In this document: positions 1-64,000 of the stretch, in pieces
Position numbering within the stretch: position 1 is the stretch's first letter
How the letters are laid out: each line of letters starts with the position of its first letter
NCBI RefSeq assembly: GCF_022539665.2
Contig: NC_081333.1
Location: 11,158,971 to 11,222,970, forward strand
Source of the DNA: Daphnia carinata
Lineage: Eukaryota > Arthropoda > Branchiopoda > Diplostraca > Daphniidae
DNA: 64,000 nt
Direction: 5' to 3'
The notes under the pieces: model-generated
Seen by the model: the letters and a program-made list of their open reading frames with translations, nothing else
What the model was told of the DNA's origin: nothing
Database searches by the model: none
Position numbers and translations under genes: made by a program

Positions 1-620
1 TTTTGGCGTCACTCCATGTGACCGACTATAAGAACCTTGGTCGCGGTGCTGGCTATGGAATTTTCCCTGTATCGACAAACGTAAACTGAACGGTTCCGTA
101 ATTCGCTTGTGGTGGAATTGTGTGATTTTTCACATTTACCCCTAAAATTCAAACCATTCGTTGCCGTGGCAGTTCTGATACTACTAAAGTGATTATTCAC
201 GCTGGATTGCAATACGACGAACGTACGTAGTAGTACACAAGAGCTTCGAAAAACAACCTAATCAAAGTTGGATTGCTTAGTATGAAAAACACAACCCAAC
301 CCAATCCAACAGAATTCATCTGGGGTCTCTTCTGTCGTAGTGAGTACATTAATTATACGTATTTTAATTTTGTTTGTAATGAAAGGGAAAACATGGAGCG
401 TGTTTCCCAGTTGAACTAGGAATTCCGAAAAAATCACAGTGAACTTAAGATGAGATACTGTTAGAGAGCCTTACGTTTACATCTGGTGTAATTCTGAAAT
501 AGGTAATCAAAGACAAGCGTTGCTATCGCAATTATTAATTGTTTTTACCATTCTAATGTGACGGATGTAGTTCAATATCATTGTATCGTAAACTTGTAAA
601 GAAACAAACAAAAGGTAAAA
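1..620. other. Downstream flank of DPP3, no gene seen
   Basis: AT-rich sequence beyond the DPP3 stop codon. Only short ORFs without recognisable domains occur on either strand. It probably holds the DPP3 3' untranslated region and the edge of a neighbouring gene outside the window. Confidence 0.5.
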
Positions 621-3482
621 TTAAGAAAAGAATGGTTCATCTTTATGCCACAATTCTTCGAGTGCTTGATGAACAACGGAACTAGTTTCGAAACGTTCAT
701 TCCAGGACTGGATCATTCCTGAAACATTTGCACTATATTCCAATAGCCGAACAGCCTCTCCTGGAAAGTTAACACAAAAAACGTCAATTTTTAACATCTT
801 TTCAGTTAATAGGATTTTTCCCCCTACCTTCCAGACAAGTGTTAGACTGAACGAAAATCTTCCTGGGTTGCTTCTTTTCGAGGATAAGCGATCTCCACTC
901 AGCAAATGGATAAGGACCCGTTGAAGATACTTCTGAGTATTTGGCATACATAGCTCGAGCAGCTTCCAAATTGCCAGTCGACTTATAAATCTTCAACATA
1001 CACAAAGTTGTGTTAGAAAATAGAAAAAAAAAATCTAACGAAAATCAAATAGATTACTTGTAGTTTTCGCAGGAAATTGCCAATGGCTTCTTTTCCAACG
1101 GTGCCGATTTTTGTCCTGTCGAGCGAAAGCAAGAAATCATCTCTGCCGTCACTTCCGATTACTTTGGCAACTTTTACCAAACCCTGGCCTGCTTCCAAAA
1201 GTACTTGGAGGATAACGTATCGCGCTTGGGAATGAGCCTGTAACGTTCAAGAGTGACAAACGAAAACAGCGAGTGAAAAATTTTCTATAAAGCAGACCTG
1301 CATCCATGATTGTGTTTTGGGATTGTAAAATTCCATGGCTCTTGTTGACCCATTCAACAGTAGACTAAGCCAGTTCACGTAAATAATATCTTGTGCCTTA
1401 TCACCTTCGTGACCAAAAATCCTAGAGGGAAAAAAAAGTGTTAATATTTTAGTGAAATCGAGTTTTCGGAAACAGTTACTTGAGGACGTCTTCGTTGAGA
1501 GACAAATAGAGACCGACACATTCTGCGCGGCATTCTTCATACGATGACGAAATGGTGGAAAACTTAGAATCGTATGTTTCTCCCTCTTCATACCAAGACA
1601 ACTATAACACATCCCGAAACAGTATGGTAAGAAGAACAAGATTGGACAAGTCTTTTAACGTATACCTTCTCATCGCCCAACGATGCTTTAACGCTCTCCA
1701 TGTCGAAGTTGTAGGTACCGTCAGGGTTTTGACGAAATAGCTTACCACTACCGTGACCCAATAATTCGTGCAAACCTACTTGCAGCTCAAACGATTCGGT
1801 GTTGTGGCTGATCAGCAACTTCTTATCTTCCTCCGAAATGAAGAAAATATTGGGATCTTTGTAAGAGGCAGGAATCACGTTACCCAATGAAACATTTTTG
1901 AACCCTTCGTCCTGGCGAATTTCACCGTCTAAAAGAACACTAGGTAAATACGCGAACAGATAGCTTAACAAAACAAATAAATAATCTTTACAGTTTGGAA
2001 TGTTAATCCCAGCTGGAATGCCACTGCCACTAAAAGTAAGTACATCCAGAGATGTGAAATCTGGTTTCAGATATTTGTCGGTCTCCAACGTCGACGGCCA
2101 TGGAAGTAGTGGCAAGAAGTTCTCGGCACCAGCCACTAACGTTCCGAACTTGGCAGACATTACTTTGTTGACAACTGCAACAAAACCTTCAAATTCACCA
2201 CGCATACCCGCCGGATCACGGTAAGTTTCAATAAAACCGATGTATCTACACAAATGGATTACATAAGAAAAATTTCCTGCTTAAGCTTTAAAATTGCAAA
2301 GTTTTACGTTTCAATTACTGGTCCTTTGTTTTGAACCCAATGACGCGATCCATTTTTATGATCAGTCAGTGAACCCGTGGTAAACGACTTGATGTATTCC
2401 GTTAGCATAGCAACTTCAACGTCGTTCGAAGCATAGCTCTAGGGGAATTGTTAGCAAATGAAATAAATACCATAGAAACGAACACAATTACAGAAAGGCA
2501 AAATACCTTAGCTTTTTCTAGCTCTTCAACAACTAGTTTCAATAGTGGAGAATAATCTCCGCGTGTCACGCAGAACTGATAACCTTCGAATGTTTCTGGC
2601 TCGCGTGTAATACCGTCCATAGATCCAGTTTCAACGGAGGCCAAACGGATCTAATGGTAATAATAAATCTCGTGCGAAATGCGAGAGCCACAATCGGATT
2701 TTACCTCGTATTTTGTTACACCATTTGCTTCGGTTTTAACTACGCGGTTATTATAACCTTCCATTTGGATTGACTTGAAATAGCGGCTAACAATATCGGC
2801 ATCTTCACTTGTGCAATTAGACGAGAAGTATGTTGTAGTTCCTTTATCACCAAGGCCAAGATGGCACTTCTTGGGGCTCAAATCATAGACCAAATCTTTG
2901 ATACGGTTCCACACCTTGATCAAATCTGTATTCTTCTGGAAAGCTTTTGTGGCAAGTAAAAATTTCTCAAGCTTATCGGCAGCAAGATTTGGAATTATTT
3001 TTGAATCTCCAAAGCTTTTGTAATTTCCCATGTTTGCATACACACCACAGGTGAATACAAGAATAGCCTAAATATAAAAAATTTAGTTTTTAAATCATAA
3101 CACTGTTATAGGCTGCACTGAATGTACAAATTTACCTGGAACTCATCTTCTGACAATCCATTAACTTCCAAGGCTTGTTTCTTGAGATCATCAATGATAT
3201 CATTCTCAAAGACTTGATGAAGAATAGAGAACATGGAACCAGCTTCAATGGATGTCTGCACACAGAACATGTTTATAGTGTAAGAACATTAAATTTAGCT
3301 AGATCACAACATTTACTAACCTGAATCAAAACTACCAATCCACCGTACCATGAAGCCTTGCTCAAATGGTGCGCATAAGCTTTCTCTTTAGCACTTAAAT
3401 TTGTAAAAGCAGTACCACATTCAAGGGGAACCACAGGCTGCTCATTTGGAAGAATGAAATCCTTAACAGCTACTTCAGACAT
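621..3482 (-). CDS. DPP3: Dipeptidyl peptidase 3 (DPP III)
   Basis: Cytosolic zinc exopeptidase of family M49 that removes N-terminal dipeptides from short peptides. Twelve exons read on the minus strand: 3482-3321, 3255-3136, 3067-2705, 2650-2507, 2438-2308, 2245-1992, 1928-1666, 1583-1480, 1421-1298, 1237-1058, 990-828 and 760-621. They sum to 2148 nt (715 aa), close to the family length of about 730. The zinc-binding HELLGH motif lies near residue 445 and the second zinc motif EECRAE in exon 1583-1480; both are intact. All introns are 52-80 nt GT-AG. The start is MSEVAVKDF at 3482, but the exon is open upstream of it, so a longer N-terminus is possible (see the leader exon at 3596-3750). 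The gene is transcribed divergently from TRMT1. Identification is secure. Confidence 0.96.
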
Positions 3483-3595
3483 CTTAATAGAGAACTGCCT
3501 GGCTTGTTGAGAAAATCTGCAAGGGGAAAGTAAACATTGTCATTGCTTGACAAAACGCACACAAAGTTAGAATGCAAGCCAGAACAATAATTAAC

Positions 3596-3750
3596 CCGCC
3601 AAAGGAACCAGAGTGATTTTTCATAAGTAAGTTGGAAAGCTCAAAAGTTCCGCGGGAATTGAATTTACGCCCCTTACATTCAGGTATCAATCGACCAGAC
3701 AAGGGGCGAATCCGAAGCACATTCCTCGAAATATTAAACATGACGTACAA
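3596..3750 (-). CDS. Candidate alternative 5' exon of DPP3 with a presequence-like leader
   Basis: The minus strand is open from an ATG at 3750 and encodes a leader rich in Arg, Ser and Asn with almost no acidic residues (SRNVLRIRPLSGRL). A GT donor after 3596 and the ttgcag acceptor before 3516 would define a 79-nt intron, typical of this locus. They join in frame into 3516-3483 ([11 protein letters not shown]) and then the usual MSEVAV start. The composition resembles a mitochondrial targeting presequence, so this could give a mitochondrial DPP3 isoform. The donor (GCGG/gttaat) is not strong, and the stretch may simply be 5' untranslated sequence. Confidence 0.35.
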
Positions 3751-4180
3751 GTTTTTAGTAAAAACAAAAAAAACAAACCAAAGTTACGGAACAAATGAAG
3801 TGGGACAGCTAGTTACGGCGACCGGCAGGATGACAATTGCTATTTCGTAAGTGCTAGCACATCGTTGTCGACAGTGATGTTAACGTGATTGTGGCATACC
3901 GGAAAACCGTATTTTAGCGACATCGCACATTTGTGCACGTGATAAATATGAACAAACACCTGTTGATGTGGAAAAATTTCTGTTTTCATTCTTTTTTTAG
4001 CTCTTGACGCTGATTGTTTTTGTTTGTAAACATTTTTTGTTCGTTCACCAAGTTCACTTGCTATTCTCTAGCACAACAAAAGGAATGGCAATGTTGCTTA
4101 GTTTGTTGGTTACTTCTGCTATACTTCAAATACCTTGATTATCCACGTGTGGTTTCTCCGTCTTTTTCGAAGGAATCACG
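3751..4180. promoter_or_regulatory. Bidirectional promoter region between DPP3 and TRMT1
   Basis: About 430 bp separate the divergent start codons. CACGTG E-box-like hexamers are visible near 3937 and 4143. No TATA box stands out at a convincing distance. Assignment rests on gene geometry; transcription start sites are not visible. Confidence 0.45.
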
Positions 4181-6201
4181 ATGGCTGAAACCGGTAGGGA
4201 AAATATACCTGGCCAGCCTTCAGATGTTCTTTCGCATCCGATAGCTACGATAGAACCACTAGAAAATAGCAACAGTTTAATAGAACAGAAAGAGAAAGAT
4301 GCCAAGAATCAGGGAACCATTATAACAGAAGGAAAAGCACAGGTTCACTATGCTGGATCTGAAGATAATGTTTTCTATAATCCTGTTCAGGAATTTAATC
4401 GTGATCTCAGGTAAAAATCACTAAAGAAATATTAGAAGGTTTCTTAATAAAACATTATTTATACATAAAAGCATTGCAGTACTGAGAGAATTTGCCTTGA
4501 ACCACATCAAAGAACGAGATAAAAGTTTTGTTGGTGAAACATTTCTTAAACCAGGAGAAAGCTATGAGGTATAGAAAAATATTTCATATTATTATTATAT
4601 TTGATTTTATACTGTATACTTTTAATAGCATGGCCTGAATGTCCTTGAAGCCTTGTCTGCCTCTGGTCTGAGATCAATAAGATATGCAAAAGAAGTTGGA
4701 GGTCTAAAAAATATCCTAGCCAATGATTTGTCATCCTCTGCTGTTGAGAGCATAAAAACAAACAGCCAAATGAATGAAGTATCTCACTTGATCACTCCTA
4801 ATGAAGGAGATGCATCGTTAGTAAAGTTTATACCTTTTTAGTCAAGTTTTATTTATCTCCTCATTTTGGTTAGCAAAGGATCTTGATGTATCAACACAAA
4901 CACAAAAAAATCTTTCATTGTGTTGATATCGATCCTTATGGATCGCCTTCACCATTTATTGATGCTGCTGTCCAGTGTGTGACCGATGGAGGCCTTCTCA
5001 TGGTTACTGCCACTGACATGGTATTTACCTTTTATTCCACTTTTGGTATCGTTTCATAACATGACAAAAGTATTGTCTTAGGCCATTCTTTGCGGCAATG
5101 TTCCTGAAACATGTTTCGCTAAATATGCAAGCGTTTCCATTAAAACCAAAGCTTGCCATGAAATGGTAATATTTCCTTCAATGGCAAATTTTTGGTATCG
5201 CTTACGGATGATTTTTTATTTCAGGCTTTGCGAATTATTCTTCAATTCCTACAGACTACGGCTGCCAGATACGGACGCTATATTCGTCCACTTCTTTCTG
5301 TTTCTGTTGACTTCTATGTGCGTCTCTTCGTCGTGGTGCAGACTGGGAAAAATGAATGTAAATCGGCGGCTAGTAAATTGTCAATGGTAATGTTTGTTAA
5401 GCTAAAAAAAAAACAAGAAGATGCATACAAATACCTTTTTATTTTTCCCAGGTGTATCAATGTGTTGGCTGTCATAATTTGACATGGCAACCTCTTATGA
5501 AAAGCGCGGAAAAGAGATATTCACGGGCCCATGGACCCCCAACAGATACAAAATGTGAATACTGCCATTCCCGCTTAAATTTTGGTGGCCCTCTTTATTC
5601 CCAGCCAATCCACGACTTGGAGTTTGTTCAGTCTTTGCTTACCAGTTTGGATAATCCCGAGCTCGGAGAATTGAAAACAGAGAAACGCATCCGCGGTATA
5701 TTAAGCGTAATCTCTGAAGAACTGCCAAACTGTCCTTTGTACTTGAGCCTTGATGCAACGGCTTCAACACTAAAATTAAGCGTCCCTTCTTTAGTTATGT
5801 TTCGATCAGCAATACTGAATGCCGGATACAATGTGTCTCTCTCCCACTGCTACCCCCTCTCCATTAAAACAGACGCTCCTATGTCAGTCATATGGGACTT
5901 GTTTCAAGGTACGTTCTTGTTTCCGTTTAAGTAATCAAAATCAATGGACAGTTGTACGTACTGTAATTTGCATACAGGTTTCGCAAAGAAACAGCATCCT
6001 GATAAAGTTTGGCCACGGCCCTTGGGAGATAAAGCCTCTCCTACTCCGGCTGATTACATCCTGAGCCGGCTTGTCGCAGTCGAAGCTGATTTCACAACTC
6101 ACCCCAAAGGAAACCCGTCTTCAAGAATGCAAAAACTTGTAAGGTTTCAAGAGAACCCGGAAAAGAATTGGGGACCGAAATGCAGAGCGAAAGCCAAGTA
6201 A
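4181..6201 (+). CDS. TRMT1: tRNA (guanine26-N2)-dimethyltransferase
   Basis: SAM-dependent enzyme that makes N2,N2-dimethylguanosine at position 26 of tRNAs. Eight exons: 4181-4410, 4472-4568, 4629-4816, 4879-5020, 5082-5165, 5225-5386, 5452-5908 and 5978-6201 (1584 nt, 527 aa). Family signatures include [15 protein letters not shown] across exons 1-2, the SAM motif [13 protein letters not shown] in exon 3, the catalytic-region motif [11 protein letters not shown] in exon 4, and a CxxC pair with a later CEYCH in exon 7. The protein ends soon after the catalytic fold. It lacks the C-terminal CCCH zinc finger of vertebrate TRMT1, so it is closer in length to yeast Trm1. AATAAA-like signals follow near 6336 and 6406. 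Confidence 0.95.
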
Positions 6202-6967
6202 CCCGTGGTGTTATTCAAATATATAATTGTAGATTGTTCACGCCTTGGTTTTTATATTTTAGCGTTAGGCGGAACAAAGCGGATCGCCAATCGGAGAAAA
6301 AGAAACCACGTTTGGACGTTGACTGTAATACCGAAAAATAAAAACGAGAGTATTTGGATTTTGTGAATTATGACTGTAAGACCCTGCACGTTTGTGTTGA
6401 CGACAATAAAATTGAATACCGAAAAAGATGTTGCCTGCCACAGCTGCGAATTTAAAGCTGCCATTTGGAATGAGGTATGTTGTGTGTTTGCAAAATAATA
6501 ACAATTTTTTTTTTATTAGGTTTATTCTAGACTTCGACGTGATCAAGCAAGTGTGCATATTTATGGAAAATGTTTGCTGGTCAATGTAATTTTGAATGGT
6601 GAGATGGTCGTCATCTGGGAAAACGAACTTTAATGGTATTATACTATTGCAAATGGAGATTCTGAAGAGAGCAGAGAAAACGGAAAGAATGAAAAGTTTC
6701 AAGAGAACCCAAAGTTTCCAGGAAAAATTAACCTTATCCAAACCATGGCACAATAGAAGTCCATCAGTAAAAAGAAACTGGTAAAAAGTTATAGGAATTA
6801 ATATTGTGCAGTGCTACGTATCTGCTAAACTTTAAATTCAATGAAATTAATTTACAGTAACAGTGTTTATACACCGAAATAATCATTAAACATTTTTGTG
6901 TGTTTTTCTTTTTAGAATCGCCGTTGGAAGAGTCAATGTTTACACTGTCTGGTGTGATGTAATTCGT
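6202..6967. other. Intergenic, TRMT1 3' flank to gene A 3' flank
   Basis: Convergent 3' ends meet here. Plus-strand AATAAA occurs near 6336 and 6406. Minus-strand AATAAA hexamers near 6512-6525 could serve gene A. A 162-codon minus-strand ORF (6265-6753) has no recognisable domain and low-complexity composition, and is not called. Confidence 0.5.
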
Positions 6968-8946
6968 TTAATGCGATAGACGAGGACAACTTGAGTAAAG
7001 TTCGGTGCAGTTCGCGCCTGAGCGGCCCATCATCGCCGCATCCATGTAGGAAGTGAATCCGCCGACATGACGCGTATGCAACAGATAGCTTAAAGGCAAA
7101 CTAGGTGAAACAAATGGTGAGATAAGACTTAAAACTAAATTAAATCTTTTTTAAAACCTGGATAACGAAACAGCCCATCCTGCTTGTCCTGGCGCGGACA
7201 TAGCCAGCCGGTTCATGCGGCACAAAGTTTCCTGAGTGCAGATGGTATTTTCAAGAACTGTGTCTTGCTCCCATAATTCGTGAACCATACTCAACCAAGT
7301 CGGACCGTCCAGCAGCACTGTAATGAAAAATTGGAACCATTTAAATGTATTCCCAAGCAATGCACACAATCAGATGATGCTGGGATTTACGAACAAAGAT
7401 TTGGCGATGGCCCTAAAAGATTTACCATCAGAGAGATCATTATCGTCCATACTACGCGCTGCTGCAAGCGTGGTCGATCTGATGTAGAGAAAGAAGCCGA
7501 GGAGACCCAAAAGTCCCACCAAAAGGATGGGCAAAAGTTTGTTCTTACAACATTCGTCATATCCACTGTACCCGTAACTACTTCCACCCCCGTAACCGCC
7601 GCCATAACCACCTCCTCCGCCATAGCTACTTCCTCCGCCATAACCACCTCCTCCGCCATAACCACCTCCTCCTCCTCCTCCCCCACCCCCACCTTTTTGA
7701 CCACCGTCATCATCGTCGTCATCTCTATTTTTCGGGATGTATTTGGTAGTACCACGATCAAGAGACTCATCTAATCCCGGAATAGATCCGTGCGATTCGC
7801 CATAGTGTACCTTACCAGGAAATCTGTTCGCCTTAGGATTCTCATTCATGTCATAACCAGTCATTGTTTGGTAAGAATCTTTATCTCTGTATCGATTGTT
7901 AAGCCGATTTTGATCATATCTTGAATACCGATCTTCTTCGTAAGTATCATCGCGGCTAGTAAATGACTTTGTATCAAACAAGCCAGCAGGTTCACCAATG
8001 GCACGAGCCGACGACTCTTTGCTTTTGGTACCACCAGCTTTGGGGTTGACATTGGTACTGTGCAATTTGACTTCCTCAACTTCTGCGTAATCCGGACCGG
8101 AACCGTACGCTTCATCATAGTTCTCATCCGGGTAGAAAACGTCAAACGAGTCCCATCCGCCAGGTGCTGCGTTATAACAATTAACTGTGGTGTCAAGGTT
8201 TACTACCTGTCAAGCGTACGTATATTTTGTTATTAAATTACCCCACGTTTCAAATTGTCAATCTGTCGTTACAATGTTATCCGGAAAGCCTCAAGACGTC
8301 TTAAATTATACCACCAGATCGAGTGGGTAGTATCCAGAAGCTTTCGGATAACAGTGTTGATACAAGATTGACAATTCTTTTCTAAACATACCTGAGGTGA
8401 TTCCTCCTCCGATGAACTGTGATATCTTCTGTTACTAATGGACGTTTTTTTACCGTTCTCTGATGTTTCATCAGCATTACGGCGATTACTATTAACCCGA
8501 CGGGTTTTTAACCTAGTACTTCTAATGGCACGAGATAGCGACTCTTCAGGAGCATCGGTCCACTCATAATCATCTACTGATATGGTCGCTGTTCGGAGAC
8601 CCAGGATCCGCGGATCGCTTAAAATGCGTTTGGCCATTTTGCTGACTACTTTGAGAACGTCTCCTTGGACGCAATCTCCATTCAGGCAATAATCGGCAAA
8701 CTCACTACGCGCCATTCTGAAATGCCGGCTGTTGATTTCGTTGCCGGTGCCGATGTCTGACATAGCAAGGAAATCGCCACTTTCAGGATGGTCGTTTGCT
8801 GAAAGACTAATATCAGCTGACGACCTGGAAGTGGTCGTTAAACCGTTGGTCACGACCAACGTCCGAGCGGAAAGCATAACGACTAGAACAGCAGCCACGC
8901 ACTTGCGCTTTCTATAGTGGGATGGCACTGTCGACGGTCGAGACAT
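6968..8946 (-). CDS. Gly/Tyr-rich single-pass membrane protein, gene A (with C-terminal constant exons)
   Basis: Four exons on the minus strand: 8946-8392, 8206-7426, 7317-7158 and 7100-6968 (1629 nt, 542 aa). Exon 1 begins with a basic N-terminus and a hydrophobic segment (signal peptide or anchor) and contains dibasic clusters near its end. Exon 2 carries an acidic DDDDDD run, a low-complexity GGGGYGGGSSYGG tract, then ECCKNK followed by a membrane segment (LLPILLVGLLGLLGFFLYI). Exons 3-4 encode a Cys-containing C-terminal module: DGPTWLSMVHELW, TLCRMNRLA, LSYLLHTRHVGGF and MGRSGANCTELYSSC. The module recurs in gene D. The body-to-module junction is phase 1. I do not recognise the family by name; a cuticle or extracellular-matrix role would be speculation. 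Confidence 0.8.
8262..8372. repeat. Inverted repeat (hairpin) inside gene A intron 1
   Basis: About 30 bp ending in TTATCCGGAAAGC is repeated in inverse orientation, beginning GCTTTCGGATAA, with about 45 bp between. The flanks also match imperfectly (CAATCTGTCG versus CAATCTTGTA). It lies within the 185-nt intron, which is longer than most introns here. It could be a MITE remnant or a splicing-related hairpin. Confidence 0.6.
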
Positions 8947-9804
8947 GCCAACGAATCAATTCAAAAGGTAACTAAAAAAATCACTTTGATATCAAAAATC
9001 AGATGATGCTAGAAGCACCTGTACTTGATTAAGATAGAGGCTTCTTAAGAATTAAAGCAATAGCTAATTGATAATCACTATTTAATTTAGCGAATGGGAA
9101 GAACTAATGTCGACCGCCCAATGAAGCAGCTCAATCTCAACTGATAGCACTAGTAACTGAAAAATAGACGAAGCGTTGAGAATTGAAAGAGGATGGTGGG
9201 CAGTCGGTAATTTTCGACAGGGTACGCCTCCGAGTCTAGGAGGCGTTCCACGACACGAAGGAGAAGTTTTTTTGCCAGCCTCCGGAACAAGGTCGATGAC
9301 CACGATTCACGACTGAACTTATCACCCGATCATAACACAATGGGCTTAACTATCCAAGATTAAACGGCCCTTGCCGAAGGACTTCAGTTGATTGCATTCT
9401 ATCGTGCAGGTATACAAAAAATTTAAATAGGCAGCCGTTAGTTATTTTCCGCTCAATCAAGGCAAGGTAGTTTGCCGTCAATTTTCACGGTGAAAACTTC
9501 ATATAATTTACGTCCTTATTACGTTTCTCAAAACAAATCAAGAGAAGACCTTCGTACGTTACAAACTCTTAGGCGTTAAGAAAACTATGCAAAAAGATGA
9601 ACGTAAATTTCATTTTTCCACATTTTAAATTAAATAATTAATATAAAATCTGTTTTAGACGTACCGGTTACAATACCACAGCCTACCTGCAACAAAATGT
9701 GCAACACGACGCGGAAATAGTTATTCTAAGCGAGACGAAATGGTTGGTCTTTTAACACAATTTTTACTTACTGTAGGCTCATAGCATCTATTTACATTTA
9801 CTAT
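8947..9804. other. Intergenic between genes A and B, no exon seen
   Basis: I scanned the minus strand for the C-terminal module (PTW, ELW, LCRMNRLA coding patterns) that gene B would need after its donor and found none. Small ORFs lack domains. The region should contain the gene A promoter. Confidence 0.5.
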
Positions 9805-10347
9805 CTAGCCAAATATGTATTGGGCAACTGAATCTGTAATCATACCTATGTCCTGATGGGAGAGGAGCTCTTCAAGACTTAAAAGATCATTGGCCATCGA
9901 TCGCTTTCGACGGACTGCTGCCTTCGTAGTACTTAGCAACTGGATGAGGAAGAGGAACAGGAGACCAAGAGCAATGAGAGAGAGCAATCCCAAGTAATCA
10001 TGCTTTTCACAGCACATCTCGGAGCCATAACCTCCTCCGCCATAACTCCCTCCACCATAACCACCTCCGCTATAACCCCCTCCGCCATAACCATAATCAT
10101 ATCGATCTCTTCTGGGAATGGCGCGAGATGAAGTGATCCATTCAGTTCTTAACATATCAGTTGAGCGTCTGATACGGAGATCGCTTCGCAAAATCCCCAT
10201 TAGTGGACGGACAAAAGTCAACATTCGTTTCAGTTCGTACTCGGAATCCAATGGTTCTTGGTCGTTGGCACCGACCAAATAACTCAATGGATCCATGACC
10301 AGTAAGATACAACTTCCGAGTTTAATATAGGTGCTGACTATTACCAT
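9805..10347 (-). CDS. Gly/Tyr-rich membrane protein, gene B (body exon)
   Basis: Single body exon of 180 codons if read through. The order is a hydrophobic N-terminus (signal peptide), the conserved ELKRMLTFVRPLMGILRSD block, an Arg-rich segment, a GGYGGG tract, a CCEKHDYLG signature, a membrane segment (LLSLIALGLLFLFLIQLL) and a basic cytoplasmic-type tail (RRKRS). A phase-1 donor (HQDI, ATAG/gtatgat) lies at about 9846, at the same relative position as the spliced donors of A and D. Without splicing the ORF ends 13 codons later. No acceptor exon with the C-terminal module lies before gene A. Either it terminates here, or it splices to the gene A constant exons. Confidence 0.7.
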   Translation of the reverse strand: MVIVSTYIKLGSCILLVMDPLSYLVGANDQEPLDSEYELKRMLTFVRPLMGILRSDLRIRRSTDMLRTEWITSSRAIPRRDRYDYGYGGGGYSGGGYGGGSYGGGGYGSEMCCEKHDYLGLLSLIALGLLFLFLIQLLSTTKAAVRRKRSMANDLLSLEELLSHQDIGMITDSVAQYIFG

Positions 10348-10963
10348 TATTAGGTGCTATTAATTAGAGGAACACTATCACTCAACCGTTGGCAAGGCAA
10401 AAATCGGAGAATAAATGTCAAAGATCGGACACTAGCAATAGAGAATTCAGTTCACCAAAGAATGGAGATAAAACAAGGTACGAATTTCTTTCAAACGACA
10501 AGAAGGTTTTAACAAGTTACCTCTGCGACTTTCGGGAGTGAAATGTAAAAATAAAGCTCCTCCCATCTCTTATTCGTTAAAACTCCGCCTCCGGATTAAT
10601 CCGGCCCTTAAGGGTAGAATTATTTTGCTCCAACCCCGCTGTGTGGGACAGCCCCAATAGGCACCTGGACGACGTAATCAAAATAATGCTAGCAAAAACA
10701 ACGTCTGATATGTTTTTGCCCGCGTTTTTGTGTTTCCTCGAAACAATTCAACTGCGAAAAGTTCGAAGAGAAGTTTATAATTGAATCGGAATTTGAAATA
10801 CTTTAACCCCCAACTCTCGCAGGTGAATTACCTAAAGGACGAAGTAAATCAAGGGAAATAATTGACACAGAGGTAAAAACGTTTGATTCGTTACTAAGAT
10901 TAAGCATAATCAACTAACGCTTACGATTGAATTGATAGAACGAAGTTAACAGCAGCAAATGAA
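10348..10963. other. Intergenic between genes B and C
   Basis: No exon, RNA gene or minus-strand AATAAA was seen. It contains AATTCAGTTCAC at 10444-10455, about 97 bp upstream of the gene B start. The identical 12-mer lies upstream of gene E. Confidence 0.5.
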
Positions 10964-11536
10964 TTATTTACTATACGCAATTGCCTTACCACTATTATAA
11001 TCGTTCGAGCGGATCCATCTGTCCTCATCGATGCCTCTCTCCGCAGATCGTTTATTGCTTCGACGGCCAACTGGTTTACGGGCAATGGCAACTAGATAAA
11101 GCAAGAGACCAGCCAGAGCGAGAAGAGCCAATATAGGAAGAAGATCATCTTTTTTATCACAGCAACCGTAACTTCCACCTCCACCACCGTAGCCGTAGCT
11201 GTAGCCATCTCGATCGTAATCGTTACGATGAAATCTATTGCGATCGCGATTGATGTCACCGTAGCGTAGACCGTAGTAGTCTTCTCTGTTAGATCGAGCT
11301 GAGCGGGTGGAATGTCCACTTCGATTGATGGTCCGATCAGTCCTCAGGATGGCCATCAATGGCGTGACGAACTTCAACATCCACTTTAATTCACGTTCAG
11401 ATTCTAGTACCGAATCAACAATCGCTTCCGGCAGGTCATCGACCTCTTCCGCGCCTGCCACCCCATTGTAGGGGTTAGTGTAGCAAGATACTAGAAACGA
11501 AGCTAATGCCGTCAAAACACACACCGATTTCTTCAT
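10964..11536 (-). CDS. Gly/Tyr-rich membrane protein, gene C (body exon)
   Basis: 190 codons if read through. It has a signal peptide (KKSVCVLTALASFLVSC), an acidic propeptide-like region, the block ERELKWMLKFVTPLMAILRTD, an Arg/Asp/Tyr-rich segment, a short GYGGGGGSYG tract, CCDKKDDLL, and a membrane segment (LPILALLALAGLLLYLVAI) followed by a basic tail. A strong phase-1 donor (AATAGTG/gtaagg) sits about 25 nt before the stop. The CCDKKDDLLPILALLALxxLLLYL stretch is nearly identical to that of gene D, which points to recent duplication. No local C-terminal exon was found. Confidence 0.72.
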   Translation of the reverse strand: MKKSVCVLTALASFLVSCYTNPYNGVAGAEEVDDLPEAIVDSVLESERELKWMLKFVTPLMAILRTDRTINRSGHSTRSARSNREDYYGLRYGDINRDRNRFHRNDYDRDGYSYGYGGGGGSYGCCDKKDDLLPILALLALAGLLLYLVAIARKPVGRRSNKRSAERGIDEDRWIRSNDYNSGKAIAYSK

Positions 11537-12033
11537 GTTTTCTAACTTTTCTCAGATAAACAACGAATAACAAAGTCTTCAAGATTACGAATGACTACGC
11601 TGGAGCTGTTTCGGGCAGGTGATAGTCTGAGGGCAGTACACAGAACCGGCAATGGAATCATTCAATCAGAGAATGAAGGCAGAAACTTTTCTTGCATGAT
11701 CATTTTTGTCTATGAGCTATAGACACTAGTTAATTACAACCGTACGCCGCAACAAGTTTTTATCATAGTCCCTCCGTCGACTCCGCCTCATTCTGTAAAT
11801 AGCCCATGCCTTTTCGTTCCACATCCTTCCCATCATCGTCCTTCATATTTACGCCCTCCCGTGAACTTGCGGTCATTGTCTTAGTAAGACGGTCACTGGA
11901 TCCCCTTTTTTTTTAAGACCTGTAACTAGCGTGCAACATCTTAACATGCCTGGCACTCTGTATCGTTTTGCCTTTAGCTATTTCTTCCAGAGCTTAAAGA
12001 CAAACTGACAGAAGACTTGAAACATTTGACGAA
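11537..12033. other. Intergenic between genes C and E, no exon seen
   Basis: The minus strand contains no match to the C-terminal module and no AATAAA. Nothing else was recognised. Confidence 0.45.
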
Positions 12034-12546
12034 TTACTTACTTTCTTCTTCCCGTTTAGGCGGTGTGATCATCCGGCGACGTCGACCGCCCGTGACAGTA
12101 GCGTTGAGCAGGAAGAAAAGAAAATAAGAGATGGCCACCAGAACAAAACCGGGCACGAAAGTGTGGAAGTCCAATTTCTCACAACATCCTTCTTGGTAGC
12201 TTCCTGACGAGGAGTAATCGCTACTGCTGTATGATGAAGAGTATCGTTTATAGTCGTTGGTGATCCTAGATTTTAGATGTTCCAGGCCAATCATAAATTC
12301 ATCTCCCATCCGGCTGACGAGATCTATTCCGGGAGGAAATTGGCGTTGAACCGATGGACTGTTAGGTTTGTCATTCCTTTGGATCAACGTTCCGTCGCTA
12401 TACTGATCCGATTGATTAACATGGTCTGATCCATAGAATTGCTTCGGCGCAAACTGTTGATCCACTTGTCCTTCTGTCACCAGCACAACAACAGTCAACA
12501 ACCACCAGAAGAATAAAACACCCCGTCGATGTCTGTTGAAATTCAT
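12034..12546 (-). CDS. Membrane protein of the same cluster, gene E (body exon, Ser/Tyr-rich)
   Basis: 170 codons if read through. It has a signal peptide (GVLFFWWLLTVVVLVTEG), a Gln/Asp/Pro-rich segment, and a Ser/Tyr run (YSSSYSSSDYSSSGSY) in place of the Gly/Tyr tract. GCCEKLDFH, a membrane segment (FVPGFVLVAISYFLFFLL) and an RRRR basic tail follow. It ends GAA A/gtaagtaa: a near-consensus phase-1 donor overlaps the final Lys and stop codons. It is the most diverged member but keeps the CCxK-TM-basic order. No C-terminal exon lies between it and gene C. Confidence 0.68.
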   Translation of the reverse strand: MNFNRHRRGVLFFWWLLTVVVLVTEGQVDQQFAPKQFYGSDHVNQSDQYSDGTLIQRNDKPNSPSVQRQFPPGIDLVSRMGDEFMIGLEHLKSRITNDYKRYSSSYSSSDYSSSGSYQEGCCEKLDFHTFVPGFVLVAISYFLFFLLNATVTGGRRRRMITPPKREEESK

Positions 12547-13857
12547 CTTTCGTTATTTGTCTCTGTGCAGGTTGAAAAAAAAAAATTTGCAAGCTGATGG
12601 AAATAAAATTCGGTCACGACCTCCGATTGCAAAAATACGAAACTGCAACAGAGAGGGGAGCAATCAACTCAAATTGGAAATGAAGAGCATATAATTCAGT
12701 TCACAGTGGCTCGTTCGGGGACAGACTGGCAGGTTTCTCCTACATTTCAATGTTGGGCTGCACAGGTAACATGCTCTGCCCAGTAATTTCTCAGCAAGCT
12801 AGTTATCTAGTCTGCTTTTTCAAGTCAAAGATTTATTCTTCAAAAATCGCCAGTAGGCAGGAGATGTGGCAACGTCTTCCCTCATGTCTCGTTTCGTATT
12901 CCCTTCAAAAAAAAAGAAAAACGAAGGTTATGTCAGTGTCTAGCACTAGGGAAGATTGTTTCATTATCTCGGCCACAAAAACCAACGTTGAACCGATTTA
13001 CTAACCTGAAGCGTTTATTGCGTAGACATATAACGGAACAACGGATTAGTTTGAACATGGATGAGTGTTGATTAACTGTTCTTTGGCAGCAGGAACTACA
13101 CGAGACAAACGTAATGATATTTTATAAACGTTCGAAAATTGTGTATCGCCCAAATCTAAACTACATATTCAACTGTTAATCAATCAAACTAATAAGTAGC
13201 TTTCTTCTTCATTTGTTACGTTTGGATACTATCTGTTCCAAATGACTGGAATAACAACCAAAAAAAATACCACAATAAATGTAGTCTCTATTTTGTAAGA
13301 TTTTAAAAGATACCTACTGGACATTTTGCATATTGCCTTACGGTGGTTAATGTTTAAAGAAATCCAGTAAATTCATTTTCTCCATTATCAGTTTTCTTGG
13401 TGTTTGCTTTAGGTTCTACATGTATGAACTTGATACCTGTGGTAATTCGTTTGCAAAGAAGCACATTGAGCTGAAAATGTAAGGATTACATCCTTAGATG
13501 ATGAGTTTCATAATCCCAGTCTGATCATTTACATACAAAGTATAGCTTTATATATTCCACGATGTTTTTACCGAATTTTCGTCTGTATTTAATTTTCAGA
13601 TTTTCGACAGAAACATTGACACCAACGAATTCCCACCCGATGTCGTTAACTAACCGTAGCCAATCCCACATGATGAAGAAAGAATCACTGTTGAAGGTAT
13701 AAATAAATCATAGCACACAGATTTTGTTTTATAATCGGATTGAGGTCTAACGTACGTAAATCATCATTAATTAGCCGAATTCATCAAGGTGATTTGTAAT
13801 TGTAGAATCATGAATCCTTCTGTTATGTTTAACGGATAGATATGTATGACTTCAAGC
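12547..13857. other. Intergenic between gene E and gene D
   Basis: Contains AATTCAGTTCAC at 12693-12704 (gene E promoter side) and a minus-strand AATAAA near 13015. The remainder is AT-rich with no supported ORF. Confidence 0.45.
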
Positions 13858-15408
13858 CTAATTAATGCGCGAACAGCTACTGAAGATTGCAGTGCAGTTT
13901 TCTCCATAGCGGCCCATTAACGAGGCATCAAGTAACTAAGGAAGCCGCCTTGATGTCGATGATGGAGCATGTAGCTGAGCGGCCAACTAGACAGCGAGAC
14001 GGCCATCCCGGTTGTGCCTGGGGAATCGAGAGCTAGTCGATTCATGCGACAGAGCGCTTGGAGTGTGCAAGCATCGCCGGAGTCGTTTTCGTCAGCATTC
14101 CAGAGTTCGTCTACCATTGAAATCCATGTGGGAGCATCCATCAATTCTGAAAAAAAAAATTCCAACAAGAAACATGACAACAACCAAAAAAAAAAGAAAC
14201 TAAGGTAACTTGCCTCATAATAATATTATCTTCGATATATGTAACAGTAATTGCTAATGGCTTCGTACATAGTTGATGCCAAAAAAAGAAAAACTGGTCG
14301 TTGAACTACGCCTGAAACTTCTGTCCGTATAATTTACCCAAACATTCTCTATAGTAATTGGCCCAAGGCGAGCAAGTATAGAACGAGCATTTAACCCTTC
14401 AGGACAGTGTTCCCGGCGTTGTTTGATTAGCTTGAATGTTTTTAGAATTTTATATTCTTTGATTGAACTCTGGCTCTTCTATTTACTATAGCAATTTCTT
14501 ATAATAAGCAGCCGTTGGGATCAGACTCCCGCTCGCATGACATCAGTCTATGCCTTTCTACTACGTATGCTATTTACATAGGAAAGTTTTGCCGCGTAAA
14601 AATTTGATGTCAGCACAACAGGTACGTATCAAAAGTCGATGATAATTTGCTATACTATTATCAGTTTTTCTCGACAATAAATTTATCATAAATGTTTTCA
14701 GTTGACAATGATGATTAACAACATACCTCTATCAGGCTGATCTTCATCCACGTAGAGATGATCGTCATCAAGACTGTTTGGATTTCTTCCTTCATCCGTT
14801 TCCATCGCGACTCTCCGCCGTCTCCGGGCCGCTACTGTCGTCGTTGCAATAGCGATCAAATAAAGCAGTAAAAGCGACAAAGCTAACAACGCCAATATAG
14901 GCAAGAGGTCATCCTTTTTGTCGCAACAACCGTAACTACTTCCACCGCCATAACTACTCCCGCCGTAACTGCTCCCACCACCGTAACCAGAGGACGAAGA
15001 ATAGCCACCGCCGTAACCACTTCGATCGGCTTGCATCTCTTCTGGATATTTGTTGTACTGATTGTACATTGGAGGACGCCTGCCAGCACCCCGTTTTCTG
15101 CTCTGACCGAACACTTCTCTGGCCACCCGCTTATTCAGTCTTGATGTGGAGATCTCAAAATTTTTCTTCTGGAAGATACCCATCAAAGGTGTTACGTAGA
15201 GCAGCATCCGTTTCAATTCGAGCTCCGATTCAAGTTCATCTTCCACTTCTTCAGCTGCGTTGTTGTCTAGTAATTTATTGTAGGAAAAAGAGGCCATATT
15301 GCCCTCAGTTGCGGCAGTCTGTCCGTCCATCGAGTGGTCGGCTGCGTGACCGGCAATAAAAATCAACAGTAGACTACACACAGTTTGTGTGCCAATGAAC
15401 TTGATCAT
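13858..15408 (-). CDS. Gly/Tyr-rich membrane protein, gene D (with C-terminal module; frameshifted near its end)
   Basis: Exon 1, 15408-14727: signal peptide (CSLLLIFIAGHA), ELELKRMLLYVTPLMGIF block, Arg-rich region, GYGGGSSYGG tract, GCCDKKDDLL, a membrane segment and a basic RRRRR tail. It ends in a phase-1 donor (AGAG/gtatgt). Exon 2 begins at 14146 (ttttcag acceptor) and encodes the module DAPTWISMVDELW, ALCRMNRLA, LSYMLHHRHQGGF. Read directly it stops at 13917. Compared with gene A, one base is missing near 13935. In the shifted frame the conserved LMGRYGENCTAIFSSC continues to a stop at 13858. A TATATA lies about 40 bp upstream of the start. The intron that gene A has inside this module is absent here. 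Confidence 0.75.
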
Positions 15409-18303
15409 TTTGTTTACCTTCCGAGTTAACTAGAATATGCAAGCGGTATATAGTAGGGTATCAAATTTTTGAAAAAAAACTATGAACTTCTTGTATAATA
15501 CCGGCTTTTCTGGTAGTTTTAGAAGCAGGAATGGAGATGGGCAGACTGCATTTGCCACTGGATGAAAATTAACTGACTGAAGCTGCGTATCTGTGAATGG
15601 TAACTACGAAATATTCATGAATGCAGTTGCTGGCGTTCACTTTTTTTCTTCTCATTTTCTTGACCTTTTTCTTCTTAGTGCTTCACTTCCATAGAAGTAC
15701 AGTGTTAACGTTAGACTGGACATCCTCCCGGAAGCTCCTCCTCTCGCTGCGACCCAGCAGGCAAAAGACTCTAGAAATCAATTGTTGTTTCTTGCGTGCA
15801 GCATATAAATGTAACGGTACAAGATGTTGGTTCAACTTCTTTAGTTAATCCGCACATGATCCCACGAAGAGACGGTAATTTTATTGTAGGTATTCATACA
15901 AGTCCCCACATGAATCTTAAAATCTCCTACAATTTTGTCCAATTTTGTCCTCTAGGTAAGCAGTAGACCCTGCGGAGCTAGTATTATACATGCAAAAAAT
16001 TAATCTATGGATTTCCTTGACTGCCCTCCGATCGTTACAGATACGTATTATAAAATAGCAGACTACATTAACGATTTATTGGCCATGCCCAGGTGGAAGG
16101 ACATCGCTATCGATATGTACCGTCAGCGACGTAAAGAATAGTGCTACTAGAAAATAGACGTCAGAAAATGCATCTTTACAAATAAAGTGACAGCATTACA
16201 TCAAGCGTAGATTACGGCGGAATCAATGAGACGTGACGCAAGTGCATTTATTGCACGGCAATAAATCACGGGAGAGCAGCACCTGTTGGCTTTGCCAGTT
16301 GCTACACTATCGACTAGTTGAGCGGAAAAAATTCGGAGCCGACAGGTCTTGGGCTTGTCAACCATGATGCTTCGGCAAAATTATACTGCCTCTCACATTC
16401 GTCAAGAAAAACAAAATAAAATATAGGCAAGTATAACGAACTTCAGATTCACGTTACGAAAATGTCGTTACCAGTTTATTTTATACCTTCCATAGACTAC
16501 TTTAGCACGCAATTATCGTGTCTTACAGAAGTTTGCACGATATTCATTTGGATCAACATGGCGACAGTCAAGAATCATCACCTACCACGAAAGTTGGGAG
16601 GATAGTTTCCAAGATCGTTTTTACTTGAAATATGATTCAACATTGCGTGACGACCAGAAGGCGTCACGAGCGTTCGAGGTAATCGTATCCTTGTTTCTTT
16701 TTGTTTTGGATATTTGTTACTTAAATATTTTATCATTTCGTTTATCAAAGGATAGTTAAAGAGCAACAGGCTTTTCGGGAGATTATCACGTTACAAATTT
16801 CGAAAACAGTTGTCGACAGAAAAAGCGATTTGGCGCCAAAAGAGCTAATTTAAATGCAATTGCAGAAAGGCTTGACCCACTGTTAGAGCGTTCCATGTAT
16901 CTGCGTCCGTTGATCGCCAATTTTTTGCAAACTCTTATCGATTTAAAATGCGACATTACAGCGATGAGCGAGGAAAACCACTCATGAGAAAGCATCTTAC
17001 AAGAATTCGTCACCCCTAAAGAAATTGAGTTGCATTGCTTAGCATGAACATGCAGTGAAAACAAACTGGAGGAGACGCAATGGCTAGCCATTGTGAGCTT
17101 CAGGGAATTTCAAAACGCCCCGTGAGAAACGGGCAGTCGACTTTGCCCATATAACGCAGGTAATGCCTACATTATCAAAGTAAATCATGCTTTTTAAAAT
17201 TTGAACCTCTCTATGCCCGATGAAGTAACCTTGGAAAACCGTTACCTTTCATGTTTTTCTCGACACAGCATATCAGCAGTCCCAAAAGGCGACGACAGAA
17301 ATTAGGCATAATCGGTGCACGGATTATAACGTTACAAAAAAACGTTGTCCGGAGAAAATTGTGTTTTGCCGAAGCTGTAGGTTATCACGTCATGCACTAA
17401 TTTGCCATCACTTTATTCCCGTTGTCGATGCAGACTACGGTGGAATGACGGCTTGAAACTTTCGATTAGAAAGACTTTTCATCTGCCTATGGGAGTCACG
17501 CTCCTGACCTGTCTATTCACATCGAACTCAGTGGCATCATTCTCATCATCAGACTCCCATCAATCTTGTTACCAGAGGTTGTTGTCCTTTTCGTGCGGCT
17601 GCACCATATCCGTAAGTAGAGAACTAGCTATCATATTTATTGTGACGCGTGAAAAAAAAACGAAATCTTTTTGCAGTGCTAACAGATCTAGAAGAAACAT
17701 CTACACACTTCATCTCTGTCAGCGTAATTTATTTTTTCGTGAGCCTATACTCGGAATCAACATGAGATGGCATTTTTCTGCTTCATCGCCGAACTATTAT
17801 GTCAAAGACCATTCGCAAATTACATGGAAACTATATCGAAGTGTAAGTGTTGATTTTCAACATCTTTTTCCGCCCGCCAATATAAAAAAACGCTGTCAGT
17901 GAAGCAGGTAAGCTAATACTCTTGTAATGAATTTTAACTGATGGGTATTTTTAATAATGTGATTTGCAGTATTATTCACAGCAATTGGAACTTCCAGTAT
18001 CGAAGGAAGCGAAGAGCGCCTCGTATCTGAACAAATAATAATTCCACAAACTCATCCCGAAATCAGCAAGTTGAAGTTTTCAAATACGTCAGATCCCTTG
18101 TAAACTATTAATCTTTTGTTTCAAACTCATCTTGTACGATCCCGTCCATGCGACGGAAAAATTTCAGTCCAGTCTCTAACGCTTTTAAGTAAAGGAACAC
18201 AACATTGCAAAACACGTGGAAGTAAAATGTATCGTTCTGTAACAGTTATCAACACAGTTCATGTACAGAATAGTAAACACATAATCTGGACAAGTCAGGC
18301 ACA
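15409..18303. other. Long intergenic stretch, nothing recognised
   Basis: Contains the gene D promoter side (TATATA near 15445) and otherwise AT-rich sequence with scattered small ORFs, the longest 17402-17902 plus, which has no domain, no codon bias and no neighbouring exons. No tRNA, snRNA or transposon protein was seen. Confidence 0.4.
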
Positions 18304-19225
18304 TCATAAGGCATCAGAGACATTCAGTGAAGCGACCGTCTCATCGTGAGTAGCAGCTTTCGTCGACTTGTGTAGATTCAATTCCAAATAAAGAAAATAA
18401 AGAAGAGGGCAGGCTAAAAGCACCAAGAGCGCCATTCCGAGTATGTGAGTCCAGGAAAGGCCACAATCGTCACCTTGGCAGTCAGTTCGGTTTAGGCGAA
18501 CAGTCCGCCGCAGGCGTTCAGCATCAGGGATAAACGTAGAAGTTGCAGGATCGTTACTGTCAATGTCATATACTCTTGCTTTTTCTTTCAACCGTTGAAG
18601 ATCTTGGTCCACTTGCTTCAAGAATTCTAGAGAATTGGAAGGTTTGAAATCCCCAGATTTGGTATCTCCGCATGGCAGAAGGCTTGCTTTATCACTGGGA
18701 AGCCTTTCTGTCAATGAAGAGTGCTGGCGTACAGGAATTTTTAAAGTTCTTCGAGCAAAGAATTCAGCTTCCTTCTGAATGTTGTTTGCAACCTTCAGTT
18801 CAAAAACCTAAGTAAATTTTTTTTAATAAAATGGAAATACCAATAATTTTTTAAGTGATTAAAGTAGCACTGTCATACTGTGCACCGATAGTGAAGGGCT
18901 AACCCTTGCAAAGTCTCCTTTGGTTTGATTAGATGTTCTCTATATTCTCGTTGAATATCAGAAGGACTGGAAAGAGATAAATGGGAAGCTGAACCAGGCC
19001 ATCGTTCTTTTCTTTGGTCAATATTAGTTAGTCTTCGTAACTTGGTACTCGGCAGGGAATCATTATCATCATCAGTACTACAATAGACAATAAAATTATA
19101 AGGGTAAGGCTGTTTAATGCATGTTATATTCGAGGTAGTAGATGGTAAAACCTTGAATCTTTTCGACTGGCCGCTTTTTCTTCATAGCTTATCAACCGGG
19201 AGTATCCGTAGGATCGGTTTGTCAT
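18304..19225 (-). CDS. LYSMD3: LysM-domain, C-terminally anchored membrane protein (LYSMD3/4-like)
   Basis: Three exons: 19225-19152, 19077-18879 and 18807-18304 (777 nt, 258 aa). The LysM domain spans exons 2-3 (HLIKPKETLQGLALHYRCT, then VFELKVANNIQKEAEFFARRTLKIPV). The segment FLKQVDQDLQRLKEKARVYD is typical of the LYSMD3/4 family. A membrane anchor (ILGMALLVLLACPLLYFLYLEL) lies about 30 residues from the end. The vertebrate proteins are Golgi/secretory-pathway proteins with LysM on the cytosolic or luminal side; exact activity is unknown. The start is the ATG before TNRSYGYSR. It is divergent to KRTCAP2. LYSMD3 versus LYSMD4 cannot be decided from sequence alone. Confidence 0.85.
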
Positions 19226-19648
19226 GTTCTAAAATGATTTCCATACAGGTATATTTACAAAATTTGGTCAGGAACAGTCACATTCACTGTAATTCTTTAG
19301 ACGTTCCTTTTATCAAACGATAGCGTAAACTTATTCCATGTTGGCAAAAAAGAAAAATTCAATGTCAAACTTAGCTATCGATATATTTTTGGTCGATAGT
19401 TTTTCGGAACTTTCAAAATAGAATGTAAACTTTAATATTCAGAATAGTGATTTATGCCAGATTACACGAAAGAAGATCTTCCGTGTAAGTTCAAAGAATT
19501 TTCCCTGAAGAAGCTAAGTTTACTTTATGAACAGTTACGTTTGACAATCGACTGGCTCCGCCCATTTAGTGAGCTGTCATTCGGTTTGCGTGCAACACGG
19601 TTCTCTACATCAAAACTGCAATATACGAAACGAAGAAGAAAAATAAAC
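19226..19648. promoter_or_regulatory. Bidirectional promoter of LYSMD-like and KRTCAP2, with a DRE-like motif
   Basis: The start codons are about 420 bp apart and divergent. TATCGATA occurs at 19376-19383, matching the Drosophila DNA replication-related element (DREF site) common in housekeeping promoters; CGATAG follows near 19393. Function is inferred from the motif and position. Confidence 0.45.
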
Positions 19649-20227
19649 ATGGGTAAACGAAAAAAGTACGCTGTTCTTTTGAGGTCTTCATTAATTATTT
19701 GTCTTTTTCAGCAATTTCTAGCAATCAGTCTTTTATTTTGGCATCTGTGTTATCATTTTTGGTATTTTCTGGGATGCAAATGTATAAACACTTGCTGGTG
19801 TCATCTCAGCCCCTAACACTTTTCGGCGGATTTCTTGGATCAGTTCTTTTTTCCCTCATTTTGACTGTAAGCCAATAGCTTAGATTTATGCAGTGTGCAC
19901 AAATGTCATTATCATTATTATAGGCTGTGGGGAACCTGGAATCTACGCTTTTTGGAAAAAGCTTCCAGATGAAACTATTTCCTGAGGTTGTCATTTGCTT
20001 GGCAATTGCCTTGACAGCTTCAGGAATGGTTCACAGGATCTGTACAACTGTTTGGTAAAACCTCAATTAGTTTGGGATTTGAGTTGGTACTTTCATGAGC
20101 CTTTTTTAAAATTCACTTTAGCTTGGTGCTATCATTAGTCCACTTGTACCACATAAACTTGCTGTCTCAGAAAATCTATGGACAAAGTGCAGTTGTTCAA
20201 ACCTTTGCTACAAAGAAAAGGAAGTAG
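19649..20227 (+). CDS. KRTCAP2: Keratinocyte-associated protein 2, oligosaccharyltransferase subunit
   Basis: Small multi-pass subunit of the STT3A-type OST complex in the ER membrane, which links OST to the Sec61 translocon. Four exons: 19649-19652 (ATG plus one base), 19712-19866, 19924-20054 and 20122-20227 (396 nt, 131 aa; human about 136). Hydrophobic segments: FILASVLSFLVFSGMQMY, LFGGFLGSVLFSLILT, VVICLAIALTASGMVHRICTT and VCLVLSLVHLYHINLL. The family landmark NLESTLFGKSFQMKLFPE is present. The tail KKRK is a typical ER-retrieval-like end. The start codon is split from the rest after four bases, which supports the short first coding exon. The stop is only 56 bp from the TYW3 stop on the other strand. 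Confidence 0.93.
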
Positions 20228-20283
20228 GATTGTACAGTCATTGAATACATTTCTAAACCCTTTGTATATTATTTCAATCCATT

Positions 20284-21094
20284 TCAAATTTGTTGCATAA
20301 GATTTTGCTGAAACCTAGAAATCCTTTTGAAGTTTTCTTCCATTAGTATGTTTGCTTTTGTAACAACATGGTCAACATACTGCAAAATTAAAATTTTTTT
20401 TTTTACTTTATTCTATTATTCACAAAGTGGAATTTGAAGATCACCTCAGAAGTAACTAGCAATTTGCCATTAGCTGATAAAGGAGCTTCAATGCCATGGG
20501 TTGAACGGATTGCTACAATAATTTTTGGCCATTCTTGATGTGAATTTTTCCGTGATTTGAGAGATATGCCAGAATTTCTGAATCCTGCTTGTACTCCACA
20601 GCTTAGCTTTTTCAGAAATGCATTTAAGATAAATGAAATGTTAGAGATGAAATCCTGATGTGGAAATACCATAAGCTGTGCATCATCTAGGGTTCTACAT
20701 TGGACATGTAGTACAAAGGCCTCAAATTTGAAACTAAGATCTCCAATCGAAGGGTCAAGTTTTGAATATATTTCTTCACATGAACACTTACTATGTGATA
20801 CATAAACCCATTTGCAACCTTCTTTTTGCACAGACAGCTCCTAACATTAAACCAGAAATATTAGGAAAAACCAAGTTGCAACTTGAAGAAGAGGAAATGG
20901 CTGTGCTTTACTTCTTCTACAGTCTCCGCTAACACAACAATTCGTCCAGAGCAGGAGCTGGTTGTGAAGTATCTTTCTGACGAATTTATGCAATCAACTA
21001 GCTCTCTGATTGGTTCGTCAACAGAGCCTTTTCGACTTAAATCTTGTCCTGCAAAAGCAGCCTGTTTTTGATTTGCGAACATTTTCACGGACAT
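20284..21094 (-). CDS. TYW3: tRNA wybutosine-synthesizing protein 3
   Basis: Methyltransferase acting in wybutosine synthesis at position 37 of tRNA-Phe. Three exons: 21094-20912, 20840-20445 and 20379-20284 (675 nt, 224 aa; human 259). Motifs: DLSRKGSVDEPI, YFTTSSCSGRIVVL, GCKWVYVSHS, FEAFVLHVQCRTLDDAQ, AGFRNSGIS and AIRSTHGIEAPLS, all diagnostic for the TYW3/Taw3 family. The donor after exon 1 is chosen as GAAGAA/gtaaag; GAGACT/gtagaa is a weaker alternative. Convergent with KRTCAP2. A small ORF on the same strand ends 52 nt upstream of the start. Confidence 0.95.
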
Positions 21095-21146
21095 TTTGAC
21101 TAATAAGTTGGTTCGTAACTGTAGTTGCTTGGAACACTACTGCTGC

Positions 21147-21421
21147 TCATACCAAAACCTTACGTCGCTAAAAATGATATTACAACATTTTAATTCAAAA
21201 TTAATTAATTCATTTAAGCATAGGATATTTTTCACATCTCCAATGTAACTCACTGGCATGTAGTTTTCTTTACTTTTCCTCTTAAATACGCAAGGCGTTC
21301 GAAGACGATTCAAACACAAGATATCGATATCCAACTCCTCCGGCTCTCTACGGGTTCCAATCCCGCTCGTTGGCATAGAAATAGAATTTTTTTTTGATTT
21401 TGGGGAAGGCCAAGCAGACAT
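21147..21421 (-). CDS. Candidate small basic protein directly upstream of TYW3
   Basis: Two exons, 21421-21254 and 21167-21147, joined by a strong donor (CCA/gtgagt) and a tttttag acceptor, encode 62 residues ending RRKVLV. The composition is basic and Ser/Thr-rich at the N-terminus with a compact EELDIDILCLNRLRTPCVFKRKS segment. It sits in the bidirectional promoter interval with PIAS, its stop is 52 nt before the TYW3 ATG, and no promoter-sized gap separates them. It may be a real small gene, a dicistronic partner of TYW3, or a long upstream ORF. I do not recognise the protein. Confidence 0.45.
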
Positions 21422-21580
21422 TTCTTTCTATAAGAATATATATAGTACCGGACGGGTTGTGCGTGTGTGTTAAGTGTTCAGTCAGTAAAGTGTTTTGAAA
21501 CTTATTAGTTGTCGGAAAATGATATAAGATTTTGAAGTTTTTTTTAGCATGTAACAGAGATTAACAATTTTAGCATCAAA
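21422..21580. promoter_or_regulatory. Compact bidirectional promoter (TYW3 transcript / PIAS)
   Basis: Only about 160 bp separate the divergent start codons of the small ORF and PIAS. It holds a short GT-rich tract (gtgcgtgtgtgt) near 21457. No TATA box is obvious. Confidence 0.4.
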
Positions 21581-24529
21581 ATGTCAGAAACTGAAGTATT
21601 AAAGAACATGGTGATGAGCTTTCGTGTCTCGGAATTGACTATGTTGCTGAGTTTTGCTGGACGTAGTCGATCAGGTCGGAAAACAGAATTGCAGATGCGA
21701 GCTCTGGAATTGATCAAATTACGATCTTCACCTATAAATGCCAAAGTTCGCGAATTATATCGGTCAATTCAACAGCAAACAGTGGCAATGGGACAGAGTG
21801 CTGCAGAAACCACACCACCTTACATTGGTGCATCAACCAGATCAAGCTCATCTCTCTCGCCATCCAAATCCAGTAATTATTCTGAAATGGAGAGGGCTGC
21901 AATCCAAGGAAGAAATCCTTACATCCATACCAGTGGTCTGCCTTACTCAACAGGTTACACTTCTAAGCAAGCTGTGTCTGGCGGTGGTTCACAACCATCA
22001 TTTCCGGTTCACCCTGATGTCCGATTGAAGAGATTACCATTCTTTGATTCAATAGCAGAACTTCTACGCCCTTCCAGCTTGGTCCCTACAGGGAATTCTC
22101 GATATCACGACACAAATTTTGTATTTCATCTCACACCTCAGCAAGCAACAGACATAGCAAGTTCAAGAGATGCCAGGCCTGGGTCCAAAATAGACTATTT
22201 GAATCAAATTCAAATGAGGTTTTGTCTCTTGGAAACATCATGTGAGCAGGATGACAACTTTCCATCCAACCTCTCAGTCAAAGTAAACAGTAAACTAGTG
22301 ACCTTGCCGAATCCTATCCCGACCAACAAACCGGGGGTAGAACCTAAACGGCCACCAAGACCTGTCAACATAACTTCACTGTGCAGGCTTTCACCAACAG
22401 TGGCTAACCAGATCAATGTGACGTGGTCATCGGACATGGGCGGGAGAGGTTATGTTATGGCCATCTATGTTGTCCGGCGTCTTGCCTCCACTGATCTTCT
22501 CCAGAGATTGCGAACAAAAGGAGTACGTCCAGCAGAATATACTCGTGGCCTCATCAAAGATAAACTAGAAGACGCCGACACAGAAATTGCCACCACATCT
22601 CTTAAAGTGTCGCTCGTGTGTCCTTTGGGGAAAATGCGAATGCAGTTGCCTTGCCGAGCAACATCTTGTTCACATCTACAATGTTTCGATGCCTCGCTTT
22701 TTCTGCAAATGAACGAACGAAAGCCAACTTGGGTCTGTCCCGTCTGTGACAAATCTATTCTCTACGATCAACTTGCGATTGATGGCTACTTTTCTGATAT
22801 TCTGAATTCACCTCTTCTTCCGGCTGATATTATGGAAGTTCAACTGAACGTCGATGGAACATGGACCGTGCTGTCGGCTAAAAAAGAAACGAAAAGTAGT
22901 ATTACTTTCTTTTTGGGATGGAAAGAATTATAAATTAACTTTTTATGATTATTTTGTAGAAAATACAAGTGGAGAAAGTTCAGTTAACTTGGACGTCGTC
23001 GAGGAATTGCCAACTAATCCGACGAATCCAAAGGTAGAGACTATTGATGAAACAGAATTGGAATTAGTTTGCGAAGGTCCTCCTCCCAAGAAGAAAGCCC
23101 CTATGGTAGTAGACCTGACGCTTAGTAGCGACAGCGAAGAGGACAGTGACACTTTGATGAGTATCAAGGAGCGTATGCTTAGTCGTCAGCGTAGCTCCGG
23201 CAGTCAGTCAAGTTGCCCTGGTGATTCAGCCGACGAAAACGCAGCAGCTACGAATGGTATTGGGAGCTTATTCTTATTTTCAAAAAGCGCAATCAATTTC
23301 ACATTTGCCTTTAATAATTTATTTAAAGCACCTGTTAACCTCAGCAGCAACGTGAATACAGTCACAGGGAGCAGTAACAGCAGTCTAAGTTCATCAGCAT
23401 CGAATAGCTCTGCGAGACCAGCTCAAAACTTTGAATCTTCGTCAGGGTTAGTTTATTCCCCACCTTGTATTGATTTGGATGACGATTCTCTTTAAATTAA
23501 AAATCAAAACAAAAAACAGAAAACAAAACAACAATCCTGCTATTTTCCTGTCATAAAGATATACTTGAAGGGATCCATGTACCATCGTGCTTGAGTGACG
23601 TTCGCAAGGCATGCTTCTGATCCATTTGCTTCTGTGTTTGATTCGGTATACTTGATGGTTCACCTTCAAAACCATGATTATACTGTTGTGATTATTCCTT
23701 CGCTATTCTAGATATCCAGAGTATCATGGTGTTGTGATTCATTTCCACGCTCCACTAGTTCTTTTTACAGGTTTCAATAAAGTCGTCTTCTCGGTTTTGC
23801 TTTTATGTTTTCGTTTGTCCGTTTCAAAATTCTTTGCCTCGGTTCGCAAAAAATTTCAGCATGACATTTTATGGGTTGATTTTCTACTGCTCATTTCGAA
23901 CTTCGGCCTATTTTTTTCCCCCTTGTTCTGGTAGCGGTATTTAATTTCTTAGTAATTTTTCTTGGCTTTTTCGCATGAAGTTTCCTGATTCGTTGAGAGT
24001 CTGCCAACTTGGATGAATGGCATTCTTTTCTCATCATTATATCGTTGTTTTCTAATTGTGAACTTGAAATATTTGTTATCGTGACCCTCGAAGCGCTTTT
24101 TATCGAATCCATTGCCTATTTAATTTTCCAGAATTTTTGGAATGAAATTAAATTATTTTACAGCGTTAACAGTCCACTTGCATACAATTATATGGCCGGG
24201 AGCAGTTATGGAAGTCCGACTTACTTTTCCTACAGTTCATCAACTACCAATGGACAAAATCTTTATGCACCGTATTCCAATTTTGCCTATTCCTACGGAG
24301 GTATGATTTACTGTTCATGTTTTGTTTTTTTAAACAAACAACTCACTCATGTCTGTTGAAATTGTTGACAGGTACGAATGAGCTACAAAGCGTATTAGGC
24401 GACGCGATGAATGGCCACACCTTGCCAACTGCAGCGACCCAACATCAATCCCCAAATAATTCGGTGCCACCTGTTAGAAATAATTATAGACGATCCCAAT
24501 CCCCACCAGATGTAATATCTTTGGACTAG
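21581..24529 (+). CDS. PIAS: PIAS-family E3 SUMO-protein ligase (Su(var)2-10-like)
   Basis: Transfers SUMO to chromatin and transcription proteins in the nucleus. Five exons: 21581-22895, 22960-23256, 23329-23446, 24164-24300 and 24372-24529 (2025 nt, 674 aa). Domains: SAP DNA-binding (about residues 10-45, VMSFRVSELTMLLSFAGRSRSGRKTEL), PINIT (about 140-290), and SP-RING (about 340-395, with VCPLGKMRMQLPCRATSCSHLQCFD and WVCPVCDKSILYDQL). A SUMO-interacting motif (VVDLTLSSDSEEDSD) follows in exon 2. The C-terminus is Ser/Tyr/Asn-rich and ends PPDVISLD. If the 717-nt intron 3 is retained, translation ends at 23495 with CIDLDDDSL, so a shorter isoform is possible. The first exon holds both catalytic domains without an intron. 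Confidence 0.94.
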
Positions 24530-25822
24530 TTAGTTACGATGGAGGTAAAAATGTGTCGTCAGCTCGCCACATTTACTCTTTTATTCTGTATTTTTTAAAA
24601 GTTTGTATTCCAAAACCTATGTAAAACTAAAATCATTTTTATGACTGTTTAGTTAATTTAATACAACTTTTGTCATTCTTAACTTCGTTATACTGTAACC
24701 TCGTTGCTATTTATTTTTACGTGGTTTACTTTTAGCCAGATTCCTCTAAGAAATGCAATTTTAAAATGGTACACTAGAGAGTTGCTCGTTGATTGGCGCA
24801 AATTTTCGGTTACCGCCCAGCTGGCAAAGTTGGACTGGTTGGTTTAAATCCACATGTTGCCAATTCACTGTAAATCATCGTTCTTTGATTTTCTCATTTT
24901 TTCTAAGTAGGGCTTGGCGCCGGATTACCCACCGAGTTGTCAATGGAATATACTGACTCGAAAGTTAAAAAATGTGGCAACAAATACAAGTTAAAGCACA
25001 TTGCGTGTGTCGCGCCAGTATCTTCCGGCAGTAAAAAGGTAACCGGGTGCCGAGCCCTGCCTCTAGAGCCTCACCCTCACCCTAGGGCTCGGTACTCATT
25101 GTCTGAGTACCCGTTAAACTGCACCGACCTACCGGAAAATGAATAATCGGTTACGACTCGGGTAGATGTCTGCCACTGTTGCCATTCTTTTAATGATTAG
25201 CTAAAACATGTTCACTAAACACAAAAACACGGCATCTTTTTGTCTTGTATTTACAATAAAATAATACAATATATTGCAGAAAATGCGTAAATGCAACAAT
25301 ATTTAATTTTCTGTTTAAAAAATTAGGGTATAAGTTGAGGTTAACGGGGCAGAAAGCGGTGTAATTGGGATTTTAACCAGAGCATTGTTACCGGTTTCTG
25401 TTTTCTTTCGTTCCGATTTTAAATCGGAAGCCTTCACGAATATATATAGACAGAAAAAGAGATACTACCCGATGAAACCGTACCGAAATCCTAAACGACT
25501 CAATAGATTGGCCTAAAAGTTGCCCGATTGGCACGGGGCCGAGCTCTACGGCCCTACCCTAACTGACGTAGCCTTTTGTCCTATCAAGTGGAAGAAGACA
25601 AACTTAGGAAAACAAGAACACCAACTGGCAACTACCATTTTGGCAGACCGCGCATTTTATTCCACCATTGCTCTTCCCTCTCTAAGGTAACCACGTGTCT
25701 GTTCCTGCCACACAAGATTTCCCGAAAGAAATTCGGTAAGTTTCTCAGAGGAAAATTATAACGTTGTATTTACTAAGGCGTAATGAAACAGCTGTTTTGT
25801 TGTTGATACTGTCAGCACAATA
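24530..25822. other. Intergenic between PIAS and the zinc-knuckle gene; GC-rich inverted motif
   Basis: Mostly AT-rich. Around 25040-25092 lies an inverted pair CCGAGCCCT / AGGGCTCGG with about 25 bp between, followed by GAGTAC repeats. A related GGGCCGAGCTCTACGGCCCTACCCTAA stretch occurs near 25536. Both look like repeat-element remnants. No gene is supported. Confidence 0.4.
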
Positions 25823-28800
25823 ATGACTCGTTACGCCAGAGCAAACGGTTCTAAATCATGCAATGCTCGTGTGAGTGCAGATCCGACGCCGTGGTCCGAA
25901 ATGGTTTCCCCTAACAAGCGCGTAGCCGAAAGCATCGATGATGATGACGTTACAACTCCTAAAAGAGAGAAGAAAACTCCCAAGAAGACTCCCAAAGTTG
26001 TCAAGCTTGAACCTGGGACGCCAAAATCACTTGCTGTTCTTAAGAGTCCAGTTCATGAAACTTCACCACTAGTAGCTACAACATCTGCTAAAAAGGTTTT
26101 GCGGAAAACTCCTGCAAAGCAGAAGGACACAAGCTCTGTTAATACCCCTGGAAATGCCAGCACCCCACAAGGTATATTTGCCATTTTGTTTAATCACATT
26201 TTGTTTCTGGCAAGTGGTTATATTGTTTTTAATTTTTGTAGCAGGAAAGCTTTCACAACCGAGTCCAATTCAAACAAGGTCAGCACGTAAGAAGAAAGCT
26301 GAACTTAATGCAATACTGGGAACCCCAAATAGTAAGGCAGTTTCTCCAACTAAAACTGTTAAGGGGACAAATTTAAACTCGAAGACTACAAGGAAAACCC
26401 AAAAAAGTACTCCTAAGGCTAAAGGAATGAAAAATAGCAATAAAGAAGACTTTAAACTTGAGCTTGATGATGAAATGGATTCTGACGATTTGGATTCTGA
26501 TGACAACATGGGCCCTGATCATGATTCAGATGACATTGATTCAGATGATGAATTTATAGGTATGAATAACATGAGAGCCAATACTTTTTATGGATTGAGT
26601 AATATTCTGTTTGGTTAAATGAGAAATAATCCAATGTTATCTATTGGTAGATGAAGAGCATGCTGCAAAACTAAAAGCAGAACTTCAATCAATCATCAAT
26701 AAACCAGTCAATAGCAAGTCAATTCTGAAGAGCACTAAAACACCAGTTAAGAAAACGAAAACGCCGGCGAAGGAATCCCATGCATCCAAAAAAAGCCCAA
26801 TTAAGGCGGACACTCCAGCAAAGGAAACGCTTGAGCAGGGTAAAACTTCAGCGAAAGAAACGTCTACTCAGGTTAAAACTCCAGCCAAGGGAACGCCTAT
26901 TCAAGTTAAAACTCCAGCAAAGGAAACATCTATTCAGTTTAAAACCCCAGCCAAGGAAACACCTATTCAGGTTAAAACCCCAGCCAAGGAATCACCTATT
27001 CAGGTTAAAACCCCAGCCAAAGAAACACCTATTAAAGCTGAAAATTCGGCCAAAGAAACATCTGTTCAAGCTAAAACTCCAGCAAAGGAAACATCTATTC
27101 AGGCTAAAACTCCAGCCAAGGGAACCCCATCTCAACCTAAAATTCTGGCGAAGGTAACGCCTACTCAAACTAAAACCCCAGCCAAGGAAAACCCTACGCC
27201 AGCTAAAACTCCAGCCAAGGAGACGCCTACTCTAGCCAAAACTTCAGTGAAAGAGACCCCTACCCAAGCTAAAACCCCGGCGAAGGAAACGCTTACTGTA
27301 GCCAAAACTCCGGCCAAGATTCCTGCCCCGGTTACAACCCCAGTGAAGGAAATTCTTACTCCAGCAAAAACTCCAGCCAAGGAGGCGCCTACTGTAACCA
27401 AAACTTCAGCGAAAGAGACCCCTATCCAAGCGAAAACCCCGGCGAAGAAAACGCTTACTGTAGCCAATACTCCGGCCAAGACTCCAGCGAAGGAGATTCC
27501 TGCCCCGGCTACAACCCCAGTGAAGGAGATTCCTACTCCAGCTAAAACCCCAGCGAAGGAGACGTCTGCTTCGGATAAAACTACGACCAAGGGGTCTCCT
27601 GCACAGGTGAAAACTCCCAAAAAGCCTCCGACAACAACGCTCGCCACGGAAACCACTGCTCCAGTTAAAGCCCCGGCTAAAGGCAAAGAAACTTCGCCTC
27701 CAGTGAAGACTACAGCTAAGGCGAAAAACTCTGCGTCTCTGGCTGAAACTTCGGCAGCGGATGCCACATGTCAAGCAACAAGTGCAGTACAGGATAAAAA
27801 GGCTCCCGCGAAATCGTTGACTTTAGGGAACTCAAAATTGCCAAACAATAGAGAACGAAAAGCTCTGAAGGCCAAGGAAAATCAAGCACCGAAAGAGTCA
27901 GGAGTTTCCGAAGTGGCCCATAAAGGATCACCTAACGATTCACAAGCTGAAGATGCAAAAGCAGCCAAAGCTGCAAAAGCTCTAGCGAGGAAGTTAAGGT
28001 GGAAAAAAAAGAGACTTGAAGCTAGAGACAAGAAAATTGCTGCAATGCAGGCAGAGAATAGTGGAAATAGTGATTCACAAATAAATAATGGAACCTCATT
28101 GTCAGAAAAGGAGGCTAATGGCGCAGTTAAAAAAACTGTCGTACACGACATGATGAAATATCTTACTTCTAGACAAATAGGCTTAACGTCGTCAAATCAG
28201 TCTCCGAAAACTAAGACGAATGCCGCATTGGCCGAAGAAGAAAGATTTGTCGAAGTTCGCAAGAAGCTAGTAGCCAGTGGCAAAACGGAGGAAGAAATCG
28301 ATCGAGATCTTCCGAGGGTAATTTTACCATTTTTTCGCTTGTTTAATCGGTTGAATTAAAAATAAAATACTTTTTAGATAATGATGGCGATCCAGAAGCG
28401 CTTAGAGGGAACCCGATGCCTTAGGTGTCGTAAAAGGGGACACATGCAGAGAGACTGTCCGGTTTCTGAGCGACGACTGGCCAGCAAATGCTATAAATGC
28501 GGAGACACGACGCACACTATTAAAGAGTAAGGCACAATTTTGTCCTATGTTGAAGTCTTACTTAAATGTTGTTTATTTAGTTGTTCCATCAAGGAAGAGG
28601 TTTACACTTATGCAGAGTGTTTCATTTGCCGCCAGACTGGTCATCTTACTCGAAGTTGCCCTAGTAACCCAAAAGGGATTTACCCTCATGGTGGTGCGTG
28701 CTTTAAATGCGGTGACAATAGTCACTTGAGCAAATCTTGTCCTGGTACCAAACGATCCCAGGACGAAAAAAAAATGTCAGACGTTATTCAGAAGAAAGTC

Positions 28801-28920
28801 ATCGCTGGCGTACTGAACGTTAAACAGTCCGCTGATGCTGACGTCATGGAGGATACCGTTGAAAAGATTCAAAACAAAACTCCAAAGCAAGGAAATAAAA
28901 AGCGGGTCGTGAAATTTTGA
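25823..28920 (+). CDS. ZCCHC9: ZCCHC9-like zinc-knuckle protein with a large KTPAKE repeat domain
   Basis: Five exons: 25823-26171, 26242-26559, 26651-28317, 28378-28526 and 28581-28920 (2823 nt, 940 aa). The C-terminus carries four CCHC knuckles (C792-C805, C816-C829, C841-C854, C868-C881) in the ZCCHC9 arrangement, including the linker SNPKGIYPHGGAC. ZCCHC9-type proteins are nucleolar RNA-binding proteins. The N-terminal 780 residues are unlike vertebrate ZCCHC9 (about 270 aa): a Lys/Thr/Pro-rich start, an acidic DDMDSDD-type stretch at about residues 190-222, then about 24 tandem 11-mers (residues about 275-547) of the KTPAKETPIQA type, resembling linker-histone tails. A Lys-rich helix follows (AKAAKALARKLRWKKKRLEARDKK). 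The exon 2 acceptor is a tandem TAGCAG, so one-codon variation is likely. Confidence 0.88.
26809..27624 (+). repeat. In-frame 33-bp minisatellite encoding KTPAKE(T/S)PxQx
   Basis: About 24 imperfect units of 33 bp, a few of 30 bp. They lie entirely inside one coding exon and keep the frame. Thr-Pro within each unit is a potential proline-directed phosphorylation site. Neighbouring units near 26920-27010 are the most alike, consistent with recent unequal exchange. Confidence 0.9.
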
Positions 28921-29763
28921 TGCATTGACTAGTGGTGTACTAAACATTTATGTATACACCATATGCTGTCCTAATCGGATTCTTGTGAATTGACTTACGG
29001 GAAATACACGGTTCTTCAAGACGTTTTCGTACTCATAAAATGTTTCGTGAAAAGTTTAAAATTTGGATGGTATAGTACCAACTGTTTGTAGTGCATAGTG
29101 TGATAAGTTTGAATTTCCTAGTGGAAGTCGACATAAAATAAATTGGAAAAACAACTGATTTCGGCACTAAAATGGTAGATGCAATACAAGAATGATATTG
29201 GTCTGCAACATATTTTAACGCATAAACTTTGATTTCAAGGAAAGGCCTTTTTCTTGGTAACCAGTTGAGGTTTTCTTAGTCACTACTATTTAAAAATACA
29301 AGTTTAGTGCTATCAAATCTGAAAGTTTCTGAAAGTCGAACAGAAAATATAACTGACAATCTGACATAACCAGGGCAATAATCGGGTAATCGATCGACTG
29401 TGATTGGTCCGGGTTGGGTCCAGAGGTTGGAACCATCGATATTATCAATCAAACAAAAAGTATTACACAAAGCGCTAGCGTATTATAGAGGAAATTAAAG
29501 AAAAATTTCATCAATTTTCCATCATAATTCAATTAATTATCAATTCAATAATCCCAGTAAAACGAGTATGAGGAATTAGAAACAAAAATGGTTTTGAATA
29601 CAGTTGACGTAAATTACATCCATACGCTGTGTTGCCAATATTTTTAAAGCTGACAAGACGCACTTGTTTCTTTTTAGCAACGCTGCCTCTCTAAATCAGT
29701 CCTTTCATTGAAGTCGACTCCTTAGTTCGACTCTCTCTCAGTCTTCATCGTTCTATCCGGGAA
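28921..29763. other. Intergenic; RpL27A promoter side
   Basis: AT-rich without supported ORFs. Immediately upstream of the RpL27A start is a pyrimidine-rich stretch (ctctctctcagtcttcatcgttc, about 29730-29752) that could hold the transcription start and 5' TOP tract expected for a ribosomal protein gene. Confidence 0.4.
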
Positions 29764-30890
<1,127 letters not shown>

Positions 30891-31083
30891 GATGTGAACC
30901 TGTCTTGGCATTAATACAGCGTCTATATCAAACTGGTTTTATTTTTTTTTTTATTTTGGTTTATCAGTATGAAAGTTAAATAATTTCGATTTCAGTATTT
31001 GACTTGAGATGCAGCCTAAGCTACAATTTGTCATTCCGTTTAACATTTCCTTGTAGGCAAAATGTTTTCACAATACGGAACAT

Positions 31084-32935
31084 TTAACATCGCCGCTTGA
31101 AAACTTTTTTTTCCAGACGAGATCTCGACGAATTGTTTAGTGTCTTCAAATCCGTAAGATTGGGAAACGGGTTTTTCCTGAGCCGTTTTCCCCTCGTCGG
31201 CATTGTTAGATCAACACCCGTAGCAGCCTCAAGAAAAAAAAGGTTATTTCTTTTAGACAGGATATCAAAATATCGTTACTATACCTTAATTTCCGCAAGT
31301 AAAGCGGGATCTTGCCATTCGGGTACCGCATCTTTGACGGGAGTGCGCAATGTTAAAGGATCTTTGGGTCGACCTTGTTCATCACGAGCGACAATTAGTC
31401 CATGAAAAGGACATTTTTTTCGATCTTTTCTAAGACAAAGTTTTCCATTTGGTAGTTGAGCCCTGCAAGACCATTTAACTGGACAGAAGGCTTCCCCTAG
31501 TTCTACGGGATGACTAACCAAGTCTATTGTTGCTGAAGAGCCGCTTTCCGGATCCTGAACCCAATAACTTTCCACGGTGTTTCTAGTTATCAAGTTAACC
31601 AAATGAAATCAACAGTAACAAAATTAATAAAATGTTTTAGTCACCGTGAAAATGTTGGAGCCGGTACACTAGACAGCGAAGTTGCGTATGAATCTATATC
31701 AAGAGGCAACGTCCTTTCGTTGTTTTTTCTACGCCTTTTACGGCATAGATATCCATGGGATTCTGGCTTAGTTTCCACAGTAGCGTCTGTTGTGCTAAAT
31801 ATATCGGTTAAATTTTCCTCATGGCTGTCCAAATCAGGTACAGTTTCTAAATCAGAATCGGAAGAGCAGTCTAAATCGCTATGTAATTTGCAACTTGCAA
31901 GATTAGTTTCTTGATATTTTTTGATCGTCAACTCCACTTTCATTTTCAAGTCAAGAATACTTTTTTGCAATTTTTCTTCAGCCCCTAGTTTAGCTGAAAT
32001 GATATTCCACTTAAAAACAGCAGGTAGCCACCGACCAGTGAGCAATCGATATTGATCTTGCATGCATCTGATTAATTCCCGATTATGTTGGTTCACTTCG
32101 ATGATTTGAAAAGGTTGGACATCGATTACAAGGCTGAATGTTGCGTTATTGCTTATGCCATGCGCCCTGAAATCACATGTGTCTGAACTATCTGGATCTT
32201 CACACCCGTTGGGTGCCTTGATGGCAAATTCATCAGGCAGCAACAACTCCAGTCCATTTTCAATTTGTGTAAGACAATCCCTAATTTCGATTTCTTCAGT
32301 AGTTACTTCTTCTTTTAATACTTTCAGTTTCTCTTTTCTCACAGCAGTCAATTTAGCCTCTTTTTCTTGCATCCTTTGTCTCTCCTGAGCTGATCTAGCT
32401 TCCATATCTTCAAAATCAACAACTTTACTTTTCTTCAAATATTGAAATCCAATTTTTAGCTTTTTGTAAGTCTCGCCATAGGTTTCATACCATTCTTTAA
32501 TAGTTTTGGTTGCAAGAACTTTTAATTGCTTCAGTGCTGTAGAAGGTGGTGGAAGAGGAGTATTAGGGTCTATTTCTAGCACCAATTTGGAGAAACACTG
32601 GAAATCTGCAATTAAGAGCTCTCTGAAGTGATGTGACCTTTTGAATAACTCTTTGATTATGAGCAATGATGACAAACGAATCTCTGAATGCATTTGGCTC
32701 AAGTGATGTATGACAATTTTGAAGGCTTCATTCACATACACATCTGAAATTCTGAAAATTTTAGATCAGCCAGTGCTTACACCTTACACAACAGGAGTAA
32801 ATGGATTTACCGACAGATGTTTTTAATCTCTCTCAATTTTGATTCCTCTATCTGTTTCAGACCACTGCTGACAATATTTTCAATGGTCTGTCCTAACTTC
32901 GCGATCAAACTGATGTCCGCCAACTTTAGATCCAT
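31084..32935 (-). CDS. UVSSA: UV-stimulated scaffold protein A
   Basis: Transcription-coupled nucleotide excision repair factor that binds stalled RNA polymerase II with CSB/CSA and recruits TFIIH and USP7. Four exons: 32935-32811, 32751-31645, 31582-31285 and 31227-31084 (1674 nt, 557 aa; human 709). The N-terminus (about residues 1-150) is the helical VHS-like domain. The middle is a charged coiled coil ([24 protein letters not shown]). The C-terminal DUF2043 region has [20 protein letters not shown] and KKCPFHG zinc ligands and ends with the family's LTDLK...[12 protein letters not shown]. An acidic Ser/Asp patch ([22 protein letters not shown], about residues 340-370) is a candidate TFIIH-binding region by analogy. 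Confidence 0.94.
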
Positions 32936-33014
32936 TCTTTAACGAGGTAATGAATATCAGTTTTGGCTTCAAATTTTTGTGTGAGCAATGTTCTAAACTT
33001 TTTCATTTATTCTA

Positions 33015-33225
33015 TATGGCAATCCGTTTTACCCAAAATAAAAATAAAAAATATTGGCCTTTTTTCTGTTTTACTGCTATTGCCATCTACCGGTCAAATT
33101 TCTAGTTAATTCTCTACATACACTGACCGAAAAAAATTTTTAAGCCCGACTAAGTAAGTCCGACTAAATAAGCCCGACTTTTCTCGGTCGGGCTTAAATT
33201 TTTTTTCTGAAAAACTGACACTCAT
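33015..33225. mobile_element. MITE-like palindromic unit with AAGCCCGAC motifs
   Basis: Starts with TATGGCAATCCGTTTTACCC, followed about 65 bp later by GCCATCTACCGGTCA, then ACTGACCGAAAAAA...AAGCCCGAC. The inverse GTCGGGCTTAAATTTTTTTTCTGAAAAACTGACACTCATCGG follows within about 30 bp, so 33120-33225 folds on itself. The same left half recurs at 45339-45505. No ORF: a non-autonomous element. Confidence 0.6.
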
Positions 33226-34642
33226 CGGAATTGGTTGAATATCACAAGGTATACTCAAAACTGAATGCTGATTCCGAATAAATTGCTATTTTTTATGAAG
33301 TTAATTGTTTTTGAAATACACCGAGTATTTGACGCAATGCTAGCGCGCCAGTACGCTACAGCGCTAGTGCGATGCTTATTTTGTCGGGCTTATTTTAAAC
33401 CTGGCCATACAGTTTTTCCACTAGATGGCGCTGCAGATCAGCCATCATCAGATCAGCCCATCATCAGCCTCTAGCGTGTGCAATGGAACTATTGTTACTT
33501 TTTGTTGTCATGTGATTCTCATTGTTTACTTTGTTTTTACGTTGACAACGTGTATTTGAGTTTCCCTCGTCTGAACGGTATCGTTATTTCTGTTTTTTTT
33601 TTTGTTTTTACCTCCACCCCTATTATCGATGTGCAAATATTGCACTGCTTCATTACCTAAACGAAATGTCAGCCGTTGCACTTGGGCTTAGAATGAGGTA
33701 ATATTAACATACTTTTGGAAAACCAGGTCTCATGTTGTATCATTCTGGGTAAAGCCAGTGTTACCAGCAGAACTGTGCATGATATTTGGTAAAAATTGAT
33801 GGTTTTTGTGTTTACAACCAAAAGCCAATTTTCAGGATTATTAAGATGATAATTTACTACTTTTACATTTGCAACATGTTAATCTTATTCTTCTTTATTA
33901 GTAAACATATCCAGTAGTGGAGTTGCAAGTAACAGATGTGTTCTGTTGTGTACTCTGCACATATCGTGGTTTGTTGCATGATTCTATTACTTTGTGAATC
34001 AATTGTAACTTATTTATGAATTGTTCATGCCTGAATATTAATGCAAAAACTACATGCATAGCAGTCATTTCCCAATGCAACAAAATATTCATAGTTTGTA
34101 GCAGAAGATTTTATCATAAGTAAACCTTGAAGACATTCTTGAAGATGTGCTATTTGCTAATATTCTGCAAGAATAGGATCACCCATTTACTTCTGTCTGG
34201 TAATAACCATATCTGTTCCACTATCCCCTTAATTCTGATGGCTACAAAATTAAAGGTATGGTTTTAATTATTTGCTTCGATTATTATGTGCGTGGTAGTG
34301 CTTTGAAATGGTATACAGGTCGTACCTGAAAACTGACCTTTAAGAACTTTGAAAGGCCATGTTATGTTCATTTACTATAGTTTACGTTTGAAACTACGCA
34401 GATCTTTTCTAACTTGTGAAGGAGAACATAGTTCATTTTTTAAATTTTCGAAATTTTAACTTTCAGTACAACTTCCGGTTTAAAAATGCCTAATAACTTA
34501 CTATCTGTTGGTCTGAATTAAAAAAGCCACATTTTCGTAATCCTCGTAAAATTTGGGGTCGAATCCATGTGTCAGTAGGAAATACCCGAAAATCGTCAAA
34601 AATCGCAAATTTCCCTGAACTATAGTTCAGGAAAAATCGCGA

Positions 34643-34824
34643 TTTTGGCCAAATTGGACTTTTCGCCAAAAACAGGTCAAAATAGGTCAGACACACCTTA
34701 AAGTTCACGAGGATCACGAAAATCATCTTCGTTTTTGGCCAAATTGGACTTTTCGCCAAAAACAGGTCAAAATAGGTCAGACACACCTTAAAGTTCACGA
34801 GGATCACGAAAATCATCTTCGTTT
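34643..34824. repeat. Perfect 90-bp tandem duplication
   Basis: The segment starting TTTTGGCCAAATTGGAC and ending near CACGAAAATCATCTTCG is present twice head to tail with a 90-bp period and no difference seen. Because 90 is a multiple of three, the minus-strand ORF through it shows a duplicated 30-residue block. The ORF has no other sign of being a gene. Confidence 0.85.
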
Positions 34825-35249
34825 TGTTGTGGGCCCAGTATTTCTGGAGATATAGTCTACTTCTGGTCACTTCCGGTAATTTTTTTTTCAACTTCGCAAA
34901 AACTAAAAAATGAACATTAATATGCCAAACATTTTAAGCATTTTGATCATATATGAAATGGTGTAGTGTCTTCTTTCGTGCTTGTTTTGTTATTGCACTG
35001 TTGGTTGATCGCGCGACTTGATATACTTATGACACTACTTCGTTAACAGAGACTACTAGCATTATGTATCACGCTAATGGGAAGGTATACCTGGTAAATA
35101 TAGATCATAGCATGAAGATATACCACATACTATTATTATAACCTTATCATGCACGGCCATCTGATGTACAGTCAGGTTTAAAAATAAGCCCGACTTTTTC
35201 TTATTTTACGTTACGCTGTAGCGTATTAGCAAGCTACGGGAAGTTACGT

Positions 35250-35590
35250 AGTACTAATAGCTCTGAGGTAGAGCGTCTGAATACAGGAATCGAAAGTCAA
35301 GAGTTCGAGTCACGTATGGATCCTATGTGCCAGAGGATTGGGTTACGGTTCCCACTGTAGACAATATTTCTTTGTCCAAAAAATGAATCACTCTATTGTA
35401 TTTATAGGTGACATTCCGAGATGGAAATATTAAATTGCGTTGGGACGCACAACAATATTATTACAAGTGCAAATAGATTTCCTTCAAAATACATGGAAAA
35501 ATAGTTAACTAATTGATAAAACTCATGGCTTTATGGTTGAGTATCGGCGTCGCACGCCTGTAATCAAGGGTTCAATCCCGTAAGGAGTAA
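35250..35590 (+). repeat. Two tRNA-like sequences preceding the structured segment (copy 1)
   Basis: Near 35258 TAGCTCTGAGGTAGAGCG (A-box and D-arm like) is followed by AGAGTTCGAGTCAC (B-box and T-arm like). Near 35527 TGGCTTTATGGTTGAGTATCGGCGTCGCACGCC is followed by AAGGGTTCAATCCCGTA. Acceptor stems do not pair well, so these are tRNA-derived or pseudo-tRNAs rather than tRNA genes. They lie upstream of the hairpin segment, in the same order as in the palindrome spacer. Confidence 0.5.
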
Positions 35591-35929
35591 AAATGAAATT
35601 AAATAAATATATATACGTAACTCAAAATGTCAAATTGTATGTACAATGCATGTATACTATTCAATATCATTAATGCACATGGAGTTGTAAAATCTCCATG
35701 AAGTGAGATTAAAGTGCATCATTCCATAAACAATCCATCGTACAACAACGAAATGTTCGCTCATGATTGGGTACAGGAAAAAATTGAAAATACGAGTACG
35801 CCAATAAAATGACATTACGACATAATTAAGGAAATGTTCACAAAAGTTAAAAATGCAGAGCAACACCACGACAGAACAAAAAGACAAGATCTGTAAAGCT
35901 TTTTTTAAAATTTGTATTGAAAATACTCT

Positions 35930-36300
35930 GCACAATTTAAAGACTTGCAACTTTGAAAGGGCAAAATAGCCGATTCCAAAGTTGCTGTCAACTAAGGTAG
36001 GGGGAGACACTACCTCAGTTGACTCACCGGGGAGATTACCCGGTGCGTGGCTAAGAGAAGCCGGAAGAAGAACCAAGGTTTCGGACAAGCTTTTACGTGA
36101 GCGATTAACTGTTAATTCGGATTTTTGGGTAGCCCCATAGCCCTCCAATGATATCATCGGACCATGAGGACCCCCACGTCCCCTTTCCATACAGCGCACT
36201 CACAACCTTTGCTGCTGATCACAGTAGGGGCATGACCCCCTAATTATTACAAATCTAGGGGAAACGGGGCCACAGAAAAGAAGGGAGCCCAGATATACAC
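35930..36300 (+). repeat. Multi-hairpin structured segment, copy 1 (diverged)
   Basis: Successive hairpins: GTCAACTAAGGTAG...CTACCTCAGTTGAC, CACCGGGGAGATTACCCGGTG, GGCTAAGAGAAGCC, and a GTAGGGGCATGACCCCCTA stem, ending near GAAGGGAGCCCAGATAT. The same order occurs at 40312-40680 and, inverted, at 39040-39380. In the first stem GGTAG/CTACC here corresponds to GGCAG/CTGCC in the other copies, a compensatory change. Confidence 0.6.
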
Positions 36301-37330
36301 TTTAATTTTTAAACACATAAATGTTTTACGTTCTGGATGAATCAGCAATTAACCGTGAAGTGAAAGTATCGTTCTTCAAAAATCTAGCATCTCTTTTCGT
36401 CTTCTATTTTTGAAACGGAAATATAACGGCTGGACATCTTTTACGGTTAGCTGCAAAATTTCATCATGAAATCTGGAAGGAAAAAGAAAATTCAGATCAA
36501 GGTAAAACATGACCACAGAAAAGATGAGAGAACCTATTAATTGTGCTTCACTTTGAATGAAACAAATACCGTAACATGGGAGATCTGGACGATATTTCCA
36601 ATGGGAACTTAATTATGCACTTCACTTTGAACATACCATGGGTGACGGTTGGACCAAAATATCGATATCCTTTTAACAATACTGATAGTTTTCAATTAAA
36701 AATATGTCAACCTCCACCAAAGTATAGGCTTGTCACTTGGGAGTTTCCTTTCTGTAATTTACAATATTTTATTTAATAAACTCATGATCTCTAAACCATC
36801 AATTAATTACCAAATTGTTTAAGAAGACATGTTTGGCAGAATGACAGTCATTGATAGAAAATCAATAATCTTTGCAGGCCTCTTCGATTGCTGAAAAGGC
36901 AAAACACTGTTCAAGAAAGAGGACAAGATCCAATTACTGCAACTGAATATTATCAGAGCAACTCCAACCAAATATTCCAAAATGTTTTCAACTTCAGGCA
37001 ACAATTCAGGGAAGTTCTCTAAAGAAAACAAGAACATTCCCTTCGTTATGCAGGGAATTTTGTTGTAATTATAACAAACGATCAAAGTTGTCTCACAGCC
37101 GGGATGGGAAAATGGAAAAGGTTTGTCCATAGATAACCTATCAACCAGTACTGTCACATCACTGCCAATACAGAGAAGGAAATTCAAAAGTTATTTAAAA
37201 TTCAATAGATATTTTACCATTAATGATACTGCAACACATAGCTGTAGCAGATGCTTATTCTATGAAAAATTTATCCTATTGTAGAATAGGCCTTGCCTAA
37301 AATGTAACGCGAATGCCATCACCTAAAATT

Positions 37331-39597
37331 TATGGCAATCCGTTTTACACAAAAAAAAAAAAAAATTTCGCAAAAAAAAAAAAAAAAAAATCACACTTTT
37401 TTCTTATTTTCCGACACGTAGCCATCTACCGCTCAGACTCGTTATTACTGGCGTAGGCAATTTCAGTCCATTGGATGCCAATATGCCATTCGCAGTTAGT
37501 TCAGTAGCGTGGATGGAGAGAATAACGCGTGGCTGGAGGAACAATTGAAAAATGGATAAGATAATACAACAAAAGGATGGTAAGTATAAACATTATTATA
37601 TTGGTTTTCAATTATTAATTATTGTTTATTAGATCAAATTATGGACCTGCAGGCTCAATTATTGCAACAGCACAAAATATTAGATAACAGCAAAGATAAG
37701 GATGGTAAGGCCTAATACATAATGATTCTATTTATTTGCTTTTATTCATTTGTGTTTTGTAGCTCAAAGTTTGAGTCTACAAGCTCAGCTAGGGGAAAGG
37801 AATAAATTGAAACGGAACAGTTTCCAAACAGTGAAGGAGGTTTTTCCAAACTCAAACCTAACTGAACATGAGGATGAATTGGCATTAGGCGAACACAGTC
37901 AGGTACCTAAACTTTTCAAATAAGAATTCAAAATAAGTATAGAATTTTAACAAACAATTATTTATTGTTTAGTTATTCAGTCTACCACCTGACAGTGTGT
38001 TAAATTTAAATTCTGTTAGTGCTGCACTAAAAGAATCATTAGTAATAAGTCCATGCAGCGAAGAAAGTGAACAATTGTGGGACCATATTTGGGCTGAAAA
38101 TGGGTGTGGTACGGAAACCAAGAAATAGCACAAGTTCAACATGAAACATGGATTAGGTACTTTTTGGTTTTTTGTCTATTGAAAAAGTATTTTTAATGCT
38201 ATTATTTTGCATTCACAGAATTTTAGCGGGGGATCAAGTAAAGTCTGGAAGTGTTACAGGATGGAAGAGTGAGCCTACAGTTGAAAAACATTGAAAGTGC
38301 ATTACCATTAAGGTATGAGGTAAAGTAATAGAGTATGCAAATTGTCTAATGAGAAGTACCATCTTGTGTGAATGAATCCTGTGTAACAGCAATCCTTTAT
38401 AGTTCTGTCACAGCTAGAAGCCTCAAATAATTCTGCTTCTCTTGCTAAAGAACAACTTGTCCTTTACGTTCAGAGTGTTGGTGAAGCTGGTTACTTAAAT
38501 GGCCCTAAAGATGTTTCATTTCGTTGGCATTGCAGCGATGAACATCATACATGGACTTTTTAGGTATGAAAGGAATTTTCTTGAAAATTTTTTAAATTTA
38601 TGACAAAGCATTTCTCCTGCTTTTTGCCAACCATGTCTAATCTAAAAAAAAAATTTATCCAATAGGAAAGGATTTTCAGCATACTGGGAACACAACTATC
38701 AACAATGCAACATTCTAGGGGTGCTATTTTATCATTCAAGAGCCTTATACAATGATTATCATCTGCAATTTGTATGGCCTTTCCCAAGCTTCTGCCAGAA
38801 GTTGAATCTATAAGTCATGTAAGTCACATGAGCAACAATTGAGATGCTTAATGGTGTTGTTTTTCTTTTCTAGGCATAGGTTAATAGTAACATTGGATCT
38901 GAAAAGATTCTTGGTTGGGGCAAGACACTGAATAAATTGTAATGATTGAATGGATGACATGACATTTCTATACTTAATTTGGATTCCCGAGACGGTATTT
39001 GATATTAAAAAAATTGAAGTGCATATCTGGGCTCCCTTCCTTTCCGTAGCCCCGTTTCCCCTTGACTCGTAATAAGCCCGTAGGGGGTCATGCCCCTACT
39101 GTACGGTATATATAAAAATAACATATACCGAGGTTTGGAGGGCTCTGGCCGGAAAGGGGACGTGGGGTGCCGCTTAGTCCGATGATGTGTTCACGGAGGG
39201 CGATGTGGCTACCCACAAATCCGAACTAAAGGTTAATCGCTCCTGTAAAAATGTTCCAAATCTTCAGCTCTTCTTCCGGCTTCTCTTAGCCAATCACCGG
39301 GTAATCTCCCCGGTGGGTCAACAAGGCAGTGTCTCCCCCTGCCTGGGTTGACGGCAACTTTTGAAAGGGCTATTGTGCCTTTTTAAAGTTGCAAAAATAA
39401 TTGTAATGTGCAGAGAATTGTCAATAAAATTGTTTTTATAAAATTTTTTTTTGCAAAATTTGTTTCTTTCATTGTCTGTGACACACATTACAATTATCAA
39501 CTTTTTTTTATTTTGCTTTGCTTTATTTGTTTTTGTCACCTTTGATGGTAAGCATTGTTTCCATTGGTTTATCGTTTATCTGTAAGCATTCTATTAT
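37331..39597 (+). mobile_element. Left arm of a 5-kb inverted repeat (degraded ORF copy)
   Basis: Runs from TATGGCAATCCG to about 39597 and is the inverse of 40104-42379. The plus strand carries exon-like pieces: MDKIIQQKD (37553), MDLQAQLLQQHKIL (37641), LSLQAQLGERNKL (37773) and LFSLPPDSVLNLN (37976), each flanked by GT/AG-like borders. They make an N-terminal coiled coil. This arm has an in-frame stop where the right arm reads TKIWHKF, and further damage after 38220. The inner end holds the hairpin segment (39040-39380, inverted). No transposase signature was recognised. Confidence 0.75.
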
Positions 39598-40103
39598 TAT
39601 CCAGGGATCGAACCCTGTATGTTCGGCATGCCGCGCCGATGCTCTACCAATGAGCCATGAATCATATGATGTCAAGATGGCTTTTTTTCTAGTCACTTGT
39701 GGACTTGCATTTACACTTAGAATAAAACTGAAATGCAATTCTCTCTTCTACATTTTTTCTACTTCATTTTAATACATCTACTCAGGTTTGAACCCAGGGT
39801 AACAGATATCGAAGCTAAAGGCTCTACCACAGAGCTATGAACCGTATGAAAGCAATAGAAAGATAAACATATAGTTGTGAAAGACTGCATAAACATCCTA
39901 GACGATAACATATGATATGCGATAATAACATATTTAGATATATCTCGTGGCTCAATGTTAGAGCTTCGGCGTAGCACGCTGAATGTCTGGGGATCGGTTC
40001 CCATACGAGTAAAACAAAATACAAAATTACTTCAAAAAATATCCAGGTATTACGCGTTGTTCCTTGAATCTAAGTTGAAGAATTCAAATAATGTAATAAA
40101 TAA
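39598..40103. repeat. Palindrome spacer with three tRNA-like sequences
   Basis: Single-copy spacer of about 500 bp between the arms. Minus strand about 39655-39600: TGGCTCATTGGTAGAGCA, a 5-bp anticodon-like stem around GCGGCAT, then CAGGGTTCGATCCCTG, so D, anticodon and T arms are all formed. Minus strand about 39842-39783: TAGCTCTGTGGTAGAGCC and CTGGGTTCAAACC. Plus strand about 39950-40003: TGGCTCAATGTTAGAGCTTCGGCG and GGGGATCGGTTCCC. The acceptor stem of the first is not complementary, so functional tRNAs are doubtful. Confidence 0.55.
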
Positions 40104-42379
40104 TAACTGAATACTTACAGATACACGATAAACCAATGGAAACAATGCTTACCATCAAAGGTGACAAAAACAAATAAAGCAAAACAAAATTAAAAAAAAG
40201 TTGATAAATGTAATGTGTGAACACAGACAATGAAGGAAACAAATTTTGCAAAAAAAAAAAAAAAAAAAAAAAATTTATTGACAATTCTCTGCACATTACA
40301 ATTATTTTTGCAACTTTAAAAAGGCACAATAGCCCTTTCAAAAGTTGCCGTCAACCCAGGCAGGGGGAGACACTGCCTTGTTGACCCACCGGGGAGATTA
40401 CCCGGTGATTGGCTAAGAGAAGCCGGAAGAAGAGCTGAAGATTTGGAACATTTTTACAGGAGCGATTAACCTTTAGTTCGGATTTGTGGGTAGCCACATC
40501 GCCCTCCGTGAACACATCATCGGACTAAGCGGCACCCCACGTCCCCTTTCCGGCCAGAGCCCTCCAAACCTCGGTATATGTTATTTTTATATATACCGTA
40601 CAGTAGGGGCATGACCCCCTACGGGCTTATTACGAGTCAAGGGGAAACGGGGCTTCAGAAAAGAAGGGAGCCCAGATATGCACTTCAATTTTTTTAATAT
40701 CAAATACCGTCTGGGGAATCCGAATTAAGTATAGAAATGTCATGTCATCCATCCAATCAATACAATTTATTCCGTGTCTTGCCCCAACCAAGAATCTTTT
40801 CAGATCCAATGTTACTATTAACCTATATTGAGAAAAGAAAAACAACACCATTAAACATATCAACTGTTGATCATGTAACTTACATGACTCATAGATTCAA
40901 CTTCTGGTGGAAGCTTGGGGAAGGACATACAAATTGCAGATTAACATCATTGTATAAGGGTCTTGAATGATGAACTAGCACCTGTACAATGTTGCATTGT
41001 TGATAGTTGTGTTCCCAGTACATGAAAATCCTTTCCTTTTGGATAAAATTTTTTTTGGTAGATTAGACCTGGTTGGCAAAAAGGAGGAGAAATTCTTCGT
41101 CATAAATTCAAAATTATTTGAAGAAAATTCCTTTCATACCTAAAGAGTCCATGTATGATGTTCATCTCTGCAATGGCAGCAAAATTAAAACATCTTTAGG
41201 GCCATTTAAGTACCCAGTTTCCCCAACACTCTGAACGTAAAGGACAAGTTGTTCTTTAGACAGAGAAGCAGAATTATTTGAGGTTTCTAGCTGTGACAGA
41301 ACTATAAAGGATTGCTGTTGTACTGGATTTATTAACACAAGATGGTACTTCTCATTAGACAATGTGCATACTCTATTACTTTACCTCATACCTTAATGGT
41401 AATGCACTCTGTGTTTTTTCATCTGTAGGCTGACTCTTCCATCCTGTAACACTTCCAAACTTGATTTGATCCCCCATTAAATTCTGTGAATGCAAAATAA
41501 TAGCATTAAAAATACTTTTTCAATAGACATCAAACCGAAAAGTACCTAATCCATGTTTCATGTTGAACTTGTGCCATATCTTGGTTTCCGTACCACACCC
41601 ATTTTCGGCCCAAATACGGTCCCACAATTGTTCACTTCCTTCACTGCATGGGCTTATTACTAACGATTCTTTTTGTGCAGCACTAACAGAATTTAAATTT
41701 AACACACTGTCAGGTGGTAGACTGAATAACTAAACAATAAATAATTGTTTGTTAAAATTCTATACTTATTTTGAATTCTTATTTGAAAAGTTTAGGTACC
41801 TGACTGTGTTCGCCTAATGCCAATTCATCCTCATGTTCAGTTAGGTTTGAGTTTGGAAAAACCTCCTTCACTGTTTGGAAACTGTTCCGTTCCAATTTAT
41901 TCCTTTCCCCTAGCTGAGCTTGTAGACTCAAACTTTGAGCTACAAAACACAAATGAATAAAAGCAAATAAATAGAATCATTATGTATTAGGCCTTACCAT
42001 CCTTAGCTTTGCTGTTATCTAATATTTTGTGCTGTTGCAATAATTGAGCCTGCAGGTCCATAATTTGATCTAATAAACAATAATTAATAATTCAAAACAA
42101 ATATAATAATGTTTATACTTACCATCCTTTTGTTGTATTATCTTATCCATTTTTCAATTGTTCCTCCAGCCACGCGTTATTCTCCATGCACGCTACTGAA
42201 CTAACTGCGAATAGCATCCAATGGACTGAAATTGCCTACGCCAGTAATAATGAGTCTGAGCGGTAGATGGCTACGTGTCGGAAAAAAAGAAAAAAGTGCG
42301 ATTTTTTATTTTTTTTCCGCCATTTTTTTTTTTTTTTTTTTTACGTAAAACGGATTGCCATATGAAACGGATTGCCATA
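40104..42379 (-). mobile_element. Right arm of the 5-kb inverted repeat (better-preserved ORF copy)
   Basis: Read on the minus strand from 42379. The pieces MDKIIQQKD, MDLQAQLLQQHKIL, LSLQAQLGERNKLERNSF, LFSLPPDSVLNLNSVSAAQKESLVIS, EGSEQLWDRIWAENGCGTETKIWHKFNMKHGL, NLMGDQIKFGSVTGWKSQPTDEK and a last open stretch (VLINPVQQQSFIVLSQLE...) are separated by short GT-AG gaps. They suggest a spliced element gene with an N-terminal coiled coil. The later part is decayed. The hairpin segment lies at 40312-40680. The protein family was not recognised. Confidence 0.7.
40312..40680 (+). repeat. Multi-hairpin structured segment, best copy
   Basis: Ordered stems: AACTTT..AAAGGC/GCCCTTT..AAAGTT; GTCAACCCAGGCAG/CTGCCTTGTTGAC; CACCGGG/CCCGGTG; GGCT/AGCC; CGGTATAT/ATATATACCG; GTAGGGG/CCCCCTAC; and GGGCTT...GGAGCCC. 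Repeated inverted at 39040-39380, partly at 42400-42590 (from the CATCGCCCTCC part onward), and in diverged form at 35930-36300. It runs opposite to the element ORF. Confidence 0.65.
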
Positions 42380-44376
42380 CAAAAAAAAAAAAAAAAAATA
42401 GCCACGTCGCCCTCCGTGAACACATCATCGGACTAAGCGGACCCCCACGTCCCCTTTCCGGCCAGAGCCCTCCAAACTTCGGTATATGTTGTTTTTATAT
42501 ATACCGTACAGTAGGGGCATGACCCCCTACGGGCTTATTACGAGTCAAGGGGAAACGGGGCTACGGAAAGGAAGGGAGCCCAGATATGCACTTCAATTTT
42601 TACATAATTAATACCGTAATACGCGGGAATACACAGGCGACTGATGGAGGGAAATTCAATTCCGTACTTCAAATTATTATAACTTTTCGTCATCACATCC
42701 CAACCAGAAACCTTCGCAGGTTCACTATTGCTATTAATCTAAATTAAGAAAATAAAACATAGATAAGCATAAGACGTTCTTATTGATATCGCTTACATGG
42801 TACATAAATTCATCATCTGCCATATTCCTGTAGATTCCTGGCAGGAGCTTCTAAAAGGCTATGCAGTTGCAAATGATCACCATAGCCAAAACTTGAATAC
42901 GAAAGTTTGGAAGAACCCTTCGTGTTGGACACAGAGATCTTCTATGGGCTTTCCGGTTGGACGTTCCATGCACCATAAAAAACAGATAGGTTACAAAGTT
43001 GGTTGTTTTGATCACTAAACGTTAAGATAAACAATGTACCTGGTATCGGCAGTCTTGACAACAATTTCCATTATAACATCATATCACCTGATTTTATGGA
43101 AAAAGAATTTCGTAGGCGACAGTTCAGAATAGAAATGGTTGCACTCAAATCTATTGACAGGTGAGGATTAAGGAATGTCGCCTTAGGGAGTGCAAACCGC
43201 GATTTTCAAAATTATTAAATGCTTGTTAGCCATTGAAAGATTGCTGGCTGACGCAGACAATAGTTTGGGACATGATTAATGAACTGCTTCGTGGATAAAG
43301 CTCGTTTTTTTTAGTCCTCTCCAGGATGGCATGAATTCCAGCATGTTCTACACATGTATCAGCACTTAGCGATACACCAATTAAAACAATTAAAAAATTT
43401 AAAATAGTTCCACCTTTTAATGTTTTGGACTCCATGATTCATCTTCGTTGCAATTGTGAAGGCAAGACAACTGACCTATGGTGATTTATTCATCGCACTT
43501 GCCATAACCGTTTTCCCAATGTATCAGCTTTTCCGCCAACAGTAGTTTACTAATACAACATTGACGATTAAAACTAGAAAACTAAACAAACTCAGCAGAA
43601 AAGCATTACCAGGGAGTAACATCTTGCATGTTGACGAAGAATCCTCGGTTTATCATGTACATGGCAGAATATCCACATTGCCTAGATGGCGCAATCCTTT
43701 GCGTAATCACACAAATAGTAACTAAAGCATATTGAATTGAAACAAAATTTAAATGAAGTTTTACCCAACAGCCAGCTGCACCTCTGAATTCCAAAACTAT
43801 GTCTACACATTCATATCAAGCTTTTCCAGCATGTCTCACCTTTGGCATTTGTTTAAATCATTCCTTCAAAAATTTTTAATCAATGTAAATAAAGTAAACA
43901 ATTGATATTTATGTGACGTCAGAGTACCATTTAGCTGTCAAGCATTCCATACAAGATAGGCATTTTGAAGAATCAGTGGCAGCAATCAAGTGCTACAATT
44001 TGAATATGGGCTAGGTGTTATAGTCACTGAGGGCTCTCAATCCCTAAACTGAACCTTGCTCACTGATGTGACAATCTATAAAAGGATTTAAATCTTAATT
44101 AATGAGACATGCAGGATACTGTATAAAATTATAGTAAAGATGGTACCAAATGCTGAGTTACTAGAAATTTTGCCTGGGAAATCTCCAACTGACCATGTGA
44201 AACATAAGTCAGCTGTACTGCATTTGCAAATCCAGTGTTCAAGTAACCATGTACAATCCATGTCTGAAGGAATGAATGAGAAAATTAAACAGGAATCTAC
44301 CGCTAGATGGCCATAGCAGTAAAAAAGAAAATAAGGGCAAAATTTTTTTTTTGGGGGGTAAAACGGATTGCCATAG
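42380..44376 (-). mobile_element. Third, diverged copy of the composite element
   Basis: Begins with the 3' half of the hairpin segment (42400-42590, close to the palindrome copies) and continues with sequence alignable to 40690-40960: GCACTTCAATTTTT, then AACCAGAAACCTTCGCAGGTTCACTATTGCTATTAA. It diverges further and ends with TAGATGGCCATAGCAG...GGTAAAACGGATTGCCATA at 44376. ORF pieces are fragmentary. Confidence 0.55.
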
Positions 44377-45338
44377 GTTATAGCCTTCCCCCAAATCAAG
44401 ACCTTGCAAAGGTCAAATGTGAGCCCACAGAAAGACTTTTCAGTTTTGCCAAGATAATAAAAGGGCAACTACATCAATGATAAAAACTTGATTATAAATG
44501 AAAAATAAATTCAGCTAAAAAGCTTAGCGGGTAAAACTGTTCCGCCTTATTTTTAAAGAAAGTTTATAGCAGACTGCACGAGTCTCTAAATCACCCACCA
44601 AACACAAACCCTTAGAGTTACCATTACTATTGCACGAACGGACCGTTACCTGTTGTGCTGGATATTTTTCTTCGTTATTATTGTACAATTCTTACAGCAT
44701 ATTTTGGTTAACATTGCCATGGATATGATTTGTAATTATGTGACATTCTTGTTGTTTTTTTTTTTTTTGCATTTGCACTTTATTGTGTAGTATCTGATTT
44801 AATAAACGAAAAAAGACGGGAACATCAATGATTTACGAATGAACAACCACCAATCAAAAGATGCCTGCCTTAAGGTTAAATTCACTTGGCATTTAAGGAG
44901 TTCCGAAGTTCCAAGATGGCAATTTTGAAGCCATTCTTTCAGCAATCAGCTGTGAAACTGCGCCGGAGATCGAAAACGGCGCGATAGTGTAGAATGGTGT
45001 AAATCAATTCAGAACCTTTGGCATGGCCAGCTTGGTTCCGTCTTGTTACAGTTTTGCCGATTAGTCACATTCATTATTTTGTAATGCTCTAAAAATGGTC
45101 ATGAGTGAGGTTGCAGTACCCTTTAACTCGCTTTCTTACAACGAACCATTCGGGCTATTTGATTTTTAAATCTGTACTAACCCATTTGATATTCAACGAT
45201 ATCCCGAGACGTTACGTGCTGAGCAATATTGAAATAAAAGGCCAAAATTTTTTTTTTTTGGGGTAAAACGGATTGCCATAGTAAACCTTGGATTAATACA
45301 GCAGACGACCCACCAAACGGTATAGCCATCTATTGGTA

Positions 45339-46880
45339 TATGGCAATCCGTTTTACCCAAAATAAAAATAAAAAATATTGGCCTTTTTCTGTTTTATTGC
45401 TATCGCCATCTAACGGTCACGTTTCTAGTTAATTCTCTACATACACTGACCGAAAAAAATTTTAAGCCCTACTAAATAAACCCGACTAAATAAGCCCGAC
45501 TTTCTGTTTTTTACGGTTAATTTAAAAAGTAGAAGCCTAATATAAAAATATACCCCATTTTCGTGATCAGCGATCAATTTCGAATCGGAATAATGTATTT
45601 TTAATGAAATCTAGGATTTGAAGAAAAGTGGAAAAGTGGGAAGGCCTTCTTACTATTTCAATTTTGGCAAAATTTTCGATTTCGCTTTAAATACATGGTT
45701 TCGATGCAGAATTGAACGGACATCACGAATATGAGGGTTGTTTTCTCGTGGGCTTCATAGTTTTTGAATAAAACGTAAAAAGCGGTAAAAGCTGGGTTAA
45801 AAAATAAGCCCGGGCTGATATTGTCGGGCTTAAAATTTTTCCTTTTAAAAAATAATAGCATTAAATCTAGATATCTATAGATGATTCTGATTCAAAATTA
45901 ACCAAGGAACACGAAAATGGAATTTTTTTTTACGTAGAGCTTATAGTTGTGAAGTAATCTAAAATCTAAAATTAGTGTGTGTGCGAATCGAACCATTACT
46001 AGCGTGCCAGTACGCTACAGCGTTAGCCTGACACATCAAAGTTCTTTGATTATTCAAAAACCATAAATTCTACGTAAAAACAAATTTCATTTTCGTGTTC
46101 CTTGTTAAATTTTGAATGAGAATTATCTATAGATATCTAGATTTAATGCTTCCATTAGATAATCAATGCAAACCATCACTAGATAACTATATATAATGAT
46201 TCTGATTCAAAATTTATATCGAATTCCAAGAGATGTAATTTTTGGCCGATTATGGCAAAAGTGGTAAGGCTATAGCGTTTCCACTTTTCCATTGTTGGCT
46301 AAATTTTAAATTTCGCTTAAAATACATGATCTCGATTCAGAATGGACTGCTTATCACGGAAATCAAATTTATTTTCTAATGGGCCTTGTGGTTTTTTAAT
46401 TAAACTTTAAAAACTAAACAATTAGAAAAGTCGGGCTTATTTAGCCGGGCTTATTTAGTCGGGCTTAAACAAATTTTTTACAAAAACTGACACTCATCGG
46501 AATAATGTAATATAATACACTGCAACAACCAGCAACGAGCTTTTATTATTCAAACACATAATTTATACCTTAAACACACCATTCTCATTATTATTAGAAT
46601 TTAATACATCCTTTTGCTGCAGTACAAAGTGGACTTCAAGTTAATAGTAATAATAAATAAATTAAGTAAATAGAATAGAACAAAATAAAATAACGTTTAA
46701 TAATATGTTGATTAAATAAAGTTATTAGTTTAAAATTTTTTATTTTTATATGGCTAGAATATGTAAAGTTGTCCTTAGAGAAAAAACTATAAATCTGATC
46801 GGTAGATGGCGATAGCAGTAATACAAAATAAAGGCCAATTTTTTTTTTTTTGGGGGGGGGGGGGTAGAATGGATGGCTAT
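45339..46880. mobile_element. 1.5-kb non-autonomous element with terminal inverted repeats
   Basis: Left end TATGGCAATCCGTTTTACCC...GCCATCTAACGGTCA. The right end near 46800-46880 is the inverse (CGGTAGATGGCGATAGCAG...GGTAGAATGGATGGCTATA). Nested inside is the inverted AAGCCCGACTAAATAAGCCCGAC pair (about 45440-45505 and 46430-46500) and a CGCCAGTACGCTACAGCG-type stretch also seen near 33347. There is no coding capacity. TA flanks are compatible with TA-targeting insertion but not decisive. Confidence 0.55.
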
Positions 46881-47013
46881 AAATGCGAACACGATAGACA
46901 CCATCTATTGCCGTAATTTTGTACCGATAATGTTTGTTGTACCTTGGAAATAGTCTCTATCCAAACATTTTGTAAATTTTATTTGATACATTAGTCATCC
47001 AAAATTAACTCAA

Positions 47014-47591
47014 ATGGAAAATACTACGTTATATAAAGAGCTCAACAATATTCCGTTGGCTGATGATGATCCCCAAGGTGAAAATTCCTTCATATTACAT
47101 TCAATTCATACGTTGTTTAACTTTTCGTTTCGTTATGGCTGCAGCTGTCATTCCGTCCGATGGAGAGGAAGCAGGCGTAGAGCGCCATTCATTAGACTCT
47201 ATGTCTTCTCGTTTTACCAATGATAGCTCAGAGCATCCCCTTTGTGGTGAATCGACCATATATAGTTAGATATTCATTACTAGATTTAAGATCATGAAGT
47301 GTTACAGATGGAGATATCAACTTGGATGAACAAGAAGAAAAGGCGCGTCTAATAGCCCAAGTTATGGAACTCCAAAACACTCTCGATGGTATATAATGTA
47401 TTGTTGCTAAAAAAAGTGTCAATTTATTTTTGTGTATATCGTTGACAGATCTCTCTCAACGTGTGGATAGTGTTAAGGAAGAAAATCTGAAGCTGAGGTC
47501 AGAAAATCAAGTTTTAGGGCAATATATAGAAAATCTAATGTCAGCATCTTCAGTCTTTCAATCAACATCTCCAAAAATTAAAAAAAAATAA
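47014..47591 (+). CDS. SCOC: Short coiled-coil protein (SCOC)
   Basis: Golgi-associated adaptor that binds ARL1/ARL3 and takes part in autophagy regulation in animals. Four exons: 47014-47077, 47145-47246, 47308-47388 and 47449-47591 (390 nt, 129 aa). The C-terminal half is the family's coiled coil: [26 protein letters not shown], then [40 protein letters not shown], ending PKIKKK. The N-terminal half is an acidic Ser-rich tail as in longer SCOC isoforms. The gene abuts the repeat island on its 5' side. AATAAA lies near 47694. Confidence 0.95.
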
Positions 47592-50555
47592 ATACTCTGG
47601 TCAAGCAATTACGTGAGCCACCACAGCTTTTAACAATTCATCATCATTCTTTTTTAGCATTATATTTATAATTTTGCCCACTAGTCTTATTGACAATAAA
47701 TTTCCACTGCACTGAATTTTCTCGAATCATTTGAAAATTTATCCAGCGAACCGAGTTGACATGTTGTTCGAACAATTTAGTTGGCACACAACGTAGATAC
47801 ACTTGTGCCAGCTGCGACTGTCGGACCCATTTTGGCCCTTATTTTGCTGACGCAAGCTTTTGGCCAACACATGTATCACTCTTATAGGTGAAAACATTGG
47901 TGTGTTTGGATATCCTTGCTTTTCTACTATGAAACTACGCAAACCTTTGCGCCATAAGATACGCTACCCTTTTCGTGAGCGCAAATATTTGGAAAGAACC
48001 AGAAAAATGTAACAACTGTGTGCGGTATTTTATGGGCAGATTCAAAAAAAGAATCTGTTTCCTTGTAACAGCGACTATTTTATCACTGACCTTTTTAATG
48101 AAAAATGGGCCGCATTTGCTGACGATACAATTTTGACCTCATTTTATTCCTTTCTTTTGGAGTATCCTTGTCGATATGGCAAAATAATACTCCAAGTGGG
48201 TTATTGCAAAACTTCCTATTAGTACAACAAAAAAAAAAGGAAAAAATTTTGAGCTGTAAATGGTAAGAGCCCAATTTGGGACCTCTTGTCCACTTGCTGT
48301 TTATAATGCTGCATCTTCTTTTTGTGATCAGTATTGGTCAAGTCACCTAGTTATAACGGATAAATGAAGAGAACGATGTGAAAGCGAGACGATCCCTGCA
48401 ATTGCAGTAACCTACATTTGATCCAAACTAGTAGAGGTTATACCTGCTATCTTATGTTTCGCTGATGTCCTTATTATACTCATCAGAGTACAAGAAACAG
48501 TGTACGTATATGCAGAATATTCATATTTACAGAATAGTTGTATCCCTTTATTTTTAAAACGTCGTAATTAGTAATAAACATAACTGGAGTGACGCAATGA
48601 GTTATTTTATGCGTTTAAATCTTTTCTTTTTTTTTTTTTTGCATTTCTTTTTCCCCTGCGGAAAAGGAAACGGGAAATACACGGTCGACTGATATCCGCG
48701 TTTGACCAAACAGTGGATTCACATGACTTACGCTACGACCCATAAATGAGAGTGAGCGAATGATAAATTTGAAAAAAAAAAAATCACCGGAAGTTGTTGT
48801 GCTGGGTTGTGCAGCACGCAATACACGCATAAACATTGAGAAACCATTGCGAGGTGATTGAAAGGGGTGGTGAATACAAGGAAAGCAACGGAGCTATGTA
48901 TCGTTGAAAAAGAAATAAAAACTCCTTTTCGAGTGACGGCAAAATTCAAGTTCAGTGCTCAACACACGATCGTCCTGTCAACGGTCTTTTAAACAATCAC
49001 GAACACCGCGATTCGTGAAACGCCTCTATTCCAAACCGAAAAGCGGTTCCAAAAGGAGGTTTATAGATGACGACATTGTTTTGCTTTTTTCCTTTGTTTT
49101 CTTTTTTTTTTTCAAGTCTGAGCCACTCAACGGAAACAGGAAAACCATCAATTCCGTCTCCCTACCCCCTCGATTTTCTCCTCTGTTATCCCATTTTAAG
49201 AATATTACAATGAACCATCCCTTCGTGTATTACTAACATCCTTTCTCGACGATGATCTACCTCAATAACGGAGCTTTTCTAAATGATCATGTTATTCGAA
49301 GGCACATGACCTTAAAGGTTGAAGCCTACGTGGTAGAAAAACGCATACAGGTATATGGGGGTAGGGGGGGAGGTGAAATAGAGGGGGAAATCCCAGCATC
49401 ATAACGGTATCTCGTTCTGTTAGAATTAAAAGAGGGAGGAAAAGAAAAAGAAGTGTCTGGATCAACACAATCTTTTCTCTTTGTTTCTTTTCCGATGTTA
49501 AAAAATCTATAAGAAAAGCTATCTGATGGATCCCCATTGGAGGTCAGCGAACTCTCGAACAGCACGACATCCGATGAGAAAAGTTGGATAAATTTGGTTT
49601 TTTATAAGACGATTTAAGCTGCCCTGGACTAGAAGACATGACTGTACTCTAGAGAGAAAGAGAGATAATATGTAGAACTGAAGGGAAGGAAGGAGAAAGA
49701 GGGGGGAGGGATTGACCCCGACTGCATAACAAACGGTTGTAGCCTTCAAGCTCCGTAAACGTCACAAAAGGAAGGAAAAGGTTTGGGGTTTGGCCCAGCC
49801 GCGAAAGGTCCCGTCACGTCAGTACTTCTGTGTCCTCCGAACCGGACGGACGAATTATTTTCTGTGTGTGTGTGTGCTACCTTGCAGCTACTAAAACTAC
49901 GCATTGTAACGCCTTTCTTGTGTAACACCATCGATTTAAGCGGGCACTTTTAGTGCAAGGAATTGCCAAAGTAAGTACAAAGTTAACCTATAAAGTAAAG
50001 TGTGTCGTCTATGGTGTGTAGTAATAAAGCTCAAAATATAGAGCAATGGTGTTCTGATTAGAAATTCGATTTTTCAACCATGTCGTGAGCCGAAAATTTC
50101 TCTTTCCCTTTGTGCGTGAATGGTGGCTGTATCTTTTTCAGCAATAGGAAAACCAATCGCTGTTGCGTTTGGTTGTAATGAGGTAATTGAACTAAACCAA
50201 TGTTCCACATGCCAGCTGATTGGAAACGTATCGTTGCATAAGATTCTAGTTTTTCTGGTGGGGCGGGAGTTTCTTTCCTCTTGCGATTTCTTTTCTTTCC
50301 CGCAGGAAATTGGCAAAGATTGTAGTTTTATTTGTTTTGTCAGTGACGCCCATTACTCACACACCTTTCATCCTGTTTATTTGTTTTCAATGTTCCTGTA
50401 AACATGTCAGCTAATCTAAGACCCTATTTCAAGGTTCGTTTCGTTTCTTCCCAGCAAGGATTAGATCCCAGAAGAAAGAGATAATCTCAGCAGCTTTGAA
50501 AAAAGAGGTCATCAATTTGACTCTTGGGATCTTCCTTTTCTTGCAAGCCTGAAAG
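47592..50555. other. Intergenic between SCOC and the carboxypeptidase
   Basis: AT-rich with poly-T and poly-A runs, a TG dinucleotide run near 49863-49875, and a purine-rich minus-strand-like tract (49370-49710). Short ORFs have no domains. 5' untranslated exons of the carboxypeptidase could lie near 49970 (AAAGTAAGTAC donor-like) but cannot be proven. Confidence 0.4.
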
Positions 50556-52387
50556 ATGATGAAAAATTTGGTACTAATCCAGATGGCCTTCGTGGCCATC
50601 TACAGTGCGTCGATACGAGATTCAATCACCTTCGACGGGCCGGAAGCTAGCCCGTGGTTGCGGGACCCACGAATTGTTTTAGACGATGGTGTTAGTGTCC
50701 CGCCCGCACTCCGTCTCAATCCCGAGAGCTATCACCACTATGACGAAATGACTACGTTTCTGAGGGCCGTTCATGTTGCCTATCCCCAATTGACGTCACT
50801 GTATTCAATCGGCCAATCCGTCCAAGGTAAAACACACTGTCTGGCTGCATCCGGCCGCCATTTGGTTTTAAATATCATATGATCTACATTGCATATTTAA
50901 TTCGCTTTGCAGGCAGAGAGTTGTGGGTATTATTGATATCCACTACCCCTGCAGAAAGAACGATTCTCAAGCCAGAGGTGAAATACGTTGGCAATATCCA
51001 TGGCAACGAGCCCGTAGGCCGCGAACTTCTCCTCCGCTTGATTCAGGTACCAGAGCAAACATAAGCCATGCATTTGTTAAAGCACCATCTCAATATTTCA
51101 AATCCAATTTGAACCCATACTTTTAGTATTTGCTGGTGAATTATCCAAAAGACGACTACGTCAGGTTTCTAATGGAAACGACGAACATTCACATAATGCC
51201 GTCGATGAATCCTGATGGATTTGAAGTATCACGAGAGGGCGACTGTGGGGGCGTGCAAGGAAGGTGAGTGCCTTTTCAACCTGTGGGCGTTGATGACGTC
51301 ATGTCAATCTCTAGTCTAACCCATTCATTGTTTTTGACTTTGTGATGCCCCTATTTTTAGATACAACGCCAACGGAAAGGATTTGAACCGAAACTTCCCA
51401 GACCTGTTCAGAGGAGGCAAAAACAATGGAGATCCGCAACCGGAAGCAAACGCCATCGCTCGATGGATGACTCAGAGGCAATTCGTCTTGTCGGCCGCTT
51501 TCCACGGCGGAGCTTTGGTGGCTTCCTATCCATTCGACAACAAGGAAGTGACATTGAATTTGCCCCATCTGAGCGGACGTTATCAACCGTCTTTGACGCC
51601 TGACGATGACACGTTCAGACATTTGGCTACGACGTATTCGTTCAATCACCGAAAAATGCACTCGGCTGGCGCCTGTTTCCCAGGCGACTCCGTCTTCCCC
51701 AACGGAACGACCAACGGAGCCGCTTGGTACTATTTGGCCGGCGGGATGCAAGACTACAACTACGTGTGGAACGGTGTCATGGAATTGACTTTGGAACTCG
51801 GCTGCTGCAAATATCCGAGGCGAGACCCTACCTGAATATTGGGAAGATAATAAACAAGCCATGCTCAAATACTTGGGCGAGGCTCACCGCGGAGTTCGTG
51901 GCCAAGTGTTCGACTCACTCGGCAATCCCGTGCCCAATGCTAACGTCCGCATCAAAAGCCGAAATTTCGGTTTGAAAACGACTCCGCTAGGTGAATACTG
52001 GCGTATTCTAATGCCCGGTGTTTACACCCTCCAGGTATGTAATCATTTCAAATGTATGGTTTGGTCGTTGAAATTATATATTTGTTTCGTTTGTAAGGTC
52101 GAGGCTGATGGATTCGCCACGCACGAAGAGACATTCCAGGTGGAGGACGGTAGACACACCCTTCTTAACGTGTCATTGCGACGAGGAGATAAGGTAATCG
52201 CAGCATGTTGACCTGCTAATTGACGTACATAATGTTCAATGTTTTTGCATGTACATAGAATTCTGGATCCAATACATTCAATGATCGATTTCCATTGCCA
52301 CAGCTTCAACCGTCTCAACCTCCTAGAAGACAATCTGTGTTCTCGTCATTAAACAAATTTTTCGGCGCGTTTGGCCGTGCAAAATAA
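50556..52387 (+). CDS. M14 N/E-subfamily zinc carboxypeptidase (CPM/CPD-like), frameshifted
   Basis: Secreted or membrane-linked enzyme expected to remove C-terminal Lys/Arg. Six exons: 50556-50826, 50913-51046, 51127-51263, 51361-52034, 52098-52193 and 52259-52387. N-terminal signal peptide ([15 protein letters not shown]). Zinc ligands are in [24 protein letters not shown] and [14 protein letters not shown] follow, and the catalytic Glu is in [12 protein letters not shown], so the catalytic domain is complete. At 51815-51822 the frame breaks (+1 or -2) and the literal stop is 51835. The transthyretin-like domain ([29 protein letters not shown]) continues in the other frame through the last three exons. 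The exon sum, 1441 nt, is one over a multiple of three. No GPI signal or membrane anchor is obvious at the end ([11 protein letters not shown]). Confidence 0.88.
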
Positions 52388-53292
52388 GAATTTATTCGCC
52401 GCTAATGAGGCTTTTCATGTTTGATATTTTATCCCACTGGATTTTTTGTTTTTAATTATAGTTCCTGTTGGTTAAAATTGAAAAGAGACTGTGAATTTGC
52501 TACCAACAATAACGAGAATAATGGGAAATACACCTCTTTTTGTCTTCCAATTACGTGCGATGATACGATGTTTATTATTATAGTTTCTCGTTAGGTGACA
52601 GACCGATACGGTTCGACTGAATGCGCATCTCCAAAAAAAAAGTAGAAGAAAAGAGAAAACGGGCATAAAATGACCAACTGACGCCGTGAATGCTTGTATA
52701 CACGACAAGTCATCACCCAAAATGATGAAATTCGGGTTAGTAGACCGACACCAAAAAGAAGTAGCCGCGCTCTCTTTTAACACAAGCCAAGGGTACGTTA
52801 GCTGCGGTGTGGCTAATGGAGGTGACCACCAATAAGAAAAGAGGACTGCTACGATATACTACATATTCCTCCTCTCTTTTTTTTTTTTAGAGACACTTGG
52901 TGAAAGTTTCTTTCCCCTTCTTCTTTATTATCTATTTCCCTCTTCCTCTTTAATCGTGGTTCTTTTTCTTTATAGATTTCTTCTCGCGGGAATATCTCAC
53001 GCCCAGATGGAAAGAGCGCAAGAGAGAGATAAGTAACAAAACAAAACAAAATAGACGCTGGTCCAGTCATTCGTGATCCGACAGTCACCGCGGCGGGTGC
53101 TCGTGTTTGCGTGCGCGGTAACACAGTCCCGGGACGAGGATGACCATGTGACCATCGGTTTCAAATTGTTTGATTTTTTTCATTTTGCTTCGAAGTTTGA
53201 GATCAGTTTTGGAAATACAAAAGTGTTGGGATTTTAAGGTGGACGAATACTCTAGTGACACGTTATCGAATCAAAACAAAAATCAAAACATA
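52388..53292. other. Intergenic between carboxypeptidase and Cys-rich protein
   Basis: Carboxypeptidase 3' flank, poly-T runs and the promoter side of the next gene. No further gene was seen. Short ORFs on the minus strand lack domains. Confidence 0.4.
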
Positions 53293-54252
53293 ATGAATTA
53301 TCGTGCGATTCTTTCAACAACAATTTTCGTTTTGTTTTCGTATTGCGGCTACTCGAGTGCGGCGGTCATTCCGCCCGAATGGGCTGACGTCCGTGTCAAT
53401 CCGTGCGCCAAGGTTTCAACATATTTATCTGTTTCATTGAACACTCTTATATATCTATGCATCAAAAAATACTTCTAAGAAAAACAAATGGTTCTTACGA
53501 AATATAATTCTACCAGGAAGTCATAGTTTACGTTTTCATGTCTAAAAACAACTTCCGATGACAAAGTTTGATGCTGTTATTTAACACGAATGTTTATCTT
53601 GAAATTTTCAAAGGCGTCGTGGCAATACTTGTTCTGGAAATCTGACGGGAAATGTTATCCGATATTCAAGCAAGGCTATCCATGTCCGGCTACGATGGAA
53701 CTCGTTTTTGACTCTTCAACCAAAGAGGCCAAATGTCAATGTCCGTCTGGTCGGCTATATTGGGAAGAAGATGGTCGCTGCTACGAGCCTTTCACTCCAG
53801 GTTTTCAACTCTTCCCTCCATTTTTTTTGTTCTTCTTCTTGTCGAACATCATTTCATTGAAACTGACGTATTCGCGCATATTTTTGTTGTTGTTCAGGTC
53901 CGTGTCCCGAAGGCAGTTTCCTCCACCCGGGCCAAGAAGTCCAGTCACGCGGTATGCAGCGACCAGATCCACATCGCCGGACGCTTCATCAAGTGCAGGT
54001 CAGTTGGCCAAGTGTCCTTCAATATAAAAGATGCTGGGGGATATTTTACGGGATTGTCCCTGTACACCGCGACAGTGTTTCCTATCTCTACTGATTCCAC
54101 TGTATATATAACGAAAAGGTTTTCAAGAGGAAAGAGGCAAACCATCGAAAAATCGATCAGACATAAAGTAGGCCGTCTCTTACAATATTCCGTTATACTA
54201 CTGATACTGTTCTCATTACAGAGTGTCCACGGCGGGTACGGACTCTCTACTA

Positions 54253-54297
<45 letters not shown>

Positions 54298-56285
54298 GCC
54301 GGCTACTCTTTTTTTTTTTTCTTTGTTATTATTTACATTTCCGAACAGTTAACCCACACGTTGATGGTGCGGAAAGTGTAGAACATCTGTCTTGCATTTT
54401 CTTTTCTTCATTCTAAAAGTTAGACTATTATGGTCGGTCGTCACCAATGACACTTGTAGTCGACCATTTTCTTCTGTATTTGACCGACTTAACCTCAATT
54501 TAACAAGTCGAAAATTGTTTGCGCTCTAACGGGCCATTTCAAACGGCAAGAAAAAAAAAACCAGAGCGGTCCAGCAAAAAGAAGCAGCAGCAGCACTCTG
54601 GTCAAGCAAGATAAACCCGTTCGCTCTCGTTTGATAGTCCCCAACAATATATATGTGTTTGCTTCAGGCTAAATTTGATTAGATCTACCGCAAAAGATCT
54701 GGGTTAAGAATATAACGTACTACGGTTGTATGTTGATGCTGCTGGATATAGGTAAAATCGCATAACACTACTAATGCACACGTGATTGCGCTTTGATTTA
54801 CAGGCATGGCTGGGTCAACAATACGAGCCCAGTAAAGTTGAACCACTTGGGTTCGTTCATTGCAAACAACGGGGCTACTGTCCGGCTAATTGGGGGTTTT
54901 GGCCCGCAACGGAACTTTGTTACCCATTTGATAGCCAGGGACCTTGCCAGAGCGGCTCTCTCTTTCGCTGGAACGTCGTCAGTCAACAGGCGGAATGCGG
55001 GTGTCAGTCGGCAGTTATTTATCAAACGTCCACTAAGAACGATACTTTAGCTGGCAGTTCATGGCGCCCATTTTTTTGGCCGATAAGTGCCACCTGCCAC
55101 GAGCACCACACCAATGGTATTTCTCATTTTCCCAACATTAAATTCAAACCTAAGGGATTTTCCTGTTGTTTAATGACATAGGTCCATGCAAGCTGGGCGA
55201 GGTCTTTGGTTACAATCAGACGGCCCAGACCACACAGTGCTCATGTTCCAAACATCTGCCCAGCTATCACGCCGAATCAGGGCAATGCTTCGAAAAGTAC
55301 ACCCGAGGTCCCTGCAGTGTCGGCATGTGGCTAACTTCTCATCCGCAGGATCTGCCGCAATATTCGATGCCGGCATCTGTCCGGCCGACTCAATCAACTC
55401 GTTCGAAGGGCTCGAAAACGCGAAAGTATTCCAACACGCAACCGGTAGCCAACAATCGCCGGAATTCCATCAAACAGAGCCTGTCTTGTTACTGTCTCCC
55501 TGGATTTGTCTATAGCGAGGAAGATGATCAATGCTTCCGGGAATATACTCAAGGCCCTTGCAGATCCGGATACTTTTTCATCCGAAGCGATGAGGACGAC
55601 ATTAAATCACCTGGCCTTTGCTGGAAGAATCCGTGTGGCCGACAAGAACTCTACTTGCCGGAATCTCAGCGTTGCTATACCATCCACACACAAGGGTTTG
55701 ATTCTAAGAAGTTTCTGTTATTATTATTTTGAGTTCCATGGCAGACCATTTAAATTGATTGTTTTATCTTACTTTTTTAAATGAAGGCCATGCTTGGATG
55801 GGCAAATTATTTTGGCGGACGATGCCCACGGCATTGGTTACCGAGGTCGGTGCGGATGCTCAACCACTAACCTTCAGCATTATTGGCCGGCTGACGGGAA
55901 ATGCTACGCTCATGAAACGACGGGACCGTGCGATGGTGATCTACTTTTCAGTCTGCGATCCGGTGATGGATTGACACCTGCTTGTGCCTGTCCAGAGGAC
56001 TACGTTAATTACAACGGCACAACAAACTGTTACAAACCTTTCAGCCAAGGCCCTTGCCAATGGAATGAGTGGCTAGTGCCCGCAGCCGCCGCATCTGGAG
56101 TTGGAACTAATGACGTTGGTTCCATCAACGATAACCGCTTGGATTTAGAACCGTATGTGTGCCAGTGCAAACCTGGCTACGAATATCAGACGGGATCGAC
56201 TTATTGCCAACCGCCCAGTTTGGAATTGTTGTTTTCGTTGCCAAAAGCCAAAAATGGGCCATCTCGTCGATTTAAACGAGAATGA
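53293..56285 (+). CDS. Secreted Cys-rich protein with repeated GPC/CY modules (DUF4789-like)
   Basis: Six exons: 53293-53412, 53614-53800, 53898-53998, 54804-55116, 55182-55695 and 55787-56285 (1734 nt, 577 aa). Signal peptide ILSTTIFVLFSYCGYSSA. The rest is six or seven modules of the pattern W..DG.CYP....GPC..G..L.......C.C, for example FWKSDGKCYPIFKQGYPC, YWEEDGRCYEPFTPGPC, YSEEDDQCFREYTQGPC and HYWPADGKCYAHETTGPC. Modules 1-2 share the KCQCPSG-type Cys pair. Five of six exon joins fall within or next to GPC motifs, suggesting duplication by exon. Similar arthropod proteins carry DUF4789; function is unknown. Exon 3's C-terminal part lacks Cys and its donor is the least certain. Intron 3 is about 805 nt. 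Confidence 0.82.
54258..54293 (+). repeat. Poly-A run inside intron 3 of the Cys-rich gene
   Basis: About 35 consecutive A, followed shortly by a T-rich run near 54309-54320. It may mark a retroposed 3' end, but no element body is recognised upstream. Its length is liable to sequencing error. Confidence 0.7.
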
Positions 56286-56395
56286 AACGGTGGAATGTGT
56301 ATCGGTTAATTCTTTGGACAATTTGCGTAAGGCCGTCAACACAACCCAAGTACGCATCAAGGGAAAAAAAAAAGACTTAAACAAAACAAATTGAA

Positions 56396-59300
56396 TCAAT
56401 CACCAAGTTTCGAATCTCGTTCCGCTTCTTCGACATTCTGCAATCCGGCACTATAATGTAGGAGGAGGAGGACGAGAGCCTGACGCCTTGCTTCGCATAA
56501 TTCCGCTTCTTTCTCCAGTTTCTGTTTTTCGTCGCCGGACCAAGGAGTTCCATCGGGTCGATCCAAACGAGCGGCCAACTCGTAACGACGGAGGATTTCC
56601 ATTTCGGTTGCCGATTCCAGTCTCTGAAGCTAAAAATCGAAATGAAATTAAAAAGACAATGAAAATGTTATTAGTTCGCGATATTTTGAGCTGTGCGTGT
56701 GACACGGCCCGCTCGACGACTGAACGGACCATTGAAGAGATTCTGTTTCGGCGCTGGCCACTGTTTAAATGACTGTAAATTTCCTTGCCGGAATCCTTGG
56801 CCAGGCGCATTAGCGACTCGTCGTGTTCGCGCGACTGCAACCGGTCGACGGCCGACTCCAATTCCACAAGTTCGTCGACATCCTCTTCCGTAGATAGAAA
56901 CGGATTCTCTTCCGGATCGACCTGATGAAAGTTGTGTACAAAAACAAAATAAAATTTACCTTTAAATAGTCTACCTTGAGAAACGATCGTTATATATTGT
57001 TTAATAAATAATGAGTGGAAACCTTGGGCGTATCTATCGCGATCGGCATGGTGGGAAGAAAGAAATCATCAATACCACACCACTTCCGGTCAGGAAAACG
57101 CTTGATACATTTCTTGTGGCAAACCAGTTCGCAATTGCCACACTTGAATGCTTCCCTCAACCAAATCTGTACGTAAAAAAAAAAAAATATAAGATAGAAA
57201 ACTATAGGCGGTGCAAAGATACCTTCAAGGTGAAATAAAAAGCAAACCTTTTTCCGGCAGAAATCGCACAGGCGGACATTAATAAATTGCGTAAGGACGA
57301 AATGGTGCATTGGCATTGAGTCGTTGACCATAATGTCAACAGCAGGTCGGGCCATTTCAACAAGTGGTGATAGCAGATGATGTGCTGTCAGGTGAGTTAA
57401 AGGGGAAAGCGGATATGGAATGCCATCAACGATGTCCGAATCCAAGTCAGGCGATGGTAAATCTTCGTCTTTATCCGGACGATAGACAAACGACAACGAA
57501 ATGTCACCATAGCAGAGACGGGGATCAAAACCCAACTGATGGCTAGACGGACTCTGGCGGCTATTAGTGGAATAGATAAAAGATGGCGAACGGGCCATTA
57601 AAAACATTTGTTAATAAATTTTATACCCTAAATTCGCCTTGACATCAGCCGGATACAGCTGATAGGTGGAGATGTGATGACCCTGTGTATTGAGATGACA
57701 ATCGGCCGCAACTTCCGGGAGGCAAATATTTACGTAGCCAATTGGAACGTCTTTCGACTGCTCTTTAGTTCCAGTAGACCCTTTGCTTTCCACTTGATGA
57801 AGCGGTGAATGTTTTTTGAACAAATTGCTCAAATTGGACTTGGCAACGGACGATTTACTCGGGCTAGTCGTTGTCGATGATGAAGGCTTGCCGCTGCTAT
57901 TCTTGCCGGTCGTCGTTTCGTCGACCGCGGGAACACCCGTCAACCAGATGGATAAGTTAAGGAAGCGGTGCTGGCCAGCTGGCGCTACGTGAAATTTTAA
58001 AGTGTCACCCAAATGAATCACCTAACCACATAAGAACACAGCGTGAGCACAACATCAATTTGGCAATAACAATTTGCCATTTCCCTGAACCAATTATCGG
58101 TTACTTTCAAAGACCCTTCGCAATTTCAACGGGTTACCTTTTCTAGAGGACGGGTAGCAGTTCGTTTAATATCCAATGCTTGATTGAGTTTATTAATGGA
58201 TGGCAGATTATTAGTGGGAAGGAAAAGATGTGATCCGGCCTCATCCCATAAAGACGCAGCAAGAGCACTTGCCTGGGATTTTTCGTCGAAGCCATCTAGG
58301 AAATGAGAGCATTACTTCTGATATTCGTGGAATTCTCTTGATTAAGTTAATGGATACCGAAAGTCATTGACGGCGTCGTCGTATCGAAGCGCATCTGCAA
58401 CAAAGAATAATAATAAAGAAAGAGACCCAAAAAAAACTTAGATGTCACACCATCTATTTCTGGCTGATTGATGCGTTACCATGGAACCTCTCCTGCGTGC
58501 GAGTAGTCGATCAACTCGCAGAATGACAAAGAGATCACTGGATTTGTGAACAGCTTTGATGACGTCTTCGCCTGAGCGGACGGTAGTCTCATCAACTTGC
58601 AAGATAATATCGCCGATCTTGAGCCCTGCTTCTTCAGCCACAGATTCGGATTCTATTTCTAACACTGGCGCTCCATGGTTGGCCGGTTTCCACTCTTTAC
58701 CAGTTTCTTCTAATGGCGAAGACTCTGGCTGTCAACAAATAAAGAAATTAAGTAATTTGAGGCTGCCATTTTTAATACAGGCAACTGAAGCTAAATGAAT
58801 TTTTACCGAGGACGATTGTTGTTGAAATTGAATGCCTAAAGACTGATGTAGGCGACGAATCATGCGGATGTCAAGGACTACTCTCCCTTCTGTCTCCGAC
58901 GGGGAAGCATTGAGCCAGGGACTGCTGTCTGTTGTCACGGAAAACAAAAACAAGTTGCCATGTTAAAATGAAAAAATGTTCCTCGGGAAAAACAAAACAA
59001 ACATGATCCAATCAAAACGTGCCTAGCGCCATGGTACAGTAAACTCCTTCCCCTTGGAGCAAGGGATTCAGACGGGCTATATCCAATGCAGTGACTTCTA
59101 GGGAGCCTCTGCGAATCGGTGAAGTCGTAGGAGGCGGAGGAGTCTGTGAGGAACTTGTGGGAAGGAGGAGCTGGTTCGGATGTGGGAAAAACGGTCGATG
59201 ACGCATTCGGCTAGATGGTAGGGTGTATTTCCTTTGAATCCATTTATGAATCTGTTTTACAACGCCGGAAATTTCATAAGAAGACGTTACGTGCATGCCA

Positions 59301-60628
59301 CAGATTGATTTATTCCACCACTGGACGTACCTGCGATGAGACTAGGCTTGTTACATGGCTAAAAGATCTTCCTTGAACCCTGGATGTCACATCAACATCC
59401 AGCTGTGGTGGCATCGCAAAAGCCACAGACCAGTGCGAATACGGTCTCCGTGAGAAACTTAATCTGACTTGGCCTTTTAGACGAGACACTGCGTCATCCA
59501 CATAATAATGAATACATATGTTGTGTCCTCTTTTTTATTAAGTACTGCGTACGTGCAATCTATGAACATTAATACCTTTAGCCGAAAGGAAAGCAGATTT
59601 GCCGTAGGCCAAGGTTACATCGATCGCTATACCCAGTCCTCCACTATAGTCAATGGTGAGATCGAAATCCACCGACTCCATTTGTTTTCGGTCGTCATCC
59701 ATACCGACCCTGTGGACACCGATTTGATGAATGGACGGTGCTCTTGACCCCATTTCGATGTCGTAAATCTTTGGATGAAAAAGTACAAGGAGAATGAGAA
59801 AAACGTTGTCTTTGTGGCTTTTGAAGAACTCGACGCATACCTTAAGCCCTTTAATGATTTTGCTAACGGCTCCTCTGGTCAGGACTTCCTCCATCTCTTG
59901 GTTGATCCGCCGGAGTAGGAAACGTCGGACGGGCCCCTGGGATCGCAATTCGCGGAAGAAGAACTGCACCAGTAAATTGACGGCCAATAATGTTTCATCT
60001 TTATTGCAGGAACCGACGGAATCGGCGTTGCTCGTCCGATCGACAAGTGCCTCCAGTTCCGCCAACAGTTCCTGGAATGATTAAATATTGTACAGAATAT
60101 GTTGTAAGTTGAGCAGTGATCGATCGAGTTATTGAAATGCCATCGAATTTCTCCGTTTGTCAAGCATGTGTTATGCCAATAACAAAATGTAGGTTGATGG
60201 ACCCATAGCATCAAAACATGTTCTTGTTTGCAGTCACGATATCTCAATATCACGATCTAATTTTGATACGAAAGTCAGCTTTCGAGTTCCACTTACTCTG
60301 AAGCATTACAAAAATTAATAATCAACGAGCTTAAACAAAGAAGAAAACTAGGCGCAAGTTCGTTATGTGACAGGACGACGTTACATGTGAAAGTCGAAGA
60401 GTGTAACAAAAACACTGCACTACGCTGCAAACGATTAGGTTGTACATAGAACAATGGTACCTCTGGGAGCTCGATGGGATTGTTAGCTTCAATCCGTACT
60501 TCGTCATCATCATGGGCAAGTCGATGAGACCGGACTGGTTGAGAAAAAAGGTGCCACTCGACCCACAGAGTTAAAATCGCGCCGAGCAAGATGCAGACGG
60601 CGGCCGTCGCGATGAGCCAAATCACCAT
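56396..60628 (-). CDS. PDZD8: PDZ domain-containing protein 8 (ER contact-site lipid transfer protein)
   Basis: ER-anchored SMP protein that tethers ER to mitochondria and late endosomes and transfers lipids. Fourteen exons: 60628-60461, 60071-59841, 59768-59576, 59488-59331, 59251-59019, 58924-58807, 58728-58480, 58394-58358, 58295-58138, 58021-57627, 57560-57248, 57166-57023, 56921-56706 and 56629-56396 (2847 nt, 948 aa; human 1154). Domains: N-terminal membrane anchor (MVIWLIATAAVCILLGAILTLW), SMP (about residues 60-300), PDZ (about 385-450, EEAGLKIGDIILQVDETTV), C1 zinc finger (about 725-785, HHFVLTQFINVRLCDFCRKK, then CGNCELVCHKKC) and a C-terminal coiled coil (about 800-948). The exon 13 donor (GCC/gtgtca) is weaker than the rest. 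Its 3' end is convergent with the Cys-rich gene, with stops 110 bp apart. Confidence 0.94.
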
Positions 60629-61660
60629 AATTTCACCGTTCCTGATGGAAAACTCAGAGCACCAGTCGGTAATTAGCACCTCAGGTAACCAAAAAAAAGC
60701 AAACAATCAGTCGGGAAGACCAAGTTTGCTTGATGGCATGGCGCACAAAACTTTTGACAGCGCGACTGGAATCGTTGCTGCAACTAGACTAAATTGAGGC
60801 CAGCGCCAACCGAGTGCTAGCAGACGACAACACAACGGATTGTGCGTGGCTTCGCATGCGCCGTGACGTCAGTAAACCGTGTCGTAGAAATCGATTCTTC
60901 AGCGCACCCTCTTTTTCCTCAGTCAACTTCCTCCCTATCCCCTTCCTCGCTGGTTTCCGTTTCAGGTCGAGGGGGAAGCCCGTGGCTATACCACCAATCA
61001 ATTCCTATGCACAGTGGTTAATGCATCCACATAGCGGGGACAGCAACATTTGATTTCGAAATTTCGATGGGCAGGCCAAGTGCTTCTAATTTTGTCTGAG
61101 TCAATACTGTCCAGGCAACGAAAAGATTCACAGTTTGTTTGGCCAGCAGCAGCAATCGGTGATGGCAGCTGTCGTCGTCACAGTTCGTCGAGATTGGCGC
61201 TGCTGGATCGCGAAGGTGATAAACGTACACTGGACAAGCTAATAAACACACATTCGACGCGAAATCAGTCGGTTGAATCTTAATTTAGAACATCAACCTT
61301 TCCTACTTGGAATTCAGGGCAACAGACAGCGTCCGATGCGGGTTTGTTTCCCAGAGACTTGTTTGTTTGTGCTATCGCAGACGATCTATGTGGGGATTAT
61401 AAACGCCTTAGCTCCTTTCTAGGTAAAGCCTACGAAGTACCTCGGCTACGTCCTCACCTGCCATATAAAGAAAGCTGAAAGGTTAATCACAGATGTACTG
61501 CATTGAAACACGCAATTTAGAACTTGCAGAAAATTGATTTTGAAATTTGTTGATTATGACTTCGGACGTAGCTTATCAGGTAAGTGTCTGTTGTTTGATG
61601 TAGAACGCTTGCTCGACACGTTGGTATCGGAATAGTCGGGGCTACCACGATTAATGTTTC
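60629..61660. other. Intergenic: PDZD8 promoter side and MLH1 3' flank
   Basis: Both neighbours are on the minus strand, so PDZD8 promoter and MLH1 3' untranslated sequences lie here. GC content rises around 60800-61200. No further gene was recognised. Confidence 0.45.
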
Positions 61661-64000
61661 TCAGCATCGCTCAAATACTTTGTAGAGATCAGGAAGGTCG
61701 GCAATCTGTAAGATGGTGCCGTCATTTATCCATGTTTTGGGAGGAAGTAATGAAGCTTTTATGGCAGGATAGAGAACATGCTCCACCGTCCACTTCCAGT
61801 CTTTATCTGAACCAACGTTGAGGACCTAGAGTGTGTTGACGAAAACCTTTTGTTAAGAAAACGGCTTGAGGCTGCAATAACCTATAGAAAATCTTACTTT
61901 ATGGTCGTTGGGTTTTCGGTAGAATCGAGCCATGACTCGACAGATGGTATCAAAGCAATCTTTTTCCACGTTCCACTCAACATCAGACGCCAGTCGCAAA
62001 ACAAAAGATGGAAATTGAGTAAGGTCCGGAATATAATCCACTACATCAAAACGCAAATTTAGTGGCGACATGCTAGAACGGTGAATAACTGCTAAAACTG
62101 TTACCCAGAAGTAATGGTATGGCAACAAGGTGTCGTTTTTCGTTAATTTGCAGGCTAAAATAATCATCTAGCATCTCCGATTTGGAAAACAAAAGCTGAC
62201 TCGCCAGATTCGCCAGGTGGTCCTTCGGTCCGTCATCTGGATGCCATGCATTCTCTTCCTGGTCCAACGCCATTAGGGCAAGATTGTACAACGGAGGAGG
62301 ATCCTACAAGAATAAAATAACAAAAAATAATTTCACTCAATGAGGAACAATATTGTCGCATCTATATATAGCGTTTGCTACCGATAGACAAATAACACCG
62401 CAATTGCCAAATTCATCAAGAAATCTCTGATAAAAGAATTCCTCTGCAACTCTTTCCATGTGAAATATGTAGAGACGCGTTCCATATTGAATGAGGCAAT
62501 GCTTCTCACTCACGCAACCGACGAATATTGAATCTTTAAAAGTATCACGCAACACTTGATCGGTATTTTTCTTTACATCTTCACGCAACTGGGTGAGACT
62601 GGTAAGTTCAAACTGGCGTCTTTCGACGATTCCCTGTGCAGCTGCATGCAAAAGAAAAATACACAAGACATTACTATACGTAACGCTACATGGAAAAGAA
62701 TTATTACTTGAGCCGCGATGTCTCATTGTACTATCGCTGCAATCTGGAACTCCTTGAATTTCTCTTTCAGCTTCCGAAGGTATACGTTTTTCAGTTTCTT
62801 TCTGCTGGAAACCTGCGGCGACAGGCTCCTCAAAGGACTCCATAGAAGTTTGATTGATAAAATTACATTCACTTGATGACGACAATGGCATCGACTCCAT
62901 GGTTGTTGACAGAAATTTATCGATTTTCTGATCACGGCTGTCGGTTCTAACAAGTTGCTTGTCGTAAACTTTGGCACCGGCAACTTTACTATGCTGTTTG
63001 TCAAGGAAACTAATCGGCGGAATGACAGTCTGTCGGCACGAAAGGCTGAAAATGAATAATCCAACGCGTTTTGTTTATAATGAAATAATAGCTATTGTTT
63101 ACCTGTACAGCAAAACTTCTCGACGTACTAGCAGCTTTCAGCAACATATCTGCTGACGACTGAATCTTATGTATTATGGCATCTTCGTTCAGGAAATGCA
63201 CCTCGTGCTTGGTGGGATGAACATTAACGTCGACGCAATTGGGAGCAATTTCTATGCTCAAATAAACGAAAGGGTGTTTTCCTTTAGCGAGATAAGTTGC
63301 ATAGACGCTATCCAGTGCTCTCTTTACAAAAAAAATAAATAAATGAATAAAAAAAGGCAAGTAAAATAATAATAATTGACATTAAAGTACAACCAGACTT
63401 ATACATAACGAGAAAATTCTTAGTTCACCTTCAGCGGCGTAGATTCCACAAGGCGGTGGTTTATGAATAACAGTATGGTGAATTTCGTTCCGGAATAGTC
63501 AACATTGGATATCAGGCCGTTTACTTGGGTTATTTGAAACAAAATTGTTACTTATGCCATTACATTCTCCCCAATCAAACAGGGTTACCTTTAACTTTAA
63601 GACTTGGGTCTTCTACTTGAAGTTTAATTAAATCTTTAGCCACAGCATGTCCGTAGAGAATTCTGATGTTATCTTCTTGTGTTGAATTTGGAGATGTCCT
63701 CACATCTGACCCATTATCATTTAACTTCTTTAGGCTGAATCCAACTGAAGCATTGTGCACAGCAAATCGAGTGACAACTTCTATAATTCTGTTATGCTCC
63801 TCTGAAGGAGATCTCAGAGAATTCTTTCGAGTAGGAACATTATAAAAAAGGTCTTCTACCACTATTTGAGTACCCTGTATGAAAAAATTCTACCTGTAGT
63901 GTCGGCATCAGTAGGTTGGTAACACAGAAATTACCTGTGTTCCTGCACACGGTTTGGGTGCTCCAACAAGCTTTCCATCATGATAGGAACATTTGTAAGC
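61661..64000 (-). CDS. MLH1: DNA mismatch repair protein Mlh1 (5' end outside window)
   Basis: MutL-type ATPase subunit of MutL-alpha and MutL-gamma in mismatch repair and meiosis. Nine exons seen: 64000-63935 (partial), 63874-63589, 63523-63429, 63321-63103, 63029-62708, 62641-62382, 62303-62105, 62040-61898 and 61825-61661, about 585 codons. Signatures: [59 protein letters not shown], a linker with [21 protein letters not shown], and the diagnostic Mlh1 C-terminus [16 protein letters not shown]. The N-terminal GHKL ATP-binding motifs lie beyond 64000. The exon 5 start uses the gacag acceptor before ACTGTC; the upstream cag would bring a stop. Confidence 0.96.

Follow-up and report, generated by a model that had tools for sequence, protein, structure and literature searches.

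In the 64,000 nt stretch of the Daphnia carinata genome analyzed here (the window; NC_081333.1, positions 11,158,971 to 11,222,970), four homologous membrane-protein bodies, designated E, C, B and A, most likely (probability about 0.8) constitute an alternative-first-exon locus, in which the bodies share one DM4_12-like C-terminal tail via a splice acceptor at position 7317. Each body would have its own promoter and code for a complete signal-ectodomain-membrane segment. Transcription starting at any one of them would reach a common 3' end behind gene A, and the donor of the chosen body would be spliced to the acceptor at 7317, with the bodies lying between being skipped. The predicted outcome is several membrane proteins that end in the same tail. 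A fifth body, D, is located upstream and would use a tail of its own.

Body exons and C-terminal modules

All features described below are on the minus strand, and coordinates are positions in the window. Body exon D (15408-14727) is followed by the phase-1 donor GTATGT at 14726, E (12546-12042) by GTAAGT at 12041, C (11536-10990) by GTAAGG at 10989, and B (10347-9846) by GTATGA at 9845. The body of gene A is divided between exon 1 (8946-8392), which codes for the first part, and exon 2 (8206-7426), which carries the CC pair and the membrane span and has a phase-1 donor, GTAAAT, at 7425. The acceptor of exon 2 is in phase 0, so that B, C and E could not join it in frame. When exons, donors and phases were re-derived, a phase-1 GT donor was found to close all five bodies, as proposed in the initial annotation. 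The signal peptide and the membrane segment that were also proposed there are compatible with the hydropathy of the bodies, which fits an N-terminal hydrophobic stretch and a single membrane span right behind the CC pair. The body of D, for instance, is composed of a hydrophobic N-terminus, a Gly/Tyr tract, the sequence CCDKK, a membrane span and a basic stretch. The locus has the tandem, homologous large exons on one strand that characterize a multi-variable-first-exon cluster, and the bodies are its putative first exons. By eye, an acceptor-like tract is visible directly 5' of the E ATG, which raises the possibility that E is not a genuine first exon.

In a second cluster, 4 Mb away, the bodies D, E, C, B and A follow one another as in the window, with (X) between C and B. 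The five body types are reciprocal best matches between the clusters (D, for example, with D2). When the genome was searched with the D body, 13 matches were obtained at E ≤ 10: 12 fall within the two clusters, and the thirteenth, which is weak and contains stops, is on contig C1. The clusters hold 12 bodies (five in the window, seven in the second cluster), all of which end at a phase-1 GT, those of F2 and A2 having been read from the sequence by eye.

The tail proposed to be shared is specified by two exons, at 7317-7158 and 7100-6968, the latter carrying the stop codon. The initial annotation had given the first of these a phase-1 acceptor at 7317, compatible with the body donors, and this was confirmed. 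It had also placed a C-terminal module after both A and D; both are present, but that of D (14146-13918, DM4_12-like, read to the in-frame stop) carries a frameshift when compared with the paralogue D2, with an early stop and the remaining conserved sequence continuing in another frame to about 13860. In D2 the reading frame of the module stays open throughout. The A tail shares 60% identity with the tail of D and 56% with that of D2. Relative to the curated cut-off of the DM4/DM12 profile (PF07841, 22 bits), the scores of A (15.5 bits for the whole protein, 19.6 for the tail alone) and of the Artemia protein P0013 (17.5) fall below, and those of the D-type proteins P0001 (23.5) and P0002 (22.8) and of the D2 tail (27.4) above.

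When the whole window was scanned for motifs in six frames, PTWxxM and LCRMN were present solely after D and after A. A search of the whole genome with the A tail returned eight matches at E ≤ 10, corresponding to A (two exons), D (two pieces), the second-cluster counterparts (three pieces) and a weak match on another contig, C6 (E 0.0165, 36%). Strong module matches were confined to A, D, A2 and D2, as against 12 bodies, and within the second cluster modules follow D2 and A2 only. The PF07841 profile gave 18 matches across the genome, including other DM4_12 genes on other contigs and elsewhere on contig C3. Neither the motif scan of the window nor the two genome searches detected a private module near B, C or E, in agreement with the earlier description of these three bodies as lacking a local one. 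Since the module of D is upstream of E, C and B, that of A alone is within reach of ordinary splicing, and this one downstream set of constant exons is phase-compatible with every body (phase-1 donors in 12/12, phase-1 acceptor at 7317).

It is very unlikely that B, C and E are instead joined to private, short C-terminal exons, unlike the module, within the gaps that follow them. Phase-1-compatible AGs followed by short frames can be picked out by eye in each gap, but comparison of the gaps with their second-cluster counterparts revealed nothing convincingly conserved close to the donors, the clear inter-cluster matches sit upstream of the next body, and the E and B joins found in other species (see below) lead to the A-type tail. 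Among the few short and weak peptide matches in the gaps, the best is gapped (E 0.002, blastp-short) and starts 80 bases into the C-B gap. The absence of AATAAA after E, C and B, another feature of the initial annotation, was upheld in that none occurs in the three gaps, but it carries little weight because only about 1.1 would be expected by shuffling. The B-A gap has a single ATTAAA, at 9086, and AATAAA does occur in two gaps of the second cluster, E2-C2 and X2-B2.

Joined proteins in related species

Proteins in which a body is joined to an A-type tail occur in related species. In P0027 (Daphnia sinensis GHT06_012734), residues 1-167 match E of the window at 82% (50% for E2), and from residue 168 the protein matches the A tail of the window at 99%. 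In P0079 (D. pulex LOC124192619 isoform X2, RefSeq), residues 40-215 correspond to E2 (68%) and those from 216 to the A tail (92%), and the partial protein P0097 (D. pulex DAPPUDRAFT_225832) follows B to residue 166 (64%) and from 167 the first 22 residues of the tail (91%). The switch from body to tail falls exactly at the donor residue in all three. Two JGI models, P0084 (E-like) and P0028 (A-like), have different bodies and identical C-termini (96/96 residues). The Artemia proteins P0013 and P0098 also differ in their bodies and share 96/96 C-terminal residues; because they are two annotations of what, from its identical length, is apparently the same contig, and P0013 seems to be a model in which two bodies have been merged, this pair may reflect a difference in annotation. 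In P0001 the sequence is joined across the donor of a D-type body, and no case was seen of D sharing its tail with other bodies.

Different bodies on the same tail are, then, found in related species, as gene models or predicted proteins, for bodies other than C. The cross-splicing proposed in the initial annotation is largely supported by these sequences, as two of the three predicted joins (E and B) were recovered in protein models of related species and the third (C) was not: among the matches of the protein searches made, none has a C body that carries an A-type tail, and in D. magna the RefSeq model of C (P0056, LOC123469381) reads past the presumed donor and ends in GKAIP. We infer that the same joins are made in D. 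carinata by cis-splicing, with the body selected by promoter choice and with C taking part.

The ending of P0056 is what would be expected if B, C and E were independent genes of one exon each, with the reading frame running through the donor to a nearby stop and the joined proteins of other species being artefacts of gene prediction. In-frame stops do lie close to the donor in every body, at distances of about 2 to 45 residues. We consider this explanation unlikely. Three annotation sources contributed the joined models, and these, if the gene order is as here, bypass long open bodies, which would be unusual for a predictor working without transcript support; moreover, P0084 and P0028 are on different contigs and yet have one tail in common. 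Conservation also drops at the donor, mean pairwise identity being 0.74 before and 0.15 after it for E (15 rows), 0.60 and 0.28 for C (20 rows), and 0.41 and 0.13 for D (19 rows), where the means after the donor omit pairs with fewer than four post-donor residues and retain 78/105, 120/190 and 78/171 pairs, respectively. The E peptides past the donor diverge, with lengths from 0 to 46 residues, and the pattern is the same in D, the donor of which is joined over in P0001. Rows were picked by their expected end, so that the uniform donor dipeptides are there by construction. Left out were the E-like P0082, in which the donor dipeptide is missing, the three joined proteins P0027, P0079 and P0084, and matches of C or D type that lack the expected end.

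Trans-splicing, in which the tail would be added between separate pre-mRNAs, fits all of the joined proteins just as cis-splicing of one long transcript does, and sequence alone has no power to separate the two. The chance that it operates here nevertheless appears minimal, given that the bodies are all on the same strand, 5' of the A tail and within about 5 kb, that both the body and the tail of P0027 are from one cluster, and that ordinary cis-splicing suffices. P0097, with a body marginally nearer to B than to B2 and 22 tail residues identical to the A2 tail, does not discriminate between the two.

Upstream regions and putative promoters

Blocks conserved between the clusters were found upstream of four of the five body pairs (D, E, B and A), and cluster-versus-cluster comparison gave none for C/C2. 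The block upstream of A (9105-9144, 82% identical to the second cluster) is a putative promoter with an initiator-like TCAGTT (A at 9142) and a DPE-like match at +28. A putative promoter of C (11643-11676) has an initiator-like TCATTC (A at 11674) and a DPE-like match, also at +28, and a match is present 5' of C2 as well. The remaining blocks are located 5' of E (12684-12765, 74% to E2), B (10412-10477, 77% to B2) and D (15716-15767, 73% to D2). Those of E and B contain GTGAACTGAA, as do their counterparts in the second cluster, and no motif common to all upstream regions was found.

The combined initiator and DPE pattern occurs upstream of A, A2, C and C2, that is, in 4 of 12 regions against 0.09 expected by base shuffling, a comparison in which only the C and C2 matches are independent because the pattern was written after being noticed at A. 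The other eight regions, including those of D, E and B, have no match, and we regard the promoter motifs as suggestive only.

Relation to known systems

This architecture is already known from insect odorant and gustatory receptor (OR/GR) loci, UGT1 and the protocadherins, and the Daphnia family looks like a new case of it. Insect OR/GR loci (Blattella Gr60a-m; Drosophila) likewise have long alternative first exons, but the Daphnia proteins belong to a different family, being single-span and Gly/Tyr-rich with a DM4_12-like tail, and there is a second, private module copy beside D. Compared with vertebrate UGT1, GCNT2 and protocadherin, the Daphnia clusters are far smaller, with four or five bodies per tail, and Pfam scans detected no glycosyltransferase domain and no cadherin domain of the kind repeated in the variable exon of protocadherins.

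An arthropod example is chelicerate sDscam, in which promoter-preceded 5' cassettes are joined to a constant exon and intron retention after the variable exon has been reported (PMC4835542). Similar retention might explain why the C model of D. magna reads through. The sDscam cassettes, generally of two or four exons, code for immunoglobulin domains, and the proteins are unrelated to those of Daphnia.

A four-cysteine C-terminal module, as found here, is a feature of the DM4/DM12 family (PF07841) and of Osiris proteins. DM4_12 is present in two planthopper members of the Osiris family, whose proteins typically combine a signal peptide with a membrane region; the sharing of a module among several bodies is not mentioned for them in the available portion of that source (PMC12825958). 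No DUF1676 match at E up to 10 was found in the six plus five proteins scanned, setting these apart from Osiris. The open-licence literature searched yielded nothing on LOC124192619 or on alternative first exons in a DM4_12-tailed family of Daphnia or Artemia, and an Rfam scan gave no match. An AlphaFold2 prediction of P0079 with nine relatives contained helices only and was too poor for a fold search (mean pLDDT 52, pTM 0.27).

A broader interpretation, which we offer tentatively and with some doubt, is that these are branchiopod-wide single-span surface proteins, from brine shrimp to water fleas, in which promoter choice, perhaps cell-type-specific, would swap the outer part while the DM4_12-like tail stays fixed, the locus having been block-duplicated in Daphnia; this would represent a new protocadherin-like diversity system in crustaceans. 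It is given lower weight because the Artemia pair apparently comes from a single contig annotated twice and the promoter pattern was chosen post hoc. If the alternative-first-exon reading of the locus is correct, it would give a family of unknown function a clear organizing principle, with exchangeable outer parts attached to a constant tail, and would extend the architecture beyond the receptors, adhesion molecules and detoxifying enzymes for which it has mainly been discussed. Daphnia is a standard laboratory animal, so direct testing is feasible. Current gene models are not consistent in their handling of such bodies, which figure variously as individual genes, as isoforms or in merged genes.

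Body exons, their donors and a second cluster

Contig C3, which carries the window in a 108 Mb genome, has five related body exons on the minus strand, ordered D, E, C, B and A (15408 to 6968). In all five, hydropathy fits a hydrophobic N-terminus and a membrane span, and the sequence also carries a CC pair and a tract of Gly/Tyr or Ser/Tyr; a clearly basic stretch follows the span in D, E, C and B, with A the exception. The encoded proteins are close to those of Daphnia: over 43% of its length D matches a D. magna model at 85% identity (protein search), and E matches a D. sinensis model at 82% (protein comparison). Coordinates in the initial annotation were re-derived and proved correct within one base, and the phase-1 GT donor it placed at the end of every body was found in all five. 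A motif scan of the window bore out its claim that a Cys-containing module follows D and A, and that none follows E, C or B. Upstream of D, an open frame at 18304-18807 (-) weakly resembles F2, the body upstream of D2 in a second cluster (42% over 33 residues, E 0.002); a phase-1 donor was looked for at its end and none was seen, which would make it a possible terminal relative of the body family.

The second cluster lies about 4 Mb away on the same contig and consists of F2, D2, E2, C2, X2, B2 and A2, where a genome search gave strong module matches after D2 and A2 only. Reciprocal best matching (46-57% identity) pairs D with D2, E with E2, C with C2, B with B2 and A with A2, and the order is identical, so the two clusters probably arose by duplication of a block. 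A phase-1 GT ends all seven bodies (F2 and A2 were read by eye from the sequence), with weak consensus in F2 (GTAACT), D2 (GTACAT) and A2 (GTAATC). Together the clusters hold 12 bodies and four modules, a count that leaves out the possible F relative in the window, and the donor is kept in orphan bodies. X2 (C3:7076454-7075941), an extra body with a phase-1 donor between C2 and B2, has no clear counterpart in the window cluster. In the D. sinensis model P0002 (GHT06_013300) an F-type body and a D2-type gene are run together, probably through annotation fusion of two neighbouring genes.

The A tail comprises 97 residues across two exons (7317-7158 and 7100-6968) and scores 19.6 bits against Pfam DM4_12, below the 22-bit cut-off, which is exceeded by the D-type relatives P0001 (23.5 bits) and D2 (27.4 bits). 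The D and A modules are 60% identical. The C-terminal exon of D is frameshifted relative to D2 (at 13860-13930, -), with an early stop in its own frame and the conserved remainder, including the last cysteines, in another; the D2 module is open to its end. Assembly error, polymorphism or decay could each account for the frameshift.

Gene models with bodies joined to an A-type tail

Sequence agreement falls past the donor from 0.74 to 0.15 in E-type proteins (15 rows) and from 0.60 to 0.28 in C-type (20 rows). It falls from 0.41 to 0.13 in D-type (19 rows), which serves as the control: P0001, P0009 and P0014 are D-type models with the join made across the donor. The E donor thus appears to behave as a real exon end, and that of C less sharply so.

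The initial annotation proposed that the B, C and E donors are spliced to the acceptor at 7317. In models from related species, an A-type tail follows the E body in P0027 (D. sinensis GHT06_012734), an E2-type body in P0079 (D. pulex RefSeq LOC124192619) and, for its first 22 residues, a B-type body in the partial P0097 (D. pulex DAPPUDRAFT_225832). All three switch exactly from the last body residue to the first tail residue. P0079 is labelled isoform X2, so annotators assigned more than one product to that locus. These joined E- and B-type proteins, which are gene models or predictions, contain no A-body sequence. The proposal is thus supported for E and B but not for C, since no C body on an A-type tail occurs among the matches of three protein searches (78, 24 and 11, overlapping sets). 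Of 17 E-type matches in one search, three are tail-joined, 13 run into the donor, presumably as unspliced genomic reading, and one (P0082) does neither.

Two JGI models, P0084 (E-like body) and P0028 (A-like body), share 96 identical C-terminal residues; the contigs that hold them are no longer than 3126 and 3497 bases, respectively. The Artemia models P0013 (D/C-like body) and P0098 (A-like body) also share 96 C-terminal residues; the two annotations behind them seem to concern a single contig, and P0013 is apparently a merged model holding two bodies. Artemia and Daphnia are separated by a deep split within the branchiopods, and if the Artemia pair is sound, it suggests that the architecture is old in this group.

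Counting against the C join, the RefSeq protein model for C in D. magna (P0056, LOC123469381) reads through the presumed donor to a GKAIP end. In chelicerate sDscam, mRNAs often keep the intron directly after the variable exon (PMC4835542); we suggest only that similar retention could explain this read-through.

Putative promoters and proposed splicing

Four of the five body pairs (D, E, B and A) have upstream blocks common to both clusters, between about 65 and 360 bases before the start codon; this between-cluster comparison gave none for C/C2. At A and A2 the block opens with an initiator-like sequence and carries a correctly spaced DPE-like match. This pattern, chosen after sight at A/A2, was then searched in all 12 upstream regions and also occurs upstream of C and C2, the only matches independent of its choice, making four against 0.09 expected from base shuffling; the other eight regions have no match. 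GTGAACTGAA, noticed first and counted afterwards, lies upstream of E, B and B2, and in E2 with one change. These motifs would fit one putative promoter per body, although E has an acceptor-like tract near its start codon and so may not be a true first exon.

In the simplest mechanism proposed, a promoter would fire upstream of one body, the transcript would extend to the end of A, and the donor of the chosen body would be joined to the acceptor at 7317, with later bodies spliced out. The acceptor of A exon 2 is phase 0, so a phase-1 donor joined there would break the frame. We infer the transcription start, splicing in cis and the participation of C.

Known architectures and neighbouring genes

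Such an architecture is not new. As in the proposed Daphnia locus, insect odorant and gustatory receptors are established cases in which long first exons stand in tandem and splice into common C-terminal exons (PMC6175461), and UGT1, GCNT2 and the protocadherins combine variable first exons with constant exons (PMC1885805). Its use by this family of bodies and DM4_12-like tails was not found in the literature searched.

By Pfam, the cluster appears to have ordinary neighbours: peptidase M49 (dipeptidyl peptidase III type; 1588-2280, -), TRM tRNA methyltransferase (5401-5934, +), a PIAS-type gene with PINIT and zf-MIZ (21548-22933, +), UVSSA (31641-32765, -) and an M14 carboxypeptidase (51338-51835, +). 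A long frame at 26623-28359 (+), without a Pfam match, encodes repeated TPAKET-like units rich in Lys, Pro and Thr, in a stretch with an AT skew of 0.3.
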